NCBI GenBank assembly: GCA_903813345.2
Contig: CAIIXF020000003.1
Coordinates: 10,926,931-10,990,930, forward strand
Reading direction: 5' to 3'
Origin: Owenia fusiformis
Lineage: Eukaryota > Annelida > Polychaeta > Sabellida > Oweniidae
Length of the DNA stretch: 64,000 nt
Under the pieces are notes generated by a model that was not told the DNA's origin, ran no database searches, and saw nothing but the letters and a program-made list of their open reading frames with translations. Positions 1 through 64,000 of the stretch are shown one piece after another. Made by a program: the position numbers and the translations under genes. The number at the start of each line of letters is the position of its first letter. Within the stretch, counting starts at the first letter, position 1.

Positions 1-541
1 AATTTGACTGGCCCGGAAGTACCAATAAATGGAGGAATTTGACGGTTGAAATAAGTAAAATATTACACGCAAATATTGCGATCAAAAAGGAAAATTTCTT
101 CGTTCTGCCAATAAACCCAGATAATTGTGGATTCAACTATGCGAAAAGAATGCTAAAATTCCAAGGAATCTATTGAAGTAGGTATCTTAAGTGTAAGAGG
201 CGTAGAAAATTCTCCCATGTTGTAATCATACAGGCAAAAGATTGAGACATTCTCAGGACTAGACAATCCTGGCACGGGATAAGATCAGATTAATGAATAC
301 GCCGGATTAATTTTAACTTGTTGAACTAGGACAAGGGATGACTTAGAACATAATAGTAGCAATACAGATTGGTACAGCACAAGAACTGACCAATCAGAAG
401 GCTTCATTTTACAGATCATACGATAAAGTTTAATATTTCTCGAGCCAATAGTACGAAGAATTTCTAAGTATGGTTACCTTAGAGAATGTGACTGAGGTGC
501 CATCACTTTATCCAAATGACAAGTTAACGTATCTGTTTCAG
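1..541 (+). other. RABIF intron segment
   Basis: Sequence upstream of the RABIF acceptor. The first 60 bases carry AATTTGAC-type motifs that recall the MITE at 1534-3421. Bases 366-432 are an inverted relative of 8583-8640 next to RAB5IF exon 2. No exon encoding the first CxxC of MSS4 is present. Confidence 0.5.
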
Positions 542-793
542 GCATTCCTTCCACATATGAAGAAGAAGTCAGATGATCAAACAATAGAAGATGGGGAAAT
601 GTTGCAGAATTACTGGGTAGTTGCTGACATGTTTGACTTTGAAAATGTAGGATTCCTAAAGACAGTTGGTACCATAAAATACTTAATATGTGCAGACTGT
701 GAGGTGGGACCAATAGGATACCAGAATTTGGAGGACAAAACTGCTCTATATGTGTCCTTAGATAGGGTTAAGCACCTCTATGTGTCCCAATAG
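542..793 (+). CDS. RABIF: RABIF/MSS4, last coding exon (partial gene)
   Basis: The 83 residues encoded here match the C-terminal two thirds of MSS4/RABIF: the FLPHMKKK segment, the DMFDFENVGF core, the second zinc-binding CxxC in ICADCEVGPIG, and a tail ending in LYVSLDRVKHL. Known role: MSS4 is a cytosolic holdase that binds nucleotide-free exocytic Rab GTPases and stabilises them; the Mss4 fold binds zinc through two CxxC pairs. Only the second pair is visible, because the first lies in an upstream exon outside the window. An open frame continues upstream to an ATG at 470, but family homology begins exactly after an AG acceptor (ttctgtttcag type) at 540-541, so I place the exon start at 542. 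The stop is TAG at 791-793. The gene converges on RAB5IF. Identity is secure; the exact acceptor is inferred. Confidence 0.93.
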   Translation, partial: AFLPHMKKKSDDQTIEDGEMLQNYWVVADMFDFENVGFLKTVGTIKYLICADCEVGPIGYQNLEDKTALYVSLDRVKHLYVSQ

Positions 794-1045
794 ATATCTA
801 TGTATGGATAGCTGTACTATTATACATGTATATGGATATATACACTTGTGAAAACTTTATTATTATCTATGACTGTGATGTCACCTCTCATACCATCTTC
901 TATGTGAGTACTTCTGGGATGTAAAGATGGCTGAAGCTCTGTTTGTCACATAATATGTTCACTACTCTTACATTCTCCAGCAAAAACACAAATATTGTAC
1001 ATGTACATTGTGGGCCTAATTATAATAAAACCAGAACTAACAATT
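794..1045 (+). other. RABIF 3' UTR with polyadenylation signal
   Basis: AT-rich sequence follows the RABIF stop. An AATAAA hexamer lies at 1024-1029, so cleavage is expected near 1045. No other coding signal is seen. Confidence 0.55.
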
Positions 1046-1533
1046 CAGTTAAACATTTTTCTCTTTATTTCTGTAATTACACATATGTTTAACAAGTTTT
1101 AAATGAATTCATTAGTAAATGTAATTTACAGTACAAAAACATCATGGACATACAGATTATATTATTATGACAATTTCAGTTTTCAGTACTTGTAATGAGG
1201 CAATAGAGGCCTCCTTGGGAGAATGTTGAGGGACATGTAGCATAAATGGATCCTCTTTGCTTAGCTATCATCAGACTATTGTATGTCAATGATAAACAAG
1301 TTACTTAGCAACAAGTATTATTGTCTGTGCTACAATTTGCTAGTGTGTGCTGCAATCAGCTCAGGCACCCTGGATATGTTCTCTCAGAAAACAGCATTAT
1401 CATCAGAAGCTGCTAAATTTTAGTAATGAATATAATTTAGAACATCCTAATATCTTTCCACTTTTCATCAATAAACATCCTTTTTCTTTTTTCATCAGTC
1501 TTGAAACAAAGAACTGGTTGGGGTTAAGTGTAC
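1046..1533. other. Intergenic, nothing recognised
   Basis: AT-rich DNA between the RABIF 3' end and a MITE; no coding or structural signal was found. Confidence 0.4.
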
Positions 1534-1673
1534 TACTGTAAATTGCATTAATTTGACGGCTGTTTTAATTTGGCGGATTGATAACAACCACAACATTAAA
1601 TCTTCCCAAAATCATCTTTAATTTGGTGCTACTTAATTTGGCGATTTTGGGATATCAGATATATTGGTGTCTA

Positions 1674-2734
1674 CAGTAGAACCTGTATATCTGAACACCT
1701 GTCTAATCCGAACACCTTCCAATTTGAACACTTTTCTTCGGTCCCATTTTTTCCTCCCATTGACTCCCATGTTAGAAAAAACCTTGAAATCTGAACAACT
1801 CCTAATCTGAACAGTGAACGACCAGATTTGAAAAAATGACCTGTCTAATCTGAACATTTTTATCAGAAATCAAATGTCTGGACATTTCAATAATAGCCAC
1901 ATATTGAGTCAATGTTATAGTTGTTATTTATCTTTACATATACAATGTAACAAATAAATATTGTCCTAATTAACTGCATTGGAAAGATGTGAATACAGGA
2001 GTTAATTGGATTATCCTATTAGAAAATAAACAAATGTTTTATGTTTGGATTAAGAGAAAAGTGTGAATCAAGAAGTTAATTGATTTATCATTACTGGAAA
2101 TAACGTGAATGTTTTTGATTTGGATTAAGAGAAAGGTGAGAATCTAGGAGATAATTGGTTTATCCCTATTGAAAATTTACTGGATGTTTTTGATTTGGAT
2201 TATGAAAAGGTCTTAACTGTTTTATATCCCATGGGTCTGTTATGATAGATAAGATTCAATCATTAAATGTTTTATAATCACAAAGACAACACGGACACAT
2301 TTGCAGACAAGATCGTGTCACGAGAAAGAGAAAAAATTCAACTTCGTAATATCCTATCACTAAAATGCCTTCTAAAAAGGCATACATCCGACATCTTGAA
2401 TGCCCTCGATATTTTGAAGGATTATACATCATTTTGAATGAATACTCATGAAAAATTCTTGTAACTATGAGAGGATGTCTATTTTACTATAAATAATGAA
2501 ATTGTTCAAAAAGTAAATAAAACATAGCATATAGGCTATAGGCCTATTGTAGAATAAACTCATCAACAACATGTATTGTTTTCTGACTTAGTATTAATAT
2601 GTGTTCAATATAATGGACTGAACAATGAAAATCCCCCCCCCCCCCGACCAACAAAAACCTCGAAATTTCAACCCCTGCCAATTTGAACACTTTCGGCTGG
2701 TCCCATGGGCGTTCAGATTAGACATGTTTTACTG
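1674..2734 (+). mobile_element. Pogo/Tigger-like nonautonomous DNA transposon (copy A)
   Basis: Begins CAGTAGAACCTGTATATCTG and ends in the inverted form TTAGACATGTTTTACTG, directly flanked by TA on both sides (1672-1673 and 2735-2736). This fits the pogo branch of Tc1/mariner. Inside are a poly-C tract (2633-2645) and AT-rich filler; no intact transposase is seen. A longer inverted copy lies at 38173-39437. Confidence 0.8.
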
Positions 2735-2803
2735 TATTTGATTTGGCAGTTTTTCAAGGGGATAAATCACAGATCTATTTCATTTCATGATACTTGTCAG
2801 TGT

Positions 2804-3231
2804 ATGTAATCATAGAAATGATTACATACAGAACATCCTAAAGTTAGACAATCTTGATATTATGTGCTATTTTGGAAAAACCAGAAAGCAAAAAATAGAA
2901 TTTATACTTTATGGAGATGAAAATTTAAATAGTGAACTGAATACAAAATGCCTTCAACTATCTTCAAATTATATCGATAACATCTTAGAATGACCATCCT
3001 CCTCATTTCACATCATCTCTCATTAACACTCATATACATCATCATGGGCAAGACCTGGTGGACGACCGTCTGTCCGTTGCAATCCTACACACTCCAGTGA
3101 TTTATTATATGTTTTTAACTTTCTAGAGGGGGGCCAATAATGCTATGTAGCCTCGGCCCCTCACAATCTATGTAAATAATTATGTTGAATATTATAGAAA
3201 TAAATAACAATAACCTAAAAAAAAAAAAAAA
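2804..3231 (+). mobile_element. 5'-truncated LINE 3' end with poly-A tail and target-site duplication
   Basis: A short reading frame ending at 2993 (tail motif NYIDNILE) is followed by a 3' UTR and a pure A run at 3217-3231. The 10-bp duplication TTGTCAGTGT occurs at 2794-2803 and again at 3232-3241, as expected for target-primed insertion. It sits inside the MITE at 1534-3421. The clade is unresolved. Confidence 0.75.
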
Positions 3232-3676
3232 TTGTCAGTGTTTTTGACATACTTTTGAATATTTCTTCCAAATGGCCTGACCATCTCAGTGTATTTCTCA
3301 TAACTGGAAGTACACCAAACGAAAAACAGTTCACATTCCTGGGAATTTTAGTTTATTTAATTTGGTGATTTATTTGATTCGCCAAATTAAAATGCTCACC
3401 AAATTAATGACATTTACAGTAATATTATATCAATTTGTCTTTCAAAAATTCATACTTTTTAATCAATAACATTAGTAATCTTTGATTTAACCAATCTTCC
3501 TAAATTGAACGCATCAAACTGTGCACACCTTTTTCAGTTCCAGAACATTTAGAAACTAACATTACAATGTTAACAGTCTGTTACAAGCTTATCCCAATTA
3601 TGTGTCCATTTAGAATGCAACAAGAATGGGGCACATTTAAATCCATTTTAAAATCACTTGCAGAAATATTTTTTAA

Positions 3677-3818
3677 AAATGCCCATGTGAGGTATGGCAA
3701 GTGATTATAGACGGCCATATCTTTCACCATGAGTACTTTGTTTGTTTATGGCCAGAAAGTACTCATGGTGAAAGATATGACTGTCTAAAACCACTTGCCA
3801 TACCTCACATGGGCATTT
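3677..3818. repeat. Near-perfect palindrome (62-bp arms)
   Basis: The arm at 3677-3738 (starting AAATGCCCATGTGAGG) reappears inverted at 3756-3818 with few mismatches, around a 17-base loop. RNA from either strand would form a long hairpin. It is probably a small foldback MITE. Confidence 0.8.
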
Positions 3819-4834
3819 GACCATAAGCAATAAGGATGCGCAACAGAAAAGCCTTTGCCAATGTCATTAAGAAAAAGAAACAAGGTAAACAACATCACAC
3901 CCTTAGATAGGATATTAAAAAAGTTTAATCTTTCAAAGTTATGTCTTGGAATTCCTCCAATTTTAGATTGTAATACCAACAAGAAAAATCAGTCATACGA
4001 TTTGACTGAAAGCATGTCAACAAGACTTTCATGACTTTACAGAGACGTTTTCAGGATAGAAAATCCCCCAAACATGCCAAAAAAACTGATGAAAAAATGT
4101 TGAATCAATCTCTCATAACCTCTTGAATCTCAGTCTCTAAAATCGGCTCAAAACCAGAGAATTTTTCATATTTGCAAGCTTTTGAAATTTTACGACATAC
4201 ATATACTACAGTTCATGCTTGATTGAATGAATTTAGTTGGCAGAGATCATTTCTACACATTTTAAAACATGTTTTTGGGGTAAATTGGATGAAAATTGTT
4301 CAAATTAGAACAATTTTAGGGGAAAATTTTGCACAGATTATCTCATCACTCTAGGATTGAAGGTGATTTCATAGGTGACGAGAAATCTCATCAATTTGGG
4401 TAGTCAAAAGGTTAAATGGTTTGCCACGGGAACACTTATAGTAGCTCCTAAAATGGAATGACTTTCCTCTGTCAAACCCCATATTAAAATACATTCAGAT
4501 TACATGTATTTCATTTATTCATCCAAAGATAATATTTGAGGGGGCATCTCCAGTTGAACAATTTCGCCGAAACCGCTTTTCTTAAAATAATTGGAGGAGA
4601 TGCTCCAACTGACGATGCATGGTTTACATCAAGTGGTAGTTTCTGCAGACATGCTACTCAAAAGCCAGAGAAAATAGCTATAGTCAGGACACAACCTCTT
4701 GCCATGGTATCCCAATGTCATGAAATAGGAAAGTAGAGAGGAAATAGAGAGAAAATTCAGCAAGAAATAAAGTAATCAGGCTTGTAGAGAACAAAAGCAG
4801 TCTAATTAATTATTATAGATATATAATAAGAATT
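3819..4834. other. Intergenic, no gene seen
   Basis: AT-rich DNA between a palindrome and the presumed 3' end of RAB5IF. No coding similarity was recognised; the short open frames here are not supported. Confidence 0.4.
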
Positions 4835-5025
4835 TCAGGAAAAAATTGACCAAAATCTGACTCCATTGGGTTTAATACAAATCTGGATTTATTTTTAAGG
4901 GGGGGGGGGAGTAGGGGGTCAAGCAAGGGTATTTGTTTAATTTTTCCTGTGAAAAAAACACCGCTTGCTTGCCCCGCGTCTTTCGCTATTCGATTTTCAG
5001 CCATTTGAAATGTGTTGCTTTAAGC
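4835..5025. repeat. Dispersed repeat, also at 27590-27810
   Basis: Shared blocks include a TCAGGAAAAAAT...CAAAATCTGACTC start, a central GCTTGC/CTTGACCCGC motif and the GAAATKTGTTGCTTTAAG end. The G-run at 4902-4910 is specific to this copy. The family was not identified. Confidence 0.6.
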
Positions 5026-5357
5026 CAATGGAGCACTAATAAACAATGAGCAATGAACAAGGAATACAGTTATTTTATAAGGTTGAATACCCATGGCAAG
5101 ATACAAGATCCAGTGATTGTTTGTAAATAAATAAAAATCAGCCATGTTGAACAAGTGATTTGCTGATCATATTGCTTACTGCAAAATGTGCATAGCTCAG
5201 AGCATCAGATAAGAGCATTAGTCTCATTTTCCATTTTTCATGGCACGGTAAAGAAAACATTTCATGTTGTGTTACTCCATCTATTTGTTTGTTTATCATC
5301 TTTGGTCCTCTGAGTGTTCCTTTGTGGTGTAATATTAATCCTAATATATAGTTAATG
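4870..5357 (-). other. RAB5IF 3' UTR (probable)
   Basis: The first minus-strand AATAAA after the stop is at 4893-4888, giving a UTR of about 490 bases. The hexamer falls inside a dispersed repeat, so the true end is uncertain. Confidence 0.35.
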
Positions 5358-5399
5358 CTAGTCCGTATGTATGGCTGAGTAGAATATAATCCAAGTCAC
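5358..5399 (-). CDS. RAB5IF: RAB5IF coding exon 4 (C-terminus)
   Basis: A 42-base exon after the acceptor CAG at 5402-5400. It encodes VTWIIFYSAIHTD and then TAG, matching the conserved WIIFY-AIH end of the family. Without it the protein would lack the second half of its third membrane segment. Confidence 0.92.
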   Translation of the reverse strand: MTWIIFYSAIHTD

Positions 5400-7104
5400 C
5401 TGGAAGCAAATATAAGCAAAACAATGAGACTCAGACTGGACCAATATTATTATTTACAACATTTATGTGTACATGGAGTTGTTATGCACACACCATATTT
5501 TAATTGAGTGATTTCAGAAACAATTTTGTTTTTGAATGATGTAAAATATACTTTTCAAATTTATTTTAATGAATCAAAATTAATGCTGTTTATGACAATA
5601 AAGTTTGATATATCACTGGAAAGACCACATAGTGTACAATATGTGAAAACAAGAGGGTCTATCACAGCATGTTGCTCTGTCTCAAGAGTACTCACTAAAA
5701 ATGTTGCAAATGATGTCATAAGGCCTTCTTTAAGTATTTCTCCTAGTCCACCATACTCTTCCTCATCAACTTTTTGGAAGGAATTGAAGTATACATATAC
5801 TATCAGTGAGTTTATTGCGAAAAATCTGAAAAAAAGTTTTATTTCCAATATTTATGATATTATCCCAGGTTTCATATCTCACAGTTGCCAGACTGCAAAA
5901 ATCCAGAGAAAACAATCTCATCACTAGTGTTACTAGAAAACAGCAACTCCACAGAGTAGCAAATCCCACCAAACAATACATGTTTCCATAAACATGCCTG
6001 GTGATGGGAAAAATGGGATGGAGGGGAGCAGGCAATTTCTGCAAGAAAGTTAACAAATCTGGAAGATTTATTTTTTCAAGAGAACGTTTACTATTGAATT
6101 TGACCCAGATTTGACCTTGGCTTTTCAGTGTCCAAATGTTGAATTAAGGTAGCTTTTGGATTTAAAATTTGTAATTTTCTGCTGCCCTATTGACATAACA
6201 TGGGATATAAAAATAGGAATTTTTTAATTTTTTAAAATGCCATAACTTCCGAACCGGGTGTCGGATTGAAATTTGATTTGCAGATTCGGATTCCTGAGAA
6301 AATTCTACCCTTAATTCATAACTCATACGTTAAATTTGGAGAGCCTTTCTTGTTGACCTACTTTTCGGACACTATATCTCAAAAGTGGGTCAAAATACTT
6401 TCTGACGGCAAAAGGCTAACACTATAAGCACACTCTTTGCTACCTGTATACAAAATCAAATCATTAAAATGTAGTGTCAGAATCGCAAAAATAAGTTAAA
6501 ACTATAAACTTGACCTAGATTTTGACCTAGGCTTTTTGGTGTCCAAATTTTAAAGCTAGATAGCTTTTGAGGTCCCCTTCTTTCACAGGCTTTCATTATG
6601 TTAAGCTGTATTCAGTCTATATTTAGTATTTTACACTTCAAAAAAATATTTTTACTATTGACTTAACATGGGGCGTTTTTTAGCTTTCAAAATGTCATAA
6701 TTTCCGAATGGGAAGTCGGATCGAAATTTGGTTTGCAGATTTGGATTCCTGAGAAAATTCTACATCTTTTTCCTAGCTCACACATTCAATTTGGAGGATG
6801 TTTAGTCGTGACCTACATTTCGGACGCCATATCTCAAAATCGGTAAGAGTAATCAAAATTCTGATGTCATATCATTGATTCGCCTTTTTCTAAGCTACAC
6901 GATGAAGAAGAGATCAAGGAGTTACGAAGAATATTGACGAAGATATGATGAAGAATGTTGAAAATGTAAGATTTGACCTAGTTCTTGACCTTTGACCTAG
7001 ATAAAAATTTGACCTAATTTCCCACAAAGCCGGATACAGTCTTTAGTTAACCATGTAAGTTGGATTAAGTAAGATGTTATAGTTGGAGAGAAAATCTGTT
7101 AGGA

Positions 7105-7136
<32 letters not shown>

Positions 7137-10100
7137 AAGAAGAAGAATATTTTCAATCTGGAGTCTAATAATTTGTAGGAGGTTACAAGAGTTAATTCAA
7201 TATGAAGAACATGTTTCAATTAAAGGACACAATGGCAACATTCTGAAAACACATAATAAAATGCAAAATTTGTAGTTAGGTAGTGTTAGAAAATAATGTA
7301 AAAGGTGAAACTGTTCAGCCTGCCAATTGACCTTTTTCCATATAAATGGAAAATAGATGGCATCATGGGTATCGGTAGGGCTACAATCGGGCTAGGACAT
7401 GTAAATGTATTACCAGAGTCACTTGATTTAAGAAGTAATTCCATTTTGATCAACTTAAAACACCATTGGAATACAACTATATGATCTTATTGACATGTGT
7501 AAATGTGATTACACGATAAAATTGTGATCCTTGTGTAAGAGTAAATGAACTTTTAAAGGTTATTCAGCATTGTATCAATAGGAATTTAGCCCGACCTTTT
7601 TTAGACAACTAGAAAATCATTAGAATTTGAATAAAGGTAAATAATGGTGCAATTCAAAGTTGTTTTGTTAGAAAATTACACACAGAATTAAAATATACCA
7701 TCAAATAGAAGTAAATTTTAGTATTAAATGGTTAAAAACACAGATCTCCTAAAATCTCATTAAAAAACGAGACTAACGAGATTTCAAAGCTATATGGAAA
7801 AAGGACCATTAAAGGAATATTCCTTGCCAAACCATCTCTCTCCTAATATGGTAGCTATAACCATATATATGCTTGCCATGTTTAGCAAAACACGCGAAAT
7901 GGTCAAATGATATGGTCAAATTTGATCACTTAGAAATGTGATGCTCAATTCCAGTAAGCTGCCATCTTTTAAAATTTCACACAGGAAGTGATGTCATCGA
8001 CTCTCAACTTTGCATATAGCATTAGGTGAGGAGCTATTAAGAATTACAAAACCAGCTAAATATTCTTTTTCAACTTTGTATCTTATTTAATCCTTCTGAA
8101 AATCTCTTCTTTTATTCTAAGTTGACAAGCCCTGAAAATATTTTTGCACAGAAAGTAATGATCACTTGTCTAGAAGTGATTTTGTGCTACTTTCCTATAC
8201 TGTTATGGGCAAGGTTATAGAAGTTGAGAGTTGATGACATCACTTCCTGCAAGAAATCTTAAAAGATGGCAGCTCACTGGAAATAAGCACTAGATTTTTA
8301 AATGATCAATATTGACCATATTTAAACATTTTCCCATGTTTTGCTAAATATGGAAACTATATATATGATTATAGCTACCATATCAAGAGAGAAAGGGTCT
8401 GGCAAGGAATATTCCTTTAAGGTATATCAACTAAAATCAAATTGTTCTCAGAAAAACTTACAGTAAAAGTCCTACGAATCCCTTCAGTGGTAGTATTCCC
8501 CAGACACAACCGAGCAGTAGTCCCAGGATCTGTTTCAACCAGTATATAACATCTAAAAACTCATCCTGGAAATATACATAATTATTGTATGATATGTAAA
8601 ATAAAGCCTTCTGATTGGAAAGTTCTTGTACTTTACCAAGCTGTATTGCGATTGAGATTGTCCCCATTGATCATCTCTGTCGCAATACAGGAAATATTGG
8701 TACAGAGGGGACATTCTCAGTAGCAATACAGAGGATCACATGGTTAAAGTGTTATAGAATGATTTGAAGTGCAATACAGGATAAACTCTGCTCTTGATAT
8801 TCTGTATTGGCACTCGACTTCGTCTTGTTCCAATACGGAATCACTCGAGCAGAATATATCCTGTATTGCACTTCAAATCATTCAACAACTTATAATACTC
8901 ATTGAAATGATAATTAAAATGAACAGAATGCATGTACAATGACACACTACCGTGTAAACACATAGTTGACATATTATTACATATGTGCTAGTAATTTTCA
9001 AAATGTCTCACTTCAAGATGAAGCCCCATTATTAATAAGGGTTAAATAGAGTTAATAGAGAGCTTTTGATTTGACTCAAGTGACATAAATATTTTCCGGA
9101 TTGTTCACGAATTATTCATCAATCAGTGACTGTGAATGTAATATCTGTTGCATTGTTGTAATCTGTACATTATCCTCGATACCCAGCTTTTGTGGGGCGG
9201 TGTTCTACAAACAAGACCCTTAACGTGGTTCATCACATGAATGAGTAGATTATTTCACCGTTTTTATAAAAGTTTAAGTTGAGATATAAGGTTTGAGAAT
9301 ATATAAAAGGCAGATACATGTACACAATGATTGTAAACTTATAAATTGGATCTACACACAAACCCTAACTTTTTTTTTTATATATATATATTTATTTATT
9401 TATTTATATGATATAGACAGGACAATATAGTGCTGCGGCTAGGCTTAAAGCATTATTAGCCACATATAGAATACTTATATAAGGGGTAAATATAAAAATT
9501 GTAAGCCTAAATGGTAAAAGGCTTAAACTGCCTGGGGTCTTTCGAAACACTGTCTGATAAACAGAGCACTGGATGCAAGTATTTCATGGTTCTTACTAAG
9601 AGAAAGAGATGGGTGACCAAAGAGAAATAAGTCAAGTTTATCTTGTCTATTTTTCCATAAATGCCTGTAGTTCGGAAGTAAATCAAAAAGCTTCTGTTCA
9701 AAGCTTATGTAGAATGGTTGTCTAATGGGACAAGAAAATATTACATGTTTTGTTGTTTCACTTTTGTCACCACATAAACATTCAGGTGAATTTACATTGA
9801 CAAAGTTATGGGCATGAAGGTGAGCATTAAATATGAGGTCAACTCTTATTCTATTCAAATATATCTCGTCAGCCCTATTTATGCCTAACTCTGAGGCCAA
9901 TATGATATCATTATTCAAGAACACTTGACTAATATTATTCTTAAAAGTCTTGATTGTATCACAGTTTCTAATCTTGGAGCTCAATCCGTTGAACTCAGTC
10001 ATACACAAGAAGGTGGGAGATCTAGAGCGTATTCTTGAGCGACATAGTGGAACTTGAAAAGGTATAACATTATGAATATCTCTGATATTTGGCTTTTTGT

Positions 10101-13100
10101 ATTTGTCAAAAATTGTTGAAACATAATGAGGTCCTTTCCACATTGCACTTTGAACATAAATGTAAGTCTATGTATCTTTCTACGAATCTCCAATGTTGGC
10201 CAATTCAATACATGAAACAGTTTAGTAGACGAGGTTCCAGCAATTGTTCCTGCACATATTGTTGCAGCTTTATAATAAAGCCTATCTAGACTCTTCAGAG
10301 TTGTTAGGTTTGCACATCCGTACAAAATATCACATAAATCAAAATGAGGCAAAATATAAGAGTTGAACATAAACTTTAGATGTTTACCAACCAATTTTCT
10401 TGATATACTTTTCAAGTGGTTCAGCAACTTATAAATTTTATTAGCTGATTGGAATAATACGTGGTTCAAAGGTAAGCTGGCTATCAAAAACTAAACCAAG
10501 ATGCTTGTGGTTATTTACCTTTGGAATAATGTCACCACCCAAAGTCAAAGAAGGAGTAAGCAATTCTGCTTTCTTAGGGTCAAAGAAATTTAACTCAGCA
10601 CTTTTACTCGCTTTGAACTTTAATTACCATTTGTCAGACCAATTTTAAATTGCATCTAGATCATTTTGTAATTCAGTCATCTTTATATCTATATCATCTG
10701 CTTGAAATGTCTGGTAGATGTACGTATCGTCCGCATAGAGATAACATCTAGAGTCAATATGGTCAGTAATGTCATTGATATATATAAGAAAAAGAAGAGG
10801 GCCTAATATTGATCCTTGAGGAACTCCAGAGTTGATGTAACTTTCTTTTGACCATTCAGAACTTTGACCATCGATGACAACTTTGACACTGCGATTAGTT
10901 AAATATGATCTCAACAAAGAGCATACGTCAGACCAAAACCATAACTAGGAAGTTTATTCAAAAGAAGGTTGTGAGGAATTGTGTCAAATGCGGCCGAGAT
11001 GTCCAAAAATGCCGCTTTTACATTAAATCCTGCATCTAGATGCTCAGTCAAGTAATCAATTATTGTCAGTAACTGAAATTGAGTACTGTGGCCAGGTAAA
11101 AACCCACTTTGTAGATTATATAATAAATTCTGATCCACAAGAAATTTAAAAACCTTATTAAATATGATTCTCTCAGTAACTTTTGAAAGACAGCTTAAAC
11201 GTGTAATTGGCCTATAATTTGATGGAGTATTTTTGTCACTTTTCTTATGAATAGGAACAATGTTACCAAGTTTCCAGCATTGAGGGAAACAGTTTGTCGC
11301 AAAAATCTTGTTGATAAGTTTAGATAATGGTTGAGAGAGAGCAGGAGCTGCCAGTTTTAGCATTTAACAAACCCTAACTCACTCATTTGAACATGAGCAT
11401 GACCAATGAACCGTGATCTCTTTCAAAATTGATAAACTGAACATGTAAAGTATCCAATCAAACACTTTGACTACTATTTTGATTCATTAATCAAGTAAAT
11501 ATGTGCTAGCACTTCCCAGAGTGAGTCTATTTTGGTTGCATAATAAACCCTCTCCAGTATTTGTACAGGGTGTTTCATATGTTCATCTCTAAAGTCAGTT
11601 TGAGATGAGATAAACTTATTATGTATATGTCATATAGGAATTCCTATTTCATTTAAAACCAAGAGATCTCAGACATGTGATGATTAATACAGTTTAAAAG
11701 TTACAAATGGTTTGCACTTAAACGTTATATCACATCCAACATTTTGAGATTTTTTACTAATAGCCTCCGTTAAATAACACCTTGTATTTTTATTTAGAAG
11801 ATTCCTTATTCCTTTCAAGGGATTAACTGTGTGTCAAAGCGCAACATACTGATGCAAGAAAAATTAAAAAAGCAGGGATGGAAGGGGTTGAAAATCAGGA
11901 AAACATTTCAGAAAAAAACATGTGGATGGTTTGTTTGCATCTACCCTGTCTCAAAGTCAAAATTATTTTATCATCTCTAAAAGTGATTTTCCTGGAGGTA
12001 ATGCATTAGACTAACATATGCACCTGTTTAAATCCCCAGGAAATGGCCAAAATCCAACATATGACTGTCCAAAATCTGTTGCGCTAATTTCCCTCCTCCT
12101 TTACTTAGTTTAGGTCCAATTCAATTGACCTTTTCCAATCTGTTAAATTTTAAAATTATACCAACTTTTGTCACGTTGTGGTATTCCAGAGCCCCTCTAA
12201 TCTGCTGTTTGGGAGAGGAAGGATAAATACAAAGGGGGCGTGGCTAGTATTGCGATGCTTTTCTAGAGTTTTACCAAAATTACAATACCAAACAATTGCA
12301 AAAGCAAAAACATGTGGGTAATATCCCAAATTTTGACCAAGTTCATAAAAATAAGCAAAATAAATTGCTCAAGGTTAATTAACAGACCACAAACAATCAA
12401 AAATTTTGATGGGAGGGGTAGCAGGGTTCACACTTTTTAGGCAAGATTTGGAGGGGGCAAAAACCATCCAACCCCCGCTCTATATGGACATGCTAGTATA
12501 AAAGTGCAATGAACAGTGTTTGCACAGAAATAGTCATCTTTCTGAGAATGGGATTCATTCTCGGCACCATACTTGTTTCCCAGTTTAATTTTCAACCTTG
12601 GAACCTCCATACCTTGGAAATCCAATATGTCCAGGCACAGAGTTCATTGATCTTTCATAAAGGGGGTTGTTCCAGGTTTAGGGCACGAGCTGCACGAACC
12701 CCCCTGCCTATGCCCATGACAGCAGACAAGACAGATGATAGAATTATACTGAACAGTTTATGTTACACCCTATAAAAGTAGCAAGCTGTGCTCTTAATTG
12801 TATCATCCAATATCAAATTGCAGTTTAATCATTTTTTAAAAACTTTATTGTCTATAATTGTTCGATTATAGACATTATGAAATTTTATAGGCATTCATTT
12901 TAGTACCTCTATCTCAAATGGAATGGAAAAAAGAATCTGTTAAAAATTAGAAATCATCACAGATTTCCAATTTCTGATTGGTTGAAAGTAATGATCATGT
13001 GATCATTAGAGGGAGTCTGGGCAACCTCACTTCTCAAAAATTGACTTGAGATTCCTTAATCAGAAAATAAAAAATAAAATAAATGAGTAAGGACAGAGGA

Positions 13101-16100
13101 TTCAATAAGCTAAAATGCTATCAACACCTCAGAATCATATATGATTATCATAAAATCATACAACAAGAAAATAATGCAGTTCAATCATTCAAATTTTAGG
13201 ATGAAAGTGTTGGAGTTCCCCATCAGGCATGAACGAAATCAACAAGCACAACTAATACTATAATAAAATGAACAATCTACATGCTCATTAGGAAGTAATG
13301 ACAAACAACCAAATAGCTTGCTTTAGTTGATATTATTACTCAATAAACATAAGAAATAACAAAGGAATGATAACAGTTGAATAAAGGAAAATAGTTGAAA
13401 AAGAGAACAGTTTAACTAGCTCTGATTAAGGAATACTAACATGTGAAAAAGTGAAAATCTGAATAAGGAAAACAGCAGAATGAAACAAATGAATGAATAG
13501 AACAGCTTAATAAAGAGATTATCCGATGAAGGGAGTTGTTGAAGAAGACTTGAATAGAATCCCTAATATAGTTGAAGACTAAAGAAAGATGAGTGATAAA
13601 TCATTCCCTGTATACCAAATGTTAAATCTTGGTGGAGATAAGGCCAAGTTCATATTTTTCTGCTACAAGGTAAGGCCTCTCTATTTACATAAACTATTTT
13701 CAATCTATGGAAACAGCAACTAATGCTGTCCCAATAGCTAGATTTTGGTCCTTGGCTGGAGAAAAGGTTTGTTGGTATCATTTTATTCTAGATACTCTTT
13801 CAAGTAGATATATCTTGGGTGGAGTAAATTTGCTATTTGAGATTAACGTCTTATGGTAATTATGGAAATGACAAACAGGAAGAACAGAACAGAAAAAATA
13901 TGTTTTAATTTTTTGAACTAAGGTTACAGTTCTGTTTTAACCTTCAGAGTCATTCTGACCATGCCTATTGTGATTGCAGTCATGTAAGTGTAAGTGGAAT
14001 CATTACAGTGTTATCATTACGGTCTGAAAACAGGTGTCACTTTACTGAAATATTCGGGAATTTCATGTTACAATTGCAGATCTTTCAGACATTATTCTTG
14101 GAAATGTAAAAATCTGTATGGTAAGTAAACACTCAATCTTATGTTTTGAGAAGTTTAGCTAAATATCTAGGGTGAAATTTTTTATCACTTCCTGTTTTGT
14201 CATTTTCTACCATGAGACTTTTAAATGATGCCATCTATTCATTTTCAAACATGGGGGTAGGGATATGAAATATATTTTGACTAAGTTTAAAGGTTAATGA
14301 TAAAATGTAAGCAAAATACCAACCATCTCCTATGGCAAACACAAAGTGAAATAAGCAAAAATTATTTAGGTCAAAAGTTCACTGTAGTGGTGCCCCCTAT
14401 TTTCACACTTTAACCACAAAGAATAACTTACTTCTAGTATGTATTTTAGCTTCATTAAGGGTCACATACATACATTATTATAGGAGAATGAAAGCAGGGC
14501 ATGTCTTAAGCCAAATGTTAAGCTGAAATTTCAGATGGTCATGATGATTTTCAGATCACAATGGTCACAATGATCGGCATTACTACAAATCTACTGGTCA
14601 TTGACCTAGCTGGTCAATGAAAATATTAAAGTTTCAATGAGGTCTTGATTGTGCTCTCCTATTGCAACATCCCTCTTCAAACTTCTTACATCCCCTTGCT
14701 CTATTGGTTGATAGAACAGTATAAAATTCCAGTTTAATCATAAACATTCAAAAACGGAGTTGCCAGACAGTTTTTGAAATTCACCATTTTGACCAATCAG
14801 CTTGCAGGATTTCCTGCCAGATACTCCAGATTACGTTATTGAACTTGGAGAAAAAAAGTTGAGTTGTAAATTCAAAATAATAATCTTACTAGGTGTCAAT
14901 AACATTTGGAATATATTTTATCAAAAACCTTTGACCTTTTTCTCAGTCCATTCCCATTTTTTCTAGTTCATACATGTATATAAACATAAGTAGCAATGGA
15001 CAACTGAATTTTCAAATTAACCCAACCCCATTAAACTATATATTTTCTGAAAGCTTGGAGTGACGGCGGTGACACCCAACTCTTACTTTTATTTAACAAT
15101 ATAAAAAAATGAAAGTCTAATATAAGTTCATATTTTTCGTAAATTAGAGTCATAGAGTATCACCCGTGGGCGTTTTTTGTATTTTTTTAAAAATAAACAT
15201 TTGCAATATATAATTTTCTATGTCTCTTTCATTTGGATCAATGGAGTACATTAGTCCAAATATTTTTTATAATATGAGTAATATTCTTTCCATGTATACA
15301 AATAGTGTATCTATATGCTGGCACCTATATCACTAAATTGTATACCGGCCATAGAGCATCATATGACAGATGAGTAGGGAGCACTGATATTCTTAGCTCA
15401 TCCTGCCAATATAGCAATTATTATAATAAAGATAATATTAAATTATGTAAAAGAATAACTAAAAAATGTACTTAAATTCCATGTTTAAACATGTACAGGG
15501 TGGTTCAAAAAAATTGGAACATTTGATAATTGAACTCAAAATAGTTATTTTTTCTCTAAAATGCACCAACATTTTACTGAGTATTGTTCAATCACTTATT
15601 TATCTGATGTAAAGTTTATAGTGTATATTTAAGAAAAGGGGGTCATATCAAACATTGACTACTTTAATGCATTAGCTTTGTAGTGTGCACCTATAAACTT
15701 AACATCAGAGAGATAAGTGACTGAACTATGCTCAGTGAAATTTTGGTGCATTTTAGAGGAAAAATAAAGGTTTTGTGTTCAATTACAAATGTTCCAATTT
15801 TTTGGACCACCCTGTATATGGACATATAGTTTTCAAGTCTTGAGAGAGACCAAAATAAAACTCTCAAAGTCTTTAAAACAAGCATGCTGCATCAAGAAAT
15901 CAATGGTATGGGACATCAAGTAATCAGTGGTATGGGACATCAACTACCCAATAGTATGGGGCATCAAGTAATCAATGGTATGGGATATCAAGTGATCAGT
16001 GGTATGGGACATCAACTACCCAATAGTATGGGGCATCAAGTAATCAATGGTATGGGACATCAAGTGATCAGTGGTATGGGACATCAAGTGATCAGAACAT

Positions 16101-19100
16101 AACAGTATGAAACCAAATATGCTATTAAGTGATCAAAAGTACTGGATATCAAGTAATCAACAATGTAGGACCATCAATAGTAAATAATAAGTATTAGAAA
16201 TCAAAATGTGGGCAGTAAGTGATGGACAGTAAGTAATAAACAATAAAGGGCAGTAAGTGATCAACAATATGGAACATCAAGTGATCAACAGTATAGGAAG
16301 TAATCAACAGTGTGATTAATAGTATGGGACATCGAATGATCAATTGTATGGGACATCAAATGGTCAAAAGTATGGGACATCAAGTGATCAAAAGTATGGG
16401 ACATCAAGTTTTCAACAGTATGGGACATCAAGTGATCAATAGTATATCAAAGGAATCAAGTGTGGGACATCAAGTGATCAATAGTGTGGGACATCAAGTG
16501 GTCAATAGTATGGTATACATGTATCAAATGATCAATAGTTTGAGACATCAAGTGATCAATAGTATGGGTCATCAATGATGAACGTTTACAGTATGGGGCA
16601 TCAAAGGGAGGTGAGACTGCAAGTAGTCAAAGTGATTATCTGACGATAATAGATTGGGGCACCTGTAATTACTAAATTATGCAGTGGCAATTGTCAAATG
16701 ATCATACCAACCTATCCACATCGATCAACGTGCTTAATTGCGAGAACAACAACAAACTAATCACGTGACAATAACAATCTTTTATCATGTGTCTAATAAG
16801 TCCAAATGCAACAGACATCCTATGAAGAAGTTCTCAATAGCATATTTGGTTTCATAAATATACATTTATTTGAAGAAACAACCATAATTGAACACAGATT
16901 AACCAAAATTAACGATTTTATTTTTGCGAAAGACACACAACCCTGGAAGATAAATATGGCCGCCATCTTGCATGAGAATCAGAAGATTACACCAGCCACC
17001 CCAAAAGTTGAATTTCTACATTTGCGCATATATACAAGGGGTGATCCAAAAGTCTTGGACAGCCTGCTCTAATTTTGTTGGTTTTCGATAAAATTACTTT
17101 AAACTTTCCAATAATAAAGACCAATAACCGAACTACTTTGTGTATTAATTCCATGGTGAAATTATATATTTTATATAGTTTTCTAGATAGTTTTTAATAT
17201 AGGGACCCTGCTACCCGGAACGGTATTCGCATATGGCAACGTTCAGCCTTAAATGTTGCCGCCATATGACTTGTTTCATAAGTTTTAACCACTATCTTCC
17301 TTTGAATTTTGAATATCTAACCATGTTAGTTTACTTCCTTTGTTACCAGGGAACCAATTAATTTTGTTTTAATTATAATGTCACATATGACAATGGCTGT
17401 ATATGTCAAATTCTAAGAAAATGACATCAGACAAGCAACCCTCATTCTGGTATCATTTTTGATCCAAGATGGCTGCTGAAATGGAGAACACGAAAGAAAT
17501 CAAAGTGAAACAAAGAATACTACAAAATGTTCACACTATTATTGACCTTGAGCAGCTCCCATCTGCGCGATACAGTCTGGATATGACTCGGTGTAATTTT
17601 CTTTCTTTTCTGAAGTTGAAAGGAGGGATGAAAGAAAATGTTTTTACTCATTGGATGAGGTTTAGAGTGGCACTCAAGGAACATTTGTATCACATAAGCA
17701 ATGGCAGTTTCATAAATGTCTTCCATTCATGGGTAAAGCGGCACGAAAAATGTGCTCAAATTCATGGGAAATATGTTAAAAAGTATATCTTAACATGTGA
17801 AGATGATGGTGGCAGATGACGCTCAGATTGAAAAATCTGAAATTCTCTCATATCATGACTGGTGTTAGGTTGTGCACCTGCACCTAAAGTATTTTCCATA
17901 TTAACAGTTGTGACGTAATTTGCTATATTTAAAAACCGTTCCGGGTGGCAGGGACCCGATATCAAAAAATATTTAAAAAAGTAGCTAAAATATATTATTT
18001 CATGGTTAAACTTATACACAAAGTTGTTAAGATGTTGATCTTTATTATCTGAAAGTTTCATGTAATTATATTGAAAATAGCAAAGTTAGAGCGGGGCGTC
18101 CAAGACTTTTGGATCACCCCTCGTATATCAGTGTAAGTTTTAATTTTTTATGATCTCAAGACTTTAAACTTTACAAATAATTGCTTAATCAAAGCAATCA
18201 AAAATTATTGAGGGTATAATTAATTGATTTAAACTTTACCTCATGAAGTTCAGCCTCGCCAAAAATGATTTTCTTCTATTCTTAAGAATGCACGAAGACT
18301 TCATTCAATCATTAAACAGATCTTATAAAGATATAATAGAAAATCAACTCTTAACATAGTAAAAATGAGCGATCAAAATTGCATATAAAAGCGGAGTCAA
18401 TTTTTAGTGAATAAAATTTCCCGCGAAAACGCGCCATCTATTCGTTGTCCATTGCTACTATAAGTGGGACTCCCTTTATAGAAGCTTTGAACTGAATTTA
18501 CACTTCTTAATGCAGAAATTGATACTTTATACATACATTTTAAGAAAATAGGTATGTCAAAGAAGGTGTTAAGCCAAATATTGACCTGATAGCTCAGAAA
18601 AAATAAAAATTTTCGAATTTTCTCTCTACAGTCCTTGTTGCCCCTTTAACTGAGTCAATGAAGGTTTATTTATCATTGCTAACACTGAACTGATTTATTT
18701 TTTATACTGTACATGTCTCCAATATAATAATTGTACTGAAAAAGTAAACGAGTGCTTGTAGCACTATTAGTCCTAGTCTAACAACATTAGACCTTGCCTG
18801 GGCCTCGTTTCTTATCTGACATGTCTTATGGCCCAGGCTAGGTCTAACCTAGCTCCTTGATCATGTTTCCTTTGATGAATAATTAAATCGTTCCCCAGGT
18901 TTCGACAAGCGGAACTAATTAAACCCTGAACACATGGTAATATTACACAAAGAATGTGATCCAAGCATGCATACATACCTTATGAATACATACACACCAT
19001 CCCGTATCCCCCGTAGACCCTATTGATGCATAATTACGAAAAAATTTAAGACCGGTTTGGAATATAACGGAAATGTCGGTCAGTCCCTGTAACATCGAAA

Positions 19101-20966
19101 TTCCAAATAGTATAAGAAATTAACCGTCATCACGGCACTGCATTAACAAACAGTAGGTTTGCAATTAAAAACTATTTTGCATGTATACACGCGCTATATA
19201 AATCAATCAAAGATACCTGTTTTCCTCAAAATTGATCTTTTTATCCCGAGTAATCACGATAATAATTATCAATCTATTTGACAACAATTTCGTTTCACTA
19301 ATAGTTCAATTTCACAATCCGGGACACTCAGACGAACAGACACAATGACGGACATGCGGAAATGTCATTTTAGAGATTGGTAATTGTAGCCTCATTTTAC
19401 TAGTATAAATGAACATTTAATACAATAATATTGTGTTAAATCACTAGATGTTATGTGTTTTATATCATTGTCAAGTATCAGTTACATGCTATGGCGGAAA
19501 ATGGTTTCGATGGATCCAGAACTTGCAACAAAGGAAAGAATGTAGTAAGGAGGTTAAGGTACAGCTGGAAAGTAACATTTTGGTAAAAAATTGCTATACC
19601 TGCACATGTTATTTTCTGGTACAAAATAAAGTATGAAGGCATGTGTCAATTTCCTTGCTTTTTTCAGGAAAGTATCATTACGTCTTCTTTTAGAATATCT
19701 GGTAGGAGTTCAATGGGAACTCCAGGAAATTCCGATATTTCACACTTTCTATTTTTCCAAATTTTCTTTCAAAGTTTTCAGACAACACAGGAACTACCAT
19801 TGACCTGTTTCCAGGTTTACTAAAAATAGACAGTGTAATGATCCTTTCCTGAAAAAAGCAAGGAAATACACACATGACTTCATACTTAATTTTGTACCAG
19901 AAAATAACATGTGCAAGTATAGCAATTTTTTACCAAAATGTTACTTTCCAGCTGAACCTTAAAATCAATAACGGACCAAGAAAATTCCTAAAAGTAAAGA
20001 ACGCCGTTATTGAGTTTAACGACTTTGAACTAAGTTCTTCGCCAGCTAAAATGTCACTCGACTTTTTTTGTGATTTTGAATCACAGAAGGCATTCTGAAG
20101 TTTCAAACTGGCGCCATGTTTAATTTTTGGCATCCGCCTAATGTATATCACTTACCTTTTATTGATTCTTTCATAAGTTTCGTCAAAAACTCAGTTTGAC
20201 CAGAGTAATCTGTCTCACCGCTCGAATTTTCTTGAAAAATGTCTATTTTCTAATCACCCGGATGTGCGGTTTACTTGGACTCGCCCAAAACGAGGGGTGT
20301 CAAACGCAAGATGGTAGAGATGCAGACATGTCGCCACTCTCAGAGAATCTATTCCATAATTTCAACATTACTACGCGGTTTTACAAGCGAAAAGGATAAG
20401 GGCAGGTTGTATATAGGACTGGACAAGATGAAAATAAATATTCTAAATAGATGACACCCCTTTCGAAATAAGATGAACTGAACCTAGAAGAAATTACGTC
20501 AGAAAAACAAAAGCTCCGTAGAGAAATTTCGCTTGAAATGTTGAAAAGCAAGCCCAGTTTTCTATGGGAATATACGGTAATTAACAGTTACGTGTACAAT
20601 ATTACCGAGTTCGATGGTGCATAAGTTAGGCAGTGGATCATTTTGTAAGTACGACAATGTGAATTAATGCGACTGTTCCTTTTTGGAAGGTTTTTTGCAA
20701 AAAAGTCAAGTGACATTTTAGCTGGCAAAGAACTTATATTAGTCCTGGATCTGGGTAAGTTTGTCTGTCTCGTGTTTCCCAAAAGACAACAAATATTGAA
20801 ATAGACTAATATTGAAAAACAACAACAATTTCTTCTGATAAGTGCATCATAAACTACTTACTTTATCTTCCCATTCTGATTCCCCTTTGAAAGCTCTTGC
20901 GTAAACAGATGGTTTTTCTTCTTCTTGCTCAACCTTGCGCTTTCTCACCGCCGTATCTTGCTTCAT
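5358..20966 (-). CDS. RAB5IF: RAB5IF / OPTI (C20orf24 family), complete four-exon gene
   Basis: Coding exons on the minus strand: 20966-20862, 8565-8462, 5825-5696 and 5399-5358. Junctions have GT/AG ends and phases 0, 2 and 0. They give 126 residues, against about 129 in vertebrates. Diagnostic pieces in order are EWEDK|DEFLDVIYWLKQ, GILPLKGFVG, VDEEEYGG, KEGLMTSFATFL and TWIIFYSAIHTD at the C-terminus. Three hydrophobic segments are visible (about 39-62, 64-83 and 105-124), consistent with the EMC6-like membrane fold. Established for the family: it is the obligate partner (OPTI) of the TMCO1 insertase in the ER multipass translocon, and it has also been reported as a respirasome assembly factor (RCAF1). 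The 12.3-kb first intron is full of transposons. The gene is divergent from rhophilin across a 367-bp spacer. The ATG at 20966 is the first in-frame ATG; an in-frame GTG lies farther upstream. Confidence 0.93.
5696..5825 (-). CDS. RAB5IF: RAB5IF coding exon 3
   Basis: The acceptor CAG (5828-5826) follows a run of seven T. The first base completes the split Leu70 codon. The exon encodes the second membrane segment, the conserved VDEEEYGG loop and KEGLMTSFATFL. The donor is GTGAGT at 5695-5690, phase 0. The open frame on the opposite strand is only its shadow. Confidence 0.94.
5933..5981 (-). mobile_element. Helitron-like 3' terminus
   Basis: On the minus strand this reads GGGATTTGCTACTCTGTGGA, then GTTGCTGTTTTCTAG followed by T. 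It is a short stem-loop upstream of a CTAG end, the same motif as at 32384-32430, 32870-32914 and 34397-34441. Confidence 0.55.
6070..6850. repeat. Two diverged direct copies of a ~410-bp unit
   Basis: Shared blocks: a TTTTGACCTAGG-type start, GTGTCCAAAT, CATAAYTTCCGAAYSGG, GATTCCTGAGAAAATTCTAC, and GACCTACWTTTCGGAC with CATATCTCAAAA. The copies start near 6100 and 6510. The unit lies in RAB5IF intron 2 and its family is not known to me. Confidence 0.65.
7107..7145. repeat. AGAA microsatellite
   Basis: Seven to eight perfect GAAA units followed by GAAGAA. A short simple repeat downstream of the duplicated unit at 6070-6850. Confidence 0.9.
7146..7808. other. RAB5IF intron 2, nothing recognised
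   Basis: AT-rich sequence without a clear coding, repeat or RNA signal. Confidence 0.4.
7813..8416. mobile_element. TTAA-flanked MITE with ~200-bp inverted arms
   Basis: Left end AGGAATATTCCTTGCCA and its inverted form at the right, with TTAA immediately outside both ends (7809-7812, 8417-8420). The arms (about 7813-8012 and 8217-8416) match imperfectly over their length. The TTAA duplication suggests piggyBac-type mobilisation. It is about 45 bases from the RAB5IF exon 2 donor. Confidence 0.65.
8462..8565 (-). CDS. RAB5IF: RAB5IF coding exon 2
   Basis: The acceptor CAG lies at 8568-8566. The exon encodes DEFLDVIYWLKQ and the first membrane segment through GILPLKGFVGLL. The donor is GTAAGT at 8461-8456, phase 2. 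A TTAA-flanked MITE ends about 40 bases into the following intron. Confidence 0.94.
8583..8640 (-). repeat. Short repeat shared with the RABIF intron
   Basis: Inverted relative of 370-432. Both copies hold the block GAAGGCTTCATTTTACA or its complement, and each lies close upstream of a 3' splice site (of RAB5IF exon 2 and of the RABIF last exon respectively). Confidence 0.55.
8758..8882. repeat. Foldback repeat, 37-bp arms
   Basis: GAATGATTTGAAGTGCAATA at 8758 reappears inverted ending at 8882, with a 50-bp centre. Probably a small MITE in RAB5IF intron 1. Confidence 0.7.
9371..11366 (-). mobile_element. 5'-truncated non-LTR retrotransposon (LINE) with reverse transcriptase
   Basis: The 13-bp duplication ACAAACCCTAACT flanks the insert (9358-9370 and 11367-11379). 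The A/AT-rich 3' tail is at 9371-9415. Minus-strand reading frames show a reverse transcriptase: NYRPITRLSCLSK, motif A FLDISAAFDTIPHNLL, motif B SGVPQGSILGPLLF and motif C YADD. These are followed by a long C-terminal region ending in a CxC-x8-H-x5-C knuckle (CLCGDKSETTKHVIFSCP). The 5' end is missing just before the RT fingers, so no endonuclease is present. The frame changes three times (near 10915, between 10645 and 10487, and near 10140), so this copy is dead. The clade could be Jockey- or CR1-like; the sequence read by eye does not decide. It lies in RAB5IF intron 1 in the gene's own orientation. Confidence 0.93.
11380..15493. other. RAB5IF intron 1, mostly unrecognised
   Basis: AT-rich DNA. 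One recognisable block (11877-12110) is the inverted partner of 39553-39765. A GC-richer patch at 12640-12720 ends in CCCCCCTGCCTATGCCCATG, loosely like hAT MITE ends. No gene was found. Confidence 0.4.
11877..12110 (+). repeat. Dispersed repeat, inverted copy at 39553-39765
   Basis: Shared blocks in opposite orientation include ACATGTGGRTGG, TTTATCATCTCT, CCTGGAGGTA, GCACCTGTTTAAATCC and AATTTCCCTCCTCCTTT. The family was not identified. Confidence 0.75.
15496..15814. mobile_element. Mariner-type MITE
   Basis: Ends CAGGGTGGTTCAAAAAAATT and the inverted AATTTTTTGGACCACCCTG, with TA on both sides (15494-15495, 15815-15816). The inverted arms are about 140 bp each; no coding content. Confidence 0.8.
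15885..16612 (+). repeat. 24-bp minisatellite
   Basis: Unit close to GTATGGGACATCAAGTRATC plus four more bases. It is tight at 15900-16100 and degenerate, with interruptions, to 16612. The multiple-of-three period leaves an open frame of MGHQVI-type octapeptides, with no sign that it is a gene. Confidence 0.9.
16613..17034. other. RAB5IF intron 1, nothing recognised
   Basis: No supported feature between the minisatellite and the mariner element. Confidence 0.4.
17035..18123 (+). mobile_element. Internally deleted mariner element with transposase C-terminus
   Basis: Termini CAAGGGGTGATCCAAAAGTC and the inverted GACTTTTGGATCACCCCTCG are flanked by TA (17033-17034, 18124-18125). The arms match for about 190 bp, including CCCGGAACGG and its complement. 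An open frame at 17469-17819 on the plus strand encodes 116 residues. Their later part follows the end of a mariner transposase: YSLDMTRCNF (usually YSPDLxPCDF), then WVKRHEKCAQIHGKYVKKY (usually WxKCIxxxGxYVEK). The catalytic Asp positions upstream are lost, so it is nonautonomous. It lies in RAB5IF intron 1. Confidence 0.82.
18126..18768. other. RAB5IF intron 1, nothing recognised
   Basis: No supported feature. The short GC-richer piece at 18420-18480 has no recognised identity. Confidence 0.4.
18769..20112. repeat. Left arm of large inverted repeat
   Basis: Matches 21428-22290 in reverse complement, by eye about 85-90% identical outside insertions. Shared landmarks are AACAACATTAGACC, the CTATATAAATCAATCAAAGA block, TATCCCGAGTAATC, AATTTCGTTTCA, GACATGCGGAAATGTCATTT and AACGCCGTTATTGAGTTTAA. 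The arm is longer than its partner mainly because of the MITE at 19558-19958. It lies in RAB5IF intron 1. Confidence 0.88.
19558..19958. mobile_element. TTAA-flanked palindromic MITE inside the left arm
   Basis: Ends GGTACAGCTGGAAAGTAAC and an inverted near copy, with TTAA at 19554-19557 and 19959-19962. The two halves are inverted copies over about 155 bp. The other arm of the large inverted repeat has the uninterrupted sequence at 21523-21535 with a single TTAA, which shows a clean insertion. Confidence 0.85.
20033..20735. repeat. 37-bp inverted pair, possible element ends
   Basis: AGTTCTTCGCCAGCTAAAAT and following bases at 20033-20070 recur inverted at 20696-20735. The homology of the large inverted repeat breaks at the same point (20033), so this may be a separate insertion of about 700 bp. 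No flanking duplication was identified. Confidence 0.4.
20862..20966 (-). CDS. RAB5IF: RAB5IF coding exon 1
   Basis: Encodes 35 residues, from MKQDTAVRKRK to SEWEDK: a lysine/glutamate-rich cytosolic N-terminus followed by the conserved EWEDK. The donor is GTAAGT at 20861-20856, phase 0. The first 12 bases of this intron (GTAAGTAGTTTA) equal those of rhophilin intron 1. Confidence 0.92.
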
Positions 20967-21034
20967 AATTTTAGAATATTTTCGTGAAAAAGCTTTGAGC
21001 GATAATACAACGAAGTCCCTATGACAAACCACAT
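20963..21034 (-). promoter_or_regulatory. Possible RAB5IF upstream ORF ending on the start codon
   Basis: An ATG at 21034-21032 opens a 23-codon frame on the minus strand. Its TGA (20965-20963) overlaps the RAB5IF ATG as ATGA. It matters only if transcription starts upstream of 21034, which the sequence cannot show. Confidence 0.35.
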
Positions 21035-21333
21035 GAAGTATTAGCCTGTGCCACAGAATAATTCTAATTCCTGGGCGTTACAATGTTGAAACTCAATGAG
21101 TTTGATAATAAAATAAATCGTATTTATAAATAGTAATATCTTTATGCTTCAGCAGTCATTTAATTAGATTGACCAGTATAGTCGGTCCCCACAAATTTGG
21201 ATCCAATGAAAAGTTTGGAGATATTCACTTCTTCAAAGTAGTTTTTGGTGCTAGCTAAAAAATAATTCTGCGTTTAAAAGTGTTATATACGTCTTGTATG
21301 GTTTTAAAAGAAAATAATATAAATATGTAAAGT
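20967..21333. promoter_or_regulatory. Divergent promoter region between RAB5IF and rhophilin
   Basis: The start codons of two oppositely transcribed genes are 367 bp apart, so both 5' UTRs and both core promoters must fit here unless there are upstream non-coding exons. No convincing TATA box was fixed; AT-rich tracts lie at 21255-21330. Inference from gene layout. Confidence 0.7.
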
Positions 21334-21399
21334 ATGGCAGCAACATTACCACGGACAAATCCAAGCTCATCAAATGGTTATGATCCATTCAGACGGAAG
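21334..21399 (+). CDS. RHPN: Rhophilin exon 1
   Basis: Encodes MAATLPRTNPSSSNGYDPFRRK. The NGYDPFRRK|GSDPL junction aligns with DGYFRK-GCNPL of human RHPN2, which supports both the start exon and the 18.4-kb first intron. Donor GTAAGT at 21400, phase 0. Confidence 0.88.
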
Positions 21400-24300
21400 G
21401 TAAGTAGTTTAGATTCTAGATCTAGAGTTTGAAACTTTTTTATGGGCTTGTCATCGATTAGTTCAACGTCGTTAAACTCAATAACGGCGTTATTTATTAT
21501 TAAGAATTTTCTTGGGGCCATTATTGAGTTTAACCTCTTTACTATTCTTTCCATTGATGCAAGTTTTGGATCCACCGAAACCATTTTTCCGCGATAGTAT
21601 GCAACTGATACTTGACAACAATATAAAAACACATAACATCAAGCGATTCAACACAATATTATTGTATTAAATGGTCATTTATACAAGTAAAATGAGGTTA
21701 AACTTACCAATCTCTAAAATGACATTTCCGCATGTCCGGCATTGTGTCTGTTCGTCCCGGGTTAAAATTTAAACTATTGAAACGAAATTGTTGTCAAATA
21801 GATTGATAATTATCACGCGATTACTCGGGATAAAATAACCATTTTTGAGGATAGCAGGTATCTTTGATTGATTTATATAGCGCTTGTATACACACAAAAT
21901 CGTTATTAATTGCAAACCTACTGTTCGTTGATGCAGTGTCGCAATGACGGTTAATTCCTGATACGATTTGCAATTTCGATGTTACCGGAGCTGACCGATA
22001 TTTTCGTAAAATTCCAAACCTGTCTCCAATATTTTCGTAATTATGCATCAATATGGTCTAAGGGGGGTACGGGATGGTGTGTATGTATTTATAAGGTATG
22101 TATGCATGCTTGAATCACATTCTTTATGTAATATTACCACGTTTTCGGAGTTAATTAGTTCCGCATGTCGAAACCTGCTGAACTCGCATCAAGGGCAAAA
22201 TCATCATGGAAGTTAGACCTAGCCGGGGCCATAAGACATGTCAGATAAGAAACGAGGCCCAGGCTAGGTCTAATGTTGTTGGACTAGTCATCGATGGCCA
22301 TCGATCCTAAGTCGGAGTTTACTCTATTTGCATGGGTTCCGACTTTTGGCTTGCAACCGAAGATACCTCAAGAAAAGCCGCAGATTGTCGAAGATTTTCT
22401 TTGCAAAAGAAGTTGGCCAAGGGCCCCAAGGGTACCACCAATGTGAAGAAGACGTCTCTAATTGGTCAAAAAGAGAGGCTCGGCATTCTCCGTCAGATTG
22501 AATCGGCAAAATTTGGTTGTATGGCTTACCTTCGGTTGTATGCCTTACCTCGGCTGCATGGTCCAACCACGATTGAATGGAAAAGATGCTGTCCCATATT
22601 TGCACATAGCCATACATGTAGACTATATCCTCTTACTTCGGTCCAAAGCCTTCTCTATATTCCGGCTTTGAGGAGGAAGATTGAGCTGCCTTAGTATTAT
22701 AAATATTGTAAATCATTGTGTCACACGCACAGTAAATATGGCATAATAATATGAAATATACCTTTATGTATAGATTTGAAGAACATCAGCTCACATCCCC
22801 GTCTGAATCTATTGTTATATTTGATTTCTTTAAGCGAGAATAATTTCAAATGTTATTCACGTCCAGAACCGGAAGCCATTTTTAGCTACAGCGAGAAAAT
22901 TTCACCATGTGTCAAACTCCGAAATGAAATTTTGAAATATCTAAATCCAGACAAGCAACGCTTCATCCTAAATATGATTAATATTCTTAAAAATATTTAT
23001 AAAATTTATTAAAAATGAGTTCTAGGTGCGTGTAGGTGCGTGTAGCACAGTACATACGAAATCAATGAAGTTTCGTCTAGCTGTAAGCTAGAGACTCGAG
23101 TAAATATCCTCTAGTCTGAAATTTTTTGAAATTTGGAATGAAAATATTCAGACTATAGCCAAAATATGTTAAAACTTGGGATTGAAAATTACTTGTTTAC
23201 ATAGGAAGTGCCATTCAAAATGGCCGACTGGGTAAATAATTTGCATATTTGTTACTTCCCCTAGCTTTATTTCCATTTGACAATATGCTGTGTTACTTTT
23301 TATAGCATTTAATTGTACCTTACTACATAATTGAGTTGTTATAATGCTTATTTTTGGGAAGTGAAGTTTCCTAAAATTGATATTTGTGTGCAGGAAATTT
23401 CCTGTTTTTGGATATAGACTACATATACATGTAGTAAGTCGGAGTCAATATTCCATTTAGATGTTTGATTTACAAAAATAAGAAAAAGATATGACTTTAC
23501 AGTGGGGAACATGATTTGATTGTTCAACCTTTTAGAACAGAATATGGAAGGAAATCAATCGGGACAAGTGGCCCATCAATTTATAACTCTTTATCTACTG
23601 ATTTGAGAAACTCAATTCATATAAAAATGTTTCAACGAAAGTTTAAGTCCAATTTGTTAAGTCATTATTAGTTAGTTTGAACCATACTTCCACTATGTTA
23701 CATCAAGATAATTAAAAATGTATGCTTTGTAAATTTGTACATTACAATAATTGTTCTAACATGACATGCTTTATGTATAACACATTTTATTTTTTCAAAA
23801 CATGGAATCCATACACCCCTCGGGGTGTCCTTTTCATATCACTTGTAAATTAATATTGTATGAAAACTAGAATTGAATAATAAATTCAATTGAATTGAAA
23901 AATTGAAACATAAAGAATTACTATAGCTATGAAAATTACATGCTGTCGCACATGTAATAAATTCTTACCTCAGTGTATTCAGTGCTCCATTTTCTCCATC
24001 CTTGTAAGTCCAATTACTCAGATGCGAGTAGGTAGTTACCAGTTTCGCCACCAGGTGGCTGATTCGGGGGAATTAACATGGCAGAGTATTACAAAATTCC
24101 CTTAAACTTGAATATGCAGGAGTTTTAATGGTTTACTTTTCATATTACCTTTATGTATCTGATAGTTATACAAATTAAAATATGTCCAGTAAAAGAAAAT
24201 ATTATCTGCCCAACACAAGAAAAGATATTTCACTTTTTGTGGTTTTACAACATGGGCTCTATGGGGAATCTCCCCGACCTAGAAGTCACATTTCAAAGAA

Positions 24301-27300
24301 AATAAAATTTTCAAAGTTGATAAACTCTTTTCAAAACCACATTTCTAAATGTAATTTTACATGTAGATTCCAAATTGTGAATTGTGAATTTTTAATGACG
24401 TAAATCAAGATTATTTCTACTCGCATCTGGGATATTATAGTGGAATTTGTGTCCATAATGACAAATAAGAACTTAAAAAGTTGAAGTGGATATTCATATG
24501 TTAATGCTGACTCTTCAAATGTTGAGGTGATTTTGTAGCTCGATTACGCCACAATGGAGGATTGGCTCCCAGAATGCAACATGACACGTGCCAGCTTTCA
24601 AAATGCTGTTCCGCCATTTTGATACCTGTCGCGAGTAAATAAGGTTAATTGATGTTGCATTCTGGGAGTCAATCCTCCTTGGATCACAAACATGGCGATT
24701 CATGAAAACATTCGTTCGATTTGGTAGGATTTATCCATCATTTGCAGGTATGAAGCTTTGGATTCATTTATTGTGCTACTTAATGTGAATGGGAATTATT
24801 TTTCTACCGCTTGGGAGAGTTTGAGACATGAAACATGGAATTTAGCTCACTGTGACAACTTTTGATGGTTGAGGTTTATTTTTGTCCCCCACTTTACCAC
24901 GCATCTACTCGCCAGTATGTTCTATGTCCTCCGGCAATCCTAGGTCCTCTACCGAACTCCCACGCAGTGTCTCGGTATAGACACTGCGGTGGGCAGATGA
25001 AGAAAATCTCCAAAATTTGGTGAAAATAGTTCCCCTTTTCATCATATGTGGTCAATTTTCACACAACTTATAAAATATGTATTCATGAATGTTCCCCAAT
25101 CATTATTTTGTCAAAATCTCAAAATTATTGAAATATGAGAAGACATCACCACGGAAGGAATTCTGAGCAAAAGTTGTGTTGATAATAGTTTACCGCACAT
25201 GTTGTTTATTAGTTCATACGCACAATTCAACCAATGAAATTGTCTAAATTTTACAATCACGTGACCTGAGCATGGGACTTGAACCAATCACGTCAGTTGT
25301 TTATTACGAAGTTACCATGCTTAGGGATACCTGCCCGCCGCAGTGATATATCACTGCACTGGAGTTTGATTCTCTACATTATGAAATCAGTCAAACATGA
25401 CAGATGAAGGCAGTATGGTCAGGAAGAAAAATTAAATCGAAAAAATATTCCCATTTGTTGTAGAAATCATTGTGCCTCATTACTTCATCAGTTTAAATAT
25501 CCATCCACCTAAAAGCAAACTGCTGCTTAGTTTCTATTAAACTTGTGATTCTGTTCCAAAATACGCCTCTGTTGGCTTCTATGATACGTTATTTTGCTAT
25601 AATTTTGTGTAAAATGAAAGAGTAACATTTTCATTACGAAATTGGCAATGTAGGTCAAAAATATTTCCACGTGGGCAAGTTTATGACGCATTGGCCGTCA
25701 CTCAGAATGGTAGCAAACGCGAATTACAATAAATGGATGTTGATATCTCAAAAAGTAACCGGACTTAATATAATTTTACGTAGATTAATCGAACTACTAG
25801 ATGAAGTAGTACATTTTGATATATATCACAATCATGGTGAGCAACCATACCGCAGCGAGGATTGAATTTGATAATGCATGTGAGAACAAACTTTTTGTTT
25901 TCTACATTCTGTGTTTAGATACGGAGAAATCCTATACACTGTTCGGTTTACAATATATTAAGTAATGACCAAGTTGGATTAGCTACGTGATGATTGGCCT
26001 ATATTGCGAAAATAAGATGAAAAAACACAAGCAAAGTTAAGATATTTATATGTTTATATTTATTTATTTTGATTCATTTTATCAAATATACAGAGTATAC
26101 AGAGTTTTGCGAGCAGATACCTGAGCAACTTAAACATTATATTAGTGTGTAAAACTCTGCCAGTCCAGGAGCCAAATGGTGATTAATTTTAAGAAATATA
26201 AATAAATATGTTTGCAACGCACCAATATTCAGAAACACCAGTGCTCTCAGTTTATTTTTATATGGTCGAGAACAATAATATAAGAATAATATTTCCATCT
26301 ATCTGTAGAATGAAAATACTCCAATAAGTATATTGACATCCATGACTTGGACAGTAAATACTCTTGAAATACTTTTACAAAATTATCAATATTTTGATGA
26401 CAGATGAATATGATATGTAGTCAAACAAGCGTTTATTTAGAAACGTAATCTAAAATTACCAGGGATTTCAGCTCCTATACTTTAACATAGGAAAATGAAA
26501 AAAATGTCTCAATAAAATATTTTTGATGATGAAAGCCATGATTTCTTCACATTTTGTAAAACTTTGGATAATTAAGTATCTAAATACAAAATATTTTGTT
26601 TATATTTTAATACAAAAGTCGTTATATTTAACCACAAAGAAAGGGTTAAACCTGAGAAAATGCGTTCATTGACTCGCAAAAAATGTTGTACAAAAAATAT
26701 TTTTAACAATTCAGAAATAATATTTTAGAACATAAAAATTCACCTTATCTCTGATATTTTTTGAAATTTCATCATGATCATTCGAATTATAGAAAGCTCT
26801 CTCTCTAAAATGAGATAGCATATGAAGCGTTTGGGGCATTTGAAATACGAAATTCCGACTATTATGGACGAATAGAATGTAAATTATTAACCATTTTTGA
26901 AGTGTGGGGCAAATTATTATAAAAATCAACTGTTTTCTAAATTTTGAGAGTACGCCATGGCATTTTATGCGTATATGACGCTACGCCATTGCAAATCTTG
27001 AACTGATTAGGTTTTGGGCATTCTGGGTAAATGTTGAGGCGGCCATTTTTGATTATTCGTCCTAAAATTGTGTCTATATAGTCTTGTTTTCGCGTTTTTC
27101 GCATTTCACAGATCAATTTAAAATTTTCAGGAATATGCATATTTCGAAATGATTAGGTTTTGGGCATTCTGGGTAAATGTCAAGGTGAGCATTTTGGGTT
27201 GTTGACATGGGGTCCCTCTTATGTCCTTCTGTACATCCATCCGTATGTTCTTCGGTACTTCTATCCGTCTGTCCAGATTTTGGCAGATTTTGTTCATATC

Positions 27301-30300
27301 TAAACTAGAATTTTCTTTCGTTTTTACAACATATCTGCCGGATTGCGTTCATGCGTAAATGCCATCTAGTGGCAACTACTATAAGTGATTATAATAAATT
27401 CAGGACAGAACATGCAGTTTTATCGATAACAGTGTTTCCCTTTGAAATATGCTTTAATTTAAACATAACAAAGAACTTCATTGGCGAGAAAGGTAACAAC
27501 TTAAAATTAATCTCAGATTTCAAGTTTTTGCGCAATATATGCAGCCCTCTTATGACGTTCAAAAGATCATGGCTAAAGTCTTCAGGAATTTCAGGAAATT
27601 TCAGGAAAAAATGGAGCAAAATCTGACTCTATTGAGTTCAATACAATTGTTTCCTTAATTTGAAAGTATATGTAATGAGTCTACATTTCTCTTAAAAAGC
27701 ACTCAATGAAATCTCTTTCCCAAAATTTATTGGGTGGGAGGACCGCCCAAATTCACCACTTGCTTGACCCGCATATTTCGCCATTATTTTCAGGAAATTT
27801 GTTGCTTTAAGTATTAAAAGGATAAGTTTGATCGAAACTGCATTTTATGTCATGTGATATCTTTTTTCAAAAAATTGTCGTGCTTTCTAGAAGGTTTAAG
27901 AAGTTTTAGACCGTGTTCAGACGAAATGCTCAGACGTAGTGATACTAGAGGTATATCTGCATGGTATGATCAATGTTTCCACGAAAGGGAAAGGACCATA
28001 TTCTGTCAAAACGTCGAAATAAATGAGATATACAAATCTCCCGCCGAAAATACGGGTATAACGTCGTAAACTTCCGGTGAAACGAAATATAAGAGAATGG
28101 GGTGTGAATATAGTCTGTAGATTTCTTATTTTTCAGGTTCAACTGCTTGCCTTTGAGACAGTTTAACAGACTGTACTACTTTTTGCAAGGCCTGACTTCG
28201 TCGCTAACATGCTAAATATAAGAGTTAGCTGACGTTTGGGAGTCTGACTTACCTTCTAAAGGTTAGAACCGGAATCTTAATGAAACCATATCACCTTTGT
28301 TGCGTCGATGATGATGCATAAACATAGCATTTGATAGAAATTAGTGTAAATGCTTTTCCGACTTTTTCATTTTTCATCAATGTTGACTTTCGGGAAGGCG
28401 TTGTAGTTATCACGAAATAACGCATTGACCCTTGAACTTTACTTTGTTGACGTGTCAACCAAGCATGTCTGGTGTGAAAATTAAAAGAATATTAAGCAAT
28501 GTTCTACATCCGCCAAGCTAAGTGAAGTAGCCAATATAAAATTACCAATTTCGAGTGAAGTATGCAACGAACGAAACTGCGTGATCTACAGTCCCACTAT
28601 TTGTCTGAACGAAATGCTACGTAGAAATATGAGCCGTCTGCTGTATTAGTCGATTAATAGAGTAAGACCTGTTGGTGATGCTTTATAATTTAGACCAAAA
28701 CATTGAAGAACATACGAACCTGTAAATCGTGAAAACAACGAACAAATATTCGGTTTTCATATATGTTCGGTAATTTTTCGTATTGAAACTTCCGAACTTA
28801 CAAGGAAATCATTCATTTTCTCGGTCCATGATTTACCTCTTGGATGTTGTGGCAAATGCTTCATGGTTGACGGAACAAAGGTGATATGGTTTCATTAAGA
28901 TTCGGGTTCTAACCTTTAGAAGGTAAGTCAGACTCCCAAACGTCAGCTAACTCTTATATTTAGCATGTTAGCGACGAAGTCAGGCCTTGCAAAAAGTAGT
29001 AGTGAGGTATTTGTTTTTGAATTAGGAAAGGTAATTTCTGAAAGGTATTGTTCAAATCCAAAACATGTTTAGTTGTTTAAATAATCTAAGCTTCCCCTCA
29101 TTCCCACTTAAGATTCTTCCAATATACTCGATACCTCTCTATTAATTTCTTTTTGACTTTAATATATTACTTATGAGATGAATCTACAATCTAGTACAGT
29201 ATAAATATATGTAAGGGCACAAACTTTGTCCAGCATATAGTTAATACAGGATTATAACTGTCCAAAACTCAACATACCAAATAAGCAGTGCATAATAATT
29301 GTTTTCTATATATTGATAATGCTTACAGCTACTTATTCATGGTAATTGCACTTCTTAATTGTGTGTAATAGAGCATGGAAAGTGCTGCAGTTTTGAACAC
29401 GGTTTAGTACTTTCTGAACATTTGTGTCTCCAGATGTATTCATTTCATGATGCTTTAATACTGACCTATTTTTTTAGTAACACAAAAGATAATCTACAGG
29501 AGTATATATAGCAACTGTTAAAAACAGCACAAACTACATGAAGACTAATATCACCATTGAATTGGACCTTAACTAAAAAACTCAATCAATACAACTAGAG
29601 TTTGTAAGGCACTCATATTTAAACTAGGCAAAAAATGTTATTTTCAAAAGAAAAATTGTACAAAAGTATTTTGTAATGGGCTGACAGAATGTAAATAAAG
29701 CATTATTTTGGGCAATATTTTACTCTTGAAAGCTTTACAACAATGAAAGACATAACATAAAGGATTGTAGAAATTGCAAGGTTATAATATACAGTAATTG
29801 CCTTCCCAAACAAGTAAGAAGGAGATATATATTAAACTTGGATAAGAGCATTTTGAAGATGAGTGGATGCTACAGGTGGATATTTAACCTCTTCAATGAT
29901 TCAGTAAGTTGAATGAGCTTTCACTGTATACCAGTAGATGTATAACACAAACATATTAGATTAATTTTTAACAGAAAAAAAGTTGTTTAATGTTAAGCTC
30001 TTCACCAATTTATAACAATTTGCTTATCCACAGGGTGGATAGTCATCACGTGACCTTCGCAATTGATGCTATCTGAACAGGATGTAAGATTTTCTTGATT
30101 TAGCCAGAAAAACGAATATTTTTCATTTATACTTTGTTAACATCGTCAAATCTCACCCCACTGATGTATTCTATCTCAGTCTTTTCAACAAGCCTAAATT
30201 GACAAGCAGAGGACGCATATTTTTTGAGGTATGAACAATGTATCTAAATTCCTCTGGTGGATGATTGTCCCACACATGATTTGCAAATAGTTCAGTGTAG

Positions 30301-33300
30301 TGTTGGAGTGTTGGAAATTCAACCAATGGATGGCAGTGATAACAGGCAAACATACAATTCTAGGTTGATTTTGGTTCAATCCAAAATTAAACACTAGCAT
30401 TTGGAAAATTAAAAAAATAACATAGCATGCCTCCCTTTGGATTTGGAAACCAGAGTTTCTAAATTACCATGTTCAAGTGCTACAACACATTGGAAAAAAG
30501 CAAATACATGTATGTTTAAATAACACACAAAAACACGAGGACTAATATCCATGTAGTGTATTTTAAAAATCTGTACAGACACCATCATGCAGAATTTTAG
30601 AGCTGTTCAGACACAATCATTTTTCGAAACAAAAAACAGTGATATCTCAAAAAATATGCGTCCTCTGCTTGTAAATTTAGATTTACTTGAAAGACTTGGA
30701 TAGTATGCATAAGTGGGGCGAGATTTAACGCATTTAACAAAGTAGAAATATAAATAAAATATTCATTTTTCTGGCTTAATTGGGAAAATGTTACACCCTG
30801 TTCAGATACCTTCAATTGCGAAGGTCACTTGATGATTATCAGATTATCCCTACCGTGTTATCTTTTGGGAGATATTTCTATTTGAGATTATTAGCAATAA
30901 TTGCTAGGTCAGTAGCAGAAAAGGGAATGAACTGTGAGCAAGGATGTATTTAACTAGACATTTAACATTGAAAGCGATCTTAAGGATGCTCCATAGCAGT
31001 GATGGGACTCACCCAAATTCGATCATATTACAAAAGAAATAAAACCTTCTAAAATTATTATGCTCCAAAACAAAAATTCTAAAAAACAAATTTAAACAGA
31101 TCACTTTTGACCCATACCGTTTCTGTAACTTAAGTGACAAGGTTATTCAGGAAAAACATTTCGAAAAATCTTAATTTAATTATTAGTCATGTGATTTCAT
31201 GCATTGGAGTAACGAGGTGCCTAGGGGATGGGTGATTTCAACAGGGTAGGTAAAATGAACCAACGAGGTGGGGCACCATGCAATTAGATCCTGAGAAGAC
31301 CACAGCACAAATAACTAAAGAAAAGCTAATAAGAGGCTATAAGAGCTATAAAAAGAGCTATGAAAAGCTATAAGAGGCCTCCCAAATAAGAGTGTGACAG
31401 GAATAGGCATATGACCAGAGGATGTATAGGCATGGTATAGGCATCACTATTATCAGCTCAATATAGAGTAAATGAAAGGAATATGACCAGAGAATGTATA
31501 GACAATCATTATCCCACCGAACGAAGTTCAAGGGGGATATAGAGAAGCCGTCCGTCTGAAATCAATTATAATCTACCTACATGATGTAGACATCCAAATG
31601 TTGGTCTGAATTTATCTTTGTGGAAAGATTGTATGCTTCAGTTGCTCTTAACAAAACATGTGGAACAGTGTATCTATATATTACAAGATGTCCGTCCGTC
31701 CGTTCGTTTGTCTGTGTGTCCGGGCGATAACTCCAATTTTCAATATGGCCGCTCAATTCAAAATGGCCGCTAGTTTTCGTAAAAAATGTAATCGTTGATA
31801 ACTCAAATACAAGTTGACAGATTTGGTTCAAATCTTACATGCTGATGCCTAGGGACAAAGGAGTTTCGCACAAAAAGAGATTTTCAAGATGGCCGCTTAA
31901 TTTCAAAATTGCGGCCATTTTTCGTAAAAATATGTAACCTTTGATAACTCAAACACCAGTGAACGGATTTAGTTCAAATTTTAGATGATGATGCTTAGGG
32001 ACACAGTATCTATGTTCGACAAAAATTTCAAGATGGCCGCTTAATTTCAAAATGGCGGCAATTTTTCGTAAAAAACGTAATCTTTGATAACTCAAATACC
32101 AGTGTACAGATTTTGTTGAAATTTTATATGATTATGCCTAGGGACACAGTAGCACTGTTCAAGAAATAATTAACAAGATGGCGGCTGAATTTCAAGATGG
32201 CGGCCAATTTTCGTGAAAAACGTAATCTTTGTTAACTCATATACCAGTGAACGGATTTGGTTCAAATTTTATATGATGATGCCTAGTTCACAATGGTATA
32301 AACTAATTTTGTGCCTTTCATGCTTCTATCTCAAAGTGCACAAACATTTCAAAATTTACACTAGCTATAATAAGCATAATATGTTTTGTTTGGTGGGATT
32401 TGCTACTCCGTGGAGTTGCTGTTTTTCTAGTTAATTCATGTAAATGTTTTTTTTGTAATTCTAGTAAACGAGAATTTTCGTTTAGAAATAAGGAGGTGTA
32501 CTTTAATTTGCTAGTCTATGAATGTTTTTCGTATTACCTTAACTGGCAATAGCCATCGTGTTCCCAGCACATCTGAAGAGCATTCACTTGGAATAAATTG
32601 ACAGCCATCCATCCAATTTTTCCAGAAATTATTTGAAATAAGTAAGTCCAAGAAATCAACGTATAAGCCTACTTTTGAAATTGTAATGTATTTTCGCAAA
32701 AGAACATGTTAGCGGTATAACTCATATACCAGTGAACGGATTTGGTTCAAATTTTATATGATGATGCCTAGTTCACAATGGTATAAACTAACTTTGTGCC
32801 TTTCATGCTTCTATCACAAAGTGCACAAACATTTCAACATTTACACTAGCTATAATAAACATAATATGTTTTGTTCGGTGGGATTTGCTACTCCGTGGAG
32901 TTGCTGTTTTTCTAGTTGCTTATCAGCTCAATACAGAGTATGTGTTGGGAACATTAAACTAATGTTATAATAAACTTAATAGACAATGATCACTGCTGAA
33001 TAGAACTGATATGATATCTTGAAAATATATTCTACATAGCACTGCCTATAATAAGTGACTCCACTGAGAACCTAGCTATAAAATAATGCAGTAGCCATGA
33101 TATATGTAATTTAAATTGATAATGGAACAGAAACAAATTTACAAAAATATAAAGTTAATTTGTTTTAAGGACTTTGAATTCAGTGATTATTATATAGATT
33201 CAATGAGTCTTTTAAAGTAAAGAACATAGAAATATAAGATGAATAAGTATTTATTTTTTTCAAGGGAAGTGAATATCATCAGGTTTAATACTGATAGGTA

Positions 33301-36300
33301 ATACTGTACTATTAATCAATAATAATGTTACCTTGCTGACACTGGAGCAAATTACAATGCACTAGTCGTAGCTGGATGACTGTTGTTTACCTGTATCTGA
33401 GATATTACACCACACCTAGAAACATCTAGAAACTAAGAACAGAGAGAAGATTGTTCATGTTAGACAAGATGGTCATATGACACCTGAGAAGATTACATAC
33501 AGCTGATAATGACATGCCTTCATAAGATTCTTAGGATTCAGTGTTTGTTCCATTGATTCTGGATTGGCTAGATTTGACCAAAAATGGCTAAAAATCAATA
33601 ACCATAGAGGAAAACAAGACAAGTCTGACAGAGTGAAACATCATGTACAATGTATATGAATACTCTGCTTCTCATATCAGGAGGATTTAGTAATTATTTA
33701 AGTATAAACAGAATTGCAGAAGACAATGGAGAAATACCAGGGGATAGATACTAGATTAATTGGATATTCACACTTTCAATTAAGATTGTTAAACCTATTT
33801 ATCAATGATCACAGTAAACTTACAAATAATTATAAGATTTTATTATAAATTCTGTTTCAAATGATAAGCCATCTGAGGATAATATTAACATAATATTTAT
33901 ATGTTGGATTTAAAGCCTATTTTGCATATTTTGTGTATATAGAAATACAAAGGCTTGTTTTGGTACTATATGTGAAAAGTTGTAGATATATTTATGAAAA
34001 GTTAAGCCTTTAGTAACATATTATTCCGAGATATTATTAAACAGTGGAAGGAACAGTAAATATGTAGAGAAGTTTGATGCTAACGATCAAAATACAAGGT
34101 TTTTGGTGTTTCTAACATGATCTTGCTATAGAGAAAATATTTTAGGGATATAATTGAACAGTACCTGAGAAACACTAACAGTAACAGTTTCCACATATAT
34201 GGATGAATGTTTATTTCAATATCTGGAAAATTGCATCTAATTTGGCATTGTTTGGTTTCTATGGAAACCGTGAAGTGTGTCAGCATGACGGGTGATTCAG
34301 AAGACTGGGAGCGTGTGGTATCAACTTCTATGCTAGAAGTTATAAAAAGGGTGAGCTTATTAAATATACAAACTTGCCCAGATTCATGATTTATATATTG
34401 TTCGTTGGGATTTGCTTCTCTGTGGAGTTGCTGTTTTCTAGTTTAATTTTCTAGTGATTCATTAATTCTTAAAAATTATCAAGCCTCAAATAATAACCCA
34501 GGTACACTACATCTTTTGTGCAAAACTAAAAGATATTACTAAAGACCCTATGTGCAGATGTGGAAAGAGTTATGTTTATCTAAAAGTGGCACATAACATT
34601 TTCAAATATATGCTTTAAACAGCTTCTCTCTGGTTGACCTCTTGAGTCCACAAATGTACCCCTTGGAAGGCCAGGTAGAATGTTGAATATAACATCTTTT
34701 ATATGGTTATGGTTGGAGCTAGAAAACAGGTTTCCTTTCTGGAGATGGCAAAGTTGAGTCTAGTCTTCATGCTGGTGTCTGGATTCTGCTAATTAAACAC
34801 TCTAATGCTACTAAGAAGGGGTGTGACATGCCAAGATGTACCTTGATTGTCAATATAGGGACATAGTTATTAGAGATCAAGCATGGCATTTCCTGATTCC
34901 CTGCATTCTCCCTGAAGATATTGTAATGACCCTAAGTGTGCTCACCCTGGGAGCTTTAGTGTAATGAGCCAGATACTAGACCTGAAAGGGAATGTACTTT
35001 TAGTGCCCTGTGTGGGAATCGAGCCCAGGATCTAGGACTCTCTGCTCACAAGTCTGACGCTCTACCGCTTTAGCCAATAGGGGCTAGCCACTACAGCCAA
35101 GCTTGTAATAGGGACTTATGCTGTCAAGGGTCATTGCACCATCTTAAGATTAGAATATCTTGCACACCATACAATTAGACTGTTCAAAAGATGCATGCAA
35201 TTTTTGAACTTTTTGCTTGTGATTTTTTATCTTCAGCTTCAAGTGTTTACATAGTCATTGTATGTTATAAGGTATATATTAACTCTGCTATATTTGTTCA
35301 AGCCTCATTCCATAATACATTCAAGTGTGCTTTGTGTTTATTATGTAAGGCCATAAGAAGTAGATTCTTTGTTTTGCGTCCCCTTGCTTGCACGTTTTGG
35401 AGTAAATCAGAAAAAACAAACACATCCAAATAGCAATCACAAGGGTCTGAAAATACCATCGCATCTTATTCAATCAGAATCAGGCGAAATGGCGGATAAT
35501 TTGACGTGCGTCAAAATTGACAGAGTTATTGATCACTTTGGCATACATTGAGTATTTTCTTATTTTTTACCCTTGAATAATAGCTATGTTTAAATATATT
35601 GTATAAAATGTATAGATATGTGTTTGTAGTCACTGCAAAATGGTATGTCATCCCTTTTTATGCCCACAAAATGTATACATATCTCAGCAAACAAGTTTGT
35701 GTTTTTTCTTGAGTTTGTGTTTGTTTTCCTTGTACTCTTGCATGATTTGGATTTTGCCAGGACGCAAAACAAAGAATCTACTTCTTATGGCCTAACCCAT
35801 ATATCTTCTTTATTAAAGGCAAGTTAAAATTGTATTTTCCTTTGACTTCCTCCTGTACACCCCTGCCTTCACTATGTGTTCCACTCTCTCAGAACAGAGA
35901 TTAAAGTAACATAGGGGATTGATACAAATTAGTGACAATACAATACAATATTTGGTTGACCATTTTGGCTGTAGTCACAGATAAACTGTTTAGAGGGTTC
36001 TGGAATAGTATACCTTTATACAAGTTTTAACTAAGGTTATCATCAGAAATACTGTAAATATACTCTAAACGGGCTCTAAACTTGGCAGGAATTCTGATGA
36101 TATACATCATAAATCATCATTTATGAAGTTAACACCCAATTGATATTTTCTATCAAGTTATCTCTCAGATTGGGAATGTTATATGCCTGAAGGTGAAGTG
36201 TGTGTGTAAGGGGTTCAGAAGAGCCTGAATGAAGACTTACATTTGAATCATACATAGAAAACACCTGAAATGAGGTACTGTAGATACACTTAATTTGGCT

Positions 36301-39300
36301 ACCATTTTAATTTGACAGGTTTCCTATTTGGATGGCAGTGCTATACCAAGACTTACTGTATGTAGAACACATGAATCTGAAATGTTTATTTCCAGATAAA
36401 TGATAAACTCGAGCTCAGTCCTGAATCCGCCAAATTAAATATGAAATTGAGCAAATCCGCAAAATGAAGTAGCGTCAAATTAAGTCTAGTACAGTAGTTC
36501 ATTCAATAGATAGAAAACATGGAAGAGATTTGGTAAGGGAGATAAGATTAGAATAGTAATAGGCCCTGATATGAAATATCCGATTTCAAAAAACATGAAC
36601 ATCAATCAAGTTTTAGTTGAGTTTAACTAGACTTATAATGATCAGCCAAAATTAAAATATATATCTCTATTTATAGCATATTTTGCTCTATTAGTCTATA
36701 TTTCTCTGCTAGATTTTCTGACTTGTAATTCTCAATTTGGACTGGAGTGTTGACTACATTCCTATTTATTTTATTTCTTGCTGATTCCATTAATTGTTTC
36801 ATTATTTCTCATTTAAAGCATTTGAGATGAGATGATCAGGCACATATGGGGTGTAATATATTGCCATGACCAATGAAGAATTATTAATCTTAGTCCGTCT
36901 GTCTGTCTGTCCATCCATCCGTCTGTCAACAATTGGCGTGTTTTAAAACCTCTGTCAATAGGATTCCCGTTTTAAGTTATTTTTGTTCGACAACATCAAT
37001 ATAGAAAACCTCCCTATGACTCCTGGTTCAAAAGCTTGCCTATTTTCAAAATGGCCACCATTTTTGTCTCGCGAAATTCACTTTTGGACCATTTGCTTTA
37101 AAACTCTGTAGATAGGATTCCCGTTTTAAGTTATTTTTGTTCAACATCAATACAGAAAACTCCCCTATGACTCTTGGTTCAAAATCTCATCTATTTTCAA
37201 AATGGTTGCCATTTTTGTCTCACGAAATTCACTTTTGGCCCATTTCCTAGCTTTACAAATAATTTCAGGTTTCCTGCATTGTAAAAAGCCATGTCACTGT
37301 AAAGAGTAGTTGTATGAAATAATTTTGTTACAAAATATCGGCAAAAAATCTTTTGGACTATTTGCCTTAAAACCTCTGTCGATAAGATTCCCGTTTTAAA
37401 TTATTTTTGTTCAACATCAATACAGAAAACTCCCCTATGACTCCTGGTTCAAAAGCTCACCTATTTTCTAAATTGTTGCCATTTTTGTCTTGTGAAATTC
37501 ACTTTTGGCCCATTTCCTAGCTTTAAAAATAATTTCAGGTGTCCTGCATTGTAAAAAGCCATGCCACTGTAAAGAGTAGTTGGGTGAAATAATTTTGTTA
37601 CAAAAAATCGGCAAAAGATTTTATCCATTTTTTTAATTTTCTGCCATTTTAGCCATCATTCACTTTTGAGCAACACCATGTGAGCCCAGTACCCATGGTA
37701 CTATTTTTATTACATCTTGGAGGTAATGAATCCTCATTGATCTTTGAGGTTATTTATCCTTTGTGCTCATACATCCTGGAGGTCATAGATTTTAGTGTAG
37801 ATCTTGGGGATTCATTAGATCTTCAGGGTTCTTAGATCTTGATAGGTTTTCTGAAAAATGAGTGTTTGTTATGAAGGTTTATGTTTCTATGTCAGTATCA
37901 TCATTGGTTTATATTAGGCTATTATATCCCACACAAGTCAAAGTCATATTAAGTTTAAACTAATTTTAAACATGATAAATTACACATACACCTGTATTTT
38001 AACTAAAAGGTCAGGTCAACCTTAATATATGTTGATAACCTTCCTTTGAACTGAATCTCAAAATAATAAATGATAAGAAATCAATGGCCAGAAAGTAAGA
38101 TAGCTAATTATATTATATCAAAATTAGAATTTCGTAAAACTAATAGTACAACTAGTTATTTTTAATGAGGTACAGTAAAACCTGTCTAATCCGAACACCC
38201 ATGGGACCAGCCAAAAGAGTTCAAATTGGCAGGTGTTCAAATTTCGAGGATTTTGTTGGTCGGGGGGGGGGGGGATTTTCATTGTTCAGTGCACTATATT
38301 GAACACTTAATACTAAGTCAGAAAACAATACATGTTGTTGATGAGTTAATTCTACAATAGGCCTATAGCCTATATGCTATGTTTTATTTATATTTTGAAC
38401 AATTTCATCATTTTAGTAAAAATAACTTATATTTTGGCAAAAACTTTGTAATACACTGTGAAAGTATATGATAGTCTCGTACGAAATCTTATGCTTATCA
38501 AATGGCTTATCCCATATTATGGTTACATAGCACTGCTTTACTTTTGCTTGTAAAAGTCCTTCATTGTTGTTTGTTTCTTGGCACTTTTAGCATTAGCAAT
38601 ATTTGAGTAGATATCCTTTTCAAGTAAAAATAATTTTTCATGAGTGTTCATTCGAGATGATGTATAATCCTTCAAAATATCAAGGGCATTCAGGATGTCA
38701 GATGTATGGGAATATTACGAAGTTGGATTTTTTCTCCTCGTGATATAATCGTGTCTGCAAATGGCGTCTGTGTTGTCTTTGTGATTATAAAACATTTACT
38801 GATTGAATCTTAGCTATCATAACAGACCCATGGGATATAAAACAGTTAAGACCTGTTCATAATTCAAATTAAAAACATCCAGTTAATTTACAATAAGGAT
38901 AAACCAATTATCTCCCAGACTCTCACCTTTCTCTTAATCCAAATCAAAAACATCCAGGTAATTTCCAATAATGATAAATCAATTATCTTCTTGATTCACA
39001 CCTTTCTCTTAATCCAAAAATAAAACATTCAGTTCTTTTCTAATAGGATAAACCAATTAACTCCTGTATTCACACCTTTCCAAAACATCCTGTTGTTTTC
39101 CACAAATTAGGGATGCCACTGAGACTAAATAAGTTAATTAGGACAATTGGTTCTTTGATTGCATTTGTATATATGTAAAGATAAATAACAACTATAACAT
39201 TGACTCAATATCTGGCTTTAATTGAAATGTCCAGACATTTGATTTCTGATAAAAATGTTCAGATTAGACAGGTCACTTTTTCAAATCTGGTTGTTCACTG

Positions 39301-42300
39301 TTCAGATTAGGAGGTGTTCAGATTTCAAGGTTTTTTTAACATGGGAGTCAATGGGAGGAAAAAATGGGACCGAAAAAAAGTGTTCAAATTGGAAGGTGTT
39401 CGGATTAGCCAGGTGTTCAGATATACAGGTTTTACTGTACTTGTATTTGGTACCTATTCCAGATTGTCCTTTCTTGATGAGTTTTAATAATTCTTCTTCA
39501 TAGATTCAAAGACAAGCTTAAAAGAAACATTATTATATCAAAGCAAATTAAGAACAAACAAAGGAGGAGGGAAATTAGTGCAGCAGATTTCGGATAGTCA
39601 TATGTTGGATTTTGGAGGATTTAAACAGGTGCATATGTTAGATCAATGCACTACCTCCAGGAAAAGCACTCATAGAGATGATAAAATAATTTCGACTCTG
39701 AGACAGAGGAGGTGCAAACAACCCACCCACATGTTTTTCTGAAATGATGTTCTGATTTTGAAGAATTGAAAGCTTGAATTGTTATAATCTGATTTTACAT
39801 TTCCAAGCAATGATTATATACTTGCAGGGCTCCGATCCTCTCATATCTACAGCTAGAGGGAAGCTCCAGACAAAACGCTCAAAATTAAATGATGAAATCA
39901 ATAGAGAGTTACGGATGCGAAATGGAGCAGAGAACCTTTTCAAGTAAGGACTATATATATCACTTATACTTATGCAAAGTAGACCCTCAAAGTACATTCC
40001 TTAATGAAAAAAAGAATAATGCCATTTGTCCCAAGCTTCCAATATACCATTGGAAAGCTGCAAGTGTCAGCTTTAAGGATCTTACCTGCTTGAAAATGTC
40101 TGTTGGTTACAAAGTCTTAATATTAACCCTTTCATCACCAAGGAGTAACAGGCCCGTAGCCAGGGGGGGTTCGCAGGGTTCGGGCGAACCCCCCCCCTGG
40201 CCAAAAATTCTTTCAAAATCATGCAGTTTTTCACCATTTTGAGCACTTCTCTTGTGATTTTAGCCTTATTTGGGCCAAAATTGTCAAATGTGAACCCCCC
40301 TGGAAATTTTTGAAAACTGAACCCCCCCCTTGGCAAATCCTGGCTACGGGCCTGAGTAAAATTATGGAACTTATCGTAGTGACTGATATGTCATTTACAT
40401 GACATGGTTATTGAGTCAATAAAAGATATATATATCATAATTATTCAATCCAAAAACGTTTTTGTCAGTTTTTATATTTTCTGTTTAAATGTCCTTAAAA
40501 CAACTTCTGCTAGGGTATAACAGTATAATAAGGATGTTTGATCTCAATGTTTATTAAAAAAAAATGTTTGAAGTTATCACTCAAAAATGTGAAAAAATTA
40601 TGCTAACTTTCTTTCTAATATGATTAAGGTGCTTTGTAGGTGTCAGGGTTGTCAAATTAACCCTTTCATCTCCAAAGGGTCATTTTTGAATAAAACTAAA
40701 ATAAATTCCTAAAATCCAAACATAAATAATGAGAGAATATATAACTTTAACATAAGAAAATATTTATTTTCCTATATTTCTATCCAAAAGTTTTTCACAA
40801 GAGCTTGGGATCTTGTATCACACGGGTCAAGTCTAACCGACTATATACAACCTTCCTCTGAGTAAGATCCGCTAATACCGCCTATCAAATGTAGATAAAG
40901 TTCCAAGACAAGGAAAATGGACAAGAAAGGTCAGGCCATTATCAATTCTCTTAGATGCTTGGAATCGTCACTAGCATGTTCTAGCAGGCAAAATTGGCCT
41001 AGAATTATAGTTGAAATATATCTTTATGTCCAAATTAACTAATTAATTAAGTAAAACGTATAAGGGTTTTTTGATTTGTTTATCTCATTCATACTCGCTT
41101 TCCTTGACCAAGAGTCATATATCACAAAGACATGGTTCGGTAAACAAATGTTAATTTCGAAATATATTTATTGTCAAATTATTGGGTGAAAATATGAACA
41201 CCAAAATCTTCAGTTAAACTTGGTCCCAAAAGATCCAATGTTATCGTAGGATGGATCCGATGTGATTGATGAGTAATATTATCAAAGATCTGAAAATATC
41301 TTGAGTAAAAAGATCTCAGGATCCAAACATTCCTTGAGTAAAATCCGTTGAGATCCAATCCAATCGTCGAGTTTATGAACATGCTGATGATGAAATAATA
41401 AATATACACTCTGCAAATATACTAAGACCATCCCCAGTCACCACGCACTGTACATCGAAACATTGTATACCAGGTCCTAGGTACAAATGCTTTCACTTCA
41501 ATTATAAAAAAACATGAGATGAATGACTTTGTGGTTCTCTTCAGTCAGCATCATCCATTACTGAGTATTAAACTCAATGTGGCCGATTTTTTAAAGGCTA
41601 AAATTGATTAACAATATTTTGGACTATTTTATTGTCTTATCAAAGTGCGATCATGCTAATTTGTGTTACGATGATGACAGGTAGAGGCCATCTTAAAAAA
41701 TAAATTGACGTAAACTATTTATTTGGAGAAAATATTTCCACTAGTATTTGAGTTGTTTTCAAGACGGACAGACATTACACATAAAAAGGTTCGACAAAAC
41801 TTTAGATGCAATCTTGGCTCTGATCAAATGTCCAGTGTCATTTGAAACTACAGGGTAAAATTATGGTGATTCTTTAATGGAAATCAATGCACATGATCAA
41901 CGAGGGTAAGATATGTGCAATGGTTTGGGATATAAATTTAAAATAGATGACAACCTTGAATGAATTTTTATCTTAATTCTCAATAATTTTTACTATCAAC
42001 CCAGGCTACTGTGCATTAGCTGTTGACGAATAGTGGGAATTATATTATATAATTGCTGGAATTACACCATGCGTTTTAGAAAGGCGTGTTTCTAAAACTC
42101 TTTACTCGGCGGTAGGTTGTATAATAGCTGGGTTAGTCTTTACCTGTATGTTGTATTTTGTTTAACTTGAATCTTCTATAATTAAATGTTTGTTCTTAAT
42201 AATTTCATTTTGTGACAGTAGGTTAAATGATAACTGATACTAAACCAATTGTTTTAGATAATCAGTCAAAGTGTATTATTTCATTGCATATATAGAGATT

Positions 42301-45300
42301 ATCCTATATGAGGTTCAGGATAATGGGATTATCCCGAGGCCAATATAATATATCTGCTCGAGGGCCGAGGGATAATTCCAATATTCTGAACCGACTACAG
42401 GATAATATGTTTATCCCATACCAATCTTGGTTATCTGGTTCACATTGTTCAGTCGTGGAAATATTTTAGAATATTCATGTCCAGTTTTGTTTTCTTGGCC
42501 GTTGGTGGATTTTCCTGTTCCTGTAAGTTTGACTTACAGTCTAGTGTAGAACCTTGCCTAGATAATAACATCACTTTGTATGATCTCAGGGCTACAAATA
42601 ATAAGAACATCAAGGAGACTGTGGCTCTGGAGCTGAGCTTTGTTAACTCTAACCTGCAAGTTCTCAAAGAGGAGATGGCAGAGTTGAATAGCACAATGGA
42701 TGTTTACCAGAGTGGGGGGTAAGTTGTAAAATCTGATAAATGTCATTTTCATTGAATTGAGGAAGCATAAGTCTGATCATCACAATGCTTAATGCTTATG
42801 CGAACTAAATAATTCTAAAATTTCAAGGCAAAATATGCAAAATTGACCGAGTTATTCAACTTTCTTACGGTCCTGTTTTTTGGACACCCTGTATATATTC
42901 TCTTTTTCACATACTGCCCTGTCAAGATTATTTCATAAAACTAACTTGCATTCAAAATCCTTTACCTGGAAACCTCTGTCATTGTTAATCCATTTTGTGA
43001 ACTGGTTGAAATAATTGTCTAACATATTGCAGAGGTGTATCCAGTGTACCAATGATCCCTATGGGCTTGAAGGAAACTAAAGATGTTGATATTGGACTCC
43101 CATTTCTGGTAAGTATACAGGCTGTTAAACCTTACAAGTTACAAATTAAGTAGTTGTTTACTGGCAAAAAGTGGCTCCATGCTATAGTATAAGAGCAATG
43201 ATTTGACCAGTGTTCAGCTTTAGGACATTATATATTTTTGTGATTTTAGTTTTTTACTGTATGGATACACAATTTTTATGGATATAAGTAATTGTGTAAT
43301 GCCATTTTTAATGTATCTTTGTTCCACTTTGGAACATAAGAATTGATTTTTTGGAAGAGAAATAATAAAAAATGAAGTTGGTGATTATCTCAGTTTCTTC
43401 TATACCCTTACAAAATGTTTCCTAGCTTTAAGTAAAAAATAAAGCTAAAATGATACCAGCTTTTTTGTTTGATTATGAAGCATAATCAAGTCATTGTCAT
43501 TTTAATATAAGAATTTAAATTTATTTTGAGGCCTTCGGGTATGCAACCTCCTTAATTCAACTAAAACCTAATCCTACTAACCCTGAAAATAAACTTGGGA
43601 AGTAATGGTGAATACATACGGACATGTTTATTGATAGTTACCTATTCTAGACAATATGTGTTTCCATGGAAGTGTAGTAATGATTTTGTTGTCACAAATA
43701 GGCCAATAACTTTAGAAATAGTCAAGTAGATTTGAACCTCACATCAAAACTAGGTGGCAAATAGGGACATTCTATCATATAAATTGCCTTGTATTCATAG
43801 TACTTATCTAGTAGAAAGATACATATACAGGGTGGTCAAAAAAGGAAACTCTAATACCATTTTCCTCATATCCTTGTCATTTTAAGGAATAACTCCCTGA
43901 TATTTTACACCTTTGTACATCATTCAATTTGCTACCAGCCTACTTTATTTCATGACAATCAGATAATCACAGTGTTTCAGTACTTTAAAGAACATGCCCT
44001 GTGGCCACTATTACATTGTGGGAAACCTGTATTCATCATCTAAAATGTCCCTACCTGTGGGGATATGGCAGAGATAGAGTATATGAGAATGACCTCAGGA
44101 CAATTGCAAACCTCAAAAGTGAGATCATTTGTGTCATTCAGGCCATACCTGCTGAGGAATGCATTCGGGTCATTGACAACTGTGCTGTTTTGCCTACAGC
44201 GCGATGATGGCCAAATCTGAAGCATGTTATTCATAGTGCTGTAAAATTGTGACTATCAGTCTGATGGTCATGTAATATGGTAGGGTGGTTGGAAATTGAA
44301 TGATGTACAAATGTGTGAAATATCAGGGAGTAATATTTTAAAGTGACAAAGATATAAGGAAAATGCAGGGTTTCCATTTTTTTGACCACCCATTTTTTTT
44401 GACCACCCTGTACTAGTATTATAATAGAAATGGTTAAATGCAATTATATATGGAACTTTTCAAAATCCCTTCTGGAAACTAGGCACAATAAAATTCCCTT
44501 TATTGGTCATAATACAAGTAAAGTACATGTAGTACTAACTCTTTACTGTACAATGTGCTTAACAACCTTGCTTAATTATTAGTCTTTGAAATATTGAATA
44601 TTGGCTTCATTTTTAGGTGGGAATAGAGATGCACCAACCAGAACTAATACTAGTATAAATCAAACTGTATATAAACAAAATCCTGTAAGGGGTTATGTAA
44701 TGGAAATTGTTATATTTTATCTGAGGAGGTATCTTTTCTAAAAATAAAAAAGTTATGTCTCTCCAGAGTACTGACTTGGTTTTTATCTTGCACAGCAGCC
44801 TTATTCTTCTACTCAAATGGTAGAATTATCAACTCTAAACTGGTACTCAGTCAATTCTCTAAATTATATAAGTCCTGGAATACAGTCTTTCAAAATGCTC
44901 AACCAGACAGATATTTTAGGTAGAATCATGCATTATATTCTTGCATTTCATCTTATGAAGAGGCAGTTGTTACATTCTTTACATAACACATGCACTCATT
45001 GATATCTCTCCCTGATTGTGGTTTGCAAGAGAGGAAGACAGCCTGTACATAACATTATCTCAAGTCATTTCCCTTTCATCCCATTTCTCTCTCTTTTTGA
45101 ATGAAAAAATGAGGATAACTGTAAAAAGAATCATGTAAATCCCTGTTTACATGATTCACTTCTTATTCCCCACCATTGCTATTTGTTTTCTATTCTAAAG
45201 CATGCCCATCATGAGATTTTTCTCACTAGAAATCTATGATAAACTCTAAATGTTATCTTGAAAAAGCAAGTAGTATTGATAGATATGAGATATCTCATCC

Positions 45301-48300
45301 CAAATAAACACTAGCCCTCTCTAAAACAGGATTTCCATGGTATCCATAAAAGAGCTACTCAACTATATCAGTCTTGTTGAAGAGGCTACTTAAAGGAGTG
45401 TATGTGTATTGTGTGGAAATGCTTTCTATTTGGATTGTTCTTTTCAAATAGTTTTCAAAATCAACCTACTGCCTGTTTGAATTGATTTTGAAATGTATCT
45501 CAAAAAGTAGTTCTAAGATTTTATTCAGAGTAATTGTGCTATTGGATTTGGTCCAACTTTCATAGGCCAGTGCTTTTCAATGCTACTCGAGAAGGACTCT
45601 CTAATATGGCATCACATTATTACTACCACCTTGCGAGGTCTGTTCTCAGTTACTAGTTTAGAAGCCTTATTTTTTACTATATTAACTTGAGCAATAGGTG
45701 GAGCCATAGTGCCAGGCCATAGTGGTCATTATCCACCCTGCTCCAGGGCGAATAATGAGTTTGTACTAAGTTTTCAAGAGATCGTGGCCACAATTTTATT
45801 GTTGCCCGCTGAAATGAGGTTATTGTTTATATTGATGTAGATTTTCTTAAAAGGAGACAAGGCAATAGTACTGCCTGGTTATTTCTATCATATGATGTTC
45901 AGAATGATGAGTGATTTGATAAGATATGTTTCATTAGGTGGGATTTGCTACTCCAATGTTAAGGATGTAAAACTAAAAATAAAATATAATGAATCAGTAA
46001 TAAAATGGGTAAATAAGATAGCTGTAGAAGGAAGGTTAAGTCATGAGAAATAGTACCAATCGAGAAATCCAAAATGTCTCAATAATTCTGCTGTTGAGAC
46101 TTTGTTTGAGGCCATGCAAGCAAAGTTAAATATGGAAATTTCCTTTTATTTAAAATATTGACAGCCATTTTTGTATGTGATATAAACTGGAAAAGGTGTA
46201 ATGGAAAAGAAGTAGAGAAATTTTGTTTGTTGATATTTAGAAGCATATTACACTGTTGAGCTAATGAAAATTTGGCTAATAGGTGGCCATTTTCAAAAAC
46301 GGCAGCCATTTTTGTGAGTGGTTGATTGGATTTGCTACACCTTGACATTGCCGATCTCTAGTTAACCTCATTGTATTGCATTAGTTTTACTGCATTAATT
46401 AACCTAATTGTTTTGCATTAGTTCTACTGCATTAATTAACCTAATTGTTTTGCATTAGTTCTACTGCATTAATTAACCTAATTGTTTTGCATTAGTTCAC
46501 CTAGTTTTACTGCATTATTTAACATAATTGTTTTGCATTATATTCTAATATCCTTTATTGATGTTGTTGCAGGACTATATCCAGGAACATTACAGTGAGG
46601 AGCCTAGAGACTATGCAGATGAAGTACAGGAGCTAGCCAGCATTAGACAGGTAGGAAATCACTGTTTCACTGGCAGCTAGACTATACTTGAACTGACTCT
46701 ACTGTCAGCTAGAGTCTACCTGCCCTCACTCTACTGTCAGCTAGAGTCTACCTGCCCTCACTCTACTGGCAGCTAGACTCTACCTGCCCTCACTCTATTG
46801 GCAGCTAGACTATACCTGCCCTCACTCTACTGGCAGCTAGACTATACTTGCCCTCACTCTACTGGCAGCTAGACTGTACCTGCCCTCACTCTACTGTCAC
46901 CTATACTCTACATGCCCTCACTCTACTGGCAGCTAGACTATACCTGCCCTCACTCTACTGTCAGCTAGAGTCTACCTTCCCTCACTCTACTGTCAACTAG
47001 AGTCTACCTGCCCTCACTCTACTGGCAGCTAGACTATACCTGCCCTCACTCTACTGTCAGCTAGAGTCTACCTTCCCTCACTCTACTGTCAACTAGAGTC
47101 TACCTGCCCTCCCTTAACTGGCAGCTACTCTAGCTGACCTCCCTTAACTTGCGGCTAAACTCTACATGCTCTCACTATGCTGGTTGTATGGAAACTCATT
47201 GCTGACTTAATTTTGTGATACTTACAAGTATTTATCACAGGTATTTATAGACCATCATTGCTTGATTTATAGCAAAAACATTGACTTGAGCGCACACTGG
47301 TGGTGTTGCACTTTTTAATTGATCTCTTATCTTATAAGCATCCCATTTTGCCCACCCTGTATGTTTTTTATTTTGGCACATATATGTTTTTTATTCTATT
47401 GATTCTTACCATACGGTAAACAGGTGTAGAGGGGTATAGGGTTGGCGATAAAATTCATTTTGTCCTTTCCAGTTATGTGGATAGTATTTCTAATAGAGGG
47501 TCTTTGACTCCATGCATTGTATAATCTGAAATTTTGAAAAAATGAGTATTATAATAATGCAAAGTAAATGTTTTAGGCAATCAGAACACCTCAAAGAAAT
47601 CCATATGGCATTGAACTACTTTATGATTACTATAACCAGCTGTATTTCGTCGAGAAACGTTTCTTCCCTCCTGACAGAAGTCTTGGAGTCTACTTTGAGT
47701 GGTAAGTTGACAATGAACTATTTCCTCACTTTCAAACCAATTTCACATTAATCTTTTACTCACTTTTACCTCAGAATTTGGAATTGAAATTGTTTATACT
47801 GTATACTACTAGTATTATTTAATTAAGTAAATACATTTTGTTATGTCCTTTTGATACAGAAATCCTTACTTTATTTAGTTCCTTCATATATAAACTGAGT
47901 TAATGCATGTGTTTTCAGGTATGATTCATTAACAGGTGTACCCTCAGCACAGAGAACTGTTGGCTTTGAAAAAGGTGGCATTCTCTTCAACATAGGTGCC
48001 CTACACACACAGATTGCTTGCCAACAGGTACCAGAACCTATATATGTACAGAACCAAAACCTAATATGTTTATATTATTTTATGATTATGTTGTTAATAT
48101 ATATTTCATAATGGTTGTAGTAATACAAGAAATATATTTTCAAATCAATTTTTATTTTGACACTGACATGTTCAATAATTTCCAGGATCGTGCCAACAAA
48201 GATGGGATTAAGTCAGCAATCAATAACTTTGAGAAGGCAGCAGGTGCATTTAAATATCTCCATGACAACTTCAGCAATGCTCCTAGTATGGACATGCAAC

Positions 48301-51300
48301 CCCAGACCTTGGCTATGCTTGTACAGCTGATGCTGGTAGGTAAACCCACTTGATTTAGTGGACAGCAACAGGAACATCCACCATAGAACATGTCTTCTGG
48401 TCATTTAGTTTGGTCATTCAGTTGCCATACAGTCCATGTACAGTCCCCCTTTGGCCACTTTGCGCCTGCCTTGGTAGTTGTCAAAAAAACCTACAGCTGC
48501 TGTAGACACCCCAAGGCCACAGAAAGTTAAATTTCAAAAGCTGCATGGCATCCGCATGTTTTCTCTCATCATGAATTCAAAATATGCCAAACGCCAATGC
48601 ATAGCAAATGTGACTGCTGAAGTATGTGACCATAAAAATTTTACTGCAACTGTAGGATTGCTATTGGCCATAGAAATATAAGACCAATGCAGTAACCATA
48701 GCAAATGGGACTCAGGTATAAGTTGGGTTAATAAGAAGGTATTTAATTTTAGCTATTTTTTTTATATTTGACAGCTATTTAATTTTGGCAAGTTTGATTT
48801 CTGCATTTTCATTCATTGTTCCTTCAGTTTAGCTGAACAATCAATCAATTTTTTTTCTGAACCCAACTAAGTCTTTTAGTATTGGTAAGAAAATGATTTT
48901 TTCATTCTGAGGGTCAGTATTATAGATTTGATTTCCTAATAATATTTCACAAGATGAACTTCATCATTGTAGGTTCCGCATATTATATTATATATATTCT
49001 CCAAGGCTCTTTTGTCATTAATGTACAATGAGGATTTATGGTGACTAACTTTAAGACCTATAATGAAATGCTACTTGATTCCCCTGTGGAATATTGAGAA
49101 TGGTGGGTGGTTCATTCTTTTTATGTGTGTTATATTTTTAGGCACAGACCCAGGAGTGTGTATTGGAGGAGCTTATTCTAGGTGGGGTTGGAGATGGTAT
49201 AGAGAAACATTTGGAGGTTGCTCATGAAGCTGCCATGGTAACCAATTTCACTATAGTTTTCTTTACATGATGAACTTAATGACATCTATTCTGTTCAAAC
49301 AAACACAAAAGCATTATGTAATGATATCAAATGGTTAATAGCATAAACCGAACTCTTGCAAAAGTGACAAAAATAGTAACCACATCTGATTTAATAGAAA
49401 TGTATGCATTATTCTGCAACTATATAGTATAGTCTATATAGTATATCCATTAGTTTTTAATTGAAATGATGTACTGTTCTGTAGATGTCACAAATATCAT
49501 TGTTCAGTGTTTCTGCAGGTATCACAGATATATGAAGAAGTGTTGTATTTCATTGTACAGTGTTTCTGCAGGTATCACAGATGTATGAAGAAGTTTTTGT
49601 ATTTCATTGTTCAGTGTTAATGCAGGTATCACAGATATATGAAGAAGTGTTGTATTTCATTGTTCAGTGTTTCTGCAGGTATCACAGATGTATGAAGAAG
49701 TGTTATATTTCATTGTTCAGTGTTAATGCAGGTATCACAGATGTATGAAGAAGTGTTATATTTCATTGCACATTGTTTCTGCAGGTATCACAGATGTATG
49801 AAGAAGTGTTATATTTCATTGTTCAGTGTTAATGCAGGTATCACAGAAGTATGAGGAAGTGTTTTATTTCATTGTTCAGTGTTAATGCAGGTATCACAGA
49901 AGTATGAGGAAGTGTTTTATTTCATTGTTCAGTGTTTCTGCAGGTATCACAGATGTATGAAGAAGTGTTTTATTTCATTGTTCAGTGTTTCTGCAGGTAT
50001 GAAGAAGTGTTTTATTTCATTGTTCAGAGTTTCTGCAGGTATCACAGATGTATGAAGAAGTGTTATATTTCATTGTTCAGTGTTAATGCAGGTATCACAG
50101 ATGTATGAAGAAGTGTTTTATTTCATTGTTCAGTGTTTCTGCAGGTATCACAGATGTATGAAGAAGTGTTATATTTCATTGTTCAGTGTTTCTGCAGGTA
50201 TCACAGATGTATGAAGAAGTGGTTTTATTTCATTGTTCAGTGTTTCTGCAGGTATCACAGATGTATGAAGAAGTGTTATATTTCATTGTTCAGTGTTTCT
50301 ACAGGTATCACAGATGTATGAAGAAGTGTTATATTTCATTGTTCAGTGTTTCTGCAGGTATCACAGATGTATGAAGAAGTGTTATATTTCATTGTTCAGT
50401 GTTTCTGCAGGTATCACAGATGTATGAAGAAGTTTTTGTATTTCATTGTTCAGTGTTAATGCAGGTATCACAGATGTATGAGGAAGTGTTTTATTTCATT
50501 GTTCAGTGTTAATGCAGGTATCACAGATGTATGAAGTGTTTCTGCAGGTATCACAGATGTATGAAGAAGTGTTATATTTCATTGTACAGTGTTTCTGCAG
50601 GTATCACAGATGTATGAAGAAGTTTTTGTATTTCATTGTTCAGTGTTAATGCAGGTATCACAGATGTATGAAGTGTTTCTGCAGGTATCACAGATGTATG
50701 AAGAAGTGTTATATTTCATTGTTCAGTGTTTCTGCAGGTATCACAGATGTATGAAGAAGTGTTATATTTCATTGTTCAGTGTTTCTGCAGGTATCACAGA
50801 TGTATGAAGAAGTGTTATATTTCATTGTACAGTGTTTCTGCAGGTATCACAGATGTATGAAAAAGTTTTTGTATTTCATTGTTCAGTGTTAATGCAGGTA
50901 TCACAGATGTATGAGGAAGTGTTTTATTTAATTGTTCAGTGTTAATGCAGGTATCACAGATGTATGAAGTGTTTCTGCAGGTATCACAGATGTATGAAGA
51001 AGTTTTATATTTCATTGTTCAGTGTTTCTGCAGGTATCACAGATGTATGAAGAAGTGATATATTTCATTGTTCAGTGTTTCTACAGGTATCACAGATGTA
51101 TGAAGAAGTGTTATATTTCATTGCACATTGTTTCTGCAGGTATCACATATGTATGAAGAAGTGTTATATTTCATTGTTCAGTGTTTCTGCAGGTATCACA
51201 GATGTATGAAGAAGTGTTATATTTCATTGTTCAGTGTTAATGCAGGTATCACAGATGTATGAAGAAGTGTTATATTTCATTGTTCAGTGTTAATGCAGGT

Positions 51301-54300
51301 ATCACAGATGTATGAAGTGTTTCTGCAGGTATCACAGATGTATATAGAAGTGTTATATTTCATTGTTTCTACAGGTATCACAGATGTATGAAGAAGTGTT
51401 ATATTTCATTGTTCAGTGTTTCTGCAGGTATCACAGATGTATGAAGAAGTGTTATATTTCATTGTACAGTGTTTCTGCAGGTATCACAGATGTATGAAAA
51501 AGTTTTTGTATTTCATTGTTCAGTGTTAATGCAGGTATCACAGATGTATGAGGAAGTGTTTTATTTAATTGTTCAGTGTTTCTGCAGGTATCACAGATGT
51601 ATGAAGAAGTGTTATATTTCATTGTTCAGTGTTTCTGCAGGTATCACAGATGTATGAAGAAGTGTTTTATTTCATTTTTCAGTGATTCTGCAGGTATCAC
51701 AGATGTATGAAGAAGTGTTATATTTCATTGTTCAGTGTTTCTGCAGGTATCACAGATGTATGAAGAAGTGTTTTATTTCATTTTTCAGTGATTCTGCAGG
51801 TATCACAGATGTATGAAGAAGTGTTATATTTCATTGTTCAGTGTTAATGCAGGTATCACAGATGTATGAAGAAGTGTTATATTTCATTGTTCAGTGATTC
51901 TGCAGGTATCAGAGATGTATGAAGAAGTGTTATATTTCATTGTTCAGTGTTAATGCAGGTATCACAGATGTATGAGGAAGTGTTTTATTTCATTGTTCAG
52001 TGTTTCTGCAGGTATCACAGATGTATGAAGAAGTGTTTTATTTAATTGTTCAGTGTTAATGCAGGTATCACAGATGTATGAAGTGTTTCTGCAGGTATCA
52101 CAGATGTATGAAGAAGTGTTATATTTCATTGTTCAGTGTTTCTGCAGGTATCACAGATGTACGAAGAAGTGTTATATTTCATTGTTCAGTGTTTCTACAG
52201 GTATCACAGATGTACGAAGAAGTGTTTTATTTCATTTTTCAGTGTTTCTACAGGTATCACAGATGTATGAAGAAGTGTTATATTTCATTGTTCAGTGTTT
52301 CTGCAGGTATCACAGATGTACGAAGAAGTGTTATATTTCATTGTTCAGTGTTTCTGCAGGTATCACAGATGTATGAAGAAGTGTTTAATTTCATTGCACA
52401 TTGTTTCTGCAGGTATCACAGATGTATGAAGAAGTGTTATATTTCATTGTTCAGTGTTTCTGCAGGTATCACAGATGTATGAAGAAGTGTTATATTTCAT
52501 TGTTCAGTGTTTCTGCAGGTATCACAGATGTATGAAGAAGTGTTATATTTCATTGTTCAGTGTTTCTGCAGGTATCAGCGATGTATGAAGAAGTGTTATA
52601 TTTCATTGTTCAGTGTTTCTGCAGGTATCACAGATGTATGAAGAAGTGTTTAATTTCATTGCACATTGTTTCTGCAGGTATCACAGATGTATGAAGAAGT
52701 GTTATATTTCATTGTTCAGTGTTTCTGCAGGTATCACAGATGTATGAAGAAGCTTACAAGCAGATGTCTCAAAAACCTGTCAAGGATTATGCCCCATTTC
52801 CTTGGACCTCCATGTGCCAGGTTAAGGCCCAACATTTTGGAGCAATGTCACACTACTACGCTGTCACAGGGCTGCTAGATCAAAAAGGTAGGCACAACCT
52901 CAGTCTTAAGAAGGATTTTCTCAAAATGACCTCCTTAAATGTTTTATTTTCTCTAAACATTATTTCTTTTATTTGATTAAAAGCATGTCTCTAGAAAACA
53001 TTTCATGATTGTACAAATATTTATGTTAACTAAAGGGTGTCCCAAAAGTATGCCCCCCCCCCCCCCTAGGCAGATATATTCCAATGTCTCCTTATTATGT
53101 GTCATGTATTATTTTAAAGCTCATCCAAAGTGACATTGATTTCCCAAGTATCATGGTTCAACTCACAAATGGAAAAAAGTTACAGGCATTTCAAAATTAA
53201 GTGTTTGGCCAAAAATATAGTTCATTTCAGTATCTTGGTAACAGCCCTGATCTGAATGAGGCCGAAAATATGGATGCTATTGTCGAAGAAAGGATGGATA
53301 TTGAGTTCTAAAAAGAGGATGTTGAGGGTAGATACTCCAAGGAAACTCTTCTAGAATGCCTTCAAAAGGTTTTATGAGGATTACAAAGTGCCACATCCCT
53401 ATTTGAAGCTCGTTTAAAGTCATATATGGAAAGCATTGCTGCTGATTACATGGCCTAGGGAGACACACCGACTATTATTTTGGTGCAGAGGTGGCATTAA
53501 CGCAATTTTTTACGTTTTTTACTCACATTTTTGCAACTCTGACGCAAATATTCATTGTCTACCGAGTCTTTCTGACGCACGTTTGTTTCACATGCAAAAT
53601 CCCCGCTTGGTACTTGGTTAAATTGATCCCTATACGTGAAAATACGTGATTGATCAAATTTATAATTTTGCTAATTCCGGAAATCTAACATTTCGTTCAG
53701 CGTAATCGAGCCTCCTTCCTACCGATCATTTTCTCATTTCGGTATTTCATATAATTTTTAAAGCCCTGTGATTCAGATTCAATGATAAACTTGAAAACAT
53801 TGATCGATCCCTCGATTTGTTTATCTCGTGAAGCACGTTGCTAGGGGGCATATCAAAAATGCAATAAAACGAACATAACATTGAACAATAATTTATTAAT
53901 TTCATACTCCCTTCTAAGGATTTTAGTGATCGTATATTTATCTAAATTACCGCATAAAATCTTCCCTTGAATGTTCACACGCTAGATTTACGAACCTTTA
54001 GTCTCCTTCGCAAGTTCGCAAAATTCCTTCGCTAAGTTCCTTGAGCCGTCCCCTTCATCAGCATGCGCAGATGTAATGCGCAGTAGGTTTCTCAATGGTT
54101 CTCACAGTGACCGATCTATCGTAAGTTTTCACCAAGTATTTTCAATTAACTCCCTCAAGTTAAGATCTTCGATTCACTAGATCTGAAGCTGATCCTATGA
54201 AGATAGATAATGGGCACATGAAAATCCAGTCGATCGCACATTAAGGGGGGTAATGATGATAAATTAGGTATGAAAACAAATCTACTTTCGGTTTCATTTG

Positions 54301-57300
54301 ATCAGCTATAATTACAAGATTCTACCGTATTCAATTTAAATGATGCCCAGTATTGTGGTCGGACTTATATTGCCGTTTTAGACTTTGGAATGATTGCAAA
54401 AATGTTGAATTTCAACATGAAACGCTTTGACCCCAATTTGTGTAACTCCACACAGGTAGAAACTCCTCTCCCACTCCATTCACACCCATGACTCGCTGGA
54501 CCAGATAATCAGATGATTAATAGTGACATTTTTCTTGCAATTGCCTAATTAATTAATTGTTAGTTGTTAATGTGCTATAAGAGTACAATAAAAGGTATGC
54601 ACAAAATCAAAAAATAGATTTTGTATGTGGTTTCTACATTTTGTATGAATTTTTATTCAAGAAAAACACTTTTATAGCTTTGACTCAACTTTTTTTCTTG
54701 TGACTCACTTTTTTGAAACTACCTGAGTCATGATGACTCACAAAAATATATGCCTACCGCCACCGCTGTGGTGTGAAACTGACTTTAATTTCAGCCAAAC
54801 ACTAAATTTTGAAATGTCTATAACTTTTTCCCATTTGTGAGTTGAACCATGATACAGGGTGTTCAAAAAAACGCAAACCAAAGAAATCGCTATATCTTGT
54901 AAAATACTAATCCAATTAGGTTCATATTTTCAGGAAAGAAAGAAGAGACTGTGTATGTTTAGCCCCTGTTGTTAGTTAGTTGTAAAACACGATGTCTTGG
55001 ACACTTGCTCAAAAGACAGTTGTACTAGCAAAATACAAAAAACGCGGATAAAAAATCACTATATCATGGAAAATACTAATTCAATTATTTTCATTCTTTC
55101 AGGAAAAGAAAGAAGAGACTGTGTTTGTATAGCTCCTGTTGTCAGTAAGTTGTAAAACATGCCTTGGACACCAGCATTTGACTGCGATTTGAAAGCATTT
55201 CAACCATGACTGTAAAGTCCCTGAAGTAATTTTGATTTCACTCTACAGATTTATTATTCAGTGGATGAAGATGATTTGTGCCAAATTTGAAGAGCCAAAA
55301 CACTATGGTTAGGAAGTTATTTAATTTTTTGCAGTTGCAGTCACCCCTGACTTCGTTTTTCGTATTTTCCTAGTACAACTGTCTTTTGAGCAGGTGTCCA
55401 AGGCATCGTGTTTTACAACTAACCATTTACAGGAGCTATACATACACAGTCTCTTCTTTATTTCCTGAAAGTATGAACATAATTGAACCAGCATTTTTCA
55501 AGATATAGCGATTTCTTTGGATTGCGATTTTTTTGAACACCCTGTACTTGGTAGATCAATGTAACTTTGTATGAGCTTTAAAATTATATATGACACATAC
55601 TATGGAGACATTGGTATATGTCTACCTAGGGGGGGGCCATACTTTCGGGACACCCTGTACATGCAAGAATGACATATACATCTATGGTGGCCATTTTAAG
55701 ACATGATTTGAGAACCGTTGTCAGACACTCATTACTGTTATATATTTATAGGTTAGATGGAATTTACTATGCCTTGGCGTTGCTTTAGTTTTCTATTTAA
55801 TTCTGGAAATGATTATTGGATTTATCAACTAGTCATGCCAGAATGTGAGAAATGTTACAATCAATTGCATTGTATAGTATTTACAGAATGCTATTATGTT
55901 GTATGACATCATACCCATCTCCAACAAAGACTATTTCCATGTGCATAGCCATTTTACGTGGATTATTTTATGTGTTTTTTTTACTATATCTCGAAAAGTA
56001 GCGGAGCCATTTTCTTCATATTTGATGTGAACACTACCGTATAAGCATGGCACACTGTCCAATGACACTTTGGGGAGTACGTGGCCATTATGAAAAGTGG
56101 CTACCATTTAAATATGTTATTTTACGTTTCTAACTATAACTAAAAAAGTAATAGAGTGATTTGTTCATATTTGATATGTGAATACTCATAAGGATGGTAC
56201 ACTGTCTTATGACATTTTGGCTAGTAGGCAGCCATTTTGAAAAATTTACATGTATGTGTCCGCGGTTTTGTTGAAATTTTATATTTGCCTACTTAAAAGC
56301 ATATTACACTTTCTGATGACAATTTGCAATTTGAAAATGGTGGCCATTTTTATGTGTGTATTTTAACATTTTTGCTATACACTTCATTTGCAACACTTTG
56401 TCGTTGCTGTTGTATAAGTTTGTGCATGAATTTTATTATTTCACTTGAAATGAAATGCATCTTAATATTGTATTGCAGACAGTAATGATGTTCACCTGCT
56501 AGAGAAGCTGTTTGGCAAGCTACATGTGGAGGAAAATGAAAACACGTCAATGCTTTCCAGAGTGCCTTCAGATGAGGATGATAAAAAACAATTAGGTAGT
56601 TTGGAAAAGATACAACAGATTTGCAATTTAAAAACTACAATAATTGAAATATATGCTTGAAATGACTCCTGGGGATGTGGAATTAGCACTTCTGAGATAC
56701 AAAGAATAGCAAAAACACAAATTTAAGATCAGCACTCTTTCAAGGAATAAGCATTAAGATATCCTGAATATCGTGGAAAATGAAGATAAAGAATCATGTT
56801 CAATCTGATGAGTGGCAAGCAATGAGTTAGTGTTAGGCATTCAGGATGAAAAATCTATATAGATTACAGGATCACCCAACATGTAAAGCAAGTACAAGTG
56901 CATAATTGTAAAACTGTATGTCTTATGCAATGTATTTACAGCTCGTGCTCACCTTAAAGATGCTCTGTTGTTACATGAAGAGGCCTTAAAACATCATGAC
57001 AGATGTAAACATCTGAGAAAGATAGACACATTCCAGGAAGTTCTTAAGCATGCCCATGATAGGTAAATCATTCTCGGGGTTTCTTAAGCATCTCTTGGCA
57101 AGCAATGAAGTCATCATATTTTCGTATTTACCTTTCTCTGAAACATGCACTTCAACAGTAGATCTTCCTTGGCCTTTTTCTGAAGCGTGCAAAATATTGA
57201 TAAGCTTATATTATGTTAGTTCGAGTCTTTGCATGATGCAGTGGTCATGGTCATTATTGAAGGTCACATCATATTATATTTTGAATGCAAAGTATTCAAA

Positions 57301-60300
57301 AACTTGTTAATGAATGAGTACTTCAGTTATAATAGATACTAGAGAGAAGTTATACATATATTGCTTACATATTATTGGATTTATTGACTCATATGATTGT
57401 TTGCCAGGTCATTGAAGAAGTTTTCTGACCTTGAAGAAGAAGATGATTTCACAGAGGTCAGCAGTTCACCCAGCATTAAATGTAAGTCACCCCTGTATCA
57501 TCCAACATCAAATATAACTCACCCTCCATCACCCTTACATAAGAGTAATTTTATGTACTGTAAAATGTAATCTTTGAAAACTCCCAGTTTGGTTCAAATT
57601 TTATATGCTGATCTCTTGGGAACATAAGACCTTATCTCAAGAAGATATTTCCAAGATGCCCACTGAATTTAAAATGATGGCCATTTTCATGATAACCCTA
57701 ATACTCAGTTACCATATTTTGTCCAAATTATATATGTAATGTCTTATTGGAATGGGGCCTCTATTTAACCCTTATCCTCCCGACTAAAATGGCAAAAAGT
57801 GCAATTGTGTCCATTTCTGAAAGCTTACAATCAAGGTTGAAATAATTACTTTTCAATTTTTATTTTATTTTAAATCGATCGAGAAGACCAATTCAAACAC
57901 ACATTTCACCTAGTTTCTTTGCTATCATCCCCGTGTGTCATACTTCACCTGTTCCAAATGTGCTTTAGTTTCTTCTGAACTGCCATTTTTCTATCAATTC
58001 ATCAGTATTGTGGTCATATAAACAGCTTTAGTTGCAAGAAAATCGATCTGTACTTTTTTTGCACAGTACCTATGCACAAGAAGGAATGTGAATTGAAAAA
58101 AATGTAATTGCATTTTTTTTATTCTAGCTAAGACAGCTCAACATGCAAAAGTAATTATGCCAGACTTTGCCAGATATAAAGTTACAGATCTATTCCATAA
58201 ACTGGTATGTATAGTGCACCAATGCATCATCATCATTAATAGTAATACTAATAGTTATTATGTAGTTTTTTTTACATGTAAATGTCTTCTTTTTCCTTCC
58301 TTTATAATTGTTATAATTTTTGTTTGTACATGTACCCCAAGGGGTGTGAATGTACTTGAAGAATAAATAAATAAATATGTATATACACTGTACATTTTTA
58401 TCACACTACCTGTCCATATGATGTTTGTGGGATTTTGCTTGAGCTGGTGTTCCACTTTTTTACCCTCGCAATTCCAGGGAAATAACTAGCTAGAATTTCT
58501 TCAAATACAATTCAAACTCCCATATTGGAGTGTATCAAGTAAACCATTCCACCCGCTATGGCTCAGTGGCAGAGTCAAGGTTACCAATATCGCTTGGCCC
58601 CGGGTTCGATTCCCGGTTCAGACAAGTTTGTTTGTGTTATGTACTTCTGGGTGTTTGACTGAGTGGTTCACGACTCGTATAAAAGGCTGTGGTGTGTACC
58701 TGTATATCTGTGAACCTGTGCACACAAAAGAACACAGGGCTCCTCCAAGGAGGGGTTTCTTGCTCTATCTTCGCGCCTCTATCTTCGCGTGTAAAATACG
58801 TAAAATACGGAATATACCAATGAAGTATTGCTCGCCAAATGTGGCGGTAACCACAATATAATAATAATAATAATATTTATTATACTCAAATGAAAGACAA
58901 TTTAGAGTAAATTGCAAATATTGTATCATTTTTTGATTCGCAATAATTTTCTGATCTCTGAAGGCTATGGATTGAAGGCTCAGATTGAAGGTATTTTAGA
59001 GTAGATCACAATAATTGTTTTCTGTTTTTTGCAAAAATTCAAAATAGCTGCCCTGAGCAGGAAATCACTATTTCTTAAAGATCTCTTCAAAATATTGTTA
59101 CATTATACTGCATTAGATCTCAAATATTGAATTGTCTAATATTGAATTGTCTAATATCTCAATTGTATGTCTTTTAATATCTGCCAATTTAATCAAGGGT
59201 AGAATAGATGGTTAATATTACATTGTGACATATACAGATTCATGAATATTATCCTTCATTGGGATTTGCTTCTCAATGGAGTTGCCGATATCTTCCGATG
59301 AGTTGTCTTGGAATGAGATATTTGGAATGTGCTGTCTTGGGATTAGATATCTTGGGGATGAGTTGTTGTGTTACTCTGACTGCTTTATAAAACTGCCAGG
59401 TATATAGGATAAAAGGCATAAAACCTGCCATAATTTCTGTATAAACACTCATATCTTATATTTTGAAAAGAAGTATTAAGACATTGTTCCATTTCAGGGG
59501 CCTGTTGCAATATTTTCTGCCAAGCATGAGTGGTCATCTCCACGTGATGTTAGCATGCAGAAGTCTAGTAAACAGGGCTATGGGTTCAGTGTACGTGGGG
59601 ATTCCCCTGTCATTGTAGCTCAAGTAGACCAGGCAAGTTTAGCTCAGGTAAGTAGAAACAAGAACACAAATGTGTACAAAATGTCCCCACCAATGGGTGA
59701 TCCCGTCAAATGGTTATCCTGAAAATGAGTATAGACAAGACTTTACCAACACAATTTGAGGACGGAAAATCAAAAATGGCCACCTTAAAATTTACCCATA
59801 ATGCTAAAAGTTTTGTCAGTTCTAGATTTTCATACTAAGAACCACCCCTGAAAATTTGAAATTGATCCGTCACACAGTTAACCAGAAAACATGTAAACAA
59901 GACTTTACAGACAAGATTTTAGGATGGAAAATCCAAAATGGCTGCCTTGACATTTACCCAGAATGTCAAAAAATTAATCTGTTTCTAGATTTTCATACTA
60001 AAAATCATCCATGAAAATATGAAATTGATCTACCTAACGGTTCACCTGAAAATGCGTAGACAAGACTTTACAGACAAGATTTTAGGACAGAAAATCCAAA
60101 ATGGCTGCCTTGACATTTGCGCAGAATGCAAAAAAACTAATCAGATGTAGATTTTCATACTAAGAATCATCCCTGAAAATTTGAAATTGATTTACAGAAC
60201 GGTTCACCTGGAAATGTGTAGACAAGACTTTAAAGACAAGATTTTAGGACGGAAAATCCAAAATGGCTGCCTTGACATTTACCCAGGATGCCAAAAAACT

Positions 60301-63300
60301 AATCAGATCTAGATTTTCATCCTAAGAATCATCCCTGAAAATTTGAAATTGATCTACCAAACGGTTCATCTGAAAACGCGTAGACAAGACTTTACAGACA
60401 AGATTTTAGGACGGAAAATCCAAAATGGCTGCCTTGACATTTACCCAGAATGCCAAAAAACTAATCAGTTTTAGATTTTCATACTAAAAATCATCCCTGA
60501 AAATTTGAAATTGATCTACCAAACGGTTCACCTGAAAACGCGTAGACAAGACTTTGCAGACAAGATTTTAGGACGGAAAATCCAAAATGGCTGACTTGAC
60601 ATTTACCCAGAATGCCAAAAAACTAATCAGATCTAGATTTTTATACTGAGAATCATCCCTGAAAATTTGAAATTGATCCACCAAACCGTTCACCTGAAAA
60701 CGCGCAGACAAGACTTCACAGACAAGATTTTAGGATGGGAAAATCCAAAATGGCCGACAATAAAAAAGTGATTATGAGTTTTTGCTGATTTCTTTTTACA
60801 AAATTATCACAAGTAACTACTGTTAAGAACAACATAGGCTTTTACAAGAAAGTACATCTGAAATTATTTATAAAGCTACTAAATAGTTAAAGTATGAAAA
60901 CTCAAAAACACCATTTAATATGATACAAAGTATTATCGCGCGCTAACTTTTCTTAAGACATTCAAAATGGCTGACATGACTGAGCTAACAGGTCCAAAAC
61001 CTAATCAGATGTATAATGAAGTGAGCTGAACAAGATGTTAAAGTTTTAAAAGCAACTGTGAAGCCGTTTTTCTTAAAGTTTGCAGACAAGGATTTTAGCA
61101 TTTGACTTCAAAATGGCCGACAGGAAGTAGGTTTCGAGTTAATTTTTTTTCATCCACATCTATATGCACTCATAAGTTATCCATAAAAATTTGAAGGTGA
61201 TATCTGTAGTGGTTTTTGGAGAAAACTCCCGGACGGATGGACAGACGGACGGACAGACGGATGCGCCTAAGCCGACAATATGGCCCCACACTATGTGGTG
61301 GGGACATAAAAAGGAACCACAACAAGAATGCCATTTCACACAGATCATGTTCATGCAGTGATATTTTTGTTTTTAAGTATCTTCACATTCTTTGTTCTAC
61401 ATCATTCTGGAGACCATGTACTATTCTTTATATTAATTTCATCTCAAATAACTGTACACAAAATGTGTAGATGTCAAATTTTATTAGTCACCATATATTT
61501 CTTTGCATTCTCTACATTTTGAAATTAATCTCATACACAAATAGTAATCAAACTGATCTCAGTTTTCCAAAACCCACCAATGTTCTTATGCTTGCAAAAC
61601 TCACCAGTGTTCTTATGCTAACAAAACCTACCAGTGTTCTTATGCTTATAAAACCCACCAGTGTTCTTATGCTTACAAAACCTACCAGTGTACTTAGGCT
61701 TACAATGCCAGCCAGTGTTCTTATGCTTATAAAACCAGCCAGTGTTCTTATTCTTAACAAAACTTACCAGTGTTCTTATGCTTACAAAACCTACCAATGT
61801 TCTTATGCTTACAAAACCTACCAGTGTTCTTATGCTTATAAAACCCACCAGTGTTCTTATGCTTACAAAACTCACCAGTGTTCTTATGCTAACAAAACCT
61901 ACCAGTGTTCTTATGCTTACAAAACCTACCAGGGTTCTTATGCTTACAATACCAGCCAGTGTTCTTATGCTTAACAAAACTTACCAGTGTTCTTATGCTT
62001 ACAAAACCTACCAATGTTCTTATGCTTACAAAACCTACCAGTGTTCTTATGCTTATAAAACCCACCAGTGTTCTTATGCTAACAAAACCTACCAGTGTTC
62101 TAATGCTTACAAAACCTACCAATGTTCTTATGCTTACAATACCAGCCAGTGTTCTTATGCTTATAAAACCAGCCAGTGTTCTTGTGCTTACAAAACCTAC
62201 CAGTGTTCTTATGCTTACAAAACCTACCAGTGTTTTTGTGCCTACAAAACCTACCAGTGTTCTTATGCCTACAAAACCCACCAGTGTTCTTATGCTTATA
62301 AAACCCACCAGTGTTCTTATGCTTACAAAACCCACCAGTGTTCTTATGCTTACAAAACTCACCAGTGTTCTTATGCTTACAAAACCTACCAGTGTTCTTG
62401 TGCTTACAAAACCCACCAGTGTTCTGTTCTTATGCTTACAAAACCCACCAATGTTCTTGTGCTTACAAAACCCACCAATGTTCTTGTGCTTACAAAACCT
62501 ACCAGTGTTCTTATGCTTACAAAACCTACCAGTGTTTTTGTGCCTACAAAACCTACCAGTGTTCTTATGCCTACAAAACCCGCCAGTGTTCCTATGCTTA
62601 TAAAACCCACCAGTGTTCTTATGCTTATAAAACCCACCAGTGTTCTTATGCTTACAAAACCCACCAGTGTTCTTATGCTTATAAAACCCAGCAGTGTTCT
62701 TGTGCTTACAAAACCCACCAGTGTTCTTATGCTTACAAAACCTACCAGTGTTCTTATGCTAACAAAACCTACCAGTGTTCTTGTGCTTACAAAACCGACC
62801 AGTGTTCTTATGCTTACAAAACCTACCAGTGTTCTTGTGCTTACAAAACCGACCAGTGTTCTTATGCTTACAAAACCTACCAGTGTTCTTATGCTTGCAA
62901 AACCCACCAATGTTCTTGTGCTTACAAAACCTACCAGTGTTCTTATGCTTATAAAACCTACCAGTGTTCTTGTGCTTACAAAACCTGCCAGTGTTCTTAT
63001 GCTTACAAAACCTACCAGTGTTCTTATGCTTACAAAACTCACTGAGTGTTCTTATGCTTACAAAACCTACCAGTGTTCTTATGCTTACAAAACTCACCAG
63101 TGTTCTTATGCTTACAAAACCTTATTGGATCCTCAATAAAAGTTAATGTATATTTTAATTTCAGCCAACCTATTACTGACCTGCAATTTCCCTTGAATTA
63201 TCATCCCAGACTCATGTTCCAATTTAATTTTAAATTAATTGAATGATATTCTTTCAGAATGCTGGAATGAAAATTGGAGATTTTATAATTGGAGTGAATG

Positions 63301-63629
63301 GACAAGACACAAAGTGGTCAAAACATGAAGATGTTGTGACTCTTATCAAGGAAAGCGGCAATTCTATTTCTGTGAAACTAATTACACCACGAGACAGGAA
63401 CTATTTAGAACCTCATAGAACACCATGTTCACGAGCAGGGAGTACATGTTCTGATAGCAGTTTTAATATCCCTTCAACCTCGGCAAGTCCGTCTAATACA
63501 CTTTCAAGTACGAAAAGTGGGAACAAAAGATCCAAAAAAGGAGAAAGTGGAAAAAATAGCAGTAGTTGGCTGTTTAAGAAAAAATCTCCCAAAAGAGAAA
63601 CTGATGAAATGGAGAAAGTGAAATATTGA
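21334..63629 (+). CDS. RHPN: Rhophilin (HR1-BRO1-PDZ Rho-binding scaffold), complete 16-exon gene
   Basis: Sixteen coding exons give 670 residues (vertebrate RHPN1/RHPN2 are about 670-686). All junctions have GT/AG ends and consistent phases. Residues about 23-103 form the HR1/REM Rho-binding coiled coil (GSDPLISTARGKLQ, LELSFVNSNLQVLKEEM). About 105-490 is the BRO1 domain (GLKETKDVD, YDSLTGVPSAQ, KGGILFNIGALHTQIA, VKDYAPFPWTSM, LHEEALKHHDRC). About 519-597 is the PDZ domain, with YGFSV as its ligand-binding loop (525-529). A basic, serine-rich tail ends KKKSPKRETDEMEKVKY. Family role: cytosolic scaffold that binds Rho GTPases and links them to the actin cytoskeleton. It could be orthologous to the ancestor of RHPN1 and RHPN2, so I do not assign a number. 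Intron 9 carries the amplified splice-acceptor array and intron 15 splits the PDZ domain. Confidence 0.96.
21428..22290. repeat. Right arm of large inverted repeat
   Basis: Reverse complement of 18769-20112. It begins about 30 bases after the rhophilin exon 1 donor and ends at GGCCCAGGCTAGGTCTAATG near 22270. It lacks the MITE present in the other arm. Confidence 0.88.
22291..22700. other. GC-richer island, unidentified
   Basis: Base composition rises to about 48-50% G+C over 22300-22600, unlike the surrounding intron. Overlapping open frames of about 100-120 codons exist on both strands, but none resembles a protein I know. A captured gene fragment or a transposon remnant is possible. Confidence 0.35.
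22701..23509. other. Rhophilin intron 1, unrecognised
   Basis: A plus-strand frame at 22776-23012 ending in KQRFILNMINILKNIYKIY recalls LINE C-termini but is not assignable. Otherwise no feature. Confidence 0.3.
23510..23905 (+). mobile_element. LINE 3' end fragment
   Basis: The frame reads FRTEYGRKSIGTSGPSIYN, then SLSTDLRNSIHIKMFQRKF and LLSHY stop. This is the characteristic C-terminus (YG-R-S..SGP-.WNSLP..LR) of CR1/L2/Jockey-like polymerases. It is followed by a 3' UTR ending in ATTGAA-type repeats (23870-23905). Heavily 5' truncated. Confidence 0.75.
23906..28173. other. Rhophilin intron 1, small foldbacks only
   Basis: Contains a hairpin at 24552-24682 (arms with CTCCCAGAATGCAACAT), inverted CTGCGGTGGGCAG/CTGCCCGCCGCAG ends at 24982-25345 (possible MITE), a CCGTCTGTCC patch at 27210-27280, and the dispersed repeat 27590-27810. 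No gene was recognised. Confidence 0.4.
27590..27810. repeat. Dispersed repeat, also at 4835-5025
   Basis: Second copy of the family with TCAGGAAAAAAT, AAAATCTGACTC, CTTGCTTGACCCGC and GAAATTTGTTGCTTTAAG blocks. Confidence 0.6.
28176..28999. mobile_element. TA-flanked DNA element with 126-bp near-perfect inverted ends
   Basis: Arms 28176-28301 and 28874-28999 start CTACTTTTTGCAAGGCCTGA. By eye they differ at only about one position. TA lies directly outside both ends. The 572-bp centre has no recognisable coding. It is a nonautonomous, probably recent insertion of Tc1/mariner type judged by its TA duplication; the family is not confirmed. Confidence 0.82.
29002..30030. other. Rhophilin intron 1, nothing recognised
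   Basis: AT-rich; no supported feature. Confidence 0.4.
30031..30850. repeat. Inverted-repeat element, ~200-bp arms, unidentified
   Basis: Arms 30031-30229 and 30646-30850 share GTGACCTTCGCAATTGA, AAGCCAGAAAAA and GCAGAGGACGCATATTTTTT in inverted order. A minus-strand frame of 60 codons (30171-30353, VWDNHPPEEFRYIVHTSKN) lies partly in the centre and may be a transposase remnant, but I cannot name it. Confidence 0.65.
30851..31511. other. Rhophilin intron 1, nothing recognised
   Basis: Only a short AAGAGCTATAA-type tandem at 31310-31380 and a duplicated GAATATGACCAGAG block (31400-31500). Confidence 0.4.
31512..32430 (+). mobile_element. Helitron-like, tandem-repeat-cored nonautonomous element
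   Basis: Starts TCCCACCGAACGAAGTTC after an A. A GTCCGTCCGTTCG patch follows at 31690-31720, then about four copies of a ~155-bp unit (AAGATGGCCGC, TTTTCGTAAAAA, GATAACTCAAATACCAG). The end is the hairpin GCTACTCCGTGGAGTTGC, then TGTTTTTCTAG before a T. The 5' TC, 3' hairpin plus CTAG, and A/T flanks fit Helitron rules. The tandem core resembles bivalve 'pearl' elements. No Rep/helicase is seen. Confidence 0.65.
32715..32914 (+). mobile_element. Second copy of the Helitron-like 3' end
   Basis: Nearly identical to 32232-32430, from AACTCATATACCAGTGAACG to the hairpin and CTAG at 32914. It is separated from the first end by about 285 unrelated bases. Confidence 0.7.
32915..34396. other. Rhophilin intron 1, nothing recognised
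   Basis: AT-rich, no supported feature. Confidence 0.4.
34397..34441 (+). mobile_element. Helitron-like 3' terminus
   Basis: GGGATTTGCTTCTCTGTGGA followed by GTTGCTGTTTTCTAG and T. Same hairpin-CTAG end as 32430; the 5' limit is unknown. Confidence 0.55.
34442..34959. other. Rhophilin intron 1, nothing recognised
   Basis: No coding signal. Part may belong to the SINE read on the minus strand from 35095. Confidence 0.35.
34960..35095 (-). mobile_element. tRNA-related SINE head
   Basis: The minus strand shows an A-box-like TGGCTAAAGCGGTAGAGC and a B-box-like GGCTCGATTCC at tRNA spacing. The acceptor and anticodon stems pair poorly, so this is a tRNA-derived SINE or a pseudogene rather than a working tRNA gene. 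The 3' limit was not found. Confidence 0.55.
35349..35792. mobile_element. PIF/Harbinger-like MITE
   Basis: Perfect inverted ends of about 33 bp beginning GGCCATAAGAAGTAGATTCT, flanked by TAA on each side (35346-35348, 35793-35795). A three-base TWA duplication and GGC-type termini fit the Harbinger superfamily. The interior is non-coding. Confidence 0.75.
35796..36276. other. Rhophilin intron 1, nothing recognised
   Basis: No supported feature. Confidence 0.4.
36277..36495. mobile_element. Short MITE related to 1534-3421
   Basis: Inverted ACTGTA-type ends with TTAATTTGGC and TTTAATTTGACA motifs inward on the left and their complements on the right. About 219 bp. Confidence 0.6.
36889..37690 (+). 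repeat. Tandem-repeat element with CTGT microsatellite
   Basis: GTCCGTCTGTCTGTCTGTCC at the left, then repeated blocks ATAGGATTCCCGTTTTAAG (36960, 37115, 37384), TACAGAAAACTCCCCTATGA and CATTTTTGTCTCGCGAAATT. It has the same architecture as 31512-32430 and 59679-61312. Termini were not fixed. Confidence 0.7.
37691..38170. other. Rhophilin intron 1, nothing recognised
   Basis: No supported feature. Confidence 0.4.
38173..39437 (-). mobile_element. Pogo/Tigger-like element (copy B), inverted to copy A
   Basis: CAGTAAAACCTGTCTAATCC and the inverted end, flanked by TA (38171-38172, 39438-39439). It is about 200 bp longer than copy A. The extra part (about 38430-38640) contains, on the minus strand, the frame IANAKSAKKQTTMKDFYKQK, which resembles the KQTTL-DFF tail of pogo/CENP-B transposases. 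Nonautonomous. Confidence 0.8.
39553..39765 (-). repeat. Dispersed repeat, inverted copy of 11877-12110
   Basis: AAAGGAGGAGGGAAATTAGT at the left and CACCCACATGTTTTTCTGAA at the right correspond to the reverse of the copy in RAB5IF intron 1. It ends about 60 bases before rhophilin exon 2. Confidence 0.75.
39828..39943 (+). CDS. RHPN: Rhophilin exon 2 (HR1, first half)
   Basis: Acceptor TTGCAG, donor GTAAGG, ends in phase 2. Encodes GSDPLISTARGKLQ through NRELRMRNGAENLFK, the first HR1 helix. Confidence 0.95.
40149..40354. mobile_element. 206-bp hAT-like MITE
   Basis: Exact 16-bp inverted ends CAGGCCCGTAGCCAGG, poly-C/poly-G subterminal runs, and a 5-bp flanking duplication AGTAA (40144-40148, 40355-40359). 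CAG-type ends with a 5-bp duplication point to an hAT-related family. Confidence 0.78.
40360..42589. other. Rhophilin intron 2, nothing coding
   Basis: AT-rich. Loose foldbacks around 42030-42130 and 42290-42420 contain GAGGCCAATATAATATATCT and GAGGGATAATTCC. No gene was seen. Confidence 0.4.
42590..42718 (+). CDS. RHPN: Rhophilin exon 3 (HR1, second half)
   Basis: Acceptor ATCTCAG, donor GTAAGT, ends in phase 2. Encodes ATNNKNIKETVALELSF through STMDVYQSG, completing the antiparallel coiled coil. Confidence 0.95.
43033..43108 (+). CDS. RHPN: Rhophilin exon 4 (BRO1 start)
   Basis: Acceptor TTGCAG, donor GTAAGT. Encodes VPMIPMGLKETKDVDIGLPF, the conserved entry to the BRO1 domain. Starts with one base of a split Gly codon and ends in phase 0. 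Confidence 0.95.
43109..43827. other. Rhophilin intron 4, first part, nothing recognised
   Basis: No supported feature before the mariner derivative. Confidence 0.4.
43828..44410 (+). mobile_element. Deleted Tc1/mariner element with transposase C-terminus
   Basis: CAGGGTGGTCAAAAAAGGAA and the inverted TTTTGACCACCCTG, with TA outside both (43826-43827, 44411-44412). The arms match for about 100 bp. The right terminus TTTTTTGACCACCC is duplicated in tandem. The centre encodes PYLWGYGRDRVYENDLRTI and LKSEIICVIQAIPAEECIRV, which follows the FLWGxLKxxVYxxxPxT..LK..I...I end of mariner-type transposases. The catalytic part is missing. Confidence 0.82.
44413..46364. other. Rhophilin intron 4, remnants of Helitron-like ends
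   Basis: Partial motif GGTGGGATTTGCTACTCC at 45936-45953, and a diverged end GGATTTGCTACACC...CTCTAG at 46327-46361. Sequences with GCAGCCATTTTTGT around 46150-46320 look like a decayed member of the same family. No gene. Confidence 0.45.
46365..46540 (+). repeat. 37-bp minisatellite upstream of exon 5
   Basis: About 4.5 copies of a unit containing ATTAACCTAATTGTTTTGCA followed by TTAGTTCTACTGCATTA. Ends about 30 bases before the exon 5 acceptor. Confidence 0.88.
46573..46650 (+). CDS. RHPN: Rhophilin exon 5 (BRO1)
   Basis: Acceptor TTGCAG, donor GTAGGA. 26 codons from DYIQEHYSEE to QELASIRQ, matching the human DFILEHYSEDG and LMDLRQ segments. A 37-bp repeat precedes the acceptor and a 32-bp minisatellite starts just after the donor. 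Confidence 0.95.
46664..47160 (+). repeat. 32-bp minisatellite downstream of exon 5
   Basis: About 15 copies of a unit near CTCTACTGGCAGCTAGACTA plus TACCTGCCCTCA, with GTC/GGC and GAG/GAC variants. It starts within about 15 bases of the exon 5 donor. Confidence 0.92.
47577..47701 (+). CDS. RHPN: Rhophilin exon 6 (BRO1)
   Basis: Acceptor TTTTAG, donor GTAAGT, ends in phase 2. Encodes AIRTPQRNPYGIELL through FVEKRFFPPDRSLG and VYFE(W); FVEKRFFPP corresponds to FVESRFFPP of RHPN2. Confidence 0.96.
47919..48027 (+). CDS. RHPN: Rhophilin exon 7 (BRO1)
   Basis: Acceptor TTTCAG, donor GTACCA. Encodes (W)YDSLTGVPSAQRT and KGGILFNIGALHTQIACQQ, the most conserved BRO1 stretch (human WYDSLTGVPVSQ). 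Confidence 0.96.
48186..48335 (+). CDS. RHPN: Rhophilin exon 8 (BRO1)
   Basis: Acceptor TTCCAG, donor GTAGGT. 50 codons from DRANKDGIKSAINNFEKAAG to TLAMLVQLML, corresponding to the helical AIDAFQRAAG region of RHPN2. Confidence 0.96.
48336..49141. other. Rhophilin intron 8, nothing recognised
   Basis: No supported feature. Confidence 0.4.
49142..49237 (+). CDS. RHPN: Rhophilin exon 9 (BRO1)
   Basis: Acceptor TTTTTAG, donor GTAACC. 32 codons, AQTQECVLEELILGG through EVAHEAAM. The next intron is 3493 bp, about 93% of it the 53-bp array. Confidence 0.95.
49481..52752 (+). repeat. 53-bp minisatellite that amplifies the exon 10 splice acceptor
   Basis: About 60 tandem units. Each consists of GTATCACAGATGTATGAAGA plus AG (22 bases, identical to the start of exon 10), TGTTATATTTCATTGTTCAG plus TG, and the acceptor TTTCTGCAG. 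The last unit runs into the true exon 10 at 52731. Variants include a weakened acceptor end TGTTAATGCAG, TTTCTACAG, GAGGAAG for GAAGAAG, TACGAAG for TATGAAG, and a 30-bp short unit lacking 23 bases. The array fills nearly all of intron 9. Reading frames through it arise only from the repeat. Confidence 0.96.
52731..52887 (+). CDS. RHPN: Rhophilin exon 10 (BRO1)
   Basis: Acceptor TTTCTGCAG, donor GTAGGC, ends in phase 1. Encodes VSQMYEEAYKQMSQKPVKD and YAPFPWTSM through TGLLDQK, matching the human PVKENIPYSWASL region. Its first 22 bases are the part amplified in the upstream array. The homologous protein sequence continues only from this last acceptor, so this is the functional one. Confidence 0.94.
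53486..54768. mobile_element. hAT-like nonautonomous element nested in the Tc1-like element
   Basis: Ends CAGAGGTGGC and inverted GCCACCGCTG, flanked by TGGTG on both sides (53481-53485, 54769-54773). The interior has no recognised coding. Short termini and a 5-bp duplication leave the superfamily only probable. Confidence 0.55.
54855..55544. mobile_element. Mariner-type MITE nested in the Tc1-like element
   Basis: CAGGGTGTTCAAAAAAACGC and the inverted end, with TA on both sides (54853-54854, 55545-55546). The arms are about 190 bp. The host element's other arm (around 53150) shows the unbroken ACCATGATACTTGG-type sequence, which confirms the insertion point. Confidence 0.85.
55660..56478. 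other. Rhophilin intron 10, decayed GGCCATTTT-type repeats
   Basis: Diverged copies of a ~150-bp unit with GTGGCCATTWTGAAAA, TTTGATRTG and CTATAACTAAAAAAGTA blocks. A worn Helitron-like end (GATGGAATTTACTATGCC...TTTAG) lies at 55757-55793. Confidence 0.5.
56479..56595 (+). CDS. RHPN: Rhophilin exon 11 (BRO1)
   Basis: Acceptor ATTGCAG, donor GTAGTT; phase 1 at both ends. Encodes SNDVHLLEKLFGKLHVEEN and PSDEDDKKQL. Less conserved than its neighbours, as in vertebrates. Confidence 0.9.
56942..57062 (+). CDS. RHPN: Rhophilin exon 12 (BRO1)
   Basis: Acceptor TTTACAG, donor GTAAAT, ends in phase 2. Encodes RAHLKDALLLHEEALKHHD and CKHLRKIDTFQEVLKHAHD, aligned with RRAMAHHEESVREASLCKKL of RHPN2. 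Confidence 0.95.
57408..57481 (+). CDS. RHPN: Rhophilin exon 13 (BRO1)
   Basis: Acceptor TTGCCAG, donor GTAAGT, ends in phase 1. Encodes SLKKFSDLEEEDDFTEV and SSSPSIK; the acidic run corresponds to QEEDDL in vertebrates. Confidence 0.92.
57482..58127. other. Rhophilin intron 13, one repeat remnant
   Basis: 57560-57760 is a single diverged unit of the 31512-32430 core (GTAATCTTTGAAAACTC, TTGGTTCAAATTTTATATG). The rest is unrecognised. Confidence 0.45.
58128..58204 (+). CDS. RHPN: Rhophilin exon 14 (BRO1 end)
   Basis: Acceptor ATTCTAG, donor GTATGT. Encodes KTAQHAKVIMPDFARYKVTD and LFHKL, matching the ILPQFSKLTVTDFFQKL segment of RHPN2. Confidence 0.94.
58205..58380 (+). mobile_element. Possible LINE 3' tail
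   Basis: ACCCCAAGGGGTGTGAATGT followed by ACTTGAAGAA and a short TAAA/TAAATAAA tail (58360-58376) resembles the 3' end of the LINE fragment at 23510-23905, which also has CCCCTCGGGGTGT. No coding part. Confidence 0.4.
58551..58880 (+). mobile_element. tRNA-derived SINE
   Basis: A box TGGCTCAGTGG (58559-58569) and B box GGTTCGATTCC (58604-58614) lie at tRNA spacing. A ~230-bp tRNA-unrelated body follows, ending in a TAATAATAATAAT tail at 58858-58876. The leading part does not fold into a standard tRNA. It lies in rhophilin intron 14. Confidence 0.75.
58881..59497. other. Rhophilin intron 14, rest
   Basis: A Helitron-like end variant (CATTGGGATTTGCTTCTC, then AATGGAGTTGCCGAT) at 59258-59291. 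Otherwise nothing. Confidence 0.4.
59498..59647 (+). CDS. RHPN: Rhophilin exon 15 (BRO1-PDZ linker and first half of PDZ)
   Basis: Acceptor TTTCAG, donor GTAAGT, phase 0. Encodes GPVAIFSAKHEWSSPRD, then the PDZ loop QGYGFSVRGDSPVIVAQVD. The PDZ domain is cut by a 3.6-kb intron. Confidence 0.95.
59679..61312 (+). mobile_element. Pearl-like element with 162-bp tandem core and ACGG microsatellite
   Basis: Short inverted ends ATGTCCCCACCA (59680) and TGGTGGGGACAT (61301-61312). Seven copies of a 162-163-bp unit between 59700 and 60755 carry GACAAGACTTTACAGACAAG, AAAATCCAAAATGGCTGCC and CCTGAAAATTTGAAATTGAT. A GGACGGATGGACAGACGG microsatellite lies at 61231-61262. The layout (tandem core, tetranucleotide tract, conserved flank) is that described for bivalve pearl elements. 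No coding. In rhophilin intron 15. Confidence 0.75.
61567..63121 (+). repeat. 27-bp minisatellite, open in several frames on both strands
   Basis: About 57 copies of ACAAAACCTACCAGTGTTCT plus TATGCTT. Since 27 is nine codons and the unit lacks stops in several frames, open frames of up to 465 codons appear (repeats such as KTYQCSYAY, KPTSVLMLT and, on the minus strand, VGFVSIRTL). It is bounded by non-repeat intron and ends 137 bases before the exon 16 acceptor. I do not regard it as a gene. Confidence 0.95.
63258..63629 (+). CDS. RHPN: Rhophilin exon 16 (second half of PDZ and C-terminal tail)
   Basis: Acceptor CTTTCAG. Encodes NAGMKIGDFIIGVNGQD through SISVKLITPRD, then a Ser/Lys-rich tail containing KSGNKRSKKGESGKN and WLFKKKSPKRE. 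Stop TGA at 63627-63629; 123 residues. Confidence 0.95.
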   Translation, partial: NAGMKIGDFIIGVNGQDTKWSKHEDVVTLIKESGNSISVKLITPRDRNYLEPHRTPCSRAGSTCSDSSFNIPSTSASPSNTLSSTKSGNKRSKKGESGKNSSSWLFKKKSPKRETDEMEKVKY

Positions 63630-64000
63630 TCAATTGCTGATTTAAAGAGTTGTATCCAAGATGAAAAGGATGAGTCAGGAAATATGCACTTTGTGTCCCT
63701 TACTTTTTTATGGCAATCTCATTTAAATATGAATGGAATGTTGATATGTACAATTCATATTTAAATGAGTCGGCCATTAAAAGTGGATTAAACCATCACC
63801 CTGCAGTTGAATTCACAAATGCTTCCTTACTTCCCCTTTCATTCTTGCCTTATGGGAGATTACTTCCCCTTGATTGTCCATTCTTGCTTCATGGGAGATT
63901 ACTTCCCCTAGATTGTCCATTCTTGCCTCATGGGAGCTCCCTGTAGTTTACTTTTCCCTTAATATTTCCTTCTTGCTAGCTTAACCTAATAAAAATGCAA
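63630..64000 (+). other. Rhophilin 3' UTR with polyadenylation signal
   Basis: AATAAA at 63988-63993 lies next to the window end, so cleavage is probably just outside. A 38-39-bp tandem repeat (TTACTTCCCCTTGATTGTCC type, about three copies) occupies 63820-63940. Confidence 0.7.

Follow-up and report, generated by a model that had tools for sequence, protein, structure and literature searches.

In the present study, the 3' splice site in front of exon 10 of a rhophilin-like gene was found to be preceded by a long tandem array of copies of that site. A direct scan of the window, that is, the whole stretch of 64,000 nucleotides analysed, revealed 64 CAG|GTAT acceptors at 49519-52731, comprising 63 upstream copies and the true start of exon 10. 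The tandem array of acceptors described in the first-pass annotation is real, and its estimate of about 60 copies is replaced by an exact count of 63 extra copies. Herein, we propose that this array is a very long minisatellite of the mirage type, which is likely to be mostly removed together with intron 9 and to be close to neutral. Repeats of this type have been described before; the present array is notable for its number of units and for the presence of AG|GT in all of them.

The array and its host gene

The 63 complete units occupy positions 49519-52730 of the forward strand, on the evidence of the repeat finder, the junction scan and the comparison of units, and each includes the start of exon 10, the tail of intron 9 and a CAG|GTAT junction. 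They are arranged head to tail, as in mirage minisatellites, and consist of 50 units of 53 bp, six of 54 bp, five of 30 bp and one each of 42 and 46 bp. An ordinary unit combines 22 bases from the start of exon 10 with the last 31 bases of intron 9, which confirms the composition given in the first-pass annotation. Two further features of mirages were observed: the unit crosses a boundary between intron and exon in the host gene (31 + 22 bases), at a junction backed by an open frame and a BRO1 match, and all 64 copies have AG directly followed by GT, mirages being characterized by many units with AG/GT. Because the spacing between neighbouring CAG|GTAT junctions never exceeds 54 bp throughout 49519-52731, no such junction has been missed in the array. 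The 5'-most copy is partial (49497-49518, forward strand) and resembles the original intron 9 end as far as the first CAG|GT, and its first base is also where the repeat recognized by Tandem Repeats Finder begins. This program covered 49497-52752 at periods of 106 and 159, corresponding to two and three units, and reported the period of 53 over several sub-stretches of the array only. The 24-base intron tail was matched 58 times in the window with at most three mismatches and not once in 100 shuffles, which excludes a chance origin.

There are 32 distinct sequences among the 63 units, the most frequent of which was seen 14 times; the 53-bp units (n = 50) show a mean difference of 3.0 positions, and the edit distance barely grows along the array, from a mean of 6.9 at lag 1 to 7.7 at lag 20. 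In 47 of the 56 units of 53-54 bp, the exon half encodes exactly the VSQMYEE of the BRO1 domain, and the array is therefore derived from the host gene and is not an inserted element. A search for exact matches to a 27-base unit pattern returned none in viral contigs and none in bacterial and archaeal contigs, a result that says little given such collections, and scans of the window with Rfam (gathering thresholds) and for tRNAs returned nothing. The G+C content of the window is 31-38% in 2-kb steps, compared with about 41% for Branchiostoma floridae.

Rhophilins are characterized by an HR1 domain followed by BRO1 and then PDZ. All three domains were observed in this order on the same strand, and this arrangement, together with the PDZ match described below, is the basis for calling the host gene rhophilin-like. 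The following features all lie on the forward strand. An HR1-domain exon region with approximate edges was located at 42546-42717 (Pfam HR1, 30.9 bits, E=2.6e-07, slightly below the curated cut-off of 33.1). Six exons between 47919 and 57062, with exon 10 beginning at 52731, were joined into an open frame of 249 residues that matched BRO1 with E=4.7e-50; in other Pfam scans, some of the BRO1 exons scored above the cut-off and some, as single frames, below it. Exon 9 (49142-49237, phase 0) lies within BRO1, is in frame with its neighbours and is followed by the donor ATG|GTAACC at 49238 (donor score 0.92). Intron 9, as deduced from the joining of the exons, extends over 49238-52730 (3,493 nt) and contains the whole array. 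The true exon 10 (52731-52887, 157 nt), followed by the donor AAG|GTAGGC at 52888, is backed by a continuous frame, the BRO1 match and an alignment to PTPN23, in which the region of the exon 9/10 junction is aligned with the Bro1 domain without a gap at the junction. Further downstream are a first PDZ exon (59498-59647) and a second PDZ exon region with an approximate end (63258-63401; Pfam PDZ, 23.2 bits, exactly its cut-off), and the best match of the joined PDZ piece among solved structures is rhophilin-2 (1vae, E=2.4e-11), with 2vsv listed too. The exon numbers are those of the first-pass annotation, and some exon edges were set by eye from frames and splice signals. Among the 21 junctions of the gene that were tested, which are not all of its junctions, copies spanning the splice junction were observed only at 52731.

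Upstream acceptors and their products

The use of any of the 63 upstream acceptors leads to a stop inside the extended exon, before 52887, provided that the remaining array is retained, i.e. that there is no splicing within it. Among the 64 acceptors, 52731 alone keeps the exon open and gives the BRO1 frame, and the earlier claim that only the last acceptor yields full rhophilin is upheld. Since 53 is not divisible by three, neighbouring units are read in different frames, and translation soon runs into a stop except where variants have removed it. For the acceptor one unit upstream (52678), this stop is a TAG at 52876-52878, 9 nt before the exon end, just where a stop near 52878 had been predicted for such a shift; for the remaining 62 upstream acceptors, it lies at least 50 nt before the exon end. 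A TGA in the third unit had been described as the normal outcome. The third unit is indeed the commonest place of the stop (26 of 63), but the first (15) and second (11) units hold it for another 26 acceptors and later units for 11, and the codon is TGA in 42 cases, TAA in 20 and TAG in one. Because further exons lie downstream, all 63 products have downstream exon junctions and are expected targets of decay; by the usual rule, messages from upstream acceptors should fall to nonsense-mediated decay.

A branch-point-like yUnAy motif, mostly TTCAT, with its A at 20 bases before the exon, is present in 57 of the 64 acceptors, including the true one. The seven upstream acceptors without the motif at this distance are the first, those at the ends of the five 30-bp units and that at the end of the 46-bp unit; in the five, yUnAy occurs only at 36 bases, and in the other two, none occurs between 15 and 42 bases. 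The upstream acceptors end in TTTCTGCAG in 39 copies, TTAATGCAG in 16, TTTCTACAG in five and ATTCTGCAG in three, and TTAATGCAG represents a damaged pyrimidine tract. Units with this end are missing among the last 13 acceptors (P=0.015), a pattern that was noticed post hoc in copies that are not independent. Fourteen of 20 bases are pyrimidines in the true acceptor, compared with 11 to 15 in ten other acceptors of the gene. Moreover, the 53 bases preceding the junction are the same in 13 upstream acceptors as in the true one, and the intron would measure 281 nt with the first acceptor versus 3,493 nt with the true one. With so many motif-bearing or identical acceptors upstream and so short an intron on offer, simple proximity would favour the wrong sites. 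The earlier description of the acceptors as near-equal does not hold for all of them, given the 16 upstream copies reading TTAATGCAG and the seven lacking the motif at 20 bases.

The sequence CAG|GTATCA is found at 63 of the 64 junctions and is invariant in all 56 compared units of 53-54 bp, among which 21 of the 53 columns vary. The probability of this invariance is P=0.006 for these nine columns, which were picked post hoc, 0.16 for any run of nine columns and 0.12 for AG|GT alone. The variation among copies contains no convincing sign of either protection or purging of the splice core, and the intactness of AG|GT can be explained by chance. An RNA structure that hides the copies was also considered and rejected, as the local fold is not unusual: the fold of the last four units together with exon 10 was equalled or bettered by 82 of 100 shuffles (z=+1.00).

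Mirage minisatellites and a probably near-neutral array

In amphioxus, tandem repeats across intron/exon boundaries, termed mirage minisatellites, have been described in Adh3, BflGb6, BflGb9, troponin C and PGBD5 (PMC3087553, PMC3902484). In the accessible text of these papers, splicing is reported to be undisturbed by the Adh, troponin C and globin mirages, those of Adh and troponin C duplicate splice sites without aberrant mRNAs (PMC3902484), and the number of units in the BflGb6 mirage varies between haplotypes (PMC3087553). The present array is similar in that its tandem units span an intron/exon boundary and AG/GT signals are kept in many units. It differs in its 63 units, compared with 6 and 3 in the BflGb6 haplotypes and 2 to 7 in the PGBD5 assemblies, in the intact AG|GT of every unit and in its rhophilin-like host gene. 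In the literature on repeats and splicing, with most subscription papers lying outside the search, neither an acceptor array of this size nor a many-copy mirage outside amphioxus was found. The interferon-induced transcript of a 1995 minisatellite paper is reportedly that of IFI6/6-16. The title of that paper, as cited in PMC2572611, refers to a minisatellite providing multiple splice donors in this human transcript; as in the rhophilin-like array, the repeat coincides with a splice site, which it multiplies, but donors are multiplied there and acceptors here. In the accessible part of PMC7960049, "mirage" denotes a transposon of that name and not the minisatellite type.

We propose the following course of events for a mirage-type array in this gene. 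First, a segment made up of the intron 9 end and the initial 22 bases of exon 10 would have undergone tandem duplication and then grown to 63 copies, probably through slippage or unequal exchange; the real exon 10 is the copy at the 3' end of the array. Second, the last acceptor would mostly be used because it should pair best with the exon 10 donor across an exon of normal size (157 nt), and for this reason the array would mostly be removed with intron 9; we infer this predominant use by analogy with the amphioxus mirages. Third, a mistaken choice of an upstream acceptor would produce a premature stop whichever copy was chosen, and the message would presumably be degraded through nonsense-mediated decay, so that no altered protein would accumulate. 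The effect of the array might then be at most a slightly lower yield, and its length likely differs between individuals. Because amphioxus mirages are reported to be harmless to splicing, the neutral alternative that the first-pass annotation had also named is favoured.

Several implications follow from this structure. The locus represents a natural experiment on acceptor choice, in which the real site faces 63 upstream copies, 13 of which share its sequence throughout the 53 bases leading up to the junction, and RNA would reveal wrong splicing, since many positions are marked by unit variants. A harmless array would mean that the acceptor has to be selected by where it lies with respect to the exon and the exon's donor, and not by the site as such; an array that is not harmless would represent a brake on a gene that can be tuned. 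Should the animal not be an amphioxus, many-copy mirages would extend further than the papers considered here suggest. The known mirages compared here by copy number have 2 to 7 units, and their harmlessness may therefore not extend to 63.

Other readings of the array

The first-pass annotation had raised the possibility that the array acts as a regulatory decoy, in which upstream acceptors are used appreciably, perhaps under regulation, and decay sets the output of rhophilin according to array length. Such a role would suit the stops in all 63 upstream products, the placement of the branch-point-like motif and the near-universal CAG|GTATCA, and a partial precedent exists in human ABCA7, where the 25-bp unit of an intron 18 VNTR starts with a donor, splicing varies with VNTR length and a product retaining one unit contains a premature stop (PMC5954066). 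The ABCA7 repeat, however, multiplies a donor and not an acceptor, and a repeat of the exon start is not described in the accessible text of that paper. Against a decoy, the pyrimidine tract is broken in 16 of 63 upstream acceptors, the invariance of the splice core is unconvincing at the probabilities given above, and the amphioxus cases are reported to splice normally. We consider this role improbable. A rheostat, in which each extra copy channels a minor fraction of the transcripts into a product with a stop and array length sets the rhophilin dose, also appears quite unlikely; on that reading, length differences are to be expected between alleles and perhaps also from cell to cell. The anatomy and the last-acceptor claim of the first-pass annotation are supported, but the tuning of rhophilin output is not: copy variation, which shows neither clear protection nor removal, provides no good sequence evidence for it.

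Recursive (zero-length exon) splice sites juxtapose acceptor and donor dinucleotides as AG|GT, and the array copies resemble them in this respect. The array might accordingly be self-correcting, with each CAG|GTATCA serving as both acceptor and donor and a wrong choice being respliced until the true acceptor is reached, and the adjoining AG|GT in all 64 copies would permit this. Donors were scored with a weight matrix that does not come from the species itself, and nine gene donors were scored of eleven sought; these ranged from 0.15 (CAG|GTACCA) to 8.80, with 4.51 for the exon 10 donor AAG|GTAGGC. On this scale, the array-internal donor CAG|GTATCA scored 0.32, exceeding one of the nine gene donors, and splicing within the array from this donor is conceivable. 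However, the donor recreated after splicing from exon 9, ATG|GTATCA, scored -1.97, below all nine gene donors, so that correction from exon 9 by resplicing is unlikely; about 24% of the forward-strand GT sites in the window score at least as high. The array thus differs from recursive splice sites in its poor recreated donor. A search for literature on recursive splice sites combined with "tandem" returned none. Taken as a whole, a self-correcting array is very unlikely.

We regard it as highly improbable that the array is an artefact of assembly and is far shorter or absent in the animal. The BflGb6 mirage has been mis-assembled before (PMC3087553), but the 32 distinct sequences among the present 63 units, with only one block of at least three unit types occurring twice, are unlike simple assembler looping, and ordinary gene sequence is present on both flanks.

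Tandem duplication over splice signals has also been associated with intron gain. According to the accessible part of PMC4974935, a boundary-spanning tandem duplication created a new intron in the RdRp gene of potato, in fission yeast a 24-bp AGGT segment occurs several times in tandem with an intron lying across the copies, and AGGT duplication is linked to intron gain in vertebrate ATP2A1; the potato and fission yeast cases are single or few-copy duplications. In contrast to these cases, in which duplication makes a new intron inside an exon, the copies described here lie upstream of an unbroken exon 10 and lengthen an existing intron. It is extremely unlikely that pieces of the array serve as cassettes or new intron ends and provide new exons, introns or protein variants, since every simple upstream choice stops early, a length of 53 is not divisible by three and exon 10 is unbroken, even though the potato duplication offers a precedent, the gain of a new intron has been proposed for mirages by the globin authors (PMC3087553), some units read TACGAAG without the TGA and a frame of 140 aa extends over 52060-52482. 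The new intron in potato also indicates that boundary-spanning copies are not always inert (PMC4974935), an observation that runs against near-neutrality.

Open frames within the tandem arrays

In the intron separating the two PDZ exons of the rhophilin-like gene, a tandem array of 57 copies of a 27-bp unit was observed (61568-63122). Because 27 bp is divisible by three, long open frames run through this array, reaching 468 aa on the + strand and 289 aa on the - strand. An open frame of 140 aa was also observed at 52060-52482 within the 53-bp array of intron 9, the longest among those listed for that array; this frame results from the presence, in some of the array units, of TACGAAG in place of TATGAAG.

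Minisatellites flanking the 78-nt exon

The 78-nt exon at 46573-46650 has a minisatellite on each side. The 5' minisatellite (46362-46541) ends approximately 30 nt upstream of the acceptor, and the 3' minisatellite (46669-47183), comprising approximately 16 copies of a pyrimidine-rich, CAG-containing 32-bp unit, starts approximately 18 nt downstream of the donor. Neither the acceptor nor the donor junction of this exon is crossed by any minisatellite copy.

Other repeats and coding matches

Consensus sequences containing AAAATGG-type sequence were observed in three tandem arrays, with units of approximately 145 bp (31738-32286), 151/270 bp (36942-37616) and 162 bp (59732-60754). In the intron 3' of exon 10, peptides of the form TLNFEM..TF.HL, alike by eye, are encoded in opposite orientation at 53163-53276 (-) and 54727-54840 (+), and this likeness suggests that the pair represents copies of a dispersed repeat. 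A LINE-like reverse transcriptase remnant is spread across several frames at 9523-11363 (-), and an Mss4 (RABIF-like) coding stretch is located at 452-793 (+; E=7.5e-30).
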